Shown: positions 1 to 64,000 of the stretch, in pieces
Layout of the letters: each line of letters starts with the position of its first letter
Position numbering within the stretch: the first letter of the stretch is position 1
DNA from: Bacteroidota bacterium
GTDB lineage: Bacteria > Bacteroidota > Rhodothermia > Rhodothermales > JAHQVL01
DNA: 64,000 bases
Direction: 5' to 3'
Assembly: GCA_039111535.1 (NCBI GenBank)
Contig: JBCCIM010000009.1
Coordinates: 1-64,000, forward strand
Notes under the pieces: model-generated
What the model was told of the DNA's origin: nothing
The model's database searches: none
Seen by the model: the letters and a program-made list of their open reading frames with translations, nothing else
Translations under genes and position numbers: made by a program

Positions 1-4
1 CTGG

Positions 5-1552
5 ATGACTGTGGAAATGCAGATCAACCCGTTAGATCAAGTGGCTAACATGCAGGATCAGACAGAATGGATTGTTAACGTTCATGGTACCTTTGCTGCG
101 CATGAAGACGATGCAGGCGAAGCCTGGTGGCAGTGGGGCAGTGACTTTTCTAAAACGCTGCAAGCTCACCTGCCAGGCCATGTCCAGTTTCTACCAGCAG
201 ATCATACCTTTCACTGGAGCGGTAAAAATTCTGAAAGAGAAAGAGAGCAGGCGGCGCGTGACTTGCTCACGCTGCTTGAGGGGATTGACCGCCCATTTCA
301 TGTTATTGCGCACAGCCATGGTGGGAGCGTATTGTGGCGCGCGTTGCAATTGAGTTTGTTCAAGTCAGTTACCAAACCACCCGGGCATGCAGACCGCCAG
401 GGCTTGACCAATCTGAAAAGCTGGACAACAATTGGTACACCTTTCCTTGATATCAAACCTCAAGCCATTGAAGTTAACCTTTTCACCCTGTTATATCGCT
501 TTGCAGCTATTCTGGCTTACTTGCTGTTCTTTGCGGCAGCGGGATATATCGCTTACGTACTGCTTGGTCTAATCCCGGCGCTGGCCTGGCCGTTTACGAA
601 AGGTTGGTTGATTGCAGCACTTGTTACTTTACCTGTGTCGCTGCTCTTGATGCTCGTTGGTGTCGGTAATGCTGCCGGCTTTCTTGAGGCCATGATGCTC
701 GAGATTGGCAAGCCTTTGCAGCGTTGGACAAGCCGCGTATATGCTGGTCGGTGGTTGCCGCTCTGGTCTGAACACGATGAAGCCCTGCTTGCCATTCGGG
801 CTGCGCGCAAGATGAAAGGTGAGTTTGCACCGCGTATCGAACCGGTAAAAGCTGTCTTCGGGACGGATGTGCTTTTGCGGATATTTCGCTGGCCATCGGA
901 AAAGCTATGGATGCCGGTGTACAACAGGTTTCTGGCACCCCGTGGTGACCGTGCTTTTTTGTCCATCTTGCAAAAATTTTCTTCAGGAAATGATTTGCCC
1001 GGCACGCTCGTCAGGCGGGTCACGGCCGGACCGGCACCGTTGCTTGATAGTCCACCATCCCTTTCCCCATCTATACAAACCGAATTGGTAGACAATGCAA
1101 ATGCGGCCTTGCTTAAAGTAATGCCGCAAGTTCGCCCCTTGCTGGGTGGGTTGGCAGCCGGTCAGATGTTACTCAAACAGGATCATGATCCCGGCTTGCT
1201 CTCTGGTGATGAGATGGTCCATACCACGTATTACAGACATGCTGAAATCATTAAGCTGATCGGAGACTATATCAGGCGGACAACGCCAGGGGATGCAATT
1301 GGTGTGGGGGCCGTCGATCCGTGGTTGGCGCAAATGGAGCACTGGAAGCAGACATCCCTGAAAACAATACAAGATCATCCGGGTGATCCAGGCGGGTGGA
1401 CGCTGTATCGCTGGATGGGAAAGGTGCTTTCTGAGGGCCAGGTTGTTCAGGGATTCTATAACGCGATGCCTGTGCCAGGTTTATTACGATTGGCAAAAAT
1501 AGCGTTGGCGTTGGCTGATATGTATGAGCGGAATAAGTCTAAAGATGGTTGA
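5..1552 (+). CDS. alpha/beta-hydrolase-fold protein with internal membrane segments
   Basis: This 515-residue protein is probably a membrane-bound serine hydrolase of unknown substrate. The N-terminal half has the alpha/beta-hydrolase pattern: an oxyanion-hole HG at residues 27-28 (VNVHGTF) and a nucleophile elbow AHSHGGS with Ser104. About residues 160-230 are strongly hydrophobic and hold two or three membrane helices, so the catalytic part is followed by a membrane insertion and then a soluble C-terminal region of about 270 residues I do not recognise. The frame stays open to the window edge upstream of the first ATG, so an earlier start cannot be excluded. The downstream gene is convergent, with a hairpin between them. 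The fold call is fairly secure; the function is not. Confidence 0.7.
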   Translation: MTVEMQINPLDQVANMQDQTEWIVNVHGTFAAHEDDAGEAWWQWGSDFSKTLQAHLPGHVQFLPADHTFHWSGKNSEREREQAARDLLTLLEGIDRPFHVIAHSHGGSVLWRALQLSLFKSVTKPPGHADRQGLTNLKSWTTIGTPFLDIKPQAIEVNLFTLLYRFAAILAYLLFFAAAGYIAYVLLGLIPALAWPFTKGWLIAALVTLPVSLLLMLVGVGNAAGFLEAMMLEIGKPLQRWTSRVYAGRWLPLWSEHDEALLAIRAARKMKGEFAPRIEPVKAVFGTDVLLRIFRWPSEKLWMPVYNRFLAPRGDRAFLSILQKFSSGNDLPGTLVRRVTAGPAPLLDSPPSLSPSIQTELVDNANAALLKVMPQVRPLLGGLAAGQMLLKQDHDPGLLSGDEMVHTTYYRHAEIIKLIGDYIRRTTPGDAIGVGAVDPWLAQMEHWKQTSLKTIQDHPGDPGGWTLYRWMGKVLSEGQVVQGFYNAMPVPGLLRLAKIALALADMYERNKSKDG

Positions 1553-1557
1553 ATTGA

Positions 1558-1595
1558 GTCCGCTCTTTGCACATTTACGCCTTGCTAGAGCGGAC
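1558..1595. terminator. hairpin between convergent genes
   Basis: Perfect 9-bp inverted repeat GTCCGCTCT / AGAGCGGAC with a 20-nt loop, filling the gap between two convergent stop codons. A short T-run (ATTTTT) follows about 8 nt later on the plus strand. Position and symmetry fit a bidirectional terminator. Confidence 0.55.
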
Positions 1596-1600
1596 ATTGC

Positions 1601-2791
1601 CTATTTTTCGAGGATGCTGGTTTTGCGCGACAGTGTAGCTGAGCCTGTAGCCCAAACCAGGTTGAGTTCGTCTGCTTGCATGGCATTGAGCGCTTGTTGA
1701 ATGCCCTGACACGTGAAGGCAGGCTTTACGCCGTTGATCTCAGTGAACCGCAGGCCGGGCCGGATGCCGGCTGCTTGTGCAGGAGAGTTGTCCCATACAG
1801 CCGCTACATATACTTCCCCCTCAAAAGCCAATGAGAATCCAAAAGACGGATGTGAAAAGCCGCCATCAGCATATTGGTTAAAGTAGGCCGCCTCTGACTT
1901 GATGTCGAGTGTCACTACAAAGTGCTTGAGCATCGCAGCGCCTATCAGGCTGGGTGATAATTCGCGCTGGATTGCACCCACGCGACCAAGTTTCAGGTTA
2001 TCTATGGCGAGCGCTTTTAATTCAACCTGGAGCTGATCGGCGTTGGCGGCTTGTCCGCCTAATGAGCCGCCGGCAGATCCGAATCCGCTATTTGTGTTGC
2101 CTACACCTTTAGCATTTCTTGCGCCCTCCAAATCTGCTGTAGAAATAGCAAAGTAAGCCGGTGATCCCGTGTCAAACATTGCTTTGCTGCGGGCACGCCG
2201 GGCGAATTGTACGTCCAGGAAAGGTGTATGCGTGTAGCCAAAGCTGTGGAGTTGGGTCTTGGTTGCATGGCCCAGAGAAGGCATGTGCGTCACATCCGTA
2301 TTGAACCTGATGACCCCTTTGTTAAGGTCGATTTGCCAGGCACCGAGCGGTAACAGTTCTGAACCGAGTACACCATCTCCGATAAAGCAATTTGTCGCAG
2401 TTGAACCCGCAAAATCTGCAGCAAACATGGGCACTTTGTTCATAATTGTGCCTCCGATGTTGATGGAGGTTTGCACGATGTTGCTTTCAATGATATTTCC
2501 GTGGGAGTCCTGGCCCTTGCTTTTGCCGACAACTTGCAAGCCTAACTCCTGCGCAAGCGTTTTGTCAATCATCGAGGGCGACCCTGTATCGAAAACAAAG
2601 CGCCTTGGTTTACCGCCCAGTTCAACTTCAACATAGATTTTGGAAGCCATTACCTGAACAGGGATTTCAAACGACGATGTTTCATTTCCCAGGTAGGGCC
2701 CTTGTGTCATCCATTGGGGCGGCGTGTGCTGCGCAATTGACGAAGAGGCCAGTAGCAGGGATACAAACAAAAATGCAATGGATGGCTTCAT
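1601..2791 (-). CDS. exported retropepsin-like aspartyl protease with C-terminal PDZ domain
   Basis: This 396-residue protein is predicted to be a secreted or periplasmic aspartyl protease. Residues 1-21 form a signal peptide (MKPSIAFLFVSLLLASSSIA). Two DTGSP signatures are visible, with Asp68 in FDTGSPSMID and Asp207 in MFDTGSPAY, the two lobes of a bilobal aspartyl protease. The last 70 residues, including NSPAQAAGIRPGL, look like a PDZ domain that would bind peptide termini. The start was placed at the Met that opens the signal peptide; an in-frame Met 15 codons upstream would bury it. It is transcribed alone; the operon upstream on the same strand ends 230 bp before it. The natural substrate is unknown. 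Confidence 0.75.
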   Translation of the reverse strand: MKPSIAFLFVSLLLASSSIAQHTPPQWMTQGPYLGNETSSFEIPVQVMASKIYVEVELGGKPRRFVFDTGSPSMIDKTLAQELGLQVVGKSKGQDSHGNIIESNIVQTSINIGGTIMNKVPMFAADFAGSTATNCFIGDGVLGSELLPLGAWQIDLNKGVIRFNTDVTHMPSLGHATKTQLHSFGYTHTPFLDVQFARRARSKAMFDTGSPAYFAISTADLEGARNAKGVGNTNSGFGSAGGSLGGQAANADQLQVELKALAIDNLKLGRVGAIQRELSPSLIGAAMLKHFVVTLDIKSEAAYFNQYADGGFSHPSFGFSLAFEGEVYVAAVWDNSPAQAAGIRPGLRFTEINGVKPAFTCQGIQQALNAMQADELNLVWATGSATLSRKTSILEK

Positions 2792-3021
2792 TGGCGGGTT
2801 TAAGTTGACACGGTCAGTTGGCGAAGTAAAATGCACTATTGAGCTAGTGAAACAGGAGAGGCTGCCGCTCCACGGTGCATTTATTTACGCAAAGCGACTG
2901 GTTTATTCGTTGCGAAAAAGTACAGCGCCTGGTTTGTGCTCACCTGCACCCATGTATAACGGACATAGACGCAGTTTCTTGTGTCTCCTTGAACAGGTGC
3001 TGCAAATTTTATGTGCTCAGC

Positions 3022-3699
3022 TTAAAACCGTTCTTCGTCGAAAAAGAGGTTGATGTGTTCGACGCCTTTCACATCCTGCAACGCCTTGGTGAACGAGGCG
3101 CTTTTTTTCTCGGTTTTAAAATCTACGTAGTACGACATTTCGACGCCATCCGCCTCCGTGCCAAGGGTTTTCACATTGATCACTTTGTATTTTTTGCAAT
3201 ATTGTTTTAGTACGCCCATGTAAGGCGGTGTTTCTTCGCCATTGGCCCAAAAGGAAAACTGCAACAAATACTCTTTTCGATTGGGTACCGACAGCTTTGT
3301 TTTTGAGAAGACAAAGAGGATAGCAGAGACGTACAGGGTGCCGGTTAAGGCGAGCATATGGTAGCCAACACCTGTTGCCATACCGATAGCCAAACTGAAA
3401 AAAATGTAGACAATGTCTTTGGTATCCTTTACCGCGGTGCGAAATCTGATGATCGACATGGCGCCGACCAACCCAAAAGCACGCGCCAGGTTATTGCCAA
3501 TCGCCATGATGACAATCGCTGTAATCATGGCGAGTAAAACCATCGAGTTTACAAAGTTGGCTGAATAACCGGGGCCAGTGTGCGTAAGCCTGTAAATCCA
3601 TGAGATGAACAACCCGCAAACCAGCGCAATGGTGATGTTCAGCATCATTGCAGAGGACGAGAGCGGAAAGAGATCCAGTTGGGCGAGTTCGTTAATCAT
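3022..3699 (-). CDS. DUF4956 membrane protein
   Basis: This 225-residue protein matches my knowledge of the DUF4956 family: an N-terminal block of about four membrane helices (residues 15-130) with the family-like stretch LVGAMSIIRFRTAVKD between helices, then a cytoplasmic domain of about 95 residues. DUF4956 genes are very often next to VTC-domain genes, as here: the start codon overlaps the upstream VTC-domain stop by 4 bp (ATGA), indicating translational coupling. It is the last gene of the four-gene operon that begins at 7375. The biochemical role is unknown; co-occurrence suggests it works with the VTC-domain protein at the inner membrane. Confidence 0.8.
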   Translation of the reverse strand: MINELAQLDLFPLSSSAMMLNITIALVCGLFISWIYRLTHTGPGYSANFVNSMVLLAMITAIVIMAIGNNLARAFGLVGAMSIIRFRTAVKDTKDIVYIFFSLAIGMATGVGYHMLALTGTLYVSAILFVFSKTKLSVPNRKEYLLQFSFWANGEETPPYMGVLKQYCKKYKVINVKTLGTEADGVEMSYYVDFKTEKKSASFTKALQDVKGVEHINLFFDEERF

Positions 3700-4499
3700 A
3701 ACGCGTACTGATTGTTTAATGCTGGGGCCTGGGTGCGATACGGAGACCGATCAACCGTGAGGCCATAACGAAACTTCCTTGGGCCATTGTGGGAGTCGAG
3801 GCAAATGGTATACTTGGAAAGTGCCATGCGTTTGAGTTGGTAGCGCTCGAGTATCCTGAGGATCCAGTGGGGCAGTCCTGTGAAAAATTTCACTTCCAAG
3901 ATGAAATGCCCCGGCATCGCATACTTGATCTGATGCTCTTTGTAGAGCATGCCCAACGACGGGAAGAGGGTGCTGCGTACATTTTTGTCGAACGTGAGGC
4001 GGACCTTGGGGTCAAATTTGCTAAAAAACGGCTCTCTGTCATAAATCACCAGCACAGCCGGCCGCAGTCTCCGCCGGTTGTAGTGATACAAAAAACGCTG
4101 CGCGTCTTTTTTCTCCTTTCCGTTGCCGCTGAAAGAGATGATGCTGTCATCGATGTTGCCGCCTTCCAGTGCCGTCGCCAGATCTTCAGCGAGCATGGGC
4201 GCGCGGTTTTTCTCGATGTTGTTGTTGTACTTCCGTTTGATCTCTAAAAAGACCACGCTGTCTTTGCCCGGCGTATCATAGCCGCGAATACGAAATTTCT
4301 TACGGACCTTAACGCCGGCGTGCTTTTCATCGTAGCATGAAAAATCGTGGGTGTCGTAATAAACACTCCGCACCGTGTATTCATTTTTCCCCTGTTTGGC
4401 AGCAAACGGATCCACTTTCACATAAGGACGCATTGCTGCTCTGATTTCATCTCTGAGCTTGTCAGGTACGAGGTATTTGTATTCAAATCTGCCGGGCAT
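3696..4499 (-). CDS. VTC (polyphosphate polymerase-type) domain protein
   Basis: The 267-residue protein is a bare VTC domain, the tunnel-shaped catalytic fold known from the yeast vacuolar polyphosphate polymerase. It begins with the characteristic RFEYKYLVP strand and has the basic and acidic strand patterns expected of the tunnel: VRSVYYDTHDF, KVRKKFRIRGY, VFLEIKRKY and FILEVKFF. The Lys/Arg/Glu alternation in these strands is what binds triphosphate-like groups in the family. No membrane segment or SPX domain is present. It lies 12 bp after the HlyD-like gene and overlaps DUF4956. Whether bacterial copies make polyphosphate is not settled, so I call the domain rather than the activity. 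Confidence 0.85.
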   Translation of the reverse strand: MPGRFEYKYLVPDKLRDEIRAAMRPYVKVDPFAAKQGKNEYTVRSVYYDTHDFSCYDEKHAGVKVRKKFRIRGYDTPGKDSVVFLEIKRKYNNNIEKNRAPMLAEDLATALEGGNIDDSIISFSGNGKEKKDAQRFLYHYNRRRLRPAVLVIYDREPFFSKFDPKVRLTFDKNVRSTLFPSLGMLYKEHQIKYAMPGHFILEVKFFTGLPHWILRILERYQLKRMALSKYTICLDSHNGPRKFRYGLTVDRSPYRTQAPALNNQYAL

Positions 4500-4511
4500 A
4501 TCCTCTTCCGC

Positions 4512-5561
4512 TTATTCTAAAAACCGTTTGACAAATCCCAGGGGTGTGCTCTTTTGGCATGCAATCGCACTTCGCACAGCCATTCCCGGCATAACTGATG
4601 CATCTGCATCATCAAGCACGGCAAGCGCAATCAGTACCTGTTCTCCGTTGACAACGTGCACCTCGCGATCAAGGGAGAAAACTGCAGCGATGAAAGGATT
4701 CGTCTGCCCTGGCACCGTGATTTCGACGGATTCAACTTCTTCCAGGGCTTGCACATCGCTCAGCTTCACCATCATGAAAGCGATTAAGGCTGAAGTGTCT
4801 CTAATAACCAACAGTGTATCTGACGAAAAAGAACGCGCGACGCTGCCGGCAACAGGCGATGTGATGGTGAACGCGTTAATGCGCTTTCTTAGTGCGCCAA
4901 TTTCGTTTTCCAGTGCGAAAATCTGTGTGCGAATCATGTTGAGATAAGCCGGCTTGGCACCCATCTGGGTTGAAGCCAGCTGTGCCTCGGCAATAGAAAC
5001 CGCAATCTGCAAGGCCGCTTCCTTGTTTTTTGCAACCTCATATTCTTCTTCGGAAACAAGCTGTTGGCTGAACAGCTGTTCCAGTCGACGGACGATACCA
5101 GATTGCTCCTTTGCCTCGATGCGAGACAGCGCAAGCCGCTGTTCTGCTTCCTGTACCACAGGTTCTTTTGCTCCTGCTTGATCAACTGCATAATTGGCTT
5201 GCAAGATCGCCAGTTCACCTTCGAGCACAACGAGCCGCTCTTCAATGTTGCTGTCGCTGATGATGCCAACCGTGTCACCAATGGCTACCGTACGATCCGC
5301 TGCCATCTGCTCCGAAAGCGAGAATCTCACTTCCGAGCCGCGCTCAAACTGAGCCACGCTAAAGCCTTCACTTACGCCCGTTTTGTAATTGATGGTATTG
5401 GCGAATAACTGTCCGTCTGTTCCCTTGTAAAGGGTCCACAATTTAGCCGGCACAATTTTACCTTCTGCAACAACATTGCATGGCACCTCAATGGGTGATG
5501 CCAGCAGCAATCCTGCCGCCGCAATCGTTGCGATAGATATTGAAAATAGTTGCTTGTACAT
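4512..5561 (-). CDS. HlyD-like membrane fusion/adaptor protein
   Basis: This 349-residue protein looks like a periplasmic adaptor. It has an N-terminal signal or anchor (residues 5-22), a beta/lipoyl-like region, a long alpha-helical hairpin around residues 105-230 rich in E, A, Q and L (coiled-coil), and a return to the beta region with TITSPVAGSVARSF, the usual lipoyl half-motif of HlyD/AcrA relatives. No transporter gene accompanies it; instead it is second in the operon with the VTC/DUF4956 pair and the beta-helix lipoprotein, with 14-bp and 12-bp gaps. It may link envelope layers for that system, which is inference. Confidence 0.7.
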   Translation of the reverse strand: MYKQLFSISIATIAAAGLLLASPIEVPCNVVAEGKIVPAKLWTLYKGTDGQLFANTINYKTGVSEGFSVAQFERGSEVRFSLSEQMAADRTVAIGDTVGIISDSNIEERLVVLEGELAILQANYAVDQAGAKEPVVQEAEQRLALSRIEAKEQSGIVRRLEQLFSQQLVSEEEYEVAKNKEAALQIAVSIAEAQLASTQMGAKPAYLNMIRTQIFALENEIGALRKRINAFTITSPVAGSVARSFSSDTLLVIRDTSALIAFMMVKLSDVQALEEVESVEITVPGQTNPFIAAVFSLDREVHVVNGEQVLIALAVLDDADASVMPGMAVRSAIACQKSTPLGFVKRFLE

Positions 5562-5575
5562 CTGTTTTGCCTGTG

Positions 5576-7375
5576 TTACAAAGTAACGGACGTAATGATG
5601 GCTGAGACCGTTACGGTACCGACCACTGTTGCGCCGTTTACCGTCCCACCATTGAACATCTCGTCGGATGAGCTACCCGAAACGGTGCCGCCACGATAGA
5701 CGGTGATGGTATCATCCATCGATAGCCACGGGGCTGAGGCGATGAGCGATTGAAATGATTTCCCCGGCGCAATGGCGACGGAGCCGCCTGCACTTTCTAG
5801 CGTGACAAGCGTTCCGGGGGCCTGTGGGGTTGAGAACGTGATGGCAACCGAGGGCTGGGTGGAAGAGGTGCCCGGCGTCTGTGCCATTCTGCCTGCTGCG
5901 CCGGCTGCGAGGAGCACACCACCGCTTATTGCGAAGTCGCCATTGTAGTCGATCGCGCCCTGCTCGGGGCGTATACCTGGTACGGGGCCGGCGATGGCAA
6001 GGCAGCCGTTGGTCATCTCGATGGAGCCGTTTGAGTCGATACCATCGCTACCAGAGGTGATTGTGATCATGCCGCCGTTGAACACCATGTCGTACGGATC
6101 GCCAGGACTCTCAACACCGCCCGGATCGTCACCGTCACCGGAAAGGTTAAAGCCATCATCGATAGCAGTGATGTCGAGGGTGCCGCCATTGATGACCAGA
6201 TCGCCCAGGACAGCTTCGAGTCCTTCAAAGCTCTGGGTCAGGGTGATATCGCCACCATTGATGGTGAGTCCGAGGTCGGCATGGACGCCGTCGTCTCCTG
6301 TTGCAATTTCGATACTGCCGCCATTAATCAGTACGGTGTCGTTTGCGTGAATGCCATCATCAGATGTGTCGACGTTAAAGGTACCGTCATCAACCACCAC
6401 CATGACGGCGCCTTTGAGCCCCTTGGTTGATAGGTCGTCGCTGGGTGTGATGTTGGCGCCACCGCCGGCGCGGATGGACAGCGTCCCTTCCGAAAAGAGG
6501 GCATCGGTTTCAGCCGTAATCGCGTCGCCTTCAGCGTCGATGCTGATGGTGCCACCTTCGATCAGGATATATCCGCGGGTATCATCATCTTCCTCATCCG
6601 ATTTTATGCCATCTCCGCCGGCTGTTATGTCGAGTACCCCGCCGCGCACGACGAGGTAGTGTTTGCCGCGAATGCCTTCGTCGGGTGCGTTAACGGCAAT
6701 GGTGCCATCGCGAATCACAAGTCCGTCTTTGCTTGCAATGCCATCTTGAAATTGTGCGTTCACTGTGAGTGTACCAGTGCCGCCAATGGACAGGTCGTCG
6801 TCACTCCACACAGCCGCGTTCTGCTCTGCAGTTGCCGGGTAGATGGTACCATCGGTGATGGTGTTTGTGGTACCTTCAGCAAGAATCAGCACCGCACGGT
6901 CGGCATTGTCTACACGGATGCCCGAATCAGATGAACTGGTGATCGATGCGCCGGCGAGCACCAGTTTCACTGCACCATCTTCTGGGGTGTCGACTATGAT
7001 TTGGCCGTCGGTGAGCGTGCCGGAAAGTACGTAGGTGCCCGGCGCAGCTACGGTGACAATGCCATCCACTGATGTGGCGCCTGTCCCGTCAATAGAAGCG
7101 GTGATCCCATCCAGTGCAATAGTGGTTGCGGTTGCTGCGTCGTATGTATAGTCGGCTGTGTCTTCATGATCAGCATCGTTGTCCAGCATCGCGTCGGCCA
7201 CCGTAAATGGATCCGCGTTTATGCCCTCGATATCGCAGGAAAGCGTAGAGAGTGCTATTGGGTCTGCAATTACAACATCCTCTTCTTCAATCGCGGAAGT
7301 GCTGTCGCAGGCGGAGAGGGTCAGGATGAGTGCGGGGATCAACCAACTGGCAATTTGTACTTTTTTTATGCTCAT
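5576..7375 (-). CDS. beta-helix carbohydrate-binding-type lipoprotein (DUF4353/Cthe_2159-like)
   Basis: The 599-residue protein has a lipoprotein signal ending LILTLSAC (Cys about residue 23), followed by a low-complexity Asp/Ala/Thr region and then many tandem rungs of the type INGGxxxIxxGDDGI, for example INGGSIEIATGDDGVHAD and INGGTLDITAIDDGFN. This is the right-handed beta-helix pattern of the DUF4353 family, whose studied member Cthe_2159 binds acidic polysaccharides with calcium. It is the first gene of a four-gene operon (7375 down to 3022) with HlyD-like, VTC and DUF4956 proteins, a neighbourhood seen repeatedly for this family together with CotH kinases. It is probably a surface or outer-membrane lipoprotein. 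Confidence 0.75.
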   Translation of the reverse strand: MSIKKVQIASWLIPALILTLSACDSTSAIEEEDVVIADPIALSTLSCDIEGINADPFTVADAMLDNDADHEDTADYTYDAATATTIALDGITASIDGTGATSVDGIVTVAAPGTYVLSGTLTDGQIIVDTPEDGAVKLVLAGASITSSSDSGIRVDNADRAVLILAEGTTNTITDGTIYPATAEQNAAVWSDDDLSIGGTGTLTVNAQFQDGIASKDGLVIRDGTIAVNAPDEGIRGKHYLVVRGGVLDITAGGDGIKSDEEDDDTRGYILIEGGTISIDAEGDAITAETDALFSEGTLSIRAGGGANITPSDDLSTKGLKGAVMVVVDDGTFNVDTSDDGIHANDTVLINGGSIEIATGDDGVHADLGLTINGGDITLTQSFEGLEAVLGDLVINGGTLDITAIDDGFNLSGDGDDPGGVESPGDPYDMVFNGGMITITSGSDGIDSNGSIEMTNGCLAIAGPVPGIRPEQGAIDYNGDFAISGGVLLAAGAAGRMAQTPGTSSTQPSVAITFSTPQAPGTLVTLESAGGSVAIAPGKSFQSLIASAPWLSMDDTITVYRGGTVSGSSSDEMFNGGTVNGATVVGTVTVSAIITSVTL

Positions 7376-7466
7376 GACACCTGGGCTTTGTTATGTAAAG
7401 GATCTAGACTGCGCCCGCTTGGGTGCTGTGGTCCTTTTTTGAACTTAACCGGAGTCTAAGAGACAG

Positions 7467-7496
7467 ATGTTTAGATCATGTTTAGTTAATGTTTGG
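7467..7496 (-). promoter_or_regulatory. three 8-bp direct repeats on an 11-bp period (Pho-box-like)
   Basis: On the minus strand the stretch reads CCAAACAT, CTAAACAT, CTAAACAT, each separated by exactly 3 bp, ending 92 bp upstream of the ATG at 7375. An 8-bp unit with 3-bp spacers is the geometry of Pho boxes bound by OmpR/PhoB-type response regulators. The operon downstream encodes a VTC (polyphosphate-type) protein, which makes phosphate control a tempting inference. The remainder of the 330-bp gap 7376-7705 shows no gene and no clear terminator. Confidence 0.45.
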
Positions 7497-7705
7497 ATAA
7501 TACTAAGGTAACACCCTGGCCTGTTTTGTTGAGGGCAGGGCAACCAATTATGAATGGGGAAGATGTATGATTTCGGCCTGGAAAATGGTAGTGCTGATCC
7601 GGGTATGATGGTTACGCCTGACCACAGCGGGAAGGGATGGGCAACCTATATCCACACGCGTCTTTGTACCTGTGGAAGCTGGGCAATGTAGTAGGTTTGC
7701 GCATG

Positions 7706-8782
7706 CTACTTGATCAAGCTCATCATGCGTGTTTGTGTAAAGTGGCTGGTTTCAAGGCGATAGAGATACAGTCCACTCGCCAAACCTGACGCATCGAACG
7801 CCACCTCATATGAGCCGGCCGGCTGCGTGCCGCTTACAAGCGTAGCTACCAGCTTACCTTCAATTGAATACACACTCAAGTTCACATCAGAACTTGTCTG
7901 TAGGTCATACGATATTCGCGTGGATGGGTTAAACGGGTTTGGGTAATTTTGCGAAAGTGTAAATGATTCAGGAAGATCCTGTCCGAAAGACTCAATCGGT
8001 GTAGATTGGACCTCCATGTCTACAAAATAGTCAACTTCTTCGATAGCACCGCTTGCATCGAGCAGCAGGCCAACGGAATATCCATCCAATGAAACGATGT
8101 CGATGTCGACGTACATTTCTGTGAGCTGCATGGTAACCGGATCATAGGTCCGAAACTCTTCGCGAACCCGTAGCGCCTGTACAGAATTCCCGTCTGGTGT
8201 TATCAGCGTACCCCACCCGTCTACAACTGAAACGGAGGTCTCGATATCTGTGGCAAAAGGAACGCCTGCAATCATGACTGAGGTCGAATCCATCCATGTA
8301 TTTTCAAATGCACCGGGAAATACGATGTCCAACGATGGGGGACTGTAAACGCCGGTCACCTCTTCAGCAATGCCATCGCCGTCGGTGTCAACCAGTGATG
8401 TAGAACCCAGGTGCCAATAATTTCCATTTTCGAGCTGGTAGTATAACGCAGTTTCTACCCCTTCGTCTTCCCCTGTTATGGCGATGTTGGCATTTTCAAA
8501 TGCAGGGTTGTCGCTGCCGGGGAGGTCGGCGGGTAAAGCAACGTAAGTTGCCGTCACGGAGAAAGAGTCAGTGGCAACGGCGCCATTGAAGTCCCAGGTC
8601 TGGTTGGCCCCCGTTGCATTAACAACAGCATCCATCGCCGCGGTTACTTCAAGCGCATAAATGGTTTCGTTGATGCTCCGGCCGATACGGTCGGTTATGA
8701 ACGTTTCAGGGAATGTGATTTGTGCAAACGCTGTATGAGAAAACACAACAAACGAACAGAACAGTAGCAGTATTTTATTCAT
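7706..8782 (-). CDS. secreted protein with C-terminal sorting (T9SS type A-like) domain
   Basis: This 358-residue protein starts with a signal peptide (MNKILLLFCSFVVFSHTAFA) and ends with a canonical 80-residue sorting domain: SQNYPNPFNPSTRISYDL, then a beta-sandwich containing GLASGLYLYRLE and a basic end. Proteins with this tail are exported and processed at the cell surface in Bacteroidota and relatives. The middle, Asp/Thr/Ser-rich part has no motif I recognise. The start was taken at the Met opening the signal peptide; an upstream in-frame Met would add 24 unlikely residues. It appears monocistronic. The sorting-domain call is firm; the biological role is unknown. Confidence 0.8.
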   Translation of the reverse strand: MNKILLLFCSFVVFSHTAFAQITFPETFITDRIGRSINETIYALEVTAAMDAVVNATGANQTWDFNGAVATDSFSVTATYVALPADLPGSDNPAFENANIAITGEDEGVETALYYQLENGNYWHLGSTSLVDTDGDGIAEEVTGVYSPPSLDIVFPGAFENTWMDSTSVMIAGVPFATDIETSVSVVDGWGTLITPDGNSVQALRVREEFRTYDPVTMQLTEMYVDIDIVSLDGYSVGLLLDASGAIEEVDYFVDMEVQSTPIESFGQDLPESFTLSQNYPNPFNPSTRISYDLQTSSDVNLSVYSIEGKLVATLVSGTQPAGSYEVAFDASGLASGLYLYRLETSHFTQTRMMSLIK

Positions 8783-9065
8783 TTTTGACTGGGGATTTGG
8801 TTCGAATGGGCTGTAGGATATGATCGAACGTACCACTGAGAAACGAGCCGGCAAATTTTACTTCTTGCGTCGTAGCAATAGTTCGTTTCATTTGATAAAG
8901 GACCTGGATATGCTGCCCTTTAAAGTAAGCAATTCTTTTGTTGCTTGAAAGCTGAACTACTGCCAGGGACACACTGCGTAATTACGGCTGTAATCTTTTG
9001 AAGCAAATGCGTAGGACCAGCGTTACAGATAAGACGAGGAGTCGTATTGCTGCCTTGGTCTATCA

Positions 9066-11792
9066 TTACTCGTATCGTAGCGCGTCAACGGGATTGCCGC
9101 GCGCTACCTTTATGGTCTGGTAGCTCACAGCCACAAGTGCTACGACTAGCACAATCAGGCCAATCAGCAAGAAAATGCCGGCACCCAACTCAATGCGGTA
9201 CGCAAAGGCCTCAACCCACCTTTTTAATCCAAAATAGGCAAGTGGGGTGGCGATGATAAATGCGATGCTTACGAGTTTGAACAGCCTACCCGTAAGTAGA
9301 AACAGCATGCTGGTTTCTGATGCCCCCAGCACTTTGCGGATACCGACCTCTTTTGTTCGCCGTTGCGTCATGAAGGAAGCAAGGCCGAACAAACCCATTG
9401 CAGCAATGAGGATAGCGAGTCCGGCAAACAGGCCAATGGCGCGCCCAAGCCGGACATCCGCTGCATACTGCGCCTGAATTTGATCATCCAGAAAAGCGAT
9501 TTCGAATGGCTGATCGGGTAGCACTTGGTGCCAGGCTGCTTTGAGCTGCTTGATCTGTTCTGCTCTGTTGCCGGGGGCAAGCTTTACAAGCACATGCGAA
9601 ATCACGAATAGATTGGCTACATCAGAAGACTGGGCAGCGTAGTAGGCAAACGATGTGATAGGGGTACGCGCGGAACTGTGGTGGAAGTCGGCAACGACAC
9701 CGGCAATTCTTCCTTTTATGCCGGGGTTGTTTGCTTCATTGCCCGGGTCTACAATGCGCACCGACTGTTCTATTGCATCTTCGGGGCGCCAGCCAAGTGC
9801 TGCAGCTGCCGTTTCGTTGATCAGTACCTGCTCTTCCGGAATTTGGGAAAACCCTGCAGGTACCTCTTCCGAGTTGTTGCTAAATGCAGGCATGTGGCCA
9901 GCAACAAGCGGAATGTCGAGCAATTCGAAAAACCCTGGCCCAACGCCGTGCGTTTCGATTGGAATTGCAGATGTTCGTTCACCGTCTGCCTGTACAACCA
10001 TGCTTGGGCGGACCTCTTTCAGGCCTGGTAACCCGCTGGTGCCCGAAACTGCAAGGACGCCAGGTTGCGATGCCAATGCCTGGCTGAGCACCTGATAGTT
10101 TCGTCGTGCCTTGTTGGCGCGGATGGTTACTACCTGCTCTTCGTCAAAGCCAAGGCGGATAGACTGTAAGTAGTCTACTTGTTGGTGGATGACCAGAGAG
10201 CCCGCAATGAGCACAATACAACTGGCAAACTGGAATACAATGAGCGTTGAGCGTAACCTGCTTTTCCCGAATGCGGCGAGCCCACGTAACGTTTCTGCCG
10301 GCCGTTGTCGGGCTGCCAGTATGGCCGGATAGGCGCCGGCGAGTAAGCTTGTTAACAAAATAATCGCAACAAATAGCCATAACGTGCCCGTGCCCCAATA
10401 GTCAAACAGCGCGTCGGATGCAAAGGGAACGAGTATGGATTTTCCTGCCCAAACAAAACCTAGCGCAATAACCACAGCTATGCTGGTCAATAAAAATGCG
10501 TCGGCCAGAAATTGTGCTGCCAGTTGCAGGCGTGAGGCCCCAATGGCACGGTGGACACCAAGTTCTTTAATCCGGGTGGTTGCGCGGGCGAGCGCCAGGT
10601 TGGTGAAATTGGAGTAGGCGAGTAGCAGCACGATGAGCGCCATGCCCGACAGGCCGTAGACCAGGGTAATAGACCCACCAACCCCTGGCTCCCCGCGATC
10701 TTGTGGATGCAGGTAGACTTCTGTTAAGGGTTGAAAGCCCAGTTGGATTTCGTCGCTCTCCAGCCGGCCGGCTAATGCCGTGGTGGCTTTGTGCGCGGCT
10801 TCCTGAATATCCTGAATACCCGGTAGCAGCACATACGTATAAAGCCCTGGCCAGTTGAGGTTGTTCAGGGGGCCGTATTGCTGCTCAAGCGTAGCCGTTG
10901 ACGCTATAACACTCAACGGGATATGCGATTGGGCCGGCGGATTTGCTACAACACCCGTAACTATAAGCGGGAGTTGTTTGATTTCGCTATAGCCATCATA
11001 CATCAGAATGACCTGCCCAAGTGGGGAGGCATCTCCAAAGTATTTCCTGGCAATGTCTTCCGTAACTACAACAGTACCTGGCTCTGAAAGCACTGAAGCC
11101 GGATCGCCGGAAATTAGCTGGAAAGAAAACACATCGAAAAACGATGGGTCGGCGTACAAAAAGTCTTGCTCGGCATATACAGCTTGCTCGGACGTGATCT
11201 GATTTGTTACGGTGATGTTGCGTTTCCAGGGGGCGAGCCTGACCGTTGCTTCCGTGCCGGGTACGTTTTGATTGACCAGCGCAGCGTGTCCGCCCCCTGT
11301 CTTCGCTGAGCTGCCACTATCAGTTTGCTGGACAACCCGGTAGATGTTATCAGCTTGATCATGGAAGCGATCGAAGCTGAGTTCATGCCAGACGTACATC
11401 GAAATTAGAAGGCAGCCGGCGAGCCCCAGCGCCAAGCCCGTCACGTTGATGCCTGTATAGCCAGGATGGCGCTTTATGTAGCGTACAGAAACCCTGAAAT
11501 AGTTCTTGAGCATGGCGAGGTTTGCCCGTAGCGCCTTGAAAATGCGTCCTTCAGCCCTGGCCTTTTTCCAGTAAACGTCCTTGTAGTCCTGCTTGATCAG
11601 CGCATAAGATCCCAGTTTGCGAACCGCGTGGTCGAAAGCGCGGCGGGGTGTAAGGCCCTGCGCAATCAGGTCGTCAAAATGATCGCGCAAGTGTCCTTCC
11701 AGTTCTTCAGCATCCTCATCTGAAATGGCAATTTCTGTAGAAAGAAAACGACGCCACGTGGTGACGGCTGCATCAATGTCAAACTGATTCAT
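9066..11792 (-). CDS. FtsX-like ABC transporter permease with N-terminal prefix domain
   Basis: The 908-residue protein has a short helical prefix (about residues 1-95, with LEGHLRDHFDDLIAQGLTP) of the type found before permeases paired with PadR regulators. It is followed by two MacB/FtsX units. Each unit has an extracytoplasmic domain and membrane helices; clear marks are GYTGINVTGLALGLAGCLL, ARATTRIKELGVHRAIGAS and RRTKEVGIRKVLGAS. The family normally works with a separate ABC ATPase, which is not nearby. Its start codon overlaps the padR-like stop by 4 bp (ATGA), so the two are translationally coupled. The substrate is unknown; such permeases are often linked to envelope stress or antimicrobial peptides. 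Confidence 0.85.
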   Translation of the reverse strand: MNQFDIDAAVTTWRRFLSTEIAISDEDAEELEGHLRDHFDDLIAQGLTPRRAFDHAVRKLGSYALIKQDYKDVYWKKARAEGRIFKALRANLAMLKNYFRVSVRYIKRHPGYTGINVTGLALGLAGCLLISMYVWHELSFDRFHDQADNIYRVVQQTDSGSSAKTGGGHAALVNQNVPGTEATVRLAPWKRNITVTNQITSEQAVYAEQDFLYADPSFFDVFSFQLISGDPASVLSEPGTVVVTEDIARKYFGDASPLGQVILMYDGYSEIKQLPLIVTGVVANPPAQSHIPLSVIASTATLEQQYGPLNNLNWPGLYTYVLLPGIQDIQEAAHKATTALAGRLESDEIQLGFQPLTEVYLHPQDRGEPGVGGSITLVYGLSGMALIVLLLAYSNFTNLALARATTRIKELGVHRAIGASRLQLAAQFLADAFLLTSIAVVIALGFVWAGKSILVPFASDALFDYWGTGTLWLFVAIILLTSLLAGAYPAILAARQRPAETLRGLAAFGKSRLRSTLIVFQFASCIVLIAGSLVIHQQVDYLQSIRLGFDEEQVVTIRANKARRNYQVLSQALASQPGVLAVSGTSGLPGLKEVRPSMVVQADGERTSAIPIETHGVGPGFFELLDIPLVAGHMPAFSNNSEEVPAGFSQIPEEQVLINETAAAALGWRPEDAIEQSVRIVDPGNEANNPGIKGRIAGVVADFHHSSARTPITSFAYYAAQSSDVANLFVISHVLVKLAPGNRAEQIKQLKAAWHQVLPDQPFEIAFLDDQIQAQYAADVRLGRAIGLFAGLAILIAAMGLFGLASFMTQRRTKEVGIRKVLGASETSMLFLLTGRLFKLVSIAFIIATPLAYFGLKRWVEAFAYRIELGAGIFLLIGLIVLVVALVAVSYQTIKVARGNPVDALRYE

Positions 11793-12127
11793 GTGAGCGT
11801 TGGTTTAAGTCCCCAAAGTTGTACAAAAATATTGTGAACAGAAAGCCACGCTGCTTTCTCTTTTTCCAGTGCCTTCTGGCCTTTGGCCGTAATGCGGTAG
11901 TATCGCCTCCTGCGCTCGCCTTCTTTCTCGACCCAGAACGATTCGACAAGTCCATCTGCAGTGATGCGGTGCATGAGGGTATAAAGCGATCCTGCAGCCC
12001 ATTCGACATCGCCACCTGAAAGCAGATTTACTTTCTTGATGATGCGATAGCCGTAGCTTTCCCCCTTGTCCAGGATGGAGAGAACGATGGTTTGGGCTGA
12101 GGCGCCTGTGAGTGCTTTTGCCGGCAT
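11789..12127 (-). CDS. PadR-family transcriptional regulator
   Basis: This 112-residue protein is a small PadR winged-helix regulator. The sequence shows ILDKGESYGYRIIKKV, then LSGGDVEWAAGSLYTLMHRI with the recognition region, and LVESFWVEKEGERRRRYYRIT as the wing, ending in ITAKGQKAL. It overlaps the downstream permease gene, which it presumably controls together with itself. Two perfect inverted repeats lie 74-125 bp upstream and are the likely operators. Subfamily proteins of this size lack a long C-terminal effector helix bundle, so the inducer may bind at the dimer interface. Confidence 0.9.
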   Translation of the reverse strand: MPAKALTGASAQTIVLSILDKGESYGYRIIKKVNLLSGGDVEWAAGSLYTLMHRITADGLVESFWVEKEGERRRRYYRITAKGQKALEKEKAAWLSVHNIFVQLWGLKPTLT

Positions 12128-12200
12128 AAGAATGTTGATTGACTTTGGCGAGGCGGGTTTGCCTGCGCAGGCATCCAGTATTGAATCTGGTAAATCATTT

Positions 12201-12221
12201 ATAGGTTGATGATCAACCTAT
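12201..12221. promoter_or_regulatory. dyad 1 upstream of padR-like gene
   Basis: Perfect inverted repeat with 10-bp arms, ATAGGTTGAT-G-ATCAACCTAT. Its core TTGATNATCAA is shared with a second dyad 32 bp away (centre to centre, about three helical turns). It is a likely PadR operator controlling the padR-permease pair. The rest of the 319-bp gap 12128-12446 holds no gene. Confidence 0.6.
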
Positions 12222-12233
12222 GTGCATGAGCAA

Positions 12234-12252
12234 TATATTGATCATCAATATA
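12234..12252. promoter_or_regulatory. dyad 2 upstream of padR-like gene
   Basis: Perfect inverted repeat with 9-bp arms, TATATTGAT-C-ATCAATATA, sharing TTGATNATCAA with dyad 1. The AT-rich flanks and the equal helical face suggest cooperative binding of two regulator dimers. Confidence 0.6.
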
Positions 12253-12446
12253 ACATGTCAACATATGCTGCAAAATTTGCGATAAGCGGGAGAATAGGAT
12301 ACCCTTTAAGCAATGGCCTGCGACAATGATGTGCAGCGCCGCGCATTTTTCGCGCGCGATTGTTATGCGTTGAGATGTAGCGCTGTCCTGGAGCGTTCTT
12401 GGGCGTTTGAAAGGGAATTGGTTCAGCGGCTGGGCATTGCAGGTGT

Positions 12447-13190
12447 TCAGCTTGTATGATGCAGCGCTCGAACTACGGCAGCAACCACATGCTGATCAGT
12501 ACCTGGCTTTGCTGGTGCCCGGAGCACGTCCAGTCCTTCGGGTTCAGGCAGCAACTTGCCAGCTGGATTGCTAAAACTGCCGTGCACCTGCGTGCAACCT
12601 GATTGAACCACCAGCTTGGTTACGCTGTCTGGCGTGATGCCGGCGCCCGGCAGGATTTCGATACGGCCGTTCGCCTGAGCAATCAGCTTTTGCAGTATTT
12701 TGGCGCCAGCAAGCGCGGTAGGGGCCTGCCCTGAAGTGAGGACCCGCTGTACGCCACAATCGATGAGCGTTTCCAGCGCCTGGTACGGATCGGGTGTCAC
12801 ATCAAACGCGCGGTGAAAGACACACGGGATGTTCTGCATGTGTGCGATGGCTTGCTGCAGACGCGGCACGTCTATTTCACCTGCCTCTGTCAAAATCCCG
12901 ATGGCAAAAGCGTCTGCGCCGGCGTCGACAAATGCATCTATATCGGCCAACATGGTAGCAAACTCAGGGACGCTGTAGACAAATCCATACGCGCGCGGCC
13001 GAATCATCACAACAATTGGTAGTTCGGAAGCGGCACGGACCTGGGCAAACAGTCCGGTTGAAGGGGTAAGGCCATCGAGGGCCAGGGCATAGTTGAGTTC
13101 GAGCCGGTCTGCACCGCCGGCTGTTGCTTCAACCGCAGCTGCTACTGATTCAACACAGACTTCGACGATCATCCGTTGGGAGCCAGCCAT
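12447..13190 (-). CDS. cutC: CutC-family protein (copper homeostasis-type)
   Basis: The 247-residue protein is a CutC-type TIM barrel. Family marks are MIVEVCVESVAAAVEATAGGADRLELN at the start (residues 7-33), then MIRPRAYGFVYS, FHRAFDVTPDP, RVLTSGQAPTA, ILPGAGI and QVHGSF near the end. CutC was first linked to copper tolerance, although its enzymatic activity is unsettled. Two starts are possible, at 13190 and at the Met six codons later (13172), which directly opens the first strand. Its upstream neighbour on the same strand, the ThuA-like gene, ends 48 bp away, so they may be cotranscribed. Confidence 0.9.
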   Translation of the reverse strand: MAGSQRMIVEVCVESVAAAVEATAGGADRLELNYALALDGLTPSTGLFAQVRAASELPIVVMIRPRAYGFVYSVPEFATMLADIDAFVDAGADAFAIGILTEAGEIDVPRLQQAIAHMQNIPCVFHRAFDVTPDPYQALETLIDCGVQRVLTSGQAPTALAGAKILQKLIAQANGRIEILPGAGITPDSVTKLVVQSGCTQVHGSFSNPAGKLLPEPEGLDVLRAPAKPGTDQHVVAAVVRALHHTS

Positions 13191-13238
13191 AAGGATTGGG
13201 GTCGTTAATGTTGGGAAAGCATGGTAAGCGGTAGCTGA

Positions 13239-13970
13239 TTAGTCAACCAGCCAGTTTGCAGCGTTGGTCAGCAAGGTTTTGTATGCCGCAGACTCGTGGG
13301 CGAAGCCATCGTGTCCCAATGTGATGCCAACGATACGTCGGGTAGGGTGGTTGATGGTCCAGGCTACCGGGAATTGTGTGCCAGTATCTGGTTCTGTACC
13401 AACCATTAACACATTGAGTGCTGGCCCTTGTGCGTGGACCTCAAACCGGTAGAGTTCATCTTCCAGCGTAAAGGTCGCCGGCACACCTGCTGTGATATCG
13501 TGCGTCGAATCAGTAACTGTGATTTCAAATGGACCATACGGGCCGTGGCTGCGAGAACCGCCGCCGACCAACTCACGGTTGTAGGCCGGCCAATCTTCCC
13601 AGTTGTACCAAACAGACGGATGGATAAGCAGCAGTCCTTTGCCGGCATCTGTAAACTCAAAAATGGCTCTGCGCAAGGTTGAGTCGGTCAGTGGCTGGTT
13701 GTTGCTCAGGTAGAGCAGGTCGATCGTATCAAGGGCCGGTAATACAGCAGATGGGTCGTCAGTGTAGGTCACGTCAAAGCCAGCTGCGGTCAAGGTGGCA
13801 CTGTCCTCCTGATCAAACCAGCGGTCAAAGTCGTGACTGCTACCACCGCCAACAATAAGTACCTTTTTGGCACCAGGGGTTTCGGTGGGAGGGACAGGCT
13901 CATTATCAGCGCAACCGGCAAGCAGCGACAGGCAAACAAACAACAGGGGAAAGGCAGAACGGGTAGTCAT
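13239..13970 (-). CDS. ThuA-like domain lipoprotein
   Basis: This 243-residue protein begins with a lipoprotein signal (LFVCLSLLAGC, lipidated Cys about residue 20). The rest is a class I glutamine-amidotransferase-like fold of the ThuA type: KKVLIVGGGSSHDFDRWF, DLLYLSNNQPLTD, GKGLLLIHPSVWYNW, ELVGGGSRSHGPYGPF, then TFTLEDELYRFE and RRIVGITLGHDGFAHE. ThuA-like proteins are associated with sugar (trehalose) utilisation, but the reaction is not established. Export as a lipoprotein is common in Bacteroidota and Planctomycetes. It probably forms a transcription unit with cutC, although no functional link is evident. Confidence 0.8.
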   Translation of the reverse strand: MTTRSAFPLLFVCLSLLAGCADNEPVPPTETPGAKKVLIVGGGSSHDFDRWFDQEDSATLTAAGFDVTYTDDPSAVLPALDTIDLLYLSNNQPLTDSTLRRAIFEFTDAGKGLLLIHPSVWYNWEDWPAYNRELVGGGSRSHGPYGPFEITVTDSTHDITAGVPATFTLEDELYRFEVHAQGPALNVLMVGTEPDTGTQFPVAWTINHPTRRIVGITLGHDGFAHESAAYKTLLTNAANWLVD

Positions 13971-14201
13971 GGTGTAAGACTAGGCCAGGTGTGTGGGGAT
14001 ACAAAGCGGTAAATTAGGTGATTCAGGTCACCTATTCCAGCAAAATATTAATTGCTGGTGGAGGTAGAGGTATGAAATAGGAATGTCACCGTCTAATTAA
14101 TAGATTTACGGATAGGTAAAATACCACGTCCGACGACATACACATTCCCCACCACACTGCACGCAACCCTGCCACATATCACATCAGGTACTTCACGCTT
14201 T

Positions 14202-16244
14202 GTGGAGGGGCCAGCCGGCTCCGGGAAAACCAGCTATGCCATCGGGCACATCCAGCGTTTGATCGAAAGTGGGGTTGAACCCGAGCAAATCTTGCTCTTT
14301 ACCCCGCAGCGCAGCTATACCTTGCAGTATGAGCAGGCTTTTGATACGCAGACGTGGTACCGATTGGGCAAGGCAACCATCGGTGGGTTGGCCGGCCGCA
14401 TGGTCGGGTTGTTCTGGCCGCTGGTGGATCGCGAGAAATACCCGTTTGAAAGTCAGCAGTCGCCGGCATTCCTCACCTACGAAGTGGCGCAATACTTTAT
14501 GTCGCGCCTCGTAAAACCACTGATTGAAGAAGGCTATTTCTCAGACCTCAAGCTGACCCTGCCGCGCCTCTATAGCCAGTTGCTGGACAACCTCAACAAG
14601 GCGTCGGCTAACGGGATTCCGCTAGAAAGCGTCGGGCAATACCTCAAAGATGCAGCAGGACTGGCAGACAGCGATGAGCAACGCTACGAAGATATTGCCC
14701 AAACCATCGAAGCGTATCGCACCTTCTGCATTTCTAACAACCTGCTGGATTTCTCCCTGTCGCTGGCGTTGTTCTGGGACCTTTACCAGCAAGGACCTGA
14801 AGTACACAATTTCCTGGATAAGCAGTACAGCCATCTGGTTTATGATAACTGCGAAGAAGACATCCCGATCGCCCATGACTTCATTACCAAATTTTTGCCT
14901 GCACTCGATACAGCCTGCGTATTATTCGACAACAATGCCGGCTATCGCCGTTTTCTGGGGGCAAGTCCGCGGAGTGCATACAAATTATCTGAGCAATGCA
15001 GCGAGCGGGTAGTACTGGCTGATTCGCATGTGCAACCGCCGGCGCTGCAAGTACTGCAGCAATTGGTTGCAGAAGAGATTGTTGAAGGCGACCTCAACAA
15101 TGTGCCTGTAGAAGCGGCAGTGGAGCCACATTTTGTGGTGCATTCAGACAGGCTGCATCAGGACATGGTGCTCCGCGCTGCAGACCATGTAGTCAAGCTG
15201 GTCGCAGAGGGCGTTGCGCCGGCTGATATTGCCATCATCAGCCCGTACCTCAGTGAAAGCGTGCATTTTGGCCTGGGGATGCAACTCGACAAACATGAAG
15301 TCGCGCACCAGACGCACCGTCCATCTCGTGACTTGCTGAGTGAGCCGGTGACACGTGTCATGCTCACCGTTGCACAACTGGCGCATCCTGCGTGGCAATT
15401 GCCGCGACCTTCGCGGGAAGCGGTGACTTACATGTTTAATCGGCTTCTGGCCGGCGCAGACCTTGTGCGGGCAGCTTTGCTTGGCGGCGGTGTGTATGCT
15501 TTTGTGAGTGAAGATGTAGGCCTCAAGCCATTTGAAGAACTGGAGCCAGAAATGCGCGACCGGATTACCTATAACATCGGCGCACAATACGATCGGTTGC
15601 GTAGCTGGATCATTGATTACCGGGCTGGAGATCCGTTACCTATCGACCATTTTTTTAGCAAACTTTTTGGTGAAGTGCTCAGCCAGGAAGGTTTTGGGTT
15701 TTTGCGGGATGTCGAAGCAGGTGTGGATACCGGACGGCTGGTAGAATCAGCGCGCAAATTCCGACAGGCCGTCGGGCCGGTGCTGGATGCTATTGGATTA
15801 CAAGTTGGGGAGGCCTATGTCGATATGGTGCAGCAAGGGGTGATCTCTGCTTTTTATCGCATCGATTGGGAGGAAGAGGACAATGCCGTGCTGATTACGC
15901 CGGCACATACCTTCCTGTTGAAAAACCGCGCCTACAAACACCAAATCTGGCTGGATGTAGGCAGCACGTCGTGGCACCGCCGTATTCAGCAGCCGCTTAC
16001 CAATCCGTACGTACTGACGAAGTACTGGCAGCAAGGACGGAAGTGGAACGCAGAGATGGAGCAGTTTCATGAAAAAGAGCGATTGACCGCACTGGTAAAA
16101 GGATTGCTGAACCGTTGCTCGGATGTGGTGCTTGTTTGTTTTAGCGAATTAAGCGCATACGGTCAGGAGCAGACAGGGATGATGCGGGAAGTGATGAACA
16201 ATGTGATGCGTCACCTCGCCGTGTCGCCAGCGACGGAGGAATAG
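14202..16244 (+). CDS. AddB-like superfamily 1 helicase-fold protein with degenerate motifs
   Basis: This protein, 680 residues from the only canonical start (GTG), is a P-loop protein related to AddB/UvrD helicases. Walker A is GPAGSGKT at residues 3-10. The expected Walker B is replaced by LVYDNCEED and motif III by VLFDNNAGYR, so it is probably a structural, ATPase-poor subunit. With the GTG start the P-loop would lack its leading beta strand. The frame is open back to a stop at 14094 and reads RFVEG into the P-loop, with no ATG, GTG or TTG, so a non-canonical upstream start is possible. It is first in a four-gene unit; the next gene begins 2 bp after its stop. Confidence 0.65.
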   Translation: MEGPAGSGKTSYAIGHIQRLIESGVEPEQILLFTPQRSYTLQYEQAFDTQTWYRLGKATIGGLAGRMVGLFWPLVDREKYPFESQQSPAFLTYEVAQYFMSRLVKPLIEEGYFSDLKLTLPRLYSQLLDNLNKASANGIPLESVGQYLKDAAGLADSDEQRYEDIAQTIEAYRTFCISNNLLDFSLSLALFWDLYQQGPEVHNFLDKQYSHLVYDNCEEDIPIAHDFITKFLPALDTACVLFDNNAGYRRFLGASPRSAYKLSEQCSERVVLADSHVQPPALQVLQQLVAEEIVEGDLNNVPVEAAVEPHFVVHSDRLHQDMVLRAADHVVKLVAEGVAPADIAIISPYLSESVHFGLGMQLDKHEVAHQTHRPSRDLLSEPVTRVMLTVAQLAHPAWQLPRPSREAVTYMFNRLLAGADLVRAALLGGGVYAFVSEDVGLKPFEELEPEMRDRITYNIGAQYDRLRSWIIDYRAGDPLPIDHFFSKLFGEVLSQEGFGFLRDVEAGVDTGRLVESARKFRQAVGPVLDAIGLQVGEAYVDMVQQGVISAFYRIDWEEEDNAVLITPAHTFLLKNRAYKHQIWLDVGSTSWHRRIQQPLTNPYVLTKYWQQGRKWNAEMEQFHEKERLTALVKGLLNRCSDVVLVCFSELSAYGQEQTGMMREVMNNVMRHLAVSPATEE

Positions 16245-16246
16245 CC

Positions 16247-18499
16247 ATGGCAGGATTTGAGCCGCGGCCGGCGCAAAAGGCCATTCTTGAATATAAAAAA
16301 GGCACGATGGGAATTGCCGCCGTTCCGGGCAGTGGCAAAACCTGGACACTGTCTCAACTGGCATCTGCGCTTATCATTGATGGAGCGTTACAGCGGGGAC
16401 AGGAAGTGCTAATTGTTACCCTGGTAAACGCGGCGGTCGACAACTTCAGGCAGCGCATTGCCGCTTTCCTCCAGGAGCGCGGTTTATTACCCGGACTCGG
16501 GTATCGCGTACGCACCCTGCATAGTTTGGCCCACGAAATTGTCGCGATGGTCCCGTCTGCTGCAGGGCTGCCGGCGGATTTTGCTGTAGTTGATGAACGC
16601 GTTGCCGAGTCTATCCTGAAAAATGCCTTTCGGGCCGCCTACCCGCGGTATGAGCTGTCGATTTACGGGTACCTGAAAGAAGACCTTAACGAATTTAAAC
16701 GCCGCAAAATCACCAAAGATCAATTGCCCGACATGCTGCAGCGGGTGGTTCAAAATAGCATTTCACACCTGAAAAACAGGCGGGTTGACGTAGCTACCCT
16801 GAACAACCACCTTGTAGACCAGCCGGCATCGATGGCGCACCTTGTGCGGGACGTTTACGACCGCTACCAACAAGGCCTCGCCACGCGCGGTGCGCTCGAC
16901 TTTGATGACCTGATCACAACGGCCATCGACGTACTGGCGCACGATGACACGCTGGTGCAGCGGCTGCAGCGCAAATGGCCGTATGTATTGGAAGATGAGG
17001 CACAGGACAGTAGCGCGTTGCAAGAACAGATTCTGCGTTATCTGACAGGAGAAGCCGGCAACTGGGTACGCGTTGGAGACCCGAACCAGGCCATCTATGA
17101 GACGTTTACAACAGCGCACCCACGGTATCTAAAAGCCTTTCTTGAAGAAGCAGACTACAAGCGAGACCTGCCCAATTCCGGGCGCTCAGGCCGGCCCATT
17201 ATTCGAGTTGCAAACGAGTTGATTCGCTGGGTCCGGGAAGAACACCCGGTCGTTCCGTTACGTGATGCGCTGGATATCCCCTACATAGAACCAACTCCGC
17301 CAGGCGATCCTCAGCCGAATCCGGCAGATGATCTGTGCAACGTGGCTTTTGTATTTCGCGGTGACACCAACGAACAGGAACTGGCCCGGGTGCTGGGTTC
17401 AGTGAAAAAGTGGTTGCCAGATCATCCCGATGCAACGCTTGCGCTGCTCGTGCCAACCCATGCGCAGGGTGCAGAGGCGATTCGGGCGCTGGAGAAAGCC
17501 GGCATTCCGTATTCCGATGCACTGTTGCGCCTAACTACCTCAACCCGAGAAGCAGCCGGGGCTTTGGGTAGAATTCTGGATCATCTCGCGCACCCGGCTT
17601 CCCACAAAACCCTGCCTACGGTGTACAAAGTATGGTTCTTCCGCGTGTTGAAAGAAGAAGACACCGAGGAGGCGCAAGAACGACTGGCTTTGCACCTCGA
17701 TGTGCTGGCTACCTGCGAAGAAAGCGAGACCTACATTTGGCCGCGGCCCGGACACGATTGGCTGGAAGAAAAGAAAGAAGACCTGTCCGACGAAACCTAC
17801 TTCTGTATGCGTCAATTCCGCACCCAACTGCAGTACTGGCAACAACTCGTATTACTGCCGGTGAGCGAAATGCTGACGGCCATCGCGCAGACCATCTTCG
17901 ACGAACCCGAAAAGCTGGCCATGACCCAGCTGTTTGCTGAAATCTTGAACGATCGCTCTGCATACCACCTGGGGCTGGAGAAGCGCATCACTACGCTGGA
18001 TGAGTTGAACCAGGAATTGTATGCCATCGCGCGCGACAAGCGCCGCGTGCGGTCCATCGAAGCAGACAAAACAGGATTTGATCCCGAAGATCACAAAGGT
18101 GAAGTGGTGGTTGCAACGATGCATGGTGCAAAAGGGCTCGAATGGGACCGCGTGTACATGCTATCGGTGAATGATTATGATTTTCCGTCGGCGATGGAAG
18201 GAGAGAAGTTTCGGGCCGAGCGCTGGTATGTGCGAAACAGTTTGAGTTTGGATGCTGAGACCATGGCCCAGCTTGATGCCTTTATCGACGGTGTCACCTA
18301 TGAAGAGGGAGCGGCGACGCAGGAGGCGCGGTATGATTATGCCCGCGAGCGGTTGCGGCTGTTGTACGTCGGTATCACGCGTGCGCGAAAAGAATTGATG
18401 GTGACCAGCAATATCGGCCGCGGCAGAAACCAGCCGGCCGTAGCTTTCACCGCCCTGAAGTCATTCCTCGACCCTTCGCCGGAGGTACAAGATGGATAA
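16247..18499 (+). CDS. UvrD/PcrA-type ATP-dependent DNA helicase
   Basis: The 750-residue protein has the full superfamily 1A set: Walker A VPGSGKTWTL (about residues 25-34), motif II LEDEAQDSSALQ, motif III VRVGDPNQAIYETF, motif IV NSGRSGRPI, motif V VVVATMHGAKGLEWDRVYML and motif VI RLRLLYVGITRARKEL. It should unwind DNA in the 3' to 5' direction. A Shine-Dalgarno GGAGG sits 8 nt before the ATG, which follows the preceding stop by 2 bp; its own end overlaps the nuclease gene by 8 bp. With its neighbours it forms an AddAB/RecBCD-like set in which helicase and nuclease are separate polypeptides. Confidence 0.9.
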   Translation: MAGFEPRPAQKAILEYKKGTMGIAAVPGSGKTWTLSQLASALIIDGALQRGQEVLIVTLVNAAVDNFRQRIAAFLQERGLLPGLGYRVRTLHSLAHEIVAMVPSAAGLPADFAVVDERVAESILKNAFRAAYPRYELSIYGYLKEDLNEFKRRKITKDQLPDMLQRVVQNSISHLKNRRVDVATLNNHLVDQPASMAHLVRDVYDRYQQGLATRGALDFDDLITTAIDVLAHDDTLVQRLQRKWPYVLEDEAQDSSALQEQILRYLTGEAGNWVRVGDPNQAIYETFTTAHPRYLKAFLEEADYKRDLPNSGRSGRPIIRVANELIRWVREEHPVVPLRDALDIPYIEPTPPGDPQPNPADDLCNVAFVFRGDTNEQELARVLGSVKKWLPDHPDATLALLVPTHAQGAEAIRALEKAGIPYSDALLRLTTSTREAAGALGRILDHLAHPASHKTLPTVYKVWFFRVLKEEDTEEAQERLALHLDVLATCEESETYIWPRPGHDWLEEKKEDLSDETYFCMRQFRTQLQYWQQLVLLPVSEMLTAIAQTIFDEPEKLAMTQLFAEILNDRSAYHLGLEKRITTLDELNQELYAIARDKRRVRSIEADKTGFDPEDHKGEVVVATMHGAKGLEWDRVYMLSVNDYDFPSAMEGEKFRAERWYVRNSLSLDAETMAQLDAFIDGVTYEEGAATQEARYDYARERLRLLYVGITRARKELMVTSNIGRGRNQPAVAFTALKSFLDPSPEVQDG

Positions 18500-19310
18500 G
18501 AAAGCGTTGGTATTCAGCGCGCACAGCTTGCAGACTTATGTAGATTGCGCGCGACGATTTGAGCTGAGCTATCTGGATGGACTGGTGTGGCCGGCAGTAG
18601 AATCAGAACCTCTGCTGGAAAGCGAGGCTTTCCTTCGTAACGGCCGTGTTTTCCATGAAATGGTACATCAAGACATCATCGGATTGCCTGTCATCGTGCC
18701 TACAAAGCCAGCTGTTATCGGCGACTGGTGGGCGCGATATCAAAGCCATGCGCCAGCAAACATCGAAGGCGAAAAATTTCCCGAAAAGACGCTCGTGGGA
18801 ACGGTTGACGGGCAGGTTGTTGTGGCTACGTATGACCTGATTGTGGTCACACCTGATAAGCGTGCCATCATTTTCGACTGGAAAACATGGCGGCAACCTG
18901 ATCGGGTAAGAGGCATCGGCGAGAAATTGCAGTCTCGCATTTATCCCTGGTTGCTGGTCGAAGCAGCCGGCATCCTCATGCCCGGCCTGAAGCTTGCACC
19001 TGAGGCCGTCGAGATGCGCTACTGGTTTACAGAAAAACCTGAAGCTCCGTACGTCCTGCGCTACGGTCGCGATCAGTATGAAGCAGATGCTACGTATCTG
19101 GCAGCACTTACCCAGGACGTGCTACAAACGGCATCCGGAGACTTTTTGCTTACCGAAAACGAGAAAAAGTGCACATACTGCCCGTACCGCTCGTTTTGTG
19201 GCCGGGGGGATGTTGCCGGCCTGTGGCAAGACTTCGATGGCGCAGAGGTTGTTGATGAAGTAGCTGCTTTGCTTGGCGATCTGGATGACTATGAATCTGT
19301 TGCCTTTTAA
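18492..19310 (+). CDS. Cas4/AddB-like PD-(D/E)XK nuclease with Fe-S cluster motif
   Basis: This 272-residue protein is a RecB-family nuclease. It carries GRVFHEMVHQ (the family His), the metal-binding TYDLIVV followed by AIIFDWKTW (the D..DxK core), and LQSRIYPWLL (the Q/Y motif). Four cysteines are placed as in AddB and Cas4: Cys19 near the N-terminus and CTYCPYRSFC near the C-terminus (C-X2-C-X5-C), predicting a 4Fe-4S cluster. A GGAGG ribosome site lies 7 nt before the ATG, inside the helicase gene that it overlaps by 8 bp. It is inferred to be the nuclease subunit of a break-resection complex with the two helicase-fold proteins. Confidence 0.88.
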   Translation: MDKKALVFSAHSLQTYVDCARRFELSYLDGLVWPAVESEPLLESEAFLRNGRVFHEMVHQDIIGLPVIVPTKPAVIGDWWARYQSHAPANIEGEKFPEKTLVGTVDGQVVVATYDLIVVTPDKRAIIFDWKTWRQPDRVRGIGEKLQSRIYPWLLVEAAGILMPGLKLAPEAVEMRYWFTEKPEAPYVLRYGRDQYEADATYLAALTQDVLQTASGDFLLTENEKKCTYCPYRSFCGRGDVAGLWQDFDGAEVVDEVAALLGDLDDYESVAF

Positions 19311-19321
19311 CGTGCTGTGCG

Positions 19322-21619
19322 ATGAAATTTAAATGGCAGCTGCCCCCGAAAAACGTTTCCATAGATGAAGCCGTACTTGATGCAGTTGGTGGGCGTAAGG
19401 TGTTGGCGCAGTTGTTGGTTATGCGCGGGATCTCAACGCCAGGTGCAATTCGGCAATTTCTGGATAGCGATGCGTATACGCCAGCGCCACCCGACATGCT
19501 GCACGACATGGCAAAGGGTGTTGAACGCATCGAGCGGGCCATCCGTGCACAAGAGCTGATTCTTGTTTGGGGTGATTTTGATGTAGATGGGCAGACTTCA
19601 ACGGCACTGCTCGTGGAGGCCTTGCAGCACCTGGGGGCGAATGTAACGTACTACGTGCCGATAAGAGCTGAAGATGGACACGGTATCAAACCGGCCACCT
19701 TGCAGCGATTTCTGGACCGAGGCATCAACGTGTTGTTGAGTTGTGATACCGGCATTGCTGCGGTAGACGCAGTTGAGCTGGCCAATGCGCACGGCGTAGA
19801 TGTGGTCATTACCGATCATCACGATTTACCAGATGTGCTGCCGGCTGCTTACGCGTCTATCAACCCCAAATTTCACAAACCCGATCACCCACATTACGGA
19901 TTGCCAGGTGTGGGTGTCGCATACAAATTAATCGAAGCCCTCTACACCCGCGCCGGCTGTGAAGCAGACCTCCCGGTATTGCTGGACCTCGTTGCCCTCG
20001 GCATTGTTGCTGACATTGCCAACCAGGCGGCAGATACCCGATTCCTCCTGCAGCAGGGCCTCGAAGTCCTTCGCACCTCACGTCGCCGAGGATTGCAGTC
20101 GATCATGAAACGCGGCAATGTGCTCCAACGGTACATGATCGACGAAGACATTGGGTTCAAAATTGGCCCCCGCCTTAATGCTGTCGGCAGGCTCAAGGAC
20201 GCCAATGTATCCGTGGATTTACTCACAACCAGCAATGCAGCTGAAGCAAATCGTATTGCTGATGACCTGGAAGCGTTGAACAGGGAGCGCCGGCGTCTAA
20301 CAGAGGACGTGTACGACTCGGCACTCGGACAAATTGATCGTGATCCCTCGCTGTTACAATACGCGGCGCTGGTGCTAGACAATCCCAAGTGGCACCAGGG
20401 GGTGATTGGAATTGTCGCCAGCAGGCTGGTGGAAGAGTTTGGCAAACCCACAATTCTCCTCGCCTCGCCACCAGGTGAGCCAGCGCGTGGCTCTGCCCGG
20501 TCGATTGAAGGCTACCACATTACCGAAGCCATTACAACGCAGGCTGATTATCTGCTTGGGTTTGGCGGCCATCCAATGGCTGCTGGTATGGCTTTGCCGG
20601 CTTCCGATATCGAGCGATTCCGTCGTGGTGTTTCCAAAGCGATTGTTGCGCAGCGCAACGGCAAAGTGCCCGAATCTGTGTTGGATATTTCGCTGGTTTT
20701 ACCGATCTCCGAAATCACACCAAAACTGGCAGACGAAGTGGAACTGATGGCACCTTTTGGTGCCGGCAATCCACCTGTGAATTACCTTTGCCGCGAGGTT
20801 GTAGTTACAGCAGACAAACTGTTTGGGAAAGACAAATCGCACCGTAAACTCTATGTGAGTGATGGTGCCTGTGACCCCGTTGAAGTAATCTGGTGGGGCG
20901 GGGCTGAAAAGGTACTACCGGAGGGCACGCTTGATATCGTATTTCGCATGCGTCCAGGCTATTTCAGGAACGAGCCAACCTTACAGGTTACCTTGCTCGA
21001 CTTGCAGCGCGCTGATCGGCTGGCTGCAGTACAGGGCCGCGTTTCATTTGAGATCATCGACTGGCGCGATAAGCCTGAGCCCGCACTGCAAGTAGAAAAA
21101 CTTCGGGCTTCTCATGAGCAGGTATGTGTTTGGGGGGAAGTTGGGCCGGTATTGGAAGGTATGGTTTCGCGGGCTGATCTTGTGCCGGCGGATGTGCTGG
21201 TCATTTGGACTTTACCCCCAGATCGAAGTGTGTTACTGGATGTATTAAATTTTGTTAAACCCAGCCAGGTGTACGTTGTAGGTCAGCATCCCGGTATGGA
21301 CATCGGTAGTCAATTTTTAAAACGACTTGCCGGCCTCGTCAAATACACGATCTCGAATTATAATGGCGAAACCCGCCTGGACAAGCTGGCCGCTGCCACC
21401 GCGCATACAACACACACCGTTAAGGCTGGCCTTGCGAGGGTTGCCGAATTAGGCATTGGCATACGTATTGATGACAGTGGAGGGGTGCGGGTTACTTTAG
21501 ATGTAACTGCCGGGAAAGCAGGTGCTGTTGATGACCTTCTTGAAACCCTTTTGAGAGAGGCAGCGGCATATCGACAGGCACTTGGTACAACACAAAAGCT
21601 GCCGGGTTTTTTACGGTAA
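19322..21619 (+). CDS. recJ: single-stranded-DNA-specific exonuclease RecJ, long form
   Basis: The 765-residue protein is a DHH-family RecJ. Visible motifs are WGDFDVDGQTSTALLVEAL, LLSCDTGIAAV, VVITDHHDLPD, LPGVGVAYKLI, WHQGVIGIVASRLVEEF (DHHA1) and FGGHPMAAGMAL. The usual motif I Tyr is Phe here, a common variant. RecJ is normally about 565-580 residues, and this copy carries about 200 extra C-terminal residues with an unassigned domain and a possible winged helix. It degrades single-stranded DNA 5' to 3' in recombination and repair. It begins 11 bp after the nuclease stop and closes the operon, coupling RecJ resection to the helicase-nuclease set. Confidence 0.9.
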   Translation: MKFKWQLPPKNVSIDEAVLDAVGGRKVLAQLLVMRGISTPGAIRQFLDSDAYTPAPPDMLHDMAKGVERIERAIRAQELILVWGDFDVDGQTSTALLVEALQHLGANVTYYVPIRAEDGHGIKPATLQRFLDRGINVLLSCDTGIAAVDAVELANAHGVDVVITDHHDLPDVLPAAYASINPKFHKPDHPHYGLPGVGVAYKLIEALYTRAGCEADLPVLLDLVALGIVADIANQAADTRFLLQQGLEVLRTSRRRGLQSIMKRGNVLQRYMIDEDIGFKIGPRLNAVGRLKDANVSVDLLTTSNAAEANRIADDLEALNRERRRLTEDVYDSALGQIDRDPSLLQYAALVLDNPKWHQGVIGIVASRLVEEFGKPTILLASPPGEPARGSARSIEGYHITEAITTQADYLLGFGGHPMAAGMALPASDIERFRRGVSKAIVAQRNGKVPESVLDISLVLPISEITPKLADEVELMAPFGAGNPPVNYLCREVVVTADKLFGKDKSHRKLYVSDGACDPVEVIWWGGAEKVLPEGTLDIVFRMRPGYFRNEPTLQVTLLDLQRADRLAAVQGRVSFEIIDWRDKPEPALQVEKLRASHEQVCVWGEVGPVLEGMVSRADLVPADVLVIWTLPPDRSVLLDVLNFVKPSQVYVVGQHPGMDIGSQFLKRLAGLVKYTISNYNGETRLDKLAAATAHTTHTVKAGLARVAELGIGIRIDDSGGVRVTLDVTAGKAGAVDDLLETLLREAAAYRQALGTTQKLPGFLR

Positions 21620-21719
21620 TTTTGGATCTGCACACGTCAGACGTACCTGTTAAGTACCGGCACTTCATGCCGCGGGTATACACAAATTGTAAAGCATTTG
21701 TAAAGTCACAAAAATTACC

Positions 21720-21766
21720 CGGCCTGAATGAAATGTAGTACCGTAATGCCTCGTCTACGGCCTGAA
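21720..21766 (+). repeat. 9-bp direct repeat in the TonB-receptor leader
   Basis: CGGCCTGAA occurs at 21720-21728 and again at 21758-21766, 38 bp apart, just upstream of the receptor ATG at 21801. Nearby TTGTAAAG is also repeated 11 bp apart (about 21687-21706). These may be activator sites or chance; there is no other support. Confidence 0.25.
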
Positions 21767-21800
21767 AAGACTTATAGACCCGATTGTATATAGGCAAAAC

Positions 21801-24698
21801 ATGATACAGCGCATACTGGGAAAAACGATATTAATGATGTGCGTCAGTCTACTGGGAGTGACGGCAGTGGTAGCACAGGATAGAGATGCCCCGCAAGGTA
21901 GTGTTATCTCAGGATTTGTGTATGACGAATCCACAGGTGATCCACTTCCTGGTGCCAACGTGTATCTCGTGAGTCGGGCAGACACAACAGTGCAGACGGG
22001 TGGTGTTACGAATGAAAAAGGGTTGTATCGGCTCGTGGTACCTGTAGCTGGCGCTTATGCTGCTGCATTTTCGTTTATCGGATTTGAAACGCACTACATG
22101 CCGATCGAGGCCACCGGGAGCTACACGTTTGCCGGCACAGTGAACCTGAAGATATCTATAACGGATCTGGAGCAGGTGCTGGTAGAGGAGGTTCAGGACC
22201 GTGTGGTTTTACGTGGTGACACAACGGAATTTAATGCAAATGCTTTCAAGGTCAATCCTGATGCAAGCGCTGCTGACCTGATTGCCAAAATGCCGGGTAT
22301 TGTTGTAGAAGATGGCAGCGTGCAGGCGCAAGGGGAAAATGTGCGGCGGGTCCTGGTGGATGGACGTGAGTTCTTTGGTAATGACACCAATGCCGCACTG
22401 AGCAATTTGCCGGCTGAAATTATCGAGCGCATACAGGTGTTCGACCGCATGAGCGATCAGTCGCAGTTTACCGGATTTGATGACGGCAATTCAGAGCGCA
22501 CAATCAACATCGTTACCCGATCGGGCATGAGCAACGGCCAATTTGGGAAGGTTTATGGCGGCTATGGCTCAGAAACCCGCTACGCCAGCGGTGGCAACCT
22601 GAATTTCTTCAATGGTGACCAACGGATATCGGTCATCGGGTTGAGCAACAATGTAAACCAGCAAAATTTCACTAATGAGGACCTGCTAGGCGTAATTGGC
22701 AATACGCGGGAGCGCGGTGGCGGGGGCTTTGGCGGTGGCTTTCGTCGTGGTGGAGGTGGAGGCGGGCGAGGACCTGGCGGTGCTGGACCTGGTGGCGGTG
22801 GCGGTGCTGGGCGGCCTGGTGGCGGAGGTTTGCGCACCAATCCTGCAGACTTCCTCGTTGGCAACCAAGATGGCATAAACCAGACGACCGCGTTTGGGAT
22901 TAACTATACCGATCAGTGGGGCGAGCAGTGGGAAGTTGCCGGCAGCTACTTCTTCAATACGTCGGATAACAACAGCGATATTTTGCTGGATCGTGAGTAT
23001 TTCCTCACCGACGTTGAAACCCAGCTGTACAACGAAACCAACCTCTCACGCAGCGACAACTTTAATCACCGTCTGAATGCCCGGCTTCGCTATACCATCG
23101 ATGAGCGCAACAGCGTGATGATCCGGCCCAACCTGAGTTGGCAACGCAACGATGCTTCCAGTAATCTCGTTGGCATTAACTCGCTGGTTGAAACAGGATT
23201 GTTGAGCGCCAATACCAACAACTACACGGCAGACAATGCCGGCTATACCTCAAATACCAACATCCTCTACCAACATCGCTTCCCGAAGCAGCGCCGGACT
23301 ATTTCATTGAGCGTGGGTGTAGGGTTTAATGACCGCTCGGGGGAAGCATCTTTGTTTTCGACCAACGAATTCTTTGATGCTGTGGATTCTCTGCTGGTGG
23401 TAGATCAGTTTACAGATACCGCACAAGATGGCCGAACGTTCTCTTCCAGCATAGCTTACACTGAGCCGGTTGGACAGGGCATGTTAATGTTTAACTATCG
23501 TCCGTCTGTTAGCCACAGTAATGCCGACCAGCGCACAAACCTGCTGGACCCAACAACAGGCACCTATAGCGTGCTGGATCCTGTGTTGTCCAATGTGTTC
23601 GAGAGCAAAACAGTTCGGCAACGTGCCGGTGTCAATTACATGATGCGTCGGCCAACTGGGATGATCACGTTTGGGGTAGATGTGCAAGACGAGCAGCTAA
23701 CCGGAGAGCAAGTCTTTCCACAGACGTTCAGTGTCACGCGCAATTTTCAAAGCCTGTTACCACGTGCAATGTTTATGTATCGGCCGTCTCGCGCTGAAAA
23801 CCTGCGGCTGTTTTACAGAACATCTACCAACACGCCATCCGTCACGCAACTGCAAAACGTGATTGACAATACAAACCCATTGCAGTTGTCGAGTGGGAAT
23901 CCAGAGCTTGAGCAGAGTTATAGCCACTCGCTGGTTGCGCGCTATAACAAAACCAGCGCAGATAACGGACGCGTCTTTATGGGTTTTGCCAGCATGACGC
24001 AGACCAACAACAACATCGGTACGGAGTCATTTATTGCGCTCGCGGATACCATGATTGCCCCCGGTGTATTGCTGACTCAGGGGTCTCAATTTTCACGCCC
24101 GGTCAATGTTGATGGGTATTGGAATGTACGCTCCCTGTTCACGCTTGGGTTGCCTGCAGCCGGCATCAAGAGTAACGTGAATCTAAATGCTGGCTATACG
24201 TTTTCCAACACACCCGGCACCATCAACGGGATTGAAAACGTATCGCGTGTACAGACGCTTACGGGTGGCGCTGTAATCGGCAGTAACATCAGCGAACGCG
24301 TTGATTTTACGCTCACGTATTCGCTCAACTTTACGGATGTAAACAACACCGTTTATCCCGAGCTAGACGCCAACTATCTGTTTCATAGGGCAGGCGCGCG
24401 TATCAACCTGCTCTTCGGCAAAGGCTGGGTGTTTGACACCAACCTGAACCTGTTGCAATACGCCGGCCTGAGCGATTCATTTGACCAAAATAACCTCGTT
24501 TGGAATGCCGGCATCGGCTACAAATTCTTGCGTGGCAACGGGGGAGAAGTCAAACTACTCCTTGCAGACATACTGAACCAAAACCAGAGCCTGTCCCGTA
24601 CGGTGAACGAGTTTTACATCGAGGACAACACCTCCAACGTACTCGAGCGCTACCTCATGTTGAACTTTACGTACAAATTAAGGCACTTCCGGGGGTAA
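21801..24698 (+). CDS. TonB-dependent receptor / outer-membrane beta-barrel protein
   Basis: The 965-residue protein has a signal peptide (residues 1-25), a carboxypeptidase-regulatory-like domain (SGFVYDESTGDPLPGANVYL, about 35-120), a plug domain (DLIAKMPGIVVEDG, RRVLVDGREFFGND) and a long beta-barrel ending in an aromatic strand (LNFTYKLRHF). It should transport or bind a bulky substrate at the outer membrane. A glycine-rich run of about 45 residues (positions 303-348, RGGGG and GPGG repeats) interrupts the region after the plug and probably forms a flexible loop. No SusD partner is present. It is transcribed alone, with a strong terminator after it. The substrate is unknown; carbohydrate enzymes lie convergently downstream. 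Confidence 0.88.
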   Translation: MIQRILGKTILMMCVSLLGVTAVVAQDRDAPQGSVISGFVYDESTGDPLPGANVYLVSRADTTVQTGGVTNEKGLYRLVVPVAGAYAAAFSFIGFETHYMPIEATGSYTFAGTVNLKISITDLEQVLVEEVQDRVVLRGDTTEFNANAFKVNPDASAADLIAKMPGIVVEDGSVQAQGENVRRVLVDGREFFGNDTNAALSNLPAEIIERIQVFDRMSDQSQFTGFDDGNSERTINIVTRSGMSNGQFGKVYGGYGSETRYASGGNLNFFNGDQRISVIGLSNNVNQQNFTNEDLLGVIGNTRERGGGGFGGGFRRGGGGGGRGPGGAGPGGGGGAGRPGGGGLRTNPADFLVGNQDGINQTTAFGINYTDQWGEQWEVAGSYFFNTSDNNSDILLDREYFLTDVETQLYNETNLSRSDNFNHRLNARLRYTIDERNSVMIRPNLSWQRNDASSNLVGINSLVETGLLSANTNNYTADNAGYTSNTNILYQHRFPKQRRTISLSVGVGFNDRSGEASLFSTNEFFDAVDSLLVVDQFTDTAQDGRTFSSSIAYTEPVGQGMLMFNYRPSVSHSNADQRTNLLDPTTGTYSVLDPVLSNVFESKTVRQRAGVNYMMRRPTGMITFGVDVQDEQLTGEQVFPQTFSVTRNFQSLLPRAMFMYRPSRAENLRLFYRTSTNTPSVTQLQNVIDNTNPLQLSSGNPELEQSYSHSLVARYNKTSADNGRVFMGFASMTQTNNNIGTESFIALADTMIAPGVLLTQGSQFSRPVNVDGYWNVRSLFTLGLPAAGIKSNVNLNAGYTFSNTPGTINGIENVSRVQTLTGGAVIGSNISERVDFTLTYSLNFTDVNNTVYPELDANYLFHRAGARINLLFGKGWVFDTNLNLLQYAGLSDSFDQNNLVWNAGIGYKFLRGNGGEVKLLLADILNQNQSLSRTVNEFYIEDNTSNVLERYLMLNFTYKLRHFRG

Positions 24699-24723
24699 CC
24701 CGGCACAAGTAGGCGCGGCACAA

Positions 24724-24776
24724 CGGCCCTGCAGGTCCATGCAAACAACGTATGGCCTGCAGGTGCCGATTTTTTT
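24724..24776 (+). terminator. rho-independent terminator after the TonB-dependent receptor
   Basis: Long stem made of CGGC/GCCG, CCTGCAGG/CCTGCAGG and CCAT/ATGG with single-base bulges, an 11-nt loop, then seven T residues. It begins 26 bp after the receptor stop. Confidence 0.8.
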
Positions 24777-24804
24777 CGCATCGGTTGCCGTGTGCGGCGT
24801 AGGC

Positions 24805-26253
24805 TCAACTCCAAATCCTGTCCCACGAACGCGGCTCGTCCCACTCGGGTGTGGGGGCAAACAATTCTGCGCCTTCTCGCAGATGCTCTTTTACCACCTC
24901 GTCATTCAGTTCAACACCGAGCCCCGGTGATTCGGGTACTTTCACAAAGCCGTCTTTCACGATGGGCTTCTCAATATCCGTTACCAGGTCTTCCCACCAG
25001 TCGATGTCAACCGAATGGTGTTCGAGCGCGACAAAGTTTTGCGTGGCAGCTGCGCTGTGAACGGAACCCATAAATGAAACAGGTGACGCCGCGTGGTGCA
25101 AGGCCTGCGCGATGCCGGCTTCTTCTGCATAGTCACCAATTTTTTTGGTTTCAAGAATGCCGCCGGCGCTGTTCGGGTCGGGGTGCACCATGTCTATTGC
25201 TCGTGCGTCGATCAGAGGCTTGAAATGTTTGAGTAAGTAGATGTCTTCCCCGGTTATGGTTGGTGTGTTGATTGCATCTGTGATGTCTTTCCACATTTCC
25301 GTGTAATCCCAGGGCACCATATCCTCTAGCCAGGCCAGGCGATAAGGCTCTACTGCATTACCGAGCCGGATGGCTTCGTTGATGCCGAAGTGGCCGTAGT
25401 GATCAGAAGCAATTGGGATTTCATACCCCACGGCATCCCGAACAGCCGCCAGGAATTCCGTAATCCGCTCAAGGCCTTTGTCGGTAATCTGAATCCGGGT
25501 AAACGGATGGCGGGTCATGCCGTATGAGCCGCCGGTACGGCTCCATTGCTGGAGCTTGGGGTCCCAAAGGTTTTGTCCGACAAGCATGCCCGGCTCGTCT
25601 TTGATCATGTCGATCCCGAAGTCCATTTTCAGAAAAGTGAAGCCTTTGTCGACCCGGTCTTTCATGCGTTTGGCGAGGGCTTCGGGGGTCTTTTCTTTGG
25701 GGGTGTCAACGTACACCCGGACGTAGTCGCGATACTTGCCCCCAAGCAGTTGGTAGACGGGTACATTGTAGGCTTTGCCGGCCAGGTCCCACAACGCCAT
25801 CTCAACAGCACAGACGCCGCCGGCCTGGCGAGACTGTCCGCCAAACTGCCGAATTTTCTTGAACAGTTTCTCTACATTACACGGATTTTCACCCAGAATG
25901 CGGCTCTTCAAAAAGAGGGCGTAGCGCGCATCAGCGCCGTCGCGCACATCACCATGCCCAACAAGGCCCTGGTTGGTGTAGATGCGAACGATTGGGGTAC
26001 GGCCCATGACGTCCAGGCTTGCCACGCGCATGTCGGTGATTTTGAGGTCCGAGGGGCCAGAGAATCGGTTAACGTGCTGGGTGGAATGTGAAAGCTGGTC
26101 TTCAATGGGATGCGCAAGCAGGGCTGCCAGGCTCACGCCGCCGAGGCTGGCCTGTTTAAAAAAGGTCCGCCGGCTGTTGCCTGTTTTTTCAGGACTGGCT
26201 TTTTCCGAAGGATGGGGCGGCAGATTTTTGAAAGCGTCTAGTGTCTGTTTCAT
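24805..26253 (-). CDS. Tat-exported mandelate racemase/muconate-lactonizing-family enzyme
   Basis: The 482-residue protein belongs to the enolase superfamily and probably dehydrates or racemises a sugar acid. A twin-arginine signal (SRRTFFKQASLGGVSLAALL) near residues 27-46 precedes the catalytic part. Metal and base candidates sit in FLKMDFGID, IASDHYGHFG, LAWLEDMVPW, TITGEDIYLLKHF and GIAQALHHAASPVS, in the order expected for the barrel strands. It is last in a three-gene minus-strand unit after an RraA-like protein and an AGE-type epimerase. The exact substrate cannot be read from the sequence; galactonate or related acids are plausible. The Tat signal implies periplasmic action. Confidence 0.8.
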   Translation of the reverse strand: MKQTLDAFKNLPPHPSEKASPEKTGNSRRTFFKQASLGGVSLAALLAHPIEDQLSHSTQHVNRFSGPSDLKITDMRVASLDVMGRTPIVRIYTNQGLVGHGDVRDGADARYALFLKSRILGENPCNVEKLFKKIRQFGGQSRQAGGVCAVEMALWDLAGKAYNVPVYQLLGGKYRDYVRVYVDTPKEKTPEALAKRMKDRVDKGFTFLKMDFGIDMIKDEPGMLVGQNLWDPKLQQWSRTGGSYGMTRHPFTRIQITDKGLERITEFLAAVRDAVGYEIPIASDHYGHFGINEAIRLGNAVEPYRLAWLEDMVPWDYTEMWKDITDAINTPTITGEDIYLLKHFKPLIDARAIDMVHPDPNSAGGILETKKIGDYAEEAGIAQALHHAASPVSFMGSVHSAAATQNFVALEHHSVDIDWWEDLVTDIEKPIVKDGFVKVPESPGLGVELNDEVVKEHLREGAELFAPTPEWDEPRSWDRIWS

Positions 26254-26306
26254 GGGGGCTGATGGTTTGGTGTCCGTTATTGCATGTCGACTGCTTTGGC
26301 TAATGC

Positions 26307-27242
26307 CTACCAGTTGCGTTCATCCAGCATTTCTTGAATGCGACTGCGGGGGACTGGCAGGTTGTCGATATTTATTTCGAGCCATGCATAAAAATCGCGT
26401 TCGATGGCTTCTGTCCACTTGGTGTCGATCTGGCCGGGTGTATACTTGCCTTCCCGCAACATCTGGTGACCAAAGCTGTCACGGAGCTTGACGAGTTCTG
26501 CAGTCTCTACAGCTTCTTGAGCAAACTGTGCAGGGATGAACAGCACACCGCCGCGCTTGGCCAGGACAACATCGCCCGGCAGCACAACTGCTTCCCCGAT
26601 CCGAATGACGCCGTTGATGCCGCCAAGCATCATTTCCTGGATATAAGAGGGGTGCCAGTCGCGGACAAAAGCGTTGAAGCCTTCAATTTGTTCGAGCCCT
26701 TCGAGGTCGCGAAGGGAGCCGTCGAATACAACGCCAGTGCCACTGTTTGCAAAGATGGCATTGCCGAGGTTATCTCCAATGAGCGTGCCGGATGCTATTT
26801 TACCAAAAGCATCAGCCACGTAGACATCGCCTTGTTGTAGCATGTCGATGGGCCAGGAATTCGTGGCGCCAATTCTGCCTTCTGCGTGCCCTTGTTCGAG
26901 CCGGCGTTTGGCCAGAGCAGGACTGTTGGGCATGTATTGCACCGTGAGCGCTCGCCCGACAATGGTTTCGTGCTCGTGGATCATCTTCCAGTTGCCGGCA
27001 AACTGGTTGTGGTATCCATGCCGGCGAATGACGCCCCAGGCTTCTTCGATGGACACGTTTTTCATCCGTGCAAGGATATCATCAGAGACTTTTGGGCGGC
27101 CATCTTCCAGCCGCTCGCCTTCCCATTCTGCGGTAAGGAAAACTACCTCGTCATAGGAGAGTACCTGTGCGTGCGTGGGTGTAGCCGCACAAAGGAGCAA
27201 GAAGCCTGCTGCCAGGCATCCAGACAGTTTGAGTATTGACAT
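26307..27242 (-). CDS. exported RraA-family (aldolase-like) protein
   Basis: This 311-residue protein has an N-terminal signal peptide (LAAGFLLLCAATPTHA) followed by an RraA-like fold: VGRALTVQYMP, QGDVYVADAFGKIASGTLIGDN, GTGVVFDGSLRDLEGLE and LPGDVVLAKRGGVLFIP. Family members include metal-dependent 4-hydroxy-4-methyl-2-oxoglutarate aldolases; the related RraA inhibits RNase E, which an exported protein could not do. GDNLGN and GSLRD are typical active-site segments. It lies 53 bp downstream of the start side of the enolase-type gene and 52 bp from the epimerase gene, so the three are likely cotranscribed. It may cleave or decarboxylate a product of the enolase-type enzyme, an inference from context. 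Confidence 0.78.
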   Translation of the reverse strand: MSILKLSGCLAAGFLLLCAATPTHAQVLSYDEVVFLTAEWEGERLEDGRPKVSDDILARMKNVSIEEAWGVIRRHGYHNQFAGNWKMIHEHETIVGRALTVQYMPNSPALAKRRLEQGHAEGRIGATNSWPIDMLQQGDVYVADAFGKIASGTLIGDNLGNAIFANSGTGVVFDGSLRDLEGLEQIEGFNAFVRDWHPSYIQEMMLGGINGVIRIGEAVVLPGDVVLAKRGGVLFIPAQFAQEAVETAELVKLRDSFGHQMLREGKYTPGQIDTKWTEAIERDFYAWLEINIDNLPVPRSRIQEMLDERNW

Positions 27243-27294
27243 GAGGGTGTTGGGGTTGGTGGAAAAAAGTGGGGTGCCAGCAGGGGCTGGCGAA

Positions 27295-28674
27295 TTAAAA
27301 TTCGGTTCGAAGCATGTCGCTGGTGTGCATCAGGGCACGCACCGTGTGGTAATTCCCTTTCCAAATTCCAGATTTCTGGCTATGAATACGCCCCGGCTCT
27401 TTGTCAATGCTTCCGCTGTACCAGCCTCCACGCTCGTGATCAATCAGGTATTCATTGATGAACGTCCACTGCTGCGCAAATTTATCGAAGTATGCTGCAC
27501 CATCATCGGGGTACAGGGTGTGCATGAGGAGTAAAGCATTCAGGCCTTCTGCCTGCGCCCACCAGTTTTTGGTATCCCCGAGTACGGTTGCCTTGGTACT
27601 GTCTTTTAAATAGTAAACGTAGTCATAAAACCCACCGAGCGCGTCGTCCCAACCCACTTCAAGAGCATGGTCTACCATTGATTTACCTACTAGCATCGTG
27701 GATTCGTCGGGTATGCCGAGTGCATGCGCAGCTTCTTGCATCAGGAACGCAGTTTCCACATCATGGCCAACAGAAACATGGTCAAAATACAGGTTGGCTT
27801 TACGTGTCGCATCGGATGAATCCCGGTAGGAAACGGGGTGCCATTCTTTATCGAAGAACAATTGCAGGTATTTGTTATCGAGGACCATGGTATCTCGAAT
27901 GAGAACCAGCATTTCTTCCAGACGGGCACGAACTGTTGGGTCGGGCCATACGTCATAGAGGGCCGTAAATGCTTCGAGCAGATGGATTGAACTGTTCTGG
28001 TCTTTAGGTGGTGTGCCGGCGTAGCCTTTGTGGCTGGCTTTGCCGGCGCGGGTCATGAACTGGTAGTATCCACCGTACACCGTGTCGTAGCTGTGTTGAT
28101 CGAGCCATTGAAAGGCTCTTTTTGCAAAGTCCAATACCTCCGGGTCTCCTGATGCTTTTGCAAACGCAGACAGCGCATAGATACCAAAAGCATTACCATA
28201 GGCCCGCTTGTATCCGTTGTGTCCGTTTAAAATGGCGTTGCCTTGCTGGTCAACGAGCGTATAGAAACCACCGTGTTGCGCATCCCACATGTGGTCGCGC
28301 AGAAAATTATACCCATGGCGTGCAACACCGAGATAGAGCGAATCGGCAGGGTAGCGCATAAATGCTTGCGATGCAGTCCAGACATGCCGGGCCTGGGTTA
28401 CAATCATTTTCGGCTGGTCTTGCATCAACTGCCAATCCGCATCAAAATTGGAATGGTACCCTCCATTCACAGGATCTACTACCAGGGGGTACCATGTGGC
28501 AAGCAGGGTTTGCTCCTGGTTTGCAATGGCATCAGCAAGGCCGGCAAGCTTTTCTGGAGAAATTGGATAGCCGGATGCTTGTTGGGTATCAGTTGGGCTG
28601 GATGCTGGTTCTGCAGTGCACGCAATGCACAACAAAACGCATAGCAAGAACAGGAAGCGGGGGGCCTGTCTCAT
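27295..28674 (-). CDS. AGE-family sugar epimerase/isomerase lipoprotein
   Basis: The 459-residue protein carries a lipoprotein signal (FLLCVLLCIAC, lipid Cys about residue 19). The remainder is the (alpha/alpha)6 barrel of N-acylglucosamine 2-epimerase relatives, with NGGYHSNFD near the start, QARHVWTASQAF, HGGFYTLVDQQG, AYGNAFGIYALS, SSIHLLEAFTALYD, VGHDVETAFLMQEA, GGFYDY, NWWAQAEGLNALLLM and HERGGWYSG. These histidines and Trp/Glu clusters line the active site in the family, which interconverts glucose or mannose derivatives or cellobiose. It is first in the three-gene unit. Export of an enzyme that is usually cytosolic is unusual and is shared with both neighbours. Confidence 0.85.
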   Translation of the reverse strand: MRQAPRFLFLLCVLLCIACTAEPASSPTDTQQASGYPISPEKLAGLADAIANQEQTLLATWYPLVVDPVNGGYHSNFDADWQLMQDQPKMIVTQARHVWTASQAFMRYPADSLYLGVARHGYNFLRDHMWDAQHGGFYTLVDQQGNAILNGHNGYKRAYGNAFGIYALSAFAKASGDPEVLDFAKRAFQWLDQHSYDTVYGGYYQFMTRAGKASHKGYAGTPPKDQNSSIHLLEAFTALYDVWPDPTVRARLEEMLVLIRDTMVLDNKYLQLFFDKEWHPVSYRDSSDATRKANLYFDHVSVGHDVETAFLMQEAAHALGIPDESTMLVGKSMVDHALEVGWDDALGGFYDYVYYLKDSTKATVLGDTKNWWAQAEGLNALLLMHTLYPDDGAAYFDKFAQQWTFINEYLIDHERGGWYSGSIDKEPGRIHSQKSGIWKGNYHTVRALMHTSDMLRTEF

Positions 28675-28774
28675 GAAAGCCTGTTGTAAAGTTCGGGGAT
28701 GCGAGGAATGAACTACAAGCTAAGTAGAATTGATGTCCGAAAAAAGGGCCTTCCTGGGAGGGTGCTGCTATAGT

Positions 28775-30895
28775 CTATGCTTTGGGTTTTTCCAGAAAAG
28801 TTTTAAGGGCCAGTTCTACTTCTGCTATTCGGATGGGCTTGGCAAGATAATCATCCATGCCGGCATCGAGGCACTTGTTACGATCTTCCTCCATTGCATT
28901 GGCCGTTAATGCGATGATATAAGGCTGATGGCTGGTTGCACGCTGCCTGATTTGCCTTGTAGCTTCTAGCCCATCCATCTCGGGCATCATCATGTCCATC
29001 AATACAATATCGTAAGGAATTTGAGTCAGGGCCTGCAACGTCTCAAGTCCATTAGCCGCAACATCAACATGACATCCTATGCGTTTCAGCATCCGCAGGG
29101 CAACTTTTTGGTTGATCACATTATCTTCAGCAAGCAATATGCGGAGCGTAGAGAAATCCGTTTGGGCAGATAGTATTTGGGGCTGTGTGGTGGTTGGGTA
29201 AGTATTTTCGCCATTGCCGAGTAATTTGGCGAGCACGCGCTGGAGTTGGTCGTGTTTTGCCGGTTTGGTGAGCCAGTGGTCAATTAAGTCGGTCGTGTTG
29301 GCCTGACGCTCCCCGATGGAACTGAGCATAACGAGGGGCATGTTGTCCACCATGCCATGATGAGACAACGTCTTGGCAAGTGAGAGGCCATCCATTTGAG
29401 GCATCTGGTAATCTAGCAGCGCAATGTCAAACTGATGTCCGCTGTTAATCAGGCCCAGGGCTTCTGCACCTGAGGCTACGGCAGTAGGCTGCATTTGCCA
29501 CGATGTTGTCATGGCAGAGAGGATGGTTCTGTTTGTTGCGTTGTCGTCAACGATTAGCGCTGTTTTTCCGTTGAGGATGGACGTGTCATTTTTTGGCGCA
29601 TCGGCTATTGCTTCTGCAGTTATGGTTAGGTAGAAAATAGAACCGCTGCCAGCAGTACTTTCAACCCGTAAGCCACCGCCGAGTAAATTGGCAAGCTGCA
29701 AACTAATGGCAAGACCAAGGCCCGTACCCCCGTATTTCCTGGTAGTAGAGGCATCAACCTGGCTGAATGCATCAAAAAGGCTATCCACTCGATCAGCCGG
29801 AATGCCTATGCCGGTGTCTTTTACTGCAAATTCTACCTGGTACAGGTTTTTGTCTGGCGCCGATTCATCCTGGTCGGGCTTTGCACTGACCGAGACCAGG
29901 ATCTCTCCTTCGTCCGTAAATTTTACGGCATTGGATAACAGATTGACCAGAATTTGTCTGAGCCTGGTGATATCGCTGTTGATAACCGGGTGTACAGTAG
30001 CATCGATGTAATACAACAATTCCAACCCTTTGGCTGATGCGGACGGCGCTACAAGATCCAGTGCTTCGGAAACGCAGGTGTGCAGGTCAAACGGGTGTGA
30101 TTCCAGGACCAGTTTGCCGGCCTCAATTTTTGAAAAATCGAGAATGTCGTTGATGATAGTCAGCAAGGACTCACCACTGGCCCGGATGATATCGACAAAT
30201 CCACGTTGATCTTCTGTAAGATTGCTATCTAGCAGAAGAGAAGTCATGCCAATTACGCCATTCATTGGTGTGCGAATCTCATGGCTCATATTGGCCAGGA
30301 ACTGGCTCTTGGTTAAATCAGCTTTAACAAGTTGGGTATTGGTGTCTTCCAATTCTGAAATAAGCTGTGTGAGCCGGGTACGGTGGCGTTGCAGTTCGTC
30401 TGCCTGGTCTTTGTGCTGGGTTATGTCTTCAAATGTGCCGAGGATGCCGATGATATTCCCTGCTTGATCCTTGAGGGGGATTTTGTTTGTGACCAACCAG
30501 GCTTTACGGCCGTCTGCCTGTAATTGTGGTTCAATTATTTCGTATTCGGGTTTGCCGGAATCCATAACGCGTTTGTCATGTGCGCGATACGACTCCGTTT
30601 CTTCCCGCGTCCATGGTAAATCGTAGTCGGTTTTGCCAACAATTTCTTCGGGGGATGAGAGGCCGGCCACTTCTGCAAAGTTTTGGTTGCACCCAAAATA
30701 AACCGATTGCCTGTCTTTCCAGAAAATGTAATGGGGTAACTTGGAAACCACCTGCGCTAGATGGTGCATGGCGCTTACCATAACTGGCCCGCCAACTTCT
30801 GAACTGGCGGGTTGTGCCGCGCTTGGTACAGTTTCGTTGCTCACGATTTTGTGCTTTCGATTAGAGGTTATCTGTTTAATCGTCCGGGCAGACAT
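28775..30895 (-). CDS. hybrid sensor histidine kinase with PAS and two receiver domains
   Basis: This 706-residue protein has no membrane segment. It contains a PAS domain (about residues 45-165, with FWKDRQSVYFGCNQNFAEVAG), a coiled linker, and a HisKA domain with LANMSHEIRTPMNGVIGM (phosphorylated His about 202). An HATPase domain follows (LVNLLSNAVKFTDEGEIL, KDTGIGIP, KYGGTGLGLAIS), then two receivers: IVDDNATNR..LLDYQMPQMDG (about 435-555) and LAEDNVINQ..LMDMMMPEMDG (about 585-700). Both keep the phosphoacceptor Asp. There is no HPt domain or partner regulator next to it, so the output must pass through a distant protein. The stimulus sensed by PAS is unknown. Confidence 0.92.
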   Translation of the reverse strand: MSARTIKQITSNRKHKIVSNETVPSAAQPASSEVGGPVMVSAMHHLAQVVSKLPHYIFWKDRQSVYFGCNQNFAEVAGLSSPEEIVGKTDYDLPWTREETESYRAHDKRVMDSGKPEYEIIEPQLQADGRKAWLVTNKIPLKDQAGNIIGILGTFEDITQHKDQADELQRHRTRLTQLISELEDTNTQLVKADLTKSQFLANMSHEIRTPMNGVIGMTSLLLDSNLTEDQRGFVDIIRASGESLLTIINDILDFSKIEAGKLVLESHPFDLHTCVSEALDLVAPSASAKGLELLYYIDATVHPVINSDITRLRQILVNLLSNAVKFTDEGEILVSVSAKPDQDESAPDKNLYQVEFAVKDTGIGIPADRVDSLFDAFSQVDASTTRKYGGTGLGLAISLQLANLLGGGLRVESTAGSGSIFYLTITAEAIADAPKNDTSILNGKTALIVDDNATNRTILSAMTTSWQMQPTAVASGAEALGLINSGHQFDIALLDYQMPQMDGLSLAKTLSHHGMVDNMPLVMLSSIGERQANTTDLIDHWLTKPAKHDQLQRVLAKLLGNGENTYPTTTQPQILSAQTDFSTLRILLAEDNVINQKVALRMLKRIGCHVDVAANGLETLQALTQIPYDIVLMDMMMPEMDGLEATRQIRQRATSHQPYIIALTANAMEEDRNKCLDAGMDDYLAKPIRIAEVELALKTFLEKPKA

Positions 30896-30991
30896 TTAAT
30901 TAACCAGATACGAAATAGCGCAAGAAGTGGGTCGAGGGACAAGGCGTAGGGGCTTACTTTGAGATGTTCTTTAACATTCATTCGCTACGTC

Positions 30992-31492
30992 ATGACAAAT
31001 TTCCGTATTGCGGGTTTGCCCGCTGCACAATTTGAACACTTGCACCAACTTTCAAACACTGCCCTTGCTAAAATCAACGCACAAAGATGCGTGGTAGAAG
31101 AGAAGCCCGGCTACCCGTGCCGGGTGAGCCTGATAGATGCCGAGATTGGAGAGACCGTTTACCTATTGCCATACTGCCATCAACCAGATAGCTCTCCATA
31201 TCAGGCTGTGGGACCCATCTTTGTGAGAGCAAATGCAGTAACCACCCAGTTGCAAGAAAACGAAATCCCATTGATGCTCAGGCATCGAACATTGTCTCTT
31301 CGCGGGTACGATTCAGGAGATATGATGATTGAAACCCGCATAGCCAATGGAGAAAAACTTGAGATGGTATTGGACGAGCTATTTCAATGCGCCGCAGTTG
31401 ATTATGTCCATATCCACAATGCAGGTCCAGGCTGCTTCAATTGCCGCGTGGATCGGGTGGTTGTACAACCGTCAGGTAACAGAAGATTATGA
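30992..31492 (+). CDS. DUF1203 protein
   Basis: The 166-residue protein matches the DUF1203 family as I know it: FRIAGLPAAQFEHL, then PCRVSLIDAEIGETVYLLPY, SPYQAVGPIFVR and a C-terminal VDYVHIHNAGPGCFNCRV segment with His and Cys residues that could bind metal. The function of the family is unknown. I chose the ATG at 30992 (MTNFRIAG) over one 11 codons upstream because family members begin at this strand. Its end overlaps the convergent TfoX-like gene by 6 bp. Confidence 0.75.
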   Translation: MTNFRIAGLPAAQFEHLHQLSNTALAKINAQRCVVEEKPGYPCRVSLIDAEIGETVYLLPYCHQPDSSPYQAVGPIFVRANAVTTQLQENEIPLMLRHRTLSLRGYDSGDMMIETRIANGEKLEMVLDELFQCAAVDYVHIHNAGPGCFNCRVDRVVVQPSGNRRL

Positions 31493-31804
31493 GACAAACG
31501 CCATGGCTTCCGCCATCAATGTTTGCCATAATTGTTCATCGCGATCGGCGACCTGTATCCATTCTTTGAATGCGCGCCCATTTGGTGCAAAGGCGAGGCC
31601 GGCACCTGCCTCAATAAGCGATGTTACCCGCGTTTTGGGGAGTTTTACCACCAGATTGCCAGATTGTGGAATCACAGATGCAAAGAAATTGCCATCGGAT
31701 CGGAGGCATGGGTATCCCATCATTGTGTTTTTTGTCACGCCGGTTTCTTCTAGCAAAGAAGCTGCAAGATCCCAGAAGAGCGCCTGTTTGTCGTCAGTCA
31801 TCAT
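31487..31804 (-). CDS. small TfoX/YjbR-like protein
   Basis: This 105-residue protein shows the compact alpha/beta pattern of TfoX N-terminal/YjbR-like proteins: MMGYPCLRSDGNFFASVI, LVVKLPKTRVTSLIEAG, LAFAPNGRAFKEWIQV. Such proteins are small DNA-binding-like or regulatory folds of unclear role. Two adjacent ATG codons (31804 and 31801) are possible starts; a longer frame exists but its extra residues are not family-like. It may be cotranscribed with the membrane-protein gene that ends 2 bp upstream. Confidence 0.6.
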   Translation of the reverse strand: MMTDDKQALFWDLAASLLEETGVTKNTMMGYPCLRSDGNFFASVIPQSGNLVVKLPKTRVTSLIEAGAGLAFAPNGRAFKEWIQVADRDEQLWQTLMAEAMAFVS

Positions 31805-31805
31805 G

Positions 31806-32249
31806 CTAGGTAAGTTTAGATTCTCTGTGGATGAAGCCAAGCAGCACGCCAAAAATAAGGAACTGGACGAGGCTTGCTGAAGCTTCTACGCATATCCAGG
31901 TACCAACGGATGGTACTGCATATTTGGCCGGTTCTACAAAGGCAATGTAGGCACCAAGAAACGCACCCATGAGTAATGAAAACAGCAATGCGTTGCGTTT
32001 TACCGGGCCACGCCATTTGATAGCGGGGAAGAGGAGACCCAATATGATTCCCTGGAGAATCATAACGGATAGCCCCAATGGCATAATGGGTTCAGGGCGC
32101 ATAAAAGAAACGCTACTGTAATGCGCGGTGTTTAGAAAGAAATGCGACCCTGCCTGCACGGTAAAAGAAGCAAGCATAAATGCCAGTACAGTAAGGCCTA
32201 TGGATTTAAACGTAAGGGGCCTTGATGTTGAAACCAGTGTAGTTGCCAT
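31806..32249 (-). CDS. four-helix membrane protein under HxlR control
   Basis: The 147-residue protein has about four membrane helices (residues 17-35, 57-76, 88-108, 117-138). I do not assign it to a family with confidence. The gene is divergent from a HxlR-type regulator, and one of the two HxlR-like operators lies only 12-34 bp upstream of its ATG, so it is almost certainly the regulated target. A role in redox or electrophile defence, common for HxlR targets, is inference. Confidence 0.65.
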   Translation of the reverse strand: MATTLVSTSRPLTFKSIGLTVLAFMLASFTVQAGSHFFLNTAHYSSVSFMRPEPIMPLGLSVMILQGIILGLLFPAIKWRGPVKRNALLFSLLMGAFLGAYIAFVEPAKYAVPSVGTWICVEASASLVQFLIFGVLLGFIHRESKLT

Positions 32250-32260
32250 GGGTATTTGAT

Positions 32261-32283
32261 TTAACTTCGTATTGCCAAGTTAA
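32261..32283. promoter_or_regulatory. HxlR-like operator, copy 1
   Basis: Inverted repeat TTAACTT-N9-AAGTTAA, 23 bp. It is repeated 33 bp away (three helical turns) with the same arms and the same right spacer half (TTGCC). It overlaps the region where the promoter and leader of the membrane-protein gene (ATG at 32249) must lie. Confidence 0.7.
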
Positions 32284-32293
32284 AGATATGTAT

Positions 32294-32316
32294 TTAACTT
32301 GCTTTTGCCAAGTTAA
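32294..32316. promoter_or_regulatory. HxlR-like operator, copy 2
   Basis: Second TTAACTT-N9-AAGTTAA dyad, flanked by extra A/T symmetry (TTTAACTT and AAGTTAAA). It lies 31-54 bp upstream of the regulator ATG at 32348, so autoregulation is likely. Confidence 0.7.
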
Positions 32317-32347
32317 AATTGTGTATTGAAAAAAATCAAACACGGTT

Positions 32348-32761
32348 ATGGAAGTCCGTTCACACTGCCCAACCAATTTTGCGCTAGAGCACTTTGGAGA
32401 CAAATGGTCGCTACTCATCATTCGTGACCTGATGTTCAAAGGCAAGCGTCACTACAATGAGTTTTTGCAAGCAGAAGAGCAGGTGTCAACAAGCGTATTA
32501 GGAAACCGGCTCCGTAGCCTGCAAGATGCTGGCCTGATAACCCGTTCAGCGGATACTGTGAAGAAGTCGCGGATCAGGTACAGCCTGACCATGAAAGGTA
32601 TCGATCTGTTGCCGCTGATGGTAGACATGATTGTATGGAGTGGGCAATACGACGCCGCGACAGCAGCGCCGGCTGCATTTCTAGAGGAAGCCACCCAAAA
32701 CCGCGATGCCATGCTGCATACCCTGCGTGCAGCACTGATAACGTCACACATTGTCTCATGA
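32348..32761 (+). CDS. HxlR-family winged-helix regulator
   Basis: The 137-residue protein is a HxlR/YodB-type regulator: CPTNFALEHFGDKWSLLIIRDLMF, then HYNEFL, TSVLGNRLRSLQDAGLITR (recognition helix) and a wing (RIRYSLTMKG). Cys7 sits where redox-sensing HxlR members keep their thiol. The divergent arrangement and the duplicated dyads in the 98-bp gap point to control of itself and of the membrane-protein gene. The end of the gene overlaps the convergent modB by 6 bp. Confidence 0.88.
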   Translation: MEVRSHCPTNFALEHFGDKWSLLIIRDLMFKGKRHYNEFLQAEEQVSTSVLGNRLRSLQDAGLITRSADTVKKSRIRYSLTMKGIDLLPLMVDMIVWSGQYDAATAAPAAFLEEATQNRDAMLHTLRAALITSHIVS

Positions 32762-33541
32762 CGCGTCTGGTGTAAGGGTGCGACGTAACAAAAACAGGAC
32801 GAGGAAAGAGCCTGCCAGCAGGAGGACAGAGAGGGTAAGGGCCATGCTGGTGTCCAGTTCAAAGCCAAGGTAAATGGCGAGGGGCATGGTTTGCGTACGA
32901 CCCTGCAAATTGCCGGCAAAAATGATGGTTGCGCCAAACTCGCCCAGCGCACGCGCCCAGGTAAGCGCCGCGCCACCCAGCAAGGCGGGGCCCGTAACAG
33001 GTAAAGTGACATACCGCATAACATCTCGGGTTTGGGCGCCATCCAAAATAGCCGCCTCTTCCAGATCGCGGTCCATTCGGTTGAAGCCAATAATGGCGGC
33101 ACGTACATAAAGCGGCGCAGCCACAAAAACCTGGGCCATTACCACGGCAAGCTGGGTAAACGGAATTTGCACACCCAGGTATTGTCCGATCAGTCCATTT
33201 CGCCCAAATGCCATGAGCAATGCAACCCCGGCTACGGCCGGCGGCAAAACCATGGGCAGGTCCACAAGCGTATCAACAAGACGTTTAAAGGGAAACGTTC
33301 TGTGTGCCAGCAAGAAGGCCAGGGGCGTACCCAATGTTACGGTGACAAGCAGCGAAAGAAAGCTGGTTTTAAGGCTTAACCAAAGGGCCTGATAAACTTG
33401 AGGTTGCAGCAGATTCTGTATTAATGTATCCAGATTTGTTTGGAGCAGCAGGGCGACCAAAGGGATTGCGAGGAAAATGAGGAGGGGGATTCCCATGATC
33501 CACCACGAAAGTCCAATGCGAAGGGGGGAGGAGCCTGTCAT
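32756..33541 (-). CDS. modB: molybdate ABC transporter permease ModB
   Basis: The 261-residue protein is a five-to-six-helix permease with the ModB marks WLSLKTSFLSLLVTVTLGTP, LPMVLPPAVAGVALLMAFGR and, near the coupling helix, EEAAILDGAQTRDVMRYVTLP (the EAA loop). Near the end, ALGEFGATIIFAGN is diagnostic for ModB/CysT-type permeases. The start at 33541 lies 1 bp after the modA stop; an upstream in-frame Met would overlap modA. It brings molybdate or tungstate across the inner membrane with ModA and an ATPase. No modC follows: the next gene is convergent. Confidence 0.92.
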   Translation of the reverse strand: MTGSSPLRIGLSWWIMGIPLLIFLAIPLVALLLQTNLDTLIQNLLQPQVYQALWLSLKTSFLSLLVTVTLGTPLAFLLAHRTFPFKRLVDTLVDLPMVLPPAVAGVALLMAFGRNGLIGQYLGVQIPFTQLAVVMAQVFVAAPLYVRAAIIGFNRMDRDLEEAAILDGAQTRDVMRYVTLPVTGPALLGGAALTWARALGEFGATIIFAGNLQGRTQTMPLAIYLGFELDTSMALTLSVLLLAGSFLVLFLLRRTLTPDAS

Positions 33542-33542
33542 G

Positions 33543-34367
33543 TCACTCCTCTTCGGGCGCTTTGAATCCGTGGCGTTTGAGAATGGCCTGCCCATCAGGT
33601 GCCTGCACAAATGCTACAAATACCCGCGCGAGGCTGTCCATTGGGCTATTGTGTAGCGGTGCAATGGGGTACATGGCGGTAGCATTCAGGGAGTCTGGGA
33701 TGTAGAGTGGTGTGACTGCTGATGTTTTTGAGAGATCGCTTTCATAAACAACGCCGGCGTCAGCTTCAGCCAGTTGTACCTTTGTAAGTACGGCGCGCAC
33801 ACTTTGCTCGAAAGACACCACATTGGCAAGCACCAGCTTACTGTAATCCGGGTGTAGCGAGGCGGCTTGCGTGAGGAATTTGCGGGTATACTGCCCTGCC
33901 GGCACCACGGCGTCAGCGATAACCAATTGCAATCCGCTTCTCGAAAGGTCAGCAAGTGTGTAAATCCGGGATGGGTTACGGGTTGGTACAACAACAACGA
34001 GGTGGTTTCGGGCAAAGGTAGTTGGCGCCTCCGCTTGAATTCGTCCACTTGTGATGGCACGTTGCATTTGCCCGTGGTTGGCGCTTGCAAATACGTCTGC
34101 TGGTGCACCCTGGCTTATTTGTGCTGCGAGTTGTTGGGAGCCGGCAAAGTTGAGCACAACCTCCAGTCCGGGATGCTGGCCCTCAAATGCCCGTGCAATT
34201 TCACTAAATGCATCAGCAAGAGAAGCTGCGGCAAACACGTTTAAAGATTGCCGGGGTGTTTGGTTTGTGGGCTGGCTTTCACCGCGCAGCACACACCCGG
34301 CCCATAACAGCATGCACAATACTGAAATGGTCATCAGAGGGAATATGCCTTGGGGGTGCAACTTCAT
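33543..34367 (-). CDS. modA: molybdate-binding periplasmic protein ModA
   Basis: This 274-residue protein is a class II solute-binding protein with a lipoprotein-like signal (SVLCMLLWAGC, Cys about residue 25). ModA marks are LNVFAAASLADAFSEIARAFE, VVLNFAGSQQLAAQISQGAPADVFASA, RNHLVVVVP and DAVVPAGQYTRKFL. It presents the oxyanion to ModB. The start overlaps the upstream PadR-like gene by 4 bp (ATGA), so regulator and transporter form one unit, an unusual arrangement because ModE-type control is the norm. Confidence 0.93.
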   Translation of the reverse strand: MKLHPQGIFPLMTISVLCMLLWAGCVLRGESQPTNQTPRQSLNVFAAASLADAFSEIARAFEGQHPGLEVVLNFAGSQQLAAQISQGAPADVFASANHGQMQRAITSGRIQAEAPTTFARNHLVVVVPTRNPSRIYTLADLSRSGLQLVIADAVVPAGQYTRKFLTQAASLHPDYSKLVLANVVSFEQSVRAVLTKVQLAEADAGVVYESDLSKTSAVTPLYIPDSLNATAMYPIAPLHNSPMDSLARVFVAFVQAPDGQAILKRHGFKAPEEE

Positions 34368-34933
34368 GAATGGGCGGGATTTATGCTGGCTGCAGAGACC
34401 AACTCCTCACGACATGCGTCGATCCATAAAAGCATGGCTTCAATCTGTCCAGTCCGGTATTTGTGCACCAACCGTTGATACGGTTGTGCGGCATCTCGTG
34501 CAGCGTGTGTGCATTCTTGTAACCAACGGTTGCATGTCTTTTGTTGCATGTTTAGCAGGGTGCTCACGCCTTGCGCGCCCTGTTTTTGGGCAAAGAAGAG
34601 CTTGACAAGCAGGTCTAGTCTGAATTGCCGGCCGCGCTGTACAGGCGCTTTTAGCCAGTCTTCGAAAGCAGCACGTCCCGCGTCAGTTAGCTGGTACATT
34701 TTTCGTGGGGGGCGGCCCGGCTCAGCTTCCCCTTTGAAGGAAGTGAGCAAGCCATGAGATGCCAGACGCGCAAGTAAAGCGTAGAATTGGCTTTGCTTCA
34801 TCCGCCAAACCAGCCACAGGTCGCTTGTCTGGGTTAGTTCTTTGTACATGGCATAACCGTGGCGTGGGCCATCAAGGAGGAAGCCCAGCAGCGCAATTTC
34901 GTTTGAAGCAACGGGAGTTGGTGATCTATTCAT
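34364..34933 (-). CDS. PadR-family regulator (long form) of the mod operon
   Basis: The 189-residue protein has an N-terminal PadR winged helix (EIALLGFLLDGPRHGYAMYKEL, QSQFYALLARLASHGLL, GRPPRKMYQLTDAGRAAFEDWL) and a C-terminal helical dimerisation/effector domain of about 100 residues typical of the Vir subfamily. The start at 34933 was preferred because a further in-frame ATG (34942) lies inside the palindrome that is probably the operator. It overlaps modA and likely represses the padR-modA-modB unit; whether it senses molybdate is unknown. Confidence 0.85.
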   Translation of the reverse strand: MNRSPTPVASNEIALLGFLLDGPRHGYAMYKELTQTSDLWLVWRMKQSQFYALLARLASHGLLTSFKGEAEPGRPPRKMYQLTDAGRAAFEDWLKAPVQRGRQFRLDLLVKLFFAQKQGAQGVSTLLNMQQKTCNRWLQECTHAARDAAQPYQRLVHKYRTGQIEAMLLWIDACREELVSAASINPAHS

Positions 34934-34938
34934 GACAT

Positions 34939-34961
34939 GCATACTCAGTGTTTGAGTATGC
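34939..34961. promoter_or_regulatory. palindromic operator before padR-modAB
   Basis: Inverted repeat GCATACTCA-N5-TGAGTATGC (9-bp arms), 6-28 bp upstream of the padR-like ATG. Dyads of the form ATACTCA..TGAGTAT are what I would expect for Vir-type PadR repressors. Binding here would block transcription or initiation directly. Confidence 0.7.
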
Positions 34962-35215
34962 AGAAGGTACACTGTGAATGGAGCAGAGTCAATGTGTTTT
35001 TGTCTATCTGTAATCTTGCCTGCAATTGCGTTATGGCTGGTGTGTAAACGGACCTGTTTTTGCCGTGGCCAAATGCCGGCGGTATTTGGTTGGGATTTCG
35101 GGAAAAGATGTACTTCGAGGTGCCATAAACCTGAAACGTTCGCCGCTTTAGCAAGTACCAACGCCCCCTTTTATTTTTTCGCAATTCCATCCAGGTATTC
35201 CAGCATTCAGGTAGC

Positions 35216-36505
35216 ATGAGCAGGCTGATTTACGGCATCGATTTCGGAACGTCCAATTCAGTTATTGAGGTATATGATAGTGCAACCGGCAAGGTGGTCT
35301 CGGAAGATGGCCTCGAGAAATCGATAGAAAGCGCCATCTTTTTCCCTTACGGTGATCGGGAGCGTTACTTTCTGGGTAAACAGGCGATCCATCAGTACGT
35401 GGCTTCAGGGATGCAGGGCCGGCTTATCAAATCTATTAAATCAGCTTTGCCAGAGCCCTCCCTTGGGACCCTTTCGATTTATGGCAAGAAAGTCAAAATC
35501 GAACTGTTGGTCTCGTATTTCCTGTCTCATTTGAAAGCAACATGCGACGCCCACTTTGAAGAAGACGTAAAACAGGTAGTACTTGGCCGGCCAAGCGTTT
35601 TTTCACCTGATACTGCAAAAGACGCGCTTGCTGTTAAGCGCCTGACTGCTGCCGCCAAACTTGCCGGCTTTGAAGAGGTGCGCATCTTGCGTGAGCCCAT
35701 CGCAGCTGCCATTCATTATGAGCAAGCGCTTCAATCCCCCAAAACCGTATTTGTAGGCGATCTAGGTGGGGGTACATCTGACTTCTGCATCATGCAGTTG
35801 CGGCCCGATGCAGGCGCCACTACGGATCGCCAGGAAGACATCATTGCGACGTCAGGCATCAAGGTAGGGGGAGACGATTTTGATGCTGAAATTATGTGGC
35901 ACAAACTCGTGCCGTACTTCGGGCTCGATGCTGAATATGAGTCGTTTGGCAAGTGGTTACCCGTGCCCATCCATATTTTCAAAACCATCTGCTCATGGGA
36001 AAAGCTGTCGCTGTTGCGCAGTGTGGACATGCAGCAGTCGTTGAAGAAATTCCATTTCTATTCGAACGAAAAAGAAAAGCTGGCCCGTTTGTTAACGCTG
36101 ATCAACAAGAACCTGGGCTTTGCCATTATTAAAGAAGTTGAGAAAGCGAAAATTGGACTTGGTGGGGCTGAAGAGCAGTTTATCTCTTATGCAAAAGAGA
36201 ACATCACAATAGAGACGCTGCTGATGAGAGAGGAGACGCCTGAAATTCTTGAAAAGCAGGTGCGCAATATTGAAACTTCAGTTGAAAAGTTACTTAAAGA
36301 AAATGGACTGTCGCCGGCAGATATTGATGTAGTATTTCTGACAGGAGGGAGTTCGCTGGTACATCCTGTTGCCGCTTTGTTTGATCGCATTTTTGGGGCT
36401 GAGAAAATTCAAGGCGGCAATGCCTTCAAGAGCATTGCTCACGGGCTCGCAGCATCTGCCAGTTATTTGTTTTCTGCGCCCGCTGTCTCGTATACTGATG
36501 GGTAG
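35216..36505 (+). CDS. Hsp70-family chaperone-like protein (YegD-type)
   Basis: The 429-residue protein is an actin-fold ATPase of the Hsp70 family without the C-terminal substrate-binding domain of DnaK, as in YegD. Motifs are YGIDFGTSNSVIEVY (phosphate 1), VVLGRPSVFSP, ILREPIAAAIHYEQAL, VFVGDLGGGTSDFCIM (phosphate 2) and VVFLTGGSSLVHPV (adenosine). Full DnaK is about 600-640 residues, so this is a nucleotide-binding domain with insertions. The client is unknown. It is transcribed alone; the gap to the next gene (36506-36649) contains a CTTGCCGGCAAG palindrome without a T-run. Confidence 0.88.
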   Translation: MSRLIYGIDFGTSNSVIEVYDSATGKVVSEDGLEKSIESAIFFPYGDRERYFLGKQAIHQYVASGMQGRLIKSIKSALPEPSLGTLSIYGKKVKIELLVSYFLSHLKATCDAHFEEDVKQVVLGRPSVFSPDTAKDALAVKRLTAAAKLAGFEEVRILREPIAAAIHYEQALQSPKTVFVGDLGGGTSDFCIMQLRPDAGATTDRQEDIIATSGIKVGGDDFDAEIMWHKLVPYFGLDAEYESFGKWLPVPIHIFKTICSWEKLSLLRSVDMQQSLKKFHFYSNEKEKLARLLTLINKNLGFAIIKEVEKAKIGLGGAEEQFISYAKENITIETLLMREETPEILEKQVRNIETSVEKLLKENGLSPADIDVVFLTGGSSLVHPVAALFDRIFGAEKIQGGNAFKSIAHGLAASASYLFSAPAVSYTDG

Positions 36506-36649
36506 CAGGTTGCATCGCTGCCAAAGACATCCGTTGTGATGTTTATGGGCAAAACGCTCAAGGTCTTGCCGGCAAGGTATTTTTCGGCAAGGTGTTAAGC
36601 GGTTGCAGCTGTTGGCGTACCCACAAACACGTTGTAATCCACCAGGTAC

Positions 36650-37822
36650 ATGATCGATCAGGATCGTTTTCAGAAAGGATTTCTCATCCTTTTGCTTGTT
36701 GCCATTTCTATAGCTTTTTTTGCGCTCATCAGCGGGTTCATGATTTCCCTGTTGCTTGCGGCAATATTCAGTGGCGTAGTTTATCCCTTGTTTAAGCGCC
36801 TCGATAAACTTTTTAAAGGCCGCCGTGGGCTTGCATCAGGATTGACCTTGCTGTTTGTAATTGTTGTGGTGCTTGTGCCCCTGGCGGTATTGGGGAGCAT
36901 CGTGGCGGCAGAAGCCCTCGAAGTGAGCCAGGTAGTGCGGCCCTGGGTTGAAGACCGGCTCCAGCAACGGTCTGAGATAGACGCCTGGCTTGAGCAATTG
37001 CCTTTCATCGAGTATATCAGGCCGTATCAAGACCAGATCATGGTCAAGCTGGGCGAGTTTGCCGGCAACATCGGAAATTTCCTTTTTAACGGATTGGCCG
37101 CTGCAACATCGGGTACAGCTACGTTCTTTTTCCAGTTCTTTATCATGCTGTATGCCATGTTTTTCTTCCTGCTAAATGGACAGCAAACCTTGAAGAAAAT
37201 CATGTACTTCATGCCGCTTTCTTCGGAAGATGAAGGTTTGATGCTGGAGCGCTTTGTTTCAGTCACCCGGGCGACCATTAAAGGGACACTGGTAATAGGT
37301 GCCATTCAAGGGGGACTTGCGGGGCTTGGTTTTGGTGTAGCCGGCATTCCGAGTGCGACGTTTTGGGGCACCATCATGGCAGTACTCTCCATTGTACCGG
37401 CCCTCGGGACCGCCATTGTTTGGATTCCAGGTGTGATCTATCTGTTTGCCATTGGCAATGCCGGTGCTGCAATCGGACTCGGGATCTGGTGTGCCCTCGT
37501 TGTTGGCAGTGCAGACAATTTCCTCCGGCCGTGGCTGGTTGGCAAAGACACCAAAATGTCCGACTTGATGGTGTTGCTTGGCACCCTCGGCGGTATTGTG
37601 CTTTTTGGCATTGTTGGCGTGATTATCGGACCCATCATCGCAGCGCTCTTTGTTACGATATGGGATATCTACGGTGTCGCTTTCAAAGACGTGTTACCTC
37701 CTGTAACCGGATTTGATGAAGAAGAAGAATTTAGTGCGGTAATTGCACCCGAGATAGATGAGCCTGAAAGTGAAGAGGCGCCGGCTACCCCAGACGATAC
37801 CGATGCTGATGAGGAGGCATAA
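36650..37822 (+). CDS. AI-2E/PerM-family membrane transporter
   Basis: This 390-residue protein has the AI-2E family layout: two N-terminal helices (about 12-60), a third near 65-90, a soluble stretch (residues 85-130), then helices up to about 335. Conserved family segments include GTLVIGAIQGGLAGLGFGVAG, FWGTIMAVLSIVPALGTAIV, DNFLRPWLVG and GIVLFGIVGVIIGPIIAALF. The C-terminal 50 residues are acidic (PEIDEPESEEAPATPDD). Family members export small molecules or ions; the substrate here is unknown. Its last codons carry the GAGGAGG ribosome site of the next gene, which begins 1 bp after its stop. Confidence 0.88.
   Translation: MIDQDRFQKGFLILLLVAISIAFFALISGFMISLLLAAIFSGVVYPLFKRLDKLFKGRRGLASGLTLLFVIVVVLVPLAVLGSIVAAEALEVSQVVRPWVEDRLQQRSEIDAWLEQLPFIEYIRPYQDQIMVKLGEFAGNIGNFLFNGLAAATSGTATFFFQFFIMLYAMFFFLLNGQQTLKKIMYFMPLSSEDEGLMLERFVSVTRATIKGTLVIGAIQGGLAGLGFGVAGIPSATFWGTIMAVLSIVPALGTAIVWIPGVIYLFAIGNAGAAIGLGIWCALVVGSADNFLRPWLVGKDTKMSDLMVLLGTLGGIVLFGIVGVIIGPIIAALFVTIWDIYGVAFKDVLPPVTGFDEEEEFSAVIAPEIDEPESEEAPATPDDTDADEEA
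37811..37817 (+). promoter_or_regulatory. strong ribosome binding site deciding the start at 37824
   Basis: GAGGAGG ends 6 nt before the ATG at 37824, inside the end of the transporter gene. It selects this start over an in-frame ATG 66 bp upstream. Confidence 0.8.
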
Positions 37823-37823
37823 A

Positions 37824-38285
37824 ATGGTGTGTACAAGGATAGGGTTTGTGCTGGTGGTTGCTATGTTTGTTCTTGCACATGGATGTAGCGACGATACTTC
37901 GCACGTTGTCCCCGAAGTGCAGGCGGCACTCGATGCCTTCCATACCGCTGATACGTCTATGCATGCGCAAGGGGTAATCGATTTGCTCTGGCCAGAATAC
38001 ACGATGTTTGCTGATGGCGCGCGCGTAGGTTATGAGGATGTTGTCGATGGATCAAAAGCGTTTATGGGGAGCCTTACGTTTTTTCAAACCACATGGTCTG
38101 ATATCCAGATTATACCCCTTGCGCCTGACCTGGCAATATCTTCTTTTGTGTTTAGAGATTCGATTCTCAAGCAAGATGGTACGTTGCTTCAATCGAAAGG
38201 CCCCAATTCGTTTGTATGGCAAAAGCGGGCAGGAGAGTGGCGGGTATTGTACGGTGATGCCGATCACTATCCCATTGATCAATAA
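37824..38285 (+). CDS. NTF2/SnoaL-like (DUF4440-type) lipoprotein
   Basis: The 153-residue protein has a lipoprotein signal (VVAMFVLAHGC, Cys about 20). A small NTF2-like cone fold follows: VQAALDAFHTADTSMHAQGVIDLLWPEYTMFADG, a central FFQTTWSDIQIIPLAPDLAI strand pair and a final FVWQKRAGEWRVLYGDADH, which is the usual DUF4440 ending. Such domains bind small hydrophobic ligands or serve as accessory subunits. It is coupled to the AI-2E-type transporter gene by a 1-bp gap and a strong ribosome site, so it may act in the same envelope process. Confidence 0.8.
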   Translation: MVCTRIGFVLVVAMFVLAHGCSDDTSHVVPEVQAALDAFHTADTSMHAQGVIDLLWPEYTMFADGARVGYEDVVDGSKAFMGSLTFFQTTWSDIQIIPLAPDLAISSFVFRDSILKQDGTLLQSKGPNSFVWQKRAGEWRVLYGDADHYPIDQ

Positions 38286-38423
38286 GCTGTATTGGACTGC
38301 ATAGAATTCAGAGCCTTGCGCGGGGGGCGACGATTTTAGTATACAAGAGAAATAACGCCGCTTGCTTTTCCTCCATCCCTCTCACAAGCGGACCCGCACG
38401 TGCAAGGCCAAGAGGTTTGTATT

Positions 38424-38792
38424 ATGGCAGATACCATGTCGATCAAGCGTACCATTGCAAAAGCCGACTTGATGCAGGCTATCGATGGTGATGGAGAGTT
38501 TTCTGTACTTGCAGAAGGTAACGCGTTTGCAGTAATCAGGTGGACCAATGGGCAAGAGAACGCAGTGTTTAACCTGGTCCAGGGAGAAATCACCGTTGGT
38601 ACACCGACACCAGGCGCAATGGCTAAAATGAATCAGTTGGCTGCCCACTTTGGCGCAGATATCATTGGCGCAGAAGAAAACTTACCTGTTGGAAGCCGGT
38701 CCGATGGTGAAGATGGAGCTGATGGATTTATGCGCCTGGCATGGCCTCTAGTAGTTGTGACATTGGTTATGCTTTTAATCTGGCGCTGGTAA
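38424..38792 (+). CDS. small tail-anchored protein, unknown
   Basis: The 122-residue protein has a soluble part of about 95 residues and one C-terminal membrane helix (LAWPLVVVTLVMLLIW) that ends the protein, so it is likely tail-anchored with the soluble part in the cytoplasm. I do not recognise the soluble domain; it contains FAVIRWTNGQENAVFNLVQGEI, beta-rich in appearance. The ATG at 38424 is preferred over one 8 codons earlier because the earlier residues include a lone Cys and look untranslated. The preceding gap 38286-38423 shows nothing clear. Confidence 0.6.
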   Translation: MADTMSIKRTIAKADLMQAIDGDGEFSVLAEGNAFAVIRWTNGQENAVFNLVQGEITVGTPTPGAMAKMNQLAAHFGADIIGAEENLPVGSRSDGEDGADGFMRLAWPLVVVTLVMLLIWRW

Positions 38793-38794
38793 GC

Positions 38795-39577
38795 CTATTG
38801 CTCCAGTTTGCGCACCCAGATATTTCTGAATCGTACCTTGGAACGGTGATTCTGCAGCATGATGGGGAGTTGGTCTGCGTGTGGCGTATAGCCGCTGTTT
38901 CCTTTGGTTGGTCCTTTCAGGGATACCTGGTCTTGAATGAGGATGCCATTGTGAAATACGGTCAGGTATGCCGGTGACTCAAGGGCACCCGAAGCAGTAA
39001 ACCTAGGGCGACGGAAGACAATGTCGAACGATTGCCACGCACCCGGTGGTCGTGATGCATTCACCAAAGGTGGGTATTGGCTGTACACTGCGCCGGCCTG
39101 GCCATCGGGGTGCGTTTCATTACTATAGGAATCCAGGATCTGGATTTCATAAAGGCCCATCAGTTTGATACCGCTGTTTCCTTTATGTTGCCCCCGTCCA
39201 ATTCCACGCGCTGGTGTTGCCCATTCTGCGTGTAATTGTATGTCCCCAAACGCAGCCTTAGAGTAAAGGGACCCGGTCCATCTCCGCACTTCCATGTAAT
39301 CCTCCTTCAACCGCCACCGCGCCTCCTTGCCATTTTTCTGTTGCCAGGCTTCGAGGGATGTACCATCAAACAAAACCAGCGCATCTTCCGGGATGGGGCT
39401 AAAAGAAGGTAGCGGTGCCGCTTCTACTTTGTCTGGTACGTGGAGCGCACCCGATTGGCCCCCGCATCCGCTGGCAGCGTATAGCATCGCACTGCCCACA
39501 AGCAGGGTAAGGGCACAGTGTAAAATGCTTCTTTGCCCTGAAACGGCCGTTATTTGGGAACTACTGTTTGAATACAT
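38795..39577 (-). CDS. DUF1080 (3-keto-disaccharide hydrolase-type) lipoprotein
   Basis: This 260-residue protein has a lipoprotein signal (VGSAMLYAASGC, Cys about 37). A concanavalin-like DUF1080 domain follows: ALVLFDGTSLEAWQQ, WRLKEDYMEV, FGDIQLHAEWATP, GNSGIKLMGLYEIQILDSY, AGAVYSQYPPLVNASRPPGAWQSFDI and the end KVRFRNIWVRKL. These are textbook DUF1080 marks; members cut or bind glycans at the surface. The start was placed at the Met before the signal segment, 30 codons inside the longest frame. It is convergent with the small tail-anchored gene, with a 2-bp gap. Confidence 0.88.
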   Translation of the reverse strand: MYSNSSSQITAVSGQRSILHCALTLLVGSAMLYAASGCGGQSGALHVPDKVEAAPLPSFSPIPEDALVLFDGTSLEAWQQKNGKEARWRLKEDYMEVRRWTGSLYSKAAFGDIQLHAEWATPARGIGRGQHKGNSGIKLMGLYEIQILDSYSNETHPDGQAGAVYSQYPPLVNASRPPGAWQSFDIVFRRPRFTASGALESPAYLTVFHNGILIQDQVSLKGPTKGNSGYTPHADQLPIMLQNHRSKVRFRNIWVRKLEQ

Positions 39578-39795
39578 GTGTAAAATATGTACATTAAGGC
39601 TACTCAACGGGATTGCGGAGCCGTATAACGCCGGCTGATGGCAGCTAGCATACGATACGCAAATCATCCGTTAGTTTCCCGTTAAGGGGGTATGATGTTA
39701 GCGCGCTGCGCGTTAATTTGCCTACCTTCAAAAGCGATACACCGAGCAGGATATCGCAATGCTTAGCAATATATATTGGATAAAAGAACAGGCAT

Positions 39796-40263
39796 ATGGT
39801 AGATCCGAGTGAAGCACTTCTCGAATGGTTTAATCTGATCAATGAGGACCATCAGGAAGAAATTGCAATTCTGGTGTTGACACGCCTCCCTTACATGGAC
39901 TACAAGCCCAATGAGGGCGAAGCGATCAGCGATTTTCAGATCTGGTTGCAAGAAGAGACAAAGCCAGACTTGATTGTGGGGCAGGTGCTTATTGCGCGTA
40001 CCTTCATCGATTACCTCATGGAGGATCGGGGCAATCCGCTGTCCTGGAATTTCCCGATGGATATGTTTTTGCGCGTGTTGAACGACGACGAAGAAGAGGA
40101 GTCCGCCAAAAACTTTGCACGCGACAACCTCATGGTATTACCGAAGCATAAAAATGCATGGCTTGAAACATCATCAAGCTGGAAAAAGCTCGTGCGTAAT
40201 GTGCTTTCTAACAAGCTCCTGCGCGATTGGGAGCGCATGAACCTGATGAAGGACAGTATTTGA
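39796..40263 (+). CDS. conserved-looking hypothetical cytoplasmic protein
   Basis: The 155-residue protein is acidic and mostly alpha-helical (LLEWFNLINEDHQEEIAILV, FIDYLMEDRGNPLSW, VLNDDEEEESAKNFARD) with no signal, no membrane helix and no motif I recognise. It stands alone between a DUF1080 gene (divergent) and the tolC-like gene (convergent). Upstream, 39691-39709 holds a near-palindrome TTAGCGCG-N3-CGCGTTAA that could be a regulatory site. The 218-bp leader is AT-rich. Codon use resembles its neighbours, so the reading frame is probably real. Confidence 0.6.
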   Translation: MVDPSEALLEWFNLINEDHQEEIAILVLTRLPYMDYKPNEGEAISDFQIWLQEETKPDLIVGQVLIARTFIDYLMEDRGNPLSWNFPMDMFLRVLNDDEEEESAKNFARDNLMVLPKHKNAWLETSSSWKKLVRNVLSNKLLRDWERMNLMKDSI

Positions 40264-40349
40264 GGGCTGCCTTTGGGATATGGCCGTTCTGCGGGTTTTA
40301 CAAACTTCTGCCCCGGCCATTCTCAGTATTCAGTCAATGCAATCCGCGC

Positions 40350-41804
40350 TTAGTAGCGCAATGGCCGGTTGTTGTCGAAGTCGTATAACGTGAGCCGGCG
40401 TACATCATAGTAAGCAGACCAAAATTGACGCAGCGTACCGATATAAGATCGGTTTGCTGCGTCTTTTGCATTTTGGGCATTGAAGAGGTCGGTAATGTCG
40501 ATATTTCCAACAAGGTAGCGATTCCGCGCAACCTCAAATCGGCGCGCCGCAATGGTATCTGCCTGTGCAGCGATTCGTACCTGCTGTTCGAGCAACTCTA
40601 ACTGCAGCACCTGGAAATAGACCACCTGATCCAGTTCTTCTTCGCGAAGCGCGCGGTTCACGGCAGCGCGCTCCTGGTTTGCAACGGCGGCTTTGACCCG
40701 CGCCCGGTTGCCTCCCCATTCAAAAATGGGTAGTGAAAGCGTGACTCCAAACTGCTGTCTATCCAGCGGATTGTCGTACACTGTGTCAAAATCACCGCTG
40801 CTCTGGTTAAGGCCATAGCTGGCCGTCATGTTGATGCCAAACTGACTGCGCCGTGATTGCTCAACAGCCCGATCAGCAAGCAAGGAGTTAATCACCAAAT
40901 CCAGGTATTCCGGTCGGTTTGTTCGAGCGTATTGTATGGCTACATCAGGATCAATATCGACCGCAGGGATTGAGGCCGGCGGAATAACCTGGAAATCTTC
41001 GTCGTACGGCAACCCAAGTGCTATTTTTAGATCCTGCAACGCGCGCATATGATTGATCTCCGCGTTCGAAAGATCTGTTTGCGCATTGATCAACTGTAAT
41101 TCGGTTTGTAGCAATTCATTTTCAGCTATTTTGCCGATGTCGTATCGACCTTGCGCTAGCGTGAAAATGGTGTCGTTTACGGCGACGTTGAAGGATGCAA
41201 TCTTGATACTCTGCTCAGCATCATAAACAGCAAAGAACAGGTTGCTGATTTCGGTAGCAAGTTGTGCCAAATCTTCGAGGTAGGCCCGTGTGTCTGATTC
41301 GTATTGCATCGGGGTTACTTTACGCTCCCATTTCATCGGATTGAACTGGAAGAGCGGTTGCGAAAGTGACAGCAACAGGGGCGAAGATTGCCATTGGGTG
41401 AAGCCTCCTGCGCCGGATTGCAGAATGCGAGAAATCCCTGATGAAACCGAGAAGGTGCCACCCGTAAATGCAATCGGTTGTTGCACAGACATGTTCACAG
41501 AAGAGAACGTGCGCCGCTGGGATACAAACCGCAGAGAGCCGTCGTCTTGCTCAATGCTGTTCAGCGAGCGGATGAATCCTGGCGCATTTGCAAAAAGGTT
41601 GATGGCCGGCCTGTAGCCCGACTGAAATGCACGGTATTCCCATCCCGCTTCATCCAGGTCAAGCTTGGCCATTTGTGCTGTTGGTCCTTGCTCAATGGCG
41701 CGCGAGATCGCATCATCGAGGGTCAGCTGTAAAACTGATTGTCCGGTTACCGGCCGGGCCAATACAACGAGCAAAGCCAGGCAGAGGAAACGAAAAAGCA
41801 TCAT
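40350..41804 (-). CDS. TolC-family outer-membrane efflux protein
   Basis: The 484-residue protein has a signal peptide (FLCLALLVVLARPVTG) and two related halves of long amphipathic helices typical of TolC trimers, with LTLDDAISRAIEQGPTAQMAKL, the repeated ALGLPYDE and VTLSLPIFEWGGNRARVKAAVA. It should form the outer-membrane duct of a tripartite exporter. It is last in a minus-strand operon after MacA-like and MacB-like genes (36-bp and 21-bp gaps), which defines its partners. Confidence 0.92.
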   Translation of the reverse strand: MMLFRFLCLALLVVLARPVTGQSVLQLTLDDAISRAIEQGPTAQMAKLDLDEAGWEYRAFQSGYRPAINLFANAPGFIRSLNSIEQDDGSLRFVSQRRTFSSVNMSVQQPIAFTGGTFSVSSGISRILQSGAGGFTQWQSSPLLLSLSQPLFQFNPMKWERKVTPMQYESDTRAYLEDLAQLATEISNLFFAVYDAEQSIKIASFNVAVNDTIFTLAQGRYDIGKIAENELLQTELQLINAQTDLSNAEINHMRALQDLKIALGLPYDEDFQVIPPASIPAVDIDPDVAIQYARTNRPEYLDLVINSLLADRAVEQSRRSQFGINMTASYGLNQSSGDFDTVYDNPLDRQQFGVTLSLPIFEWGGNRARVKAAVANQERAAVNRALREEELDQVVYFQVLQLELLEQQVRIAAQADTIAARRFEVARNRYLVGNIDITDLFNAQNAKDAANRSYIGTLRQFWSAYYDVRRLTLYDFDNNRPLRY

Positions 41805-41840
41805 AAAATCTGTTTGTAAAGATGGGGAATACCGGGAGAA

Positions 41841-43169
41841 TTACTCGTGGCGCAAGGCTTCAACAGGGTTTTTCTCAGATGCCCTTTTGGCTGGCAGGAT
41901 GCCAAACACAAGGCCGATGGTCACCGAGACAAGAAAGGCTAGCGCAACGGAGCCCAAAGAGACGATGGTGCTGATGCCCGTGAAGCTTTCAATGAGGCCA
42001 CTGATGGCCATGCCGAGCAAAATGCCAAACACCCCGCCTGAGAAACTCAACGTCATGGCTTCAATGACAAACTGGTAGCTGATATCTTGCTTGGTTGCAC
42101 CTACAGCCCTGCGCACCCCAATTTCGCGAATACGCTCCATGACAGAGGCCAGCATAATGTTCATAATGCCTATGCCGCCTACAATCAAAGAGATAGATGC
42201 GATGGCAGCCAGCACAATATTGAACAGGTCCTGCGTTTGTTGCTCTTGCTGCAGGAGTACCTCGGGAATGATCACCTCATAGTCGACTACGCCGTAGTGC
42301 CGGCGTTCGAGCATCCGACTCACTACATCAGCTACCGGTTTTACATACTCAGATTGTTCAACCCGGACCACGAGCCTATCCAACTGGTGATGACTTTCGT
42401 CAGATTCACGGCCGCGCCGGCGATCCGACTCACCTTCCTGGATATCCTGTTTGGTGAGTAACGCGCGGTTTTCATAACGCAAAAATTGCGTGGTAATGGG
42501 GGTGTAGATATCGAGGTCGTAGTTCCGAATCCCCAGTCGCTCGATATTCTCTGCGGCAATGTTGCGTTCTTTTAGTACCCCTATGACCGTAAGCCAAAGC
42601 CGGCCGCACTTGATCCGGTTACCGATTGCCTCTTCTTTGGTGAAGAACTTTGTTTTGACATCCTGGCCGATAATAGCAACGGGTGCTGAAGAGGCGAAGT
42701 GTTCTTCCGAGAAATAACTGCCTTCTGCGAGTTCAAAACCGGCGGTTTCGAAAAATGCCTGTCCAACCCCCACCAGTTTTGTGCTACGTCTCAAGCCGGC
42801 CCGTAAGGCAGTGGTCTCCGTAATCACTTCGGGGCTGACGCTTTCCACTCCCGGAATTAACCGGGCAATGCTTTCTGCGTCGGCCACCGTGAGTCCGGGA
42901 GAAAAAGGCTGCTTCTCTTCGAGGTTGCTCTCTTCTTCATCTACCGCACCTTCTTCCTGCTTTTCAATCGGCTGGATGATTATGTTGTTGGCACCGAGCA
43001 ACTTGATCTGGCCAAGGATCTCTTCCTGGGCGCCAGACCCGATGGCCAGCATTGAGATAACTGAGGCAACCCCAAAGATAATCCCAAGGGAGGTGAGGAG
43101 GGCGCGTAGCTTGTTGAACGTAATCGATTCAACCGCTATTACGAAGTTGTACGCTAGTTTTTCAAACAT
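41841..43169 (-). CDS. MacB-like ABC permease without ATPase domain
   Basis: This 442-residue protein has one N-terminal membrane helix (FNKLRALLTSLGIIFGVASVI), a large periplasmic domain (residues 45-290) and three C-terminal FtsX helices with GGIGIMNIMLASVMERIREIGVRRAVGA and ILPAKRASEKNPVEALRHE at the end. It is the permease half of a MacAB-type mechanotransmission exporter. Classical MacB carries an N-terminal ATPase of about 230 residues, which is absent here, and no separate ATPase gene lies in the operon. It sits between the adaptor and TolC genes. Confidence 0.9.
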   Translation of the reverse strand: MFEKLAYNFVIAVESITFNKLRALLTSLGIIFGVASVISMLAIGSGAQEEILGQIKLLGANNIIIQPIEKQEEGAVDEEESNLEEKQPFSPGLTVADAESIARLIPGVESVSPEVITETTALRAGLRRSTKLVGVGQAFFETAGFELAEGSYFSEEHFASSAPVAIIGQDVKTKFFTKEEAIGNRIKCGRLWLTVIGVLKERNIAAENIERLGIRNYDLDIYTPITTQFLRYENRALLTKQDIQEGESDRRRGRESDESHHQLDRLVVRVEQSEYVKPVADVVSRMLERRHYGVVDYEVIIPEVLLQQEQQTQDLFNIVLAAIASISLIVGGIGIMNIMLASVMERIREIGVRRAVGATKQDISYQFVIEAMTLSFSGGVFGILLGMAISGLIESFTGISTIVSLGSVALAFLVSVTIGLVFGILPAKRASEKNPVEALRHE

Positions 43170-43190
43170 GGGTGGCGTGGATGAAGCTTG

Positions 43191-44468
43191 TTACTGATTT
43201 TCGGTGATGGCTTCCTGCATGGGGTTGTCGAGGCTGACGAGTGGCAAGTCGTCAATCTCGTTGGGCATGGACAGGTACACCTGATCATCAGTAGTCAGGC
43301 CTTGCTCGATAACCACCTGGTTGTCATTTAGCAGTCCGAGTTGTACCTCTTTACGTTTGATTTTACCCCGATCTTCTGCGTACACGAAGGTGAGGGAATC
43401 AGACGCATGGATACATTCCAAGGGCAAGAACATGACTTCATCCAGTTCAGCAACAACGATGGTGTTGCTTGTGGTCATGGCCGGCCGGAGCGTGCTGTCC
43501 GATTCATTGATTTGAATCGAGACCTGGAAAACTTTGGCATCTGAATTTGGCCGCTGTTCACCTATGTTGGCAACGCTGGTGATTTTCCCGGTCAGCGTTT
43601 TATCAGCGTCGGCATCAAGGCCGACGTTAACAGACTGACCAGCTTTGACTTTCTGGATATCTACTTCGTTGACATACGTGATAGACTCCATCACTGAAAG
43701 ATCAGGGAGCTCCGCTACTACCGGGTCCCAGGAATTGACCGTACCGCCAACAGTAGTTTTGTTGCCCCGCCAGTCCCGCTTGTAAATCAACATGCCATTT
43801 TCTGGCGCCAGGATAGTAAACTCGTTTGCAATGGCACGCATGTCATTGAAGGCATTCCGCGACTTGGAGCGTTCAGCCTGAACTTCCTGCATTTTGGCAC
43901 GGGCCTGATCAACCTGGGTTACGTAGTTTTTTGAAGCCTGGCTAAACGTTCTTTGTGCTTTTTCAAAATTGATTTCTTCCTGCCGCTGCACCGTTGGGGG
44001 TTCATAGGCTGCCTGCTCTTTCCGAAGCTCTGCCTCTTCCATTGCATAGCGCATGTTGACCAACTCATCCCTGGCTTTACTCAGGGTAAGTGCCGTGTCG
44101 AGCGCGGTTTGTGTGTATTGAGATTCCGCTTTTTGCAAATCGATCTGCGCAGTCTGGATTTTACTGTTCAGTTCAGATTTGTCCAGCTCAGCAACAAAGT
44201 CTCCTTTCTTTACAACTTTGCCCTCCGGGATAAGCTGCAGGATTTTCATCTGGTAGATTTGCGCCTGGCGTGCACGGCTGGGACCGTAGATTTCGATTGA
44301 GTTCTTGGCCTTTAATTCTCCCGTTGCTGTTACAGTGACCTGAAAGGGGCCAATTTCGGGCTGCACCATCAAAACGGCAGCTTCCTCAGCGGGTTCATTA
44401 AAGAAAAACATGGCACTGGCGACAAGGGCAAGCACAATAGCGCCGCCGATAATCCAGGGTCTTTTCAT
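43191..44468 (-). CDS. MacA/HlyD-like periplasmic adaptor
   Basis: The 425-residue protein starts with a membrane anchor (RPWIIGGAIVLALVASAMFFF). A lipoyl half-motif follows (VTVTATGELKAKNSIEIYGP), then a coiled-coil hairpin of about 130 residues rich in K, Q, E and A, the return (TILAPENGMLIYKRDWRGNK) and beta-barrel and membrane-proximal domains (AGQSVNVGLDAD, VVIEQGLTTDDQVYL). I chose the Met directly before the anchor; an earlier in-frame Met would place 32 odd residues in front. It is first in the adaptor-permease-TolC operon. The 373-bp divergent gap 44469-44841 contains a small dyad TTGTA-N5-TACAA at 44566-44580 and no gene. Confidence 0.88.
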   Translation of the reverse strand: MKRPWIIGGAIVLALVASAMFFFNEPAEEAAVLMVQPEIGPFQVTVTATGELKAKNSIEIYGPSRARQAQIYQMKILQLIPEGKVVKKGDFVAELDKSELNSKIQTAQIDLQKAESQYTQTALDTALTLSKARDELVNMRYAMEEAELRKEQAAYEPPTVQRQEEINFEKAQRTFSQASKNYVTQVDQARAKMQEVQAERSKSRNAFNDMRAIANEFTILAPENGMLIYKRDWRGNKTTVGGTVNSWDPVVAELPDLSVMESITYVNEVDIQKVKAGQSVNVGLDADADKTLTGKITSVANIGEQRPNSDAKVFQVSIQINESDSTLRPAMTTSNTIVVAELDEVMFLPLECIHASDSLTFVYAEDRGKIKRKEVQLGLLNDNQVVIEQGLTTDDQVYLSMPNEIDDLPLVSLDNPMQEAITENQ

Positions 44469-44841
44469 GATATGGGGTGTGGCTTCAGGGTGTGGTTTAT
44501 CCGCCTGTTTCGAAAACGGATCTAATAGAACAGACGCAACAACATGGAGAATGTCGCCGGCCATTTTGTAATTTCTACAAGTACTAAAAGCAGCGCTACG
44601 GCTCTGGTATCAAAAAAGATGCATTTGAAGAAAGGGCCTTCAAAAAGACTTTACGATTGAGCTGTACTCTGCTTACAGACGCTTGTTAGGAATTGTTGCA
44701 GTTGGTGTGGTAGCATTTGGTGTAATGGCAACATATATCAAGAATCCATTAACTTGCGGTTGGTCTCACCAGTTAAGACTACATTCCGATCTTTCCACCT
44801 TTACTATGCTCCCGCTTATGCGCCTCAATATTTTCAGAACG

Positions 44842-45966
44842 ATGCACAGGTCTCTTTTCGTATGGCCGGCTTTGTGCTGTTTAATCTTTTTTATGATGAC
44901 AGTAAACAAAAGCACAGCACAGCCGGCATCAGATGCACCCCTCAAAATTGCAATTGTTGGTGTGGTACACGGCCACGTACACGGCTTTCTGCGGGATGCC
45001 ATGCAGCGCTCGGATATTGAGGTGGTTGGTGTTTATGATGCAGATGCTGCCCTTGTGAAAAAATACGGAGACCTTTATAACGTCCCTACAAACCTTCGGT
45101 ACACAAACCTCGAAAAACTACTCGAAGAAGGAAAGCCGGCAGCCTTGACGCTTTTTACCAACACGTTCGACCATACAGAAATTGTTGAGATGGCTGCACC
45201 GCTGGGGATTCATGTGATGATGGAAAAGCCGCTGGCAGTAAGTATGGACCACGCGAATAGAATGTACAAAGCCGCAAAGGCTGGTGGGATTCACGTATTG
45301 GTCAATTATGAAACCACCTGGTATGCCAGTAATGCACACGCATACCAAATGGTTGAAGCCGGTGCGCTGGGAACGTTACGCAAAATTGTGGTACACGACG
45401 GTCATTTTGGCCCCAAAGAAATTGGTGTAGACAAAGAGTTTCTGGACTGGCTGGTAGATCCGGTGCTGAATGGGGGTGGAGCCTTAACTGACTTCGGGTG
45501 TTACGGGGCCAACCTGATGACCTGGCTGCTAAAAGGAGAAATGCCAGAGTCTGTGATGGCTGTTACGCAGCAACTAAAATCAGACCCGGTGTACAGCAAG
45601 GTGGATGACGAAACAAACATCCTGGTTACCTACGCTGGCGCGCAAGGCATTATTCAGGCGTCATGGAATTGGCCGTATCATCGGAAAGACATGGAAGTCT
45701 ATGGCGATGCCGGCATGGCGATCGCTTTGAACAGCAAAGCTATGCAAGTTGCCCCGCTTGATTCACCGCGAGAGGATGTAGTGGCTGCGCCATTGACCGG
45801 TGCCGAGGCAGATCCGCTTTCCTATTTGAAGGCTGTGGTAGACGAGAGCATTGTGCCGGCACCACACGATCTTTCTGCATTGGAGAACAATATCATGGTG
45901 ACCCGCATTCTGGATGCTGCCCGCGAGTCTGCCGCCACCGGCAAACGCGTCTATCTAACCAAATAA
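44842..45966 (+). CDS. exported Gfo/Idh/MocA-family oxidoreductase
   Basis: This 374-residue protein has a signal peptide (SLFVWPALCCLIFFMMTVNKSTA). A Rossmann domain follows (KIAIVGVVHGHVHGFLRDA, VVGVYDADAALVKKYGD) with the family MMEKPLAVSM segment, then a C-terminal alpha/beta domain with GGGALTDFGCYGANLMTWLL. The GVVHGHVH glycine loop is less canonical than GxGxxG, so cofactor binding is plausible but not certain. Starts at 44806, 44818 and a TTG at 44683 are also possible; I took the one giving a clean signal peptide. It would oxidise or reduce a sugar derivative in the periplasm; rsmB follows at 23 bp. Confidence 0.82.
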   Translation: MHRSLFVWPALCCLIFFMMTVNKSTAQPASDAPLKIAIVGVVHGHVHGFLRDAMQRSDIEVVGVYDADAALVKKYGDLYNVPTNLRYTNLEKLLEEGKPAALTLFTNTFDHTEIVEMAAPLGIHVMMEKPLAVSMDHANRMYKAAKAGGIHVLVNYETTWYASNAHAYQMVEAGALGTLRKIVVHDGHFGPKEIGVDKEFLDWLVDPVLNGGGALTDFGCYGANLMTWLLKGEMPESVMAVTQQLKSDPVYSKVDDETNILVTYAGAQGIIQASWNWPYHRKDMEVYGDAGMAIALNSKAMQVAPLDSPREDVVAAPLTGAEADPLSYLKAVVDESIVPAPHDLSALENNIMVTRILDAARESAATGKRVYLTK

Positions 45967-45989
45967 CCCAATCCGGAGTACCTTCCCTT

Positions 45990-47339
45990 ATGGCCAGAGT
46001 GAATCTCGAAGCCTTGCAACAAATCAAATCTTCTCGCGCCCTGGCGATACAACAGCTATTGCAGTTGGAAAAAATGCGCAGCCGGCCAGGATTTGACGAT
46101 GACGCGTCGATGCCAATCAGTTCTGCGCAAGAGCACCGGCAAGTAAAAGAGTACGTCTCTGGTATCACCCGCTGGAAGCGCTGGCTCGATTTCCTCATCG
46201 AGTCGTTTTATAAAGGGGAGTTTGAGAAAATGGAGCCGCTGATTGTCCAGATTTTACGCCTTGGGGCATACGATCTGCTTTTCCTGCGTACGCCGCCGCA
46301 TGCTTCGATTAATGAAGCCGTTGAGCTGGCCAAGCGCGCGGTTCGTGAAGGTGCGGGTGGCCTCGTTAATGGCATTTTACGTTCCATAGACCGCAACCGG
46401 GATAACCTGCCCAAACCGCGCGCCCGGATCAGGGCCAATGAGTTGGGGGTAAAGTTTTCCCATCCGAACTGGCTGGTATACAGATGGCTTCAGCGATATC
46501 CGGATAAAGTTGAAGACCTGCTGGAATGGAATAACACCCGGCCTGTCTACTCCGTGCGCATTAACAAAGCGAAGATCTCAGTTGATGCGTTCAAAACGCA
46601 ATTGGATGAGCTTGAGGTAGCCTGGGAGCCGGCGCACCACCTTGAAGACTTTGTGCGGGTGCCGCGCTTGCAACCTTTGGTCCGGCAGGGATTCCTGCGC
46701 GATGGCCTTTGCGCTGTTCAAGACGAAAGCTCGGGCCTGATTGTTTGCCTGCTCGATCCCAAGCCTGGCGAAACCATTATCGACGCCTGCGCTGCACCCG
46801 GTGGCAAAGCCATTTATGCGGCATCCCTGATGGAAGGCAAAGGCAGCCTCGAAGCCGTTGATATACAGGAAGAGCGCCTGAAAAAGCTTGACCAGGTGAT
46901 CGAACGGTACGATGCAACATGGATTAAACGTACAGTGGGGGACTTGCGCACCATGGAGCGTGCCGAGCAAGTGGACAAAGTGTTGCTCGATGCGCCTTGC
47001 TCTGGCCTGGGCGTACTATCCAAACGTGCTGATCTCCGGTGGACGCGACAAAAAGAAGACATCCCCAAAGTTGCTGAATTGCAAGCTGAGTTATTGGCAG
47101 CTGCTGCCAAAATGGTTAAGCCGGGCGGATACGTTGTGTACAGCACATGCACCATCGCGCCCGAAGAGAACAAGGTGCAGGTCAAGAAATTCCTCGATAC
47201 GCATCCCGACTTTGAAAGAGAGCGCGCTGATGACTTGTTGCCGGCAGCGGTTGTAAATACCAAAGGATGCCTTGCCACGTTACCCCACAAACACAAAATG
47301 GATGGTGTTTTTGGGGTGCGACTGCGGAAGAAGTCATAG
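45990..47339 (+). CDS. rsmB: 16S rRNA cytosine-967 C5-methyltransferase RsmB
   Basis: The 449-residue protein has an N-terminal NusB-like RNA-binding domain (residues 1-150, with ALAIQQLLQLEKMRSRPGF and PHASINEAVELAKRAVREGAGGLVNGILR). The catalytic domain contains DACAAPGGKAIYAASLM (SAM binding), LDAPCSGLGVLSKRADLRW and VYSTCTIAPEENKVQV, where the Cys in STC is the nucleophile and the one in PCSG releases the product. It methylates helix 31 of 16S rRNA. The downstream gene is convergent with a 22-bp gap and no clear hairpin. Confidence 0.93.
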   Translation: MARVNLEALQQIKSSRALAIQQLLQLEKMRSRPGFDDDASMPISSAQEHRQVKEYVSGITRWKRWLDFLIESFYKGEFEKMEPLIVQILRLGAYDLLFLRTPPHASINEAVELAKRAVREGAGGLVNGILRSIDRNRDNLPKPRARIRANELGVKFSHPNWLVYRWLQRYPDKVEDLLEWNNTRPVYSVRINKAKISVDAFKTQLDELEVAWEPAHHLEDFVRVPRLQPLVRQGFLRDGLCAVQDESSGLIVCLLDPKPGETIIDACAAPGGKAIYAASLMEGKGSLEAVDIQEERLKKLDQVIERYDATWIKRTVGDLRTMERAEQVDKVLLDAPCSGLGVLSKRADLRWTRQKEDIPKVAELQAELLAAAAKMVKPGGYVVYSTCTIAPEENKVQVKKFLDTHPDFERERADDLLPAAVVNTKGCLATLPHKHKMDGVFGVRLRKKS

Positions 47340-47361
47340 TGCTGGTTTTATAACGCTGGCC

Positions 47362-50300
47362 TTACCCGGCAAATCCAAGTTCGTCGATCTTCAGGAAGTG
47401 GACCCCGCCGCCGGCATCCCCGGCAATTACGCGGAGGCCATCTATCGTAAAGATGCAGCGTGTTAGCGGATGATCTGCATAGAAACTGCTGACGCGTTTG
47501 CCTTCTTCGATATCCCACAAAAACAGGGCATGGTCGTCGCCAGCGGAGGCGATGTACCGGCCATCCCGCGAAACGGCAATTTGGCGGATGTCTTTCTGGT
47601 GGCCATGCAACTCAAACACGCATTCATCCAGCGACAGGTCCCAGATGCGAATTATCTGGTCTTCGCCGGCTGAAATGAGGTGGTATCCCATTGGCGTGAG
47701 CGATAGATGACGAACAGGTCCTACATGCCCTTTCAAGCAGCCGCTTTCAAATCCAACACTAAAATTCCATACCCGAATGGTGCCATCATCTGACGAGGAA
47801 ATAATACGCTGGTCGAGTGATGAGATAACGAGGGCACGTACAGGCCCGGTGTGCCCTTTAAGTACATGTAGCAACCGGCCTTCCTGGATGCTCCACACGC
47901 GAACGGTATGATCGAGCGACGCAGAGATCACCAGGCGGTTGTCATTTGAGATGACTACGGAAGTAACCCCTCCGGTGTGGCCATGTAATTTCTTTACGAG
48001 CCGGCCTTGTTCGATATCCCAAATACCAATGGTTTTGTCTTCTGAGCCGGTGACAAGAAATCGGTCATTCCAGGCAAGCGCTGCGCACCATACCCAGTCA
48101 TCGTGACCATTCAGGATGTGCATACACGACTCGCTTTGCAAGTCCCATACATTGATGGAGCAGTCAAACGATGTAGATACAGCAAACCGACCCCTTGAAG
48201 AAATAGCCAGATCCCAAACCCAGTCTGTGTGCCCCCGAAACGTGGCGTCAACTGTAGCAGAGTCTATCCGCCACTTCATGAGCGAGGTATCATCAGAGCC
48301 AGAGAGCAATTGTGTATTGTCGGGTGAAATGGCGAGCGCACGCACCCCTTTGTTGTGCGCCTCTTTCTGGATTTGATAGGTATGACCGGTGAGGCTCCAC
48401 AGTTTGAGTGACGAGTCGTCTGAGGCGGAAAGCACGCCTTTACCGTCTGGCGTGACACCCATGTCCCACACCCAGTCGTCGTGTCCGGTGAACGTTCGCA
48501 GGATTTTGCCTTTTTCAAAGTCCCATACAATCATGGACTGGTCTTCAGAGGCACTGACGAGGATGCGCCCATCGTGAGAAAGATCTATAGCCCGTACGCC
48601 GGCCTGGTGCCCGGTAAGCACCTTTGCCACTTGCCCGCTAAACAAGTCCCAAACGATTACGGTCTGGTCTTCGGATGCACTGACAAGGTGCCGACCGTCG
48701 GGTGTGATTTTAATGGACCAGATCCAGTCGTCATGGGCCGTGAGCTTGATTTTACTCGTGCGGTTCTTCTTCAGGTCGATGCAGCCGATGGCGTGGTCAT
48801 CGCCGGCGGTAAACACCATCCGGTTGTCTGGCGACAGGGCCATCGACCAGATACGGTTTATTGGCGCGTCAAATGTCTGCTTGATTTCTCCAGTCCAGAG
48901 ATCCCACAGAATCAGCCGGCCGGACTCATCCGAAGACAAAACGTTGTCGTGTGGCAGCGGCACAATCGCCAGGATTTTGTCTTCGTGCAGCGCGTATGTG
49001 TGAAGGTTGGTGCCTTGCTCGATGTCCCATACTTTCAGGGTAAGGTCATCGGAGCCGGATACGGCATATTTGCCGTTGGGTGTGAAAGAAACGGTGTGTA
49101 CGAGGTCGCGATGCCCTTTGAAGGTGCGCAATTGGGCACCCGTGCGCAGGTCCCACAGCTTGAGCGTCTGATCACTGGAGGCGGAAATTGCTTTCCGGCC
49201 ATCTGGCTCGATATCGATGGCATGGATGACATCGTCGTGCCCACGATAGGTCTGCAGGAGCGAACTGCCCGGGATATCCAGGTTCACTTTGATCGGGTCG
49301 AGCCAGACGGGCTCGGGTTTTCCGGTGATTCTCACGGCATCAACCAGGTCGCGAATGGCCGGGATCTCCAGTTCCTGGAGCCGGCCTATCATCTGGTTGC
49401 CTAGTTGCGATGCGTCGGATGACAGAATAGGAGCAGAGAGCCGCAATGCTTCCTGTATCACGCGAAGGGTCTTGTCTTCACGGACGTAGTTAAAATCCTC
49501 AAAAAGGGCATCGGCGTCTGTGAAGTTGAGCTTGGCTTGCAACCATTCAAACGATAGCAGTAAAGCTGGTAATTCATCACCTCGTGCAGAGGCAGACAGG
49601 TGATAACAAAGGAAGCGATACAGGTAGCCGTCATCTGGTAATTCGGGCCACGGCAAATCGTTGCGGTTATAAGCCGCCAGCAAGGCTTCGTGCCAGGTCT
49701 CTATTTCTTCTTCGCGGTGCTCTTCTATGTAATCAGCAAGTTGGTTGTTTAGCGTAACAGTACTCCCATTGCTTCTGCGCCGGATGATATCAAGCTCTAC
49801 CAGTTCTTCGATCAGCTCAAGATGATTTACTTTACCGTGGGCGTCTTCCAGTTTGTGCCACAAGAGGTGAATTGCAGAAATGGGCAGGGGCGTCCGGGTT
49901 GGTAAAATGCCGAGCGCTCCGCAGAACTCTTGCTTGGCTGCCGGCATTTTATCTAGATGTAGCCCAATCAGGTGTTGCTGCAGGGTTTCCTGCGTGTGGC
50001 CATCCAACGAGGCCAGGAGGGCATCGATATTGTGCCCGCCTTGAATCAGAAGTGCTGCCAGTACAATGTTGTGTGGGATGTAGCGCAGGCGTTCTGCCAG
50101 CACGGCATTGGTCGATACGCTCAGCGTTTTGAACGCATTGATCAGCGCATTGGCATCGTCAATCTGCAAGGGTGGTGCATTGGCAGCCCGTGCGCCTAGT
50201 GCTTCTGCAACACGGGTGTTTCGCGTTGTAATGAGGAGGCGTGTTTTTGGGCTGCTTGCCTTGATTTGAAACGCCTGCCGTACAGACTGTACATCATCCA

Positions 50301-50736
50301 GCACGAGCAGCATGGCACAGTCATCAAGCAACGTTTTCAAAGCCAGCAGTGCTTCATCGCTGGACGTTGCTTCGGTCCAGTTGCTACGTTGCGCGCGCCC
50401 CAGTTTGTTGATCTGATCTGTCAGATCATAGGGTTTTGTGCCGAAATTGAGCCAGGCAATACCATCTGGGAAAGCTTGCTGGACTTCTTCGAGTTGGCAT
50501 AGCGCTGCTGCAATGGTGCTTTTGCCGGAGCCGGCTGGGCCTTGTAGTACCGTTGACGTACTTTTTCCTTGCTGGCCGGCTTTCTGAATCGTTTTTGCTA
50601 ACCTTGATACAACAGCGGGGCGATCGATATAATAGTGCGGGAGCGCGGGAGGGAGGAGTAGATTGTCGCTGTTGATGGATAGACCAGGGTTAGGAATAGA
50701 CACCGGCTTTTTTGTGGATATATTTCCCCTCTTCAT
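47362..50736 (-). CDS. Apaf-1-like NB-ARC ATPase with 15 WD40 repeats
   Basis: The 1124-residue protein is a STAND-type switch. It has a short leader of about 40 residues and an NB-ARC domain with Walker A GPAGSGKST (66-74), Walker B LLVLDDV (143-149) and sensor RLLITTRNT (about 168-176). A helical/winged region follows to about residue 490, then 15 consecutive WD40 repeats to the C-terminus (GH...LWD pattern, for example GHDDWVWD, DQTVIVWDLF). Fifteen repeats would build a 7- plus an 8-bladed propeller, as in Apaf-1. No death-fold, protease, nuclease or TIR effector domain is attached, so any output must use a partner. Proteins of this type can act in phage defence or signalling; the role here is unproven. 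Confidence 0.85.
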   Translation of the reverse strand: MKRGNISTKKPVSIPNPGLSINSDNLLLPPALPHYYIDRPAVVSRLAKTIQKAGQQGKSTSTVLQGPAGSGKSTIAAALCQLEEVQQAFPDGIAWLNFGTKPYDLTDQINKLGRAQRSNWTEATSSDEALLALKTLLDDCAMLLVLDDVQSVRQAFQIKASSPKTRLLITTRNTRVAEALGARAANAPPLQIDDANALINAFKTLSVSTNAVLAERLRYIPHNIVLAALLIQGGHNIDALLASLDGHTQETLQQHLIGLHLDKMPAAKQEFCGALGILPTRTPLPISAIHLLWHKLEDAHGKVNHLELIEELVELDIIRRRSNGSTVTLNNQLADYIEEHREEEIETWHEALLAAYNRNDLPWPELPDDGYLYRFLCYHLSASARGDELPALLLSFEWLQAKLNFTDADALFEDFNYVREDKTLRVIQEALRLSAPILSSDASQLGNQMIGRLQELEIPAIRDLVDAVRITGKPEPVWLDPIKVNLDIPGSSLLQTYRGHDDVIHAIDIEPDGRKAISASSDQTLKLWDLRTGAQLRTFKGHRDLVHTVSFTPNGKYAVSGSDDLTLKVWDIEQGTNLHTYALHEDKILAIVPLPHDNVLSSDESGRLILWDLWTGEIKQTFDAPINRIWSMALSPDNRMVFTAGDDHAIGCIDLKKNRTSKIKLTAHDDWIWSIKITPDGRHLVSASEDQTVIVWDLFSGQVAKVLTGHQAGVRAIDLSHDGRILVSASEDQSMIVWDFEKGKILRTFTGHDDWVWDMGVTPDGKGVLSASDDSSLKLWSLTGHTYQIQKEAHNKGVRALAISPDNTQLLSGSDDTSLMKWRIDSATVDATFRGHTDWVWDLAISSRGRFAVSTSFDCSINVWDLQSESCMHILNGHDDWVWCAALAWNDRFLVTGSEDKTIGIWDIEQGRLVKKLHGHTGGVTSVVISNDNRLVISASLDHTVRVWSIQEGRLLHVLKGHTGPVRALVISSLDQRIISSSDDGTIRVWNFSVGFESGCLKGHVGPVRHLSLTPMGYHLISAGEDQIIRIWDLSLDECVFELHGHQKDIRQIAVSRDGRYIASAGDDHALFLWDIEEGKRVSSFYADHPLTRCIFTIDGLRVIAGDAGGGVHFLKIDELGFAG

Positions 50737-50836
50737 GTACGGGCGGACACGTAAATAAGTAAAGATTAAACAACATTAATCTTCTAGATAGGAAATAATC
50801 TGTCCACGCGGATACACCATTGGGCGCACCCGATGC

Positions 50837-51295
50837 CTAACTTATGGTCATCTCGTACTGGTCTTCCGGCTTACGTTCCTGCAACAGGTAGTGCCCGAGC
50901 AATTTCTTGGCGTTGTAGTGCCCAACTTCGTACACTTTTATTTCAAACCGGTGCAAGTCGCGGTGATACCGCACAAACACGTTATCCTGGCCTGGACGGG
51001 CGTGTTTACTGGTGGCATAGGGGAATTCGAGAATGTCCAGCCGCTGACCACGAATGGTGTTTTGTGCGTGCCGGAATCGGTTCATCGCTTCGGTAATAAG
51101 CGGAATATTTGGCTGGCCATGCAGGCACTCACCACTCAACTCTTCAAACTTGAATGCGCTCACAGTACTTCGGGCTAGGTTTTTCGTGCGGCTTGGATGG
51201 GTAGTAAGGGTATCGGCCAGGGAGGAGGAGGCGTTAAGCTTATCGTGTCCTGTTTTGAGGCTTTCGTTCGTCTTCTGGTTGCTACGTGTATCCAT
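50837..51295 (-). CDS. hypothetical protein upstream of the NB-ARC gene
   Basis: This 152-residue basic protein begins with about 45 polar, probably disordered residues (MDTRSNQKTNESLKTGHDKL) and continues with a small domain containing RFRHAQNTIRGQRLDILEFP, DNVFVRYHRDLHRFEIKVYEVGHY and LLGHYLLQ. I do not recognise it. It lies 100 bp upstream of the NB-ARC/WD40 gene on the same strand, so it could be the missing partner or effector of that switch protein. The gene to the right is divergent, with only 16 bp between the starts. Confidence 0.55.
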   Translation of the reverse strand: MDTRSNQKTNESLKTGHDKLNASSSLADTLTTHPSRTKNLARSTVSAFKFEELSGECLHGQPNIPLITEAMNRFRHAQNTIRGQRLDILEFPYATSKHARPGQDNVFVRYHRDLHRFEIKVYEVGHYNAKKLLGHYLLQERKPEDQYEMTIS

Positions 51296-51311
51296 TAATG
51301 CTTAACCCATC

Positions 51312-52478
51312 ATGACCATGAGATCGAAATGCCTTCTTATTGTATTTATCTGCTTGATTAGCAGCGCCTGCCACCCACCCATCGATGAAACTGAATTAGA
51401 TCAGACCCTGCAACTGATTGTTGATGATGGCCTGGTTGCCGGCTTTGCTGTCGCTGTCTTCAACAAAGATGACATATTATTCGCCAAGGGGTACGGATAT
51501 GCGGACCTGAAATTGCGGACCCTGTATACCACCCAAACGCAGCAAATTGTTGCTTCAGTCTCAAAAACAGCCATTGGGCTGGCCCTCGTATTAGCAGACG
51601 AGATGGCGCTGCTTTCCCTTGACGATCCAATCAACAACCACCTGCCATTTCCTGCTGTGAATCCTTTTTTCCCCGAAGAAGCCATAACGATCAGGCATCT
51701 TGCCACGCATACGTCAACGATTGCATACAGTGATCAGATCTCGGGAGACCTGGCCTTCTCTCAAAACGCGTTACCTCTCCGAGACTTTGTGTTTCACTAT
51801 TTGTCACCAGCCGGTGATTGGTATAGAGATCAAAATTTTTCCAATAACAAACCTGGTACCTACTTCGATTATACCAACATTAGTGCAGCATTGGCTGCAT
51901 ACATTGTGGAATACACATCTGGCATGTCATTCAAAGCGTTTACCCGGCAGTACCTTTTTGAGCCAATGGATTTGCCAGCTGTATCCTGGTATGCATCCAC
52001 CCAAAACGATAGCAGCAGCGCCAGGCTATATAACTTGCGAACACCCTATGGCTTTGAGGAAGTCGAAAGGCAATCTATCGGTATTTACCCGGTACGGGAC
52101 CTCGTTGCCAGTGTTGAAGAGTTGACACGCTACTGCCAGGTCATCCTTAACAAGGGCAGGTATGATGCGCGCTCAGTTTTTTCGGAAAAAATGGTGGCAG
52201 AACTGCTTGCGCCGGCTTTACCTAAAAACGTGGGCGGTGAAGAATTCTCGCTGGACCACGGCCTTTTCTGGATCATCGACAAAAACCAGCTCGGTGTGCC
52301 GGCAAAAGTAATCGGCCATTCAGGGGGAGACGATGGCATATTTTCAATGCTGTGGTTCGACCCCAAAACCGAACTGGGGTACGTGATGCTGGCAAATACC
52401 TCGCAAGTAGATGCGAATTTTGGTGCTTACATTGAATTATGGCAGAGTCTTTATAGGTACGGGAAGAATCATGATTAG
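51312..52478 (+). CDS. class C beta-lactamase-like serine hydrolase lipoprotein
   Basis: The 388-residue protein has a lipoprotein signal (FICLISSAC, Cys about 20) and the penicillin-binding-like serine hydrolase fold of EstB/class C type. SVSK supplies the Ser-X-X-Lys nucleophile (about residue 80), YTN supplies the Tyr motif (DYTNISAALAAYI, about 195), and GHSGGDDGIFSMLW is the third box (KTG replaced by HSG). Such enzymes are usually esterases or D-aminopeptidases rather than antibiotic-resistance factors. An ATG two codons later (51318) is an alternative start. It is the last clear host gene before the mobile element. Confidence 0.85.
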   Translation: MTMRSKCLLIVFICLISSACHPPIDETELDQTLQLIVDDGLVAGFAVAVFNKDDILFAKGYGYADLKLRTLYTTQTQQIVASVSKTAIGLALVLADEMALLSLDDPINNHLPFPAVNPFFPEEAITIRHLATHTSTIAYSDQISGDLAFSQNALPLRDFVFHYLSPAGDWYRDQNFSNNKPGTYFDYTNISAALAAYIVEYTSGMSFKAFTRQYLFEPMDLPAVSWYASTQNDSSSARLYNLRTPYGFEEVERQSIGIYPVRDLVASVEELTRYCQVILNKGRYDARSVFSEKMVAELLAPALPKNVGGEEFSLDHGLFWIIDKNQLGVPAKVIGHSGGDDGIFSMLWFDPKTELGYVMLANTSQVDANFGAYIELWQSLYRYGKNHD

Positions 52479-52494
52479 GAGACATAGATCTTGT

Positions 52495-52581
52495 CACGGT
52501 TTCATCCCGCGAAGGTGTACACAAGTTGGAGTGAATTGAGACGGGGCTTTCTGTTGTATCTTGCGTTTTTCTGAAACCGTG
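52495..52581. repeat. 10-bp inverted repeat around 67 bp
   Basis: CACGGTTTCA at 52495-52504 is matched by TGAAACCGTG at 52572-52581. A TTTTT run lies just before the right arm (on the plus strand), which is the wrong place for a simple terminator. It lies in the 450-bp gap 52479-52929, which otherwise contains the short reading frame at 52697 and a hairpin around 52842-52868 (TGGCC..GGCCA). Confidence 0.35.
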
Positions 52582-52696
52582 GGGAGGCATATTTGCGTAT
52601 GGGAATCAGAATGGCGTAGGGATGATCAGATCTGATTCGTTTTACCTAAGCCGGCATACAGAGCAACACCAGTCATAGCACGTTAAACTGGATTAC

Positions 52697-52834
52697 ATGT
52701 TTACCTACCTTAAAGGGTTGTTCTTGGTCTGGGGTGCACGCAAGGCAGGGTGCGGGTGTGGTTGCGGCTGTTTGCTAATATTTGGGCTTTTAGCCGGCCT
52801 GTACTGGGTAGCCAACTATGGCTGGACGACTTGA
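52697..52834 (+). CDS. 45-residue membrane microprotein with a Cys-Gly repeat
   Basis: An ATG-started frame encodes 45 residues: a short N-terminus (MFTYLKGLFLVWGARKAG), the run CGCGCGC, and a membrane helix (LLIFGLLAGLYWVANYGW). Four cysteines alternate with glycine right before the helix, a pattern unlikely to arise by chance in untranslated DNA. Codon choice (including GCCGGC) resembles the host genes. It could bind metal or form a redox or lipid-modified site at the membrane face. No ribosome site is obvious and no family is assigned. Confidence 0.5.
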   Translation: MFTYLKGLFLVWGARKAGCGCGCGCLLIFGLLAGLYWVANYGWTT

Positions 52835-52929
52835 GCGGATTGGCCCTTCGGATTAGCCCGAGGCCACCACGCTTTTTACGACCTACTCTGATTAACGGGT
52901 ATTGCGTTCCCCCTGTGTCGGTTTAATGA

Positions 52930-54612
52930 TCATAAACGTTTGTAATTGTTGCAATCATTGAACCCTGAAAGACAGGTGGATTTCAAATGCATACACCCTT
53001 TTTCCAAATTTTGCTGCTGTTTTGAGTTTTCTCGGATATCTGCCCCAATAGGCTTTTTAGTCCTCGATCCAAGGTGACAATTTGTGCGCGGAGCAGTCCC
53101 CCTCCGCGCAGAAGTTGTCATTCTTTTAGAGAAGAATGGGGATTCTTCGAGAGTAGGATCGAAGGCGAGGTCGATTATGACCTCGCCTTCGTGTATTTCT
53201 ATACGGTCTACTATACTCTCGATAATGCGGTGTTTTTCCTTGGTCGTGAACTGAGGCCATCCCTCTGCAATACTTCTTCCGCTTGAAAGCATTTCATCAC
53301 TGTTGTGATGCTGAATCTTTCTGAAGTCGATCTCTCCTTGAATGGATGGAATCTCTCTTTCTAACTGTTTGATTCGTTCTTCGAGTGGTCCATAGATCTT
53401 TCCAAATCCATCGGGACTAATCTTGTCATCAATGTACAAGCGGTACGTCTTATCCATCTCTGCCTGAACAGATTCTTTCTCTTTCTCCAATACGCTTAAG
53501 ATTTCTTCCTTTTCTCTAATTGCATCGTCTGCTTGTCTCAGTACTTCGTTTACATCAACAGGTGTACTCATGAAGTGTTTGAGCTGCGCGTGGAAGGCAC
53601 GCTCAAGATCGTCAACCGGTATCTTGTTTCTGCATGCATGGCAGACATACTTCGGCGTTTTGGAAGGCTTGTACATCTTGTCACCACAATGACAGTAGAT
53701 AAGACCGACAAAGAGGTGGGGTGACTTCCTCGCTTTGGGTTTGCGCTGTGCTCTCTGCTCGCTGAGGATGTGGTTGACCTGCTCCCAGAGATCGGTTTCT
53801 ACAATCGGCTCAACGTCAATCCAAATCCAGTCGTCTTCGTCTTTAACATCCCACGACATATCATCGCTGGATCGCTTGGTGTAGTTGCGCCGGCACTTAC
53901 CTTTGGCGATAGGATCCTCGAGTAATCGCTCGACGGTACGACGAGAAAACTTCGAGCCTTTTCGTGTTCGGTGGCCGGCTTCATTGATCATATTCGTAAC
54001 AATATGAATGCGCTTATGCTCAAGGAAAAGTTCGTAGAGTTTCTTCCTGACCGGCGCTTCGTAAGGTTCGATTTCAAGTTTGCCGTCTACCCATTTGTAT
54101 CCAAACTGCGCGACGCCACCAAGCGGTTTGCCGAGCTTCGCCCGAACAGGAACGGAAGCAGCCACGCGTTCCGCCGTCTCTTCGCGTTCCCACTGCGCCA
54201 TAGCAGCAAGCATCGTGTAGAAAAGTCTGCCGGCAGGAGATGACGTGTCGATGGCTTCTTGAAGGGAGATGAGGTCTGCATCAAACTCTCTGAAGATATC
54301 AGCAAACTCAAGCAACTCACGGGTATTACGAGCAAGCCGAGCCAGCTTCGAGAAAATGAGTCCACTGATACGACCCATCCGAATGTCTTCAAGCATCTGC
54401 TTGGTCTCGGGCCGGTCTTTAACTGACTTGCCAGAAATGGCGTCGAGCCGGTAGACTTCGGCAACTTCCCAGCCTTTCATTTCGGCGTAGGTATTTGCCC
54501 GGTATTCGTGGTGTTCCGGGCTTTCGCCTTTAACCTGATCTTCGGTAGAGACGCGAATCCAGATACCGACTTTTTTCTTAGGTCTGGGCGTGTCGTGTTC
54601 ATTCGTAGGCAT
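52930..54612 (-). CDS. large serine recombinase (site-specific integrase)
   Basis: The 560-residue protein has a resolvase catalytic domain (GIWIRVSTEDQ with the nucleophilic Ser about residue 19; RLDAISGKSVKDRPE; LARLARNTRELL), the recombinase DNA-binding domain, a zinc ribbon (YCHCGDKM..YVCHAC) and a coiled coil (about 365-450). Such enzymes integrate and excise mobile elements. A GGAGG ribosome site lies 7 nt before the ATG. The last 60 or so residues, after SPFFSKRM, look like translated non-coding DNA, and a 46-bp imperfect palindrome lies where that tail begins. The gene marks the left edge of the element and follows the ATPase gene by 10 bp. Confidence 0.88.
   Translation of the reverse strand: MPTNEHDTPRPKKKVGIWIRVSTEDQVKGESPEHHEYRANTYAEMKGWEVAEVYRLDAISGKSVKDRPETKQMLEDIRMGRISGLIFSKLARLARNTRELLEFADIFREFDADLISLQEAIDTSSPAGRLFYTMLAAMAQWEREETAERVAASVPVRAKLGKPLGGVAQFGYKWVDGKLEIEPYEAPVRKKLYELFLEHKRIHIVTNMINEAGHRTRKGSKFSRRTVERLLEDPIAKGKCRRNYTKRSSDDMSWDVKDEDDWIWIDVEPIVETDLWEQVNHILSEQRAQRKPKARKSPHLFVGLIYCHCGDKMYKPSKTPKYVCHACRNKIPVDDLERAFHAQLKHFMSTPVDVNEVLRQADDAIREKEEILSVLEKEKESVQAEMDKTYRLYIDDKISPDGFGKIYGPLEERIKQLEREIPSIQGEIDFRKIQHHNSDEMLSSGRSIAEGWPQFTTKEKHRIIESIVDRIEIHEGEVIIDLAFDPTLEESPFFSKRMTTSARRGTAPRTNCHLGSRTKKPIGADIRENSKQQQNLEKGCMHLKSTCLSGFNDCNNYKRL
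53075..53120. other. 46-bp imperfect palindrome, candidate attachment junction
   Basis: Arms TGACAA / TTGTCA (outer) and TGCGCGGAG / CTCCGCGCA (inner), with a 4x4 mismatch between them and an asymmetric centre CAGTCCCC. Length, imperfect symmetry and position beside the recombinase gene resemble attachment sites of large serine integrases. If the crossover is at the centre (about 53097), the DNA to its left would be host DNA. A terminator is the main alternative. Confidence 0.4.
53160..53191. repeat. perfect 13-bp inverted repeat inside the recombinase gene
   Basis: CGAAGGCGAGGTC-N6-GACCTCGCCTTCG, coding for the EGEVIIDLAFD part of the recombinase. Perfect 13-bp symmetry within codons is rare; it may be a fortuitous product of the EGEV/DLAF codons or a recombinase or RNA-structure site. 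Confidence 0.5.
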
Positions 54613-54622
54613 GAGAGTCCTC

Positions 54623-57600
54623 CTATGTATCTTTCATCCTTCGCATAGCGCTTAGGATAACGTCAGAGATAGCTTTCTTTCGGGTGGCTGCATCCTCTTT
54701 ACTGCCGGGCTTCACGCGTACCTTCACGGTATACCCACCCACAACTTCTTCGGTCCGTGAATTCGGTATCTCTCCAAGGAATGCAAACAAATCTTCAGGA
54801 GAGAGGAATTTGACCTTGGGGAGCTTCTTTTTATCGAGTTTGGCTTTGATATGCTTTTCGGCTTTTCGGAGTGTTTTGTCATCAGCAGAGACAAGCGCAA
54901 CGGTATCGTAGCCGGCATTAAGGCATTTCTGCACGTTGCCGAGTTCGTAATCAGGCGTTGAGGTGACGGATATTTCGCAAGCAATTGTCGTTTCATCCGT
55001 TTCAAGAGCAACATCAATACTCTCCCGACTATCGGGGATCGGCTTTTCGATGGTAGCCCGAAATCCGTTATGCTCACCCCATCGTTTAATGAGTTCTTGA
55101 AGGTAGCGGTGTTGCTGGCCGCCTTTGCCCAACTGGGCTTTTTGCTTTGGGGTTTTCTTTGGTGCAGGTGGCGGAGCAGCTTTTGGTTTTGGTGGCGGTG
55201 TAATGATTGGTCTTTTTGGATCGTCTTCAACGATATTAACTGGCTCCACAGATTCCGGAGGCTCAGTTTCTCTTACCGTCCTTTTATTAGGTTGCGGAGT
55301 AGCCGGTTCATTCTCTTCAATCGGTGCTCGTGCTTGTTGTAACAGTTCTTCGACCTCTTCAAGGGGCGTCCCGTAATTCTGCCGTGATCGTTCAATAACA
55401 GATTGAATGTGATTTTCAGAATCCTCCACTATTTCAGGAAGCGGGTATGTCTCCAGGTTGAAGTCATAATCCGTCCGCTCAACCCGAATGACTGCTTCAC
55501 CTCTGCCCAGGTTTTGAAGATCCTTTCCTTCAAAGAACGCAAACCCTGTTTCGAGCGAACGAGCATCCATGTCGCCGACTCTGAAGCAAATGCGGGTATA
55601 GGGATTTGTGAGAACTGCTGATTGCAATTCGGTATCACGCGATTGCAATTGCCTCATGTCCTGGTGAGCCAGCGTCAACCCCAGGCGATACTTTCTCGCC
55701 CCTGAGAGAATCGTAGAGAGCGTTGGTGTGATGAAGTGATGGAATTCATCAATGTAGAGGTAAAACGGCTTCCTAGAGGCTTCCTGGAGCTCCTGACGTG
55801 AAAGGGCAAGCTGGTAGAACTTTGAGACCAGCAGCGAACCAAGCAAATAACTATTCTCTTCACCAATGGCCCCTTGAGCAAGTTTGGCAAGCAAGATTTT
55901 CCCACTATTCATGATGTGGCCGAAGTCCAGCTTATTCTCTTTCTGAGCAACGATATGCCGTATGAGTTTAGGCCGAAGGAACGTGTCTAGCCTTGTCAGG
56001 AGTGGTGCCTGTGGACGACCAGATAACAGAGGATACTCTTTCTGCCAGTAGTAAAGTACTTCGTGGTCGGTGACAGTTTTGAGGAATTCTTTTCTGAATT
56101 CTTTCTCGACAAGGAAGCGTCGCATATCTGCAAGTGTGCCGCCTTTTTCTGATTCGAGAAATGCAAGAATGCTATTTCCAAGGACTGATGTCATCTGATC
56201 GCCCCAGCTCGTTGAGAGGCGTTTAAAGACGGCTACGAGATCAGAGGAGAGAAGCTGCTTTTCGAGCGTGGAATGGGCCTGAAGAATGTTGAAGCCAATT
56301 GGGAATTGCTCGTCGGCTGGATCGAAGAGGATGACATCATCGAGTCTGGATTCCGGCACATACGGCAAGAGCCTGTCGATGAGGTCGCCATGAGGATCGA
56401 GGACGGCAAAGCCGTTGCTTGTTTTGAGATCCTGGATAAGAAGGCTGAGAAGGAGATGCGATTTGCCGGTGCCGGATGCCCCGATGATGTGTGTATGCTT
56501 TGTTCTTTGCTCGCCATTCAAACTTGCCTTAACGGTACGGCCGTCGTGGTAATTGTCTCCAAGAATGAGATCGTTGCCTACAGCGATTCGAGGTACAGCC
56601 TTGGTTTTCTTGGTTTGCCGAACAAGTTTGCTCGATTTCACAGAGATGGAAGGCAGATGTACCAAATTTACCAGTTCATTAGCTCCCAGAAGCATACCAC
56701 TTCGATGACTGGTTCTATTGAACAAGTCTTTTTCCTGTTTGGTGGTAGTATACCCGGTGTTTTCAAGTGGGATAAACGAATTTCCCGTTGGTGCGCCAAA
56801 TTGACGAAATGAATCAGTCAACGACCCGGCAATGTGCCATAGCCCTGCTTCGGTACGTGCTCGAGAAGCTATTCTAATTACCGACGAGAAGAATGGCTGC
56901 CTCATTTTCTTCTGTATGCTTTTGGCAACTTCAGATATTTCCAGCTGCCTGCTTGATTGGGTATTTATATGAATCAATCTAGCGGCATGTCGCTTCCAAG
57001 GATGTCGAGCAGGTTGAAAAAGAACTTGAACTATTGCTACCTCGCCGGCCTCTAAGTTTTCAAGCGCGTTCAGAAACGGTATTAATGGGTCAACCTCAAA
57101 AGTAGCCGGAACACGAATTGGTTTTGCATAAGCCTCTGACAAGCCAATTTCGAAGATGACTTGGTTGTCTGAGTTGGATCCCTGCCAAACGTCGACTAGG
57201 TGGTTTTGATTTTGGAAAACGATCACCCTTGGGAAGTAACCCTTTATGTGCTGAGTTAAGAGTCCAGCATCTTCACGCGTAGCAAACTGAACCTCAATAG
57301 ATTCAGCAGTGGCAATAATCTCAAAGCTAGTAGCGCCGGCAGTAGATGGAATAGCAAGTAAAAATTCCAGAGCAACTTCTTTTTTAATGCGGCAGTCTGT
57401 TGGGATGACGCATTTCAATTCGATGGGTGCTTTTTGGGGAGAGTACCGCCGAGGCTTGACGTATTGAGGTGGGAGTACCTGGTTGGACGAATTGGCTTTG
57501 GCTCGCAGTAATGGTTGTACTAACCGCCGTCCTATTCTGACCGGCAACCAGTCTTTCTTGCCGTCGTCAACGACAGTTCTTTCTACACTTCTGCCCTTGT

Positions 57601-57739
57601 TGGCATAGTTAAAGGGAGGTTCTATTTCAATAGGATCATCCCAAAGGGTCCATCCGCGTCCCAGTATCTCATGAAAAGAGTAGAGACCGCTTTCATTTTT
57701 TTGTAAAGGGGCAGGATCTGAAGCAGCTCGTTTAGCCAT
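54623..57739 (-). CDS. HerA/TraD-like DNA-transfer ATPase with C-terminal nuclease-like domain
   Basis: The 1038-residue protein has an N-terminal region of about 380 residues, then a P-loop motor of the conjugative coupling protein type: Walker A IIGASGTGKSHLLL (about 420), FAVLDPHGDLIDRLL, Walker B PFYLYIDEFHHF (about 660) and LGLTLAHQDMRQL. A Pro-rich linker (about 810-870) leads to a 150-residue alpha/beta domain with ESIDVALE..IACEISVT, resembling a restriction-endonuclease-like core in which the last catalytic residue may be altered. The start at 57739 is set by GGAGGG 7 nt upstream and overlaps the preceding stop by 8 bp; a longer frame begins 5 codons earlier. It is inferred to translocate element DNA. 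Confidence 0.8.
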   Translation of the reverse strand: MAKRAASDPAPLQKNESGLYSFHEILGRGWTLWDDPIEIEPPFNYANKGRSVERTVVDDGKKDWLPVRIGRRLVQPLLRAKANSSNQVLPPQYVKPRRYSPQKAPIELKCVIPTDCRIKKEVALEFLLAIPSTAGATSFEIIATAESIEVQFATREDAGLLTQHIKGYFPRVIVFQNQNHLVDVWQGSNSDNQVIFEIGLSEAYAKPIRVPATFEVDPLIPFLNALENLEAGEVAIVQVLFQPARHPWKRHAARLIHINTQSSRQLEISEVAKSIQKKMRQPFFSSVIRIASRARTEAGLWHIAGSLTDSFRQFGAPTGNSFIPLENTGYTTTKQEKDLFNRTSHRSGMLLGANELVNLVHLPSISVKSSKLVRQTKKTKAVPRIAVGNDLILGDNYHDGRTVKASLNGEQRTKHTHIIGASGTGKSHLLLSLLIQDLKTSNGFAVLDPHGDLIDRLLPYVPESRLDDVILFDPADEQFPIGFNILQAHSTLEKQLLSSDLVAVFKRLSTSWGDQMTSVLGNSILAFLESEKGGTLADMRRFLVEKEFRKEFLKTVTDHEVLYYWQKEYPLLSGRPQAPLLTRLDTFLRPKLIRHIVAQKENKLDFGHIMNSGKILLAKLAQGAIGEENSYLLGSLLVSKFYQLALSRQELQEASRKPFYLYIDEFHHFITPTLSTILSGARKYRLGLTLAHQDMRQLQSRDTELQSAVLTNPYTRICFRVGDMDARSLETGFAFFEGKDLQNLGRGEAVIRVERTDYDFNLETYPLPEIVEDSENHIQSVIERSRQNYGTPLEEVEELLQQARAPIEENEPATPQPNKRTVRETEPPESVEPVNIVEDDPKRPIITPPPKPKAAPPPAPKKTPKQKAQLGKGGQQHRYLQELIKRWGEHNGFRATIEKPIPDSRESIDVALETDETTIACEISVTSTPDYELGNVQKCLNAGYDTVALVSADDKTLRKAEKHIKAKLDKKKLPKVKFLSPEDLFAFLGEIPNSRTEEVVGGYTVKVRVKPGSKEDAATRKKAISDVILSAMRRMKDT

Positions 57740-58562
57740 CGTGTAGCCCTCCATAGTGTTCGGACAGCTCTAGCAGAATGGGCTTTTGAGCCTCGTCGAG
57801 TGAGAGGAAGGCGTCTGCACTGGTCAACTCCTTATGAACCTCACTTATGACAGTTTCGATAACTTTTTTGAATGCCCTAGCAGTGTCTATCCGATAGTAT
57901 GTTGCCGGTTTAATAAACTTGCCTATGAGCCACACGAAAGGCTTTCCTATAAATCGCCTCCGGGTGATAAAGCCCAAAATTCCTGGGAACGACAGCCCTA
58001 ACCACCAGGAAACCAACGTGTCTCTACCATAAGGAATACAACTGATGTCAAGTACATGTCTGCCGCGACGTAGACGGAGATATTTCCGCTTGGGACTGAA
58101 GAGTCCGCCCTGCTTGGTGTAAAAAGTTGTAATCTTTACATTTGCAAGCCTTCTTGAGGTTACGGCATCGCTTATGAGCGTGTAATATTCTCCAGGGGAG
58201 ATCTGAATGTTCGCAAGAACCGTGTTCCAAGAATCAAGTGCGTGCGTTACTTTTCTAGGCGTTTTGAGCACTCTGGAATCCAGTGATGTTAGTGAAAGTG
58301 CTTTTTCATACGCTCTGTCGTCGCGATTCTTAGTGGTCGATTTAGTTCGAGTATTCGGGATCGTCAGGGCAAACAAAGAAACTATCACAAGACCAACCGT
58401 GCGGATACAAAAGAGTGCGATTTTACTGGGAACGGTAACAGGATGCGGGAATCGTTTGGAAGATAGAAGGGGGTAGACAACAATGTAAAAACCGTAAAGT
58501 ACGAGCGCGAGATTTAGTACTTCCATAGCAAGCGCCTGCATAGAGAGAATAAATTCATTCAT
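57732..58562 (-). CDS. element membrane protein with two N-terminal helices
   Basis: This 276-residue protein has two membrane helices (about 15-35 and 50-68) followed by a soluble domain with a central basic patch (KRKYLRLRRGRHVLD) and a short hydrophobic stretch near 190-205 that may dip into the membrane. I do not recognise the family. The ribosome site AGAGGA lies 6 nt before the ATG. The end of the gene overlaps the ATPase gene by 8 bp, so the two are translationally coupled and the protein is probably the inner-membrane anchor or dock of the DNA pump. Confidence 0.65.
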   Translation of the reverse strand: MNEFILSMQALAMEVLNLALVLYGFYIVVYPLLSSKRFPHPVTVPSKIALFCIRTVGLVIVSLFALTIPNTRTKSTTKNRDDRAYEKALSLTSLDSRVLKTPRKVTHALDSWNTVLANIQISPGEYYTLISDAVTSRRLANVKITTFYTKQGGLFSPKRKYLRLRRGRHVLDISCIPYGRDTLVSWWLGLSFPGILGFITRRRFIGKPFVWLIGKFIKPATYYRIDTARAFKKVIETVISEVHKELTSADAFLSLDEAQKPILLELSEHYGGLHDG

Positions 58563-58580
58563 GGAAATCCTCTATATGGA

Positions 58581-58618
58581 AAAGGGAGCACCAGACTCGA
58601 TTGCCTGATGCTCCCTTT
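58581..58618 (-). terminator. intra-operon hairpin, attenuator or partial terminator
   Basis: 10-bp stem AAAGGGAGCA / TGCTCCCTTT, extended by CAG/CTG inside one mismatch. On the minus strand it is followed by TTTTCC, a short U-tract. It sits between the stop of one element gene (58633) and the start of the next (58562), so it would lower transcription into the ATPase-recombinase part. Confidence 0.6.
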
Positions 58619-58632
58619 CATTGTTCTTGGTT

Positions 58633-59694
58633 TTATAATGACTGAGTAGCCTCATTCATATGACCATCTCCCGAAGGAGGGTCAAATATGACAGGTTCGG
58701 GCACACCGGCTACTCCAGGATCATCTGCTTCATCCGAGCCGCCATGTTGGTCGTCTATATACTTCCTCGTACGATGACTAAACGTCTCGTCCGGTGGATT
58801 GAAGGGGCTATATCTTCGCTCGTACTCCCTTTTCTTTGCTCTGTAATGTGAGAAGGCAGTATATAGGTCTTGCAAAAGGTCTCTCAAGCCATTCTTAAGC
58901 CCCGCTCTTGTTTTCTTGAGTGACTTGTGGATCGGCATATAGCCTACTCTGTACATGAAGCCGGCATACAGATGCCAATCAAAAAGTGCTACGAGAGCAT
59001 TCCCCAAGAACACAAGGAACGTGTACAAGAAAATCACCGGATTGTGTAACGCTGCTTCAATAATTCCAGGAATTTCCTGCAGTACTGGCACTGTTCCATT
59101 CATTATTGCATCTGTGTGAGCGAGTTCATTTTCGTATTTGACTAGCTCGATGTCGGCCATTACCAAGACCATAAAAGCCCAGCCGGCTAGAATGAGAACA
59201 ACCAGCCATTTCGATCTTGTGAGTACCGGGTATCTTCTTAGATTTTTGAACGAAAGACGTTGGTCCTCATCCGGTAAAGGAGGTAGCGGCCACTCATTCT
59301 TGGTGAGAGTAATTCTCAGTCTTATCACATACATGAGTAATCCAATGTGGATAAAGCTCAGCAGTAGCGGCAGCTCCGAAGCGATCAAGAGGCTACCTGT
59401 AGACTGTATGCCAACAATGAGGATTTCTGCCAGCGGCAAAGCCAGTGCAAGTGCCCATGCAAAGAAAAACATTGGACGCTCGCCTAATGCGTTACCGGTT
59501 AGCCATCTGAATTTTTCTTCGTGTGCAGCCGACTCTTTAATGGATTCTTCGAGCCGGTCTTCAATGTCAGCAATCTGGTTTCCGGTCGTATTGACGACGT
59601 TTTGAAGCCGATCGAGATCATCAACAGCATCAGCTATTTCCTTGTCGCGGATATTCCGATACTTAGGCTGAGTTATATCTGTAGGTATATACAT
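58633..59694 (-). CDS. element membrane protein with coiled coil, four to five helices
   Basis: The 353-residue protein begins with a coiled coil (about residues 18-60, DDLDRLQNVVNTTGNQIADIEDRLEES). Membrane helices follow at about 75-95, 100-125, 165-185 and 218-240, and the C-terminus is basic and then acidic (KKREYERRY..DEADDPGVAG). I do not know the family. Its start codon shares one base with the upstream stop (TAATG), so it is coupled to the secreted-protein gene. Long coiled coils before membrane helices suggest an assembly or scaffold role in an envelope complex. Confidence 0.65.
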   Translation of the reverse strand: MYIPTDITQPKYRNIRDKEIADAVDDLDRLQNVVNTTGNQIADIEDRLEESIKESAAHEEKFRWLTGNALGERPMFFFAWALALALPLAEILIVGIQSTGSLLIASELPLLLSFIHIGLLMYVIRLRITLTKNEWPLPPLPDEDQRLSFKNLRRYPVLTRSKWLVVLILAGWAFMVLVMADIELVKYENELAHTDAIMNGTVPVLQEIPGIIEAALHNPVIFLYTFLVFLGNALVALFDWHLYAGFMYRVGYMPIHKSLKKTRAGLKNGLRDLLQDLYTAFSHYRAKKREYERRYSPFNPPDETFSHRTRKYIDDQHGGSDEADDPGVAGVPEPVIFDPPSGDGHMNEATQSL

Positions 59695-60482
59695 TAGCGC
59701 ACCTCCTCAGATGTTGAAATGGAAACAATCGTCCGAATTGCAGAAGCAATACCTTCGAAGGCTTTTACCCTAAATCCTGCCTGGGCGAGCGATCCTTTGT
59801 GAAGCCGGCCGTTCACCACGTATATGTTCTTGGCATAGGGTAACGCACCCGGTGCTGGCATTGCGTAATCTCGATCCGGGTTTTGCTGCCGGAACATTGA
59901 ACTCAGAGCTTGCTCGACATCGGAAATGAACAGGATAAACGGTATGTAATCGGCACCTGTTAAATCAGCATCCATCTCCGCCAGAAATCTATGACATCGT
60001 ACGAGTGCGCCTATTACGTCACTGCTAGTTGCGTCAACGCCGCGTGATAGGTCGTCGGCGATTTCATTGAGGAAAAGGTCACGGTCAAGCTGGAAACGCT
60101 GGTGTCTTTTTTCCCGTTTAGTCTTCCAGGCGATCAAGTCACGGTTGTACTTCTTTCTGGCTTCGACCTTGGCTCTGTTGCTGAAAGCGTGCTCCTCTAC
60201 CGGTAGTGGCGGTACCGGTGAGACATAAAATCGCTTCAGCGGCCAGTTGCTAGAGTCGTCGAGCATTCCAAAGGCTATCTCTCCACCAACCTTCAACTGA
60301 GCGTCAAAGAGTGGGTAGAAGTCGCCCTCTTTGATTTGGGGTGTACCAAAGTTGGCACTGCTCCCTGATTTATCCTGAATGACACATACTTTGAAGTATG
60401 TGCCGTCAGAATTCTGCCCCAATGCAGAGGGGCAAATGGCGAGAAATGCGACAATAATTATCGCAGGTGTGTTTTTAAACAT
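59694..60482 (-). CDS. secreted protein with vWA-like MIDAS start
   Basis: The 262-residue protein has a signal peptide (MFKNTPAIIIVAFLAICPSALG). It then opens with FKVCVIQDKSGSSANF, in which DKSGS resembles the DxSxS metal site of von Willebrand A domains; ADYIPFILFISDVEQALSSM could hold a later strand of that fold. Between them lies a charged helical part (KVEARKKYNRDLIAWKTKREKRHQRF). I call it vWA-like with caution. It is the first gene of the envelope-ATPase-recombinase transcription unit; the hairpins upstream (60510-60535) may mark its leader. An in-frame ATG 4 codons earlier (60494) is an alternative start. Confidence 0.6.
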   Translation of the reverse strand: MFKNTPAIIIVAFLAICPSALGQNSDGTYFKVCVIQDKSGSSANFGTPQIKEGDFYPLFDAQLKVGGEIAFGMLDDSSNWPLKRFYVSPVPPLPVEEHAFSNRAKVEARKKYNRDLIAWKTKREKRHQRFQLDRDLFLNEIADDLSRGVDATSSDVIGALVRCHRFLAEMDADLTGADYIPFILFISDVEQALSSMFRQQNPDRDYAMPAPGALPYAKNIYVVNGRLHKGSLAQAGFRVKAFEGIASAIRTIVSISTSEEVR

Positions 60483-60566
60483 GTAAATCACCATGTTTTT
60501 TTAATTGAACACACCCGGAGAGGTGAACCGGCAACGCCGGCTAGAAACCAAATGCTCCAAATAACA

Positions 60567-60595
60567 TTGACATTCAGCTTGAAATAGACTAGCAT
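60567..60595 (+). promoter_or_regulatory. sigma70-type promoter driving a candidate small RNA
   Basis: TTGACA, a 17-bp spacer, and TAGCAT (4 of 6 matches to TATAAT). Transcription would start near 60602, ahead of three stem-loops and a U-tract. A perfect -35 hexamer is unusual for a Bacteroidota-type genome, which mostly uses a different -33/-7 pattern. Confidence 0.5.
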
Positions 60596-60601
60596 GTAAG
60601 T

Positions 60602-60708
60602 CTAATTCGAATTCACCCTCCGGGGTGTCTTATCGGTGAGGCTTCAAACCACGTGTTTGATGTTCTCAAACGGGTCCTAGGTCTATCACACCTTTGGCCC
60701 GTTTTTTT
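60602..60708 (+). ncRNA. candidate small RNA, about 107 nt, three stem-loops
   Basis: Downstream of the promoter lie stem-loop 1 (CACCC-UCCG-GGGUG, 60614-60627), stem-loop 2 (UCAAAC-N5-GUUUGA, 60644-60660) and a terminator hairpin (AAACGGG..CCCGUUU plus AGGU..ACCU, 60668-60704) with a U-run to 60708. No reading frame fits. UCUCAAACGGG is repeated just downstream at 60720-60730. An RNA regulating copy, transfer or recombinase expression of the element is possible. No family match is known to me. Confidence 0.5.
60668..60708 (+). terminator. rho-independent terminator of the plus-strand RNA
   Basis: Stem AAACGGG/CCCGTTT (7 bp) and AGGT/ACCT (4 bp) with a 4x4 internal loop and a 7-nt apex, followed by TTTT after the stem's own three Ts, seven T in a row. 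Confidence 0.65.
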
Positions 60709-60804
60709 GATAGGTGAGATTCTCAAACGGGTTCAAAGCTTCGTATTGCCGTCTTTCGGCAATTTCTATTGATGCACATTGCAGCGATGACGGCGATTGA
60801 CGAA

Positions 60805-60946
60805 CAAAAAAACGTATAAACGACAAAAGCCGACCACCAAAGCTCTATGCTTTGACAATCGGCAGTTCAGTAAAGTGCAACCTTAACGAGCAGTTCATTT
60901 AACAGGATGGCCCCAGCGGGATCAACGAATCTACTCAGGTTGCACT
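60805..60946 (-). ncRNA. candidate structured RNA on the minus strand
   Basis: Read on the minus strand, AGTGCAACC (60946-60938) pairs with GGTTGCACT (60882-60874), closing a 73-nt module. Eleven nucleotides later comes a hairpin GCCGA..AAAGC-N5-GCTTT..TCGGC (60863-60829), then TTTTGTCG and a run of seven or more T at about 60812-60805. A closed multi-branch module followed by a terminator-like hairpin is what a small RNA gene looks like. The module has tRNA-like length but no tRNA signature. No promoter is clear. Confidence 0.4.
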
Positions 60947-61249
60947 GTTCTTTGCATGTTGGATACTGTGGGCAGCACTAGGAATGTGCCCGATGCAATT
61001 TTGCTTTTATAGCCAAAGCATAGATGTAACATGGAAGTTCATCAGCTGTAACAGCCGAGTACACTACCATGAGCGTCTTGCAAAAGTTAGCGCTGAAAAG
61101 AACATCCCCAACACTCATCTAGCTTTAGCTCGGTTTTAAAGGTAATGGTTGACCGAAAACCTTAATTTGCTTCTCACACAAAAGCAATTCATAATATATC
61201 GGGCTATTGGCCCGATCAAACAATCATACTTGCATAAAAGCAAGCGTAA

Positions 61250-61280
61250 AAACCACAACCTCTGCATAGGTTTGTGGTTT
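61250..61280. repeat. strong hairpin in the element's gene-free kilobase
   Basis: AAACCACAA / TTGTGGTTT 9-bp arms with an inner CCT/AGG pair. A second hairpin, ATCGGGC-N5-GCCCGAT, lies at 61198-61216, and a third (GGGCA..TGCCC) at 60970-60991. Apart from these and the two candidate RNAs, the stretch 60483-61493 holds no gene I can support. Confidence 0.45.
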
Positions 61281-61383
61281 GCATAATTAAGGCAATGCTT
61301 AAAAAAGCTAACTACCTCTAATATAGATATACACATCTGGCTTGTGTAATGCAAGCGAGTAATAAAAAAACCTTAAAAAAGAA

Positions 61384-61407
61384 GGGCAACCCTTTGGCGG
61401 GTTGCCC
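61384..61407 (-). terminator. rho-independent terminator of the XRE-RuvC unit
   Basis: Perfect 9-bp stem GGGCAACCC / GGGTTGCCC with a 6-nt loop, followed on the minus strand by TTCTTTTTTAAGG and TTTTTTT. It lies 87 bp after the stop at 61494 and separates the regulatory/RuvC unit from the gene-free kilobase. Confidence 0.85.
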
Positions 61408-61493
61408 ATTCTGAGCGCAGGAGAATTGCAGGATCAGCACTTTGTTACTGGAGGAGTACATTACAGCCTGAGTAGCGTGAGATGAACGTTGAA

Positions 61494-62006
61494 TCATGGG
61501 GCTGAGAATTCTAACAATTGCCGGCTCGTGTAGTAATAGGTCAGCGCTTGTGCAGCAGCATCGAAAATGCTGGATCTCTCATCTTCGCTTTTCCATATTC
61601 TTCTCTTAGGTGGTAACTTGGATGAAAGCTCCGGATAGGATTCGGCAAGTCTTTTTGCAATCTCATGTTTGGTGATTTGCCCATCAGAAGAAAAAGAGCG
61701 CGCAATCTCATGGGTAGAGTAGCATTCCACCTCAGCTTTAGATTCCATGATAAAATCTACCAGATCTGATATGAGATTTTTCACACGCTTACTTCTTCTT
61801 GACTTGGGACTTTGCCAATCCTCAAGAACAACTACGGCTGGGTTATACCAGGCTAGCAGTTGAGCAATTGATTCCAAGCATTCTGTACGTCCAGCCGGCC
61901 TAATTTGTGTGTGGCCCCAATCAACGAGTTTTGCTGGGCCTTCGAAAACAACAAATCCATATCCATGGCTTGTCGGGTCGATGGCGACGACACGAGAGTC
62001 TGTCAT
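61494..62006 (-). CDS. stand-alone RuvC-fold nuclease-like protein
   Basis: This 170-residue protein has the RNase H/RuvC arrangement of acidic residues: Asp in RVVAIDPTSHGYGFVVFEG (first strand), Glu in AVVVLEDWQ (fourth strand) and Asp in SSIFDAAAQALTYY (last helix). RuvC-type enzymes cut Holliday junctions or other branched DNA as dimers; some elements use them for replication or resolution. The start at 62006 places the first strand at the N-terminus as in RuvC; a longer frame from 62057 overlaps the XRE gene. It forms a unit with the XRE-type gene, ending at the terminator at 61384. Confidence 0.72.
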   Translation of the reverse strand: MTDSRVVAIDPTSHGYGFVVFEGPAKLVDWGHTQIRPAGRTECLESIAQLLAWYNPAVVVLEDWQSPKSRRSKRVKNLISDLVDFIMESKAEVECYSTHEIARSFSSDGQITKHEIAKRLAESYPELSSKLPPKRRIWKSEDERSSIFDAAAQALTYYYTSRQLLEFSAP

Positions 62007-62037
62007 AGTACTTAGAAGCTCTATGTGTGGACACGGC

Positions 62038-62376
62038 CTAATTAGAAAGCTCATCAAGAAGCTCTTTCAAACTCCGAAGCTTATGAAGTGTGGTTGGTGT
62101 AGTTTCTTTTTTCGTTATCTGTTTGTGCAGTATTGCAACGCGTTCTTTTACCTGATATTCTATCTCGTGATATACCCCTTCAAACAGGTGTTTGCTCATG
62201 GTCTTATAGACCACTTCCAGGGCGAGCACCGTTTTTAGGTTGGGAATTCTTTGCTGACGTTCATAGCGTGATATTTTAGTACCATGTTCACATCCTAGAA
62301 GGAAGGCTACTTCTGCTTGGGATAGGCCGCTCCGTTTGCGGAATGTCCGCAAATAATTCGGGAGCTTATTAGACAT
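62038..62376 (-). CDS. XRE-family helix-turn-helix regulator
   Basis: The 112-residue protein has an N-terminal HTH: LPNYLRTFRKRSGLSQAEVAFLLGCEHGTKISRYERQQRIPNLKTVLAL, with the recognition helix around TKISRYER. A helical tail of about 60 residues follows (HEIEYQVKERVAILHKQI). It is typical of element or phage regulators that control excision or transfer genes. I took the Met at 62376 because the earlier in-frame Met would add 17 non-conserved residues. Its target is probably within the element; no convincing dyad was found in the 208-bp gap 62377-62584. Confidence 0.85.
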   Translation of the reverse strand: MSNKLPNYLRTFRKRSGLSQAEVAFLLGCEHGTKISRYERQQRIPNLKTVLALEVVYKTMSKHLFEGVYHEIEYQVKERVAILHKQITKKETTPTTLHKLRSLKELLDELSN

Positions 62377-62584
62377 ATTTGGTGGATAATATTGGTAATC
62401 GACCTTTTTTGAGATCCAGGTTTCCAATGTTCTACCTTTTTAATAAGACGTTCCAACACAAACTTCATTACGTCAATATCCACACATGCCGAACTTAAGG
62501 CGACTTGTCAATCTGGTTTCTCAATGTGTATACGATAGAGGATTAGGTCTGTGAAGCGAAGAAGGTGAATTCTGCCGGATTGGT

Positions 62585-63910
62585 TTAATCCTGAGTCGAG
62601 TATTTTTTAAACAGCCAGGACAGCTTAGGGTATTCTTCTGGCGGGACGATGAATACCCCATTGCTTTTCCGAGTTGTTAACTGTAAGGATTCCCGAATAA
62701 TCCGGCCAATTCCTCGTGCAGTTAAGGGCTTGTCGTATCCTTCCGTATAACGGTCATTAAACCAACTTGTAATGTCCCTCACTGAGAGCACAACATCCTG
62801 CTCTTTCAGATCAGCGATAACCTGAAGTATCTGAGCTTCGATCTGCATTCCTCGATAACCCTCCATATTGCTCTGATACTCGGTGGCAAGCTCAATCAAC
62901 TCTTGACGGGTTTTTTCATCCTGAATGATAGAGAACAATGGTCTAAGAACTTGGATTAGCCGAGGCTCTAGATCGAGATGTGATAGGTCTGGGAATTCCT
63001 GTTTTCGGTAAGATCTGAGTCTGAACATGAGTAGCTGGTTCCTAAGCCTCAGAGCCTCATTTTCATACTCTTCAGTCAGGTTAAGTGGGATGTCTCGCCT
63101 TAGATCGCCCGTACCCATCTCCTCAGTAATGCATCTGGTTTCAAGCGCCGGGTCTTCAAAGGCTTTTCGTGTGGCGACGATTTTAGGCCCGTATACGTAG
63201 AAAGCATGAGGACTGTATTCACCCCAGGGAGTTACTTCACTTCTGAGTACAGGAAATCCACGAGCATTACCGTTGTTGAGAATTTTTACGATTTCAGCTC
63301 TTTCATCACTTAATCTGAAATCTCCTTCATCGAGGATAAGCGTTCCCTGGATTTTATCAAGCATTCGAAAGAGTGGAGATACTGTTGAAGCTCCACTAGC
63401 AAACAACGGCTTGTAGCAAATTGAACCAACGATCAGGAGAAATCGCGTTTTACCGCTTCCAGGGTTTCCTTTAAGCCTCAGATACGGAAGCTCGTTAAAA
63501 CAGTCATATATCCACGTAAGGAGAACGTAATAGCTTGCAAGCTTTTCGAATCGCGGGGATACGTGGACGTACTTGTGAATGAACGCTTGAATACGGGTCA
63601 CCAGTTCTTCTTGCGTTCCATATTCTATTGGTTCTTCTGCCAACAAGAGCACTTTATGTTGCAGCAGGTTATTCTTAGCCGAATAAGGTTCGATAATGCT
63701 CTCTCCATCTGGAAGAGATTCCATAAAATGCCACACCCCGTTCTGCGATATACAAAACTGTGTTTTCTGAGCGCGTTTCTGAAAGACAGTTTCTACGAGG
63801 ATTTCACCGGCAATTACTGACGAGACAATCCTCTTTTTCTTGGATTTTAGGGATTTTAGGGACTTTGGGGACTTGTTTGAGGATGTATTACGATTCATGC
63901 ACAGAAGCAT
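62585..63910 (-). CDS. P-loop ATPase with C-terminal winged helix, replication-type
   Basis: The 441-residue protein has a basic, low-complexity N-terminus (KSPKSLKSLKSKKK), encoded by tandem 9-bp repeats. A nucleotide-binding domain follows with Walker A GNPGSGKTR (148-156) and Walker B LILDEGDF (191-198), and a C-terminal winged helix (VRDITSWFNDRY..GIGRIIRESLQL..GVFIVPPE). The layout resembles helicases of the D5/VapE/primase-associated kind found on plasmids and satellites, but I see no primase motif. It is likely the replication or mobilisation initiator of the element. A start 4 codons later (63898) is possible; the last 90 bp of the window show nothing further. Confidence 0.68.
   Translation of the reverse strand: MLLCMNRNTSSNKSPKSLKSLKSKKKRIVSSVIAGEILVETVFQKRAQKTQFCISQNGVWHFMESLPDGESIIEPYSAKNNLLQHKVLLLAEEPIEYGTQEELVTRIQAFIHKYVHVSPRFEKLASYYVLLTWIYDCFNELPYLRLKGNPGSGKTRFLLIVGSICYKPLFASGASTVSPLFRMLDKIQGTLILDEGDFRLSDERAEIVKILNNGNARGFPVLRSEVTPWGEYSPHAFYVYGPKIVATRKAFEDPALETRCITEEMGTGDLRRDIPLNLTEEYENEALRLRNQLLMFRLRSYRKQEFPDLSHLDLEPRLIQVLRPLFSIIQDEKTRQELIELATEYQSNMEGYRGMQIEAQILQVIADLKEQDVVLSVRDITSWFNDRYTEGYDKPLTARGIGRIIRESLQLTTRKSNGVFIVPPEEYPKLSWLFKKYSTQD
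63842..63868. repeat. three 9-bp tandem repeats
   Basis: GGATTTTAG, GGATTTTAG, GGACTTTGG in a row, encoding the KSLKSLKSK segment of the ATPase on the minus strand. A small slippage-prone coding microsatellite. Confidence 0.7.
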
Positions 63911-64000
63911 ACGCTTATGGTTGCCAGATCAAAGACGGTGTTTTTTGTTTACCTCGACTAACTTCACCGTCTACTTTAATAGGTTGAGGTTGGATACTGT

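Follow-up and report, generated by a model that had tools for sequence, protein, structure and literature searches.

To our knowledge, conjugation outside the Actinomycetota and some archaea is thought to require a relaxase and a mating pore. The gene comM, which figures below as an insertion target, is a DNA-uptake gene, and its breakage in Acinetobacter lowers transformation. Among the closest described systems are the AICEs, e.g., pSAM2, which combine a serine or tyrosine integrase with replication genes and a hexameric DNA pump, have no relaxase or T4SS, and move their DNA with one FtsK-like protein (PMC3218068). A relaxase is also missing from several Sulfolobus conjugative plasmids, some of which still transfer (PMC4390865). 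The AbaR islands also sit in comM but are transposons (PMC7508600).

The window, i.e., the whole stretch of 64,000 nucleotides analyzed here, lies on contig C9 of G000, the genome of a Bacteroidota host (6.6 Mb in 355 contigs, 97.6% complete), and the contig extends 5.8 kb beyond it. Chromosomal-type genes (RecJ-like and NusB/RsmB-like, as read by eye) occupy the left part of the window. From about 52.9 kb, the GC content drops from ~0.50-0.55 to 0.43-0.49 across a region holding the genes listed in Table 1, and all the element genes reported inside the window, from recombinase A to the P-loop protein, are on one strand. On balance, with confidence only slightly better than even, we read these genes and their relatives as an integrated, probably self-moving element whose pumps move its DNA.

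Table 1. Features of the element region on contig C9; the window ends at position 64,000.
Feature	Position	Strand	Basis or remark
Tentative left attachment-site arm TATTGCGTTCCCC	52900..52912		Similar to the relatives' arm GTTGCGTTGCC; just outside the recombinase stop, as in comM-inserted relatives
Large serine recombinase A (integrase)	52930..54612	-	Pfam Resolvase 1e-31, Recombinase 5e-15; PHROG integrase E 8e-111
Long VirD4/VirB4/HerA-type ATPase with C-terminal PD-(D/E)XK-like domain	54623..57754	-	TrwB_AAD_bind 2e-7, DUF87/HerA 7e-7, TraG-D_C 5e-5
Partner: membrane anchor and conserved alpha/beta domain, without known family	57732..58562	-	Two predicted TM segments
353-aa protein with four TM segments, private to the element	58633..59694	-	TM prediction
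266-aa protein with VWA/MIDAS-like DKSGSS motif (by eye)	59694..60494	-	Single N-terminal hydrophobic, signal-like segment
RuvC-fold protein	61494..62057	-	Homologous to loci matching Pfam RuvC (L049, 27 bits; L079, 48.7 bits)
XRE-family regulator	62038..62427	-	HTH_31 4e-10; overlaps the RuvC-fold gene
P-loop ATPase, presumed replication protein	62585..63910	-	Homologues at E 1e-116 to 1e-128 in L049 and L061
Recombinase B (second serine recombinase)	64195..65706	+	Past the window
Short VirD4-like ATPase, 394 aa	65742..66926	-	Past the window; 40% identical to the long ATPase core
629-aa protein	67467..69356	+	Past the window
Truncated ORF			Past the window; contig ends at 69805

A preliminary description, made from the sequence of the window, had listed the element genes inside the window and proposed a mobile element with a DNA-pump ATPase. 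All nine genes are present according to Pfam, PHROG, and TM prediction. The start that it gave, at 53097, falls inside the recombinase A gene, which ends at 52930. Rightward of the window, up to its end at 69805, contig C9 was found to lack a relaxase, a classical VirB4, and any phage structural gene. Delimited elements from several phyla have the same set of genes. On both counts, the proposal of a mobile element that has a conjugation-type pump and no classical relaxase or pore on this contig is upheld against the refuting conditions that it had set for itself. The 629-aa protein was considered as a VirB1-like hydrolase, but its SLT match (E 0.012) is below the cut-off, and it is kept only as a lead. 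A search of the element for clt-like repeats or RNA families gave nothing convincing.

Recombinase A resembles CcrB/CcrC while scoring below their cut-offs, and it shares 56% identity with the recombinase located next to comM in a carrier genome of the same phylum, G101. Its end on contig C9 adjoins unrelated chromosomal DNA, where TATTGCGTTCCCC is possibly, and as yet tentatively, an arm of the left attachment site, judging from its likeness to the relatives' arm; the right end of the element was not found up to the contig end. The comM gene of G000 is split at the same codons as in the relatives on another contig, C285, with an end-XRE gene alongside. Placement of the window's own copy in comM was ruled out, the flank not being comM and the comM half sitting on C285. 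G000 thus has either two elements or one that has been rearranged, and the assembly is compatible with either.

In the predicted structure of the long ATPase (pLDDT 82.8), a folded N-terminal region and a RecA-like motor are accompanied by a C-terminal domain with alpha-beta-beta-beta-alpha-beta topology. This topology, together with residues H882, Q886, E903, D914, and E927, which are invariant in 41 homologues, marks the tail as PD-(D/E)XK-like; the classical lysine position is taken by S or C, and nuclease activity of the tail is plausible. The protein has no conserved TM segment. Its best matches among solved structures are VirB4/TrwK of R388 (854 alignment columns, E 1.5e-15, TM score only about 0.3), TrwB (TM score 0.6 by target), and HerA. 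At the level of sequence profiles, the matches are IcmO/DotL, TrwB, DptH, and HerA, and the VirB4 family score is weak (TIGR00929, 19 of 643 bits). The earlier statement that classical conjugation genes are missing therefore stands for a relaxase and a classical VirB4 but needs qualifying as regards VirB4 in general, given the VirB4-like overall fold of the long ATPase. The FtsK/SpoIIIE model PF01580 gives E 0.17 for the long ATPase and 2.9e-5 for the short one, the latter over 26 residues at the P-loop only; the TrwB and HerA models score better, and by these scores neither protein is the FtsK/SpoIIIE Tra protein by which AICEs are recognized. The long ATPase is homologous to the TraG-like protein of the Sulfolobus plasmid pNOB8 (hhalign probability 99.6, query columns 191-755, 523 columns) and, over the motor, to that of pAH1. 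A single pump had been expected; there are two ATPases, the long one and the short one.

A HerA-type ATPase joined to a nuclease is also a known defence design, and the PADLOC models mad8 (E 9e-17) and HerA (9e-5) match the ATPase core. The partner, ATPase, and nuclease tail could accordingly form an anti-phage or anti-plasmid system aboard a cargo or defence island that spreads passively, by transformation or transduction, with its serine recombinase. The modeled fold of the long ATPase argues against this, being closer to TrwB/VirB4.

The partner gene mostly overlaps the ATPase gene or lies within 25 bases of it. No Pfam match was found among 42 members of the partner family, and the best match in a fold search was no better than E 0.004. 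One or two TM segments are present in 42 of 52 members, and 4 of the 10 without are cut at contig starts. The TM segment is N-terminal in some members and internal in others; that it is kept although its position shifts suggests that membrane docking matters. The partner is the only membrane protein conserved among the elements compared, and no conserved outer-membrane component was found among them. Neither the 353-aa four-TM protein nor the 266-aa secreted protein matches anything in the related loci or in the phylum's 296 other genomes searched, and both are probably cargo. The idea that these two and the partner together form a channel is rejected for that reason.

We searched 297 genomes of the phylum and, with profiles, 84,980 species genomes. 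Within the phylum, four further genomes have full-length homologues of the long ATPase (40-45% identity, about 1000 aa), and in every one the partner gene immediately precedes the ATPase gene; the larger scan added homologues from Bacteroidota, Verrucomicrobiota, Acidobacteriota, Planctomycetota, Gemmatimonadota, Eiseniibacteriota, and one Patescibacteria bin. Several carriers are MAGs, in which contigs can be misplaced by binning errors; cultured carriers include Niastella vici and Mucilaginibacter phenanthrenivorans. Altogether, the long ATPase was found at 54 independent loci, which represent six or more phyla. The partner is present at 49 of these, directly upstream of the ATPase, recombinase A at 24, the short ATPase at 18, the end-XRE at 13, XRE at 11, and RuvC at 9, all of which are lower bounds because each flank was followed for 10 kb or as far as the contig end. 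The loci were located via the partner-ATPase unit, so its constancy is not evidence by itself; the partner is absent from all 32 Patescibacteria control loci with tail-less ATPase relatives. Co-occurrence of the element genes is far above chance.

The smaller genes recur as well. The XRE gene is beside RuvC in relatives, with an initiator-like protein between the two in G093. The P-loop protein, which matches no Pfam family, occurs together with XRE, RuvC, and both ATPases in the Planctomycetota loci L049 and L061. The acidic residues of the RuvC fold are kept in the window copy and lost in Bacteroidota relatives; a role as general resolvase is doubtful, as four complete Bacteroidota elements lack the catalytic acids. 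In a tree of the long ATPase, sequences cluster by phylum, indicating that most movement is within phyla and that long-distance transfer is rare, except that the G000 protein falls in a non-Bacteroidota clade (support 98), which implies movement between phyla.

Many of the loci lie directly against halves of comM/yifB. With the TIGR00368 profile, the split was placed at about position 344-355 in most carriers, and at the junctions comM is interrupted at a TG core between the codons for MNP and CPCG. The element ends have short inverted arms, e.g., GTTGCGTTGCC and GGCAACGCA. Five complete elements were delimited, each lying between comM halves with a recombinase at one end, with lengths of 68667 (G217), 42442 (G176), 42118 (G331), 37303 (G337), and 45897 bases (G334). 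In all five, a comM frame of 506-509 aa is recovered once the element is taken out and its flanks are joined. Counting genomes of the phylum sample only, since other comM-adjacent loci were partly picked for that adjacency, comM is split in four of five carriers of the long ATPase (G000, G101, G176, and G217; intact in G093) versus none of 92 non-carriers with comM. A control of 99 genomes of the phylum showed a split at the element site in two genomes only, the carriers G000 and G101. G070, which is not a carrier, has an intact comM and, beside it, an additional isolated C-half of the gene.

Nine families are common to the complete elements of G176, G331, G334, and G337: recombinases A and B, the long and short ATPases, the partner, XRE, a protein of ~79 aa, the RuvC-fold protein, and the end-XRE. 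The core profiles were seeded on these four elements and the window, so that the finding is that each family can be seeded from all of them. With the partner count given above, this core indicates that the genes travel together. The fifth element, of G217, has neither the short ATPase nor recombinase B, and a tyrosine integrase lies beside its pump unit. The 78 non-core ORFs of the first four elements that were scanned include Pfam matches to prokaryotic STING, a Pycsar effector, Shedu, reverse transcriptase, N6-methylase, aminoacyl-tRNA synthetases, a peptide exporter, and nucleases, and ArdC-like proteins occur in three of the four. Matches to a relaxase, to mating-pore components, or to a phage capsid, portal, tail, terminase, or other structural family were absent from this survey, which in its first set lists families to E 3e-5 and covers ORFs other than short ones and those crossing fetched pieces.

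The three defence genes in this list lend some weight to the defence island. However, the partner-ATPase unit often adjoins a recombinase and is found with serine integrases and, at L030, L063, L083, and L121, with tyrosine integrases; given also its place beside replication-like genes, it behaves like backbone and not like swappable cargo. The complete elements, moreover, add a second ATPase that has no nuclease tail. Passive spread of a defence island is, in our estimate, unlikely, though it deserves to be kept in view.

A phage origin was also considered, i.e., a degraded or satellite phage in which the ATPase packages DNA into particles. The ATPase matches PHROG 5156 (E 4e-69) and has relatives in Bacillus phages. 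A scan of viral contigs with a single protein gave no match, and one with an alignment gave five loci, three of which, on IMG/VR contigs, have the partner-ATPase unit. Among known plasmids and phages, ATPase matches were partial and <60% identical only, and the one related element, a plasmid from Sulfitobacter, combines the short ATPase with recombinase B and an XRE and RuvC-like module. The lack of structural genes in the surveyed ORFs and the variable lengths of the elements (37-69 kb) speak against packaging, as does the fact that phages with relatives of the ATPase have their own terminases. We consider a phage origin very improbable.

A mobilizable element, whose ATPases would stand in for a helper conjugation system's coupling protein and whose relaxase would be supplied in trans, is less far-fetched, since IMEs with their own VirD4 are known (PMC5704250) and some carriers have conjugative elements elsewhere. 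Nonetheless, the relaxase family PF03432 is absent from 10 of 17 carrier genomes, including G000, and never lies inside an element with defined ends; TIGR03783 (TraG) is absent from 13 of the 17 and PF03135 (VirB4) from 15, and neither these two nor any other MPF gene was found inside the elements. A relaxase is also present in the known IMEs that encode a coupling protein of their own. Dependence on a helper is thus a rather improbable explanation.

The favored reading, that of an integrated element moved by its own pumps, builds on parts that are directly established, namely, the gene set, the ends and target in relatives, the absence of relaxase and pore genes in relatives, and the homology of the pumps. 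Recombinase A would excise the element as a circle, and later reinsert it, and the replication-like proteins may copy the circle. The partner would dock a hexamer of the long ATPase, itself without TM segments, at the inner membrane, and the nuclease-like tail or the RuvC-fold protein may process the DNA. One or two pumps would then export the DNA, which may be double-stranded, with no relaxase involved, in the manner of TraB in AICEs; passage of the element DNA across the outer membrane is a step that we infer.

A bolder form of this reading, which is possible but somewhat on the doubtful side, is that the elements make up an autonomous, relaxase-independent class of conjugative elements in diderm bacteria, with VirB4/VirD4-type pumps on one new membrane anchor, possibly moving double-stranded DNA, that settle in comM and so disable a host transformation gene. 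With a family that has no relaxase but has dedicated pumps, exact ends, and cultured carriers, the rule of relaxase plus mating pore becomes testable. If true, the reading would explain how defence and cargo islands spread that are invisible to element finders keyed on relaxases or MPF genes, and the family supplies a further case of mobile elements that break comM. The family is apparently undescribed, a provisional statement based on searches of open-licence papers, which returned no description of a pump-bearing element family.

Compared with known systems, the family overlaps with several in part. A survey of comM-inserted large-serine-recombinase islands describes recombinases and sites, and we know of no pump-bearing family described there. 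The SCC elements (CcrA/B/C) are likewise serine-recombinase islands with varied cargo and no conjugation genes; they insert in rlmH, and we know of none with the ATPase-partner unit. The Sulfolobus plasmids pNOB8, pAH1, and pTC1 also have two ATPases, of about 1020 and 620 aa. The longer of the two is homologous to the long ATPase of the window in an alignment that ends before the tail, and pAH1 has a Holliday-junction-resolvase-like protein as well. These systems differ in being plasmids, in their set of transmembrane transfer proteins, and in the archaeal envelope. The AICEs share with the window family an integrase, replication-like genes, a pump, and the absence of a relaxase and T4SS. Their pump is of the FtsK/TraB type and their hosts are actinomycetes, whereas the window family has two pumps of the VirD4/VirB4/HerA type, a nuclease tail, a separate membrane partner, and hosts that lie outside the Actinomycetota and are mostly diderm.

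On contig C285 of the genome assembly, the host comM gene (the insertion target in relatives; L126:832-2361) is interrupted at codons identical to the break point in those relatives, and the broken gene is adjoined by the end-XRE gene of the element family. The C-terminal half of comM was not found in the assembly.

Two further features of the contig are listed below. An NTPase similar to the one left of the element is positioned downstream of the ATPase in locus L053. The 629-aa protein, whose Pfam SLT match reaches an E value of only 0.012, may serve as a helper of VirB1 type or belong to the cargo.

Two further features of the contig
Feature	Coordinates	Description
Large NTPase	47362-50736	STAND type with WD40 repeats; immediately left of the element
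629-aa protein	contig 67467-69356 (L002:7468-9357)	Likeness to transglycosylase and CHAP-type wall hydrolase, by eye

RuvC-fold genes occur in pairs at L028:16479-17505, L037:3713-4807 and L079:2674-4340, each with the catalytic acids intact in one gene and missing in the other; the degenerate kind is the only one in the four complete Bacteroidota elements.

A Sulfitobacter mediterraneus (Alphaproteobacteria) plasmid, NZ_CP081110.1, carries at 7656-13107 an XRE gene, a RuvC-like gene, the second serine recombinase and the short ATPase. This module, which does not include the long ATPase, suggests that the element is an assembly of two separable modules.

Patescibacteria (L088-L120) have numerous relatives of the long ATPase that lack the tail and are not accompanied by the partner. 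The partner-ATPase unit is present on three IMG/VR contigs (L121, L122 and L123), all classed as viral, which may be misclassified integrative elements. Genome G008 (L009:1988-4495) shows a related yet distinct gene order: its short VirD4-like ATPase carries an N-terminal transmembrane segment, and the protein encoded next looks, by eye, like a member of the replication-relaxation family.
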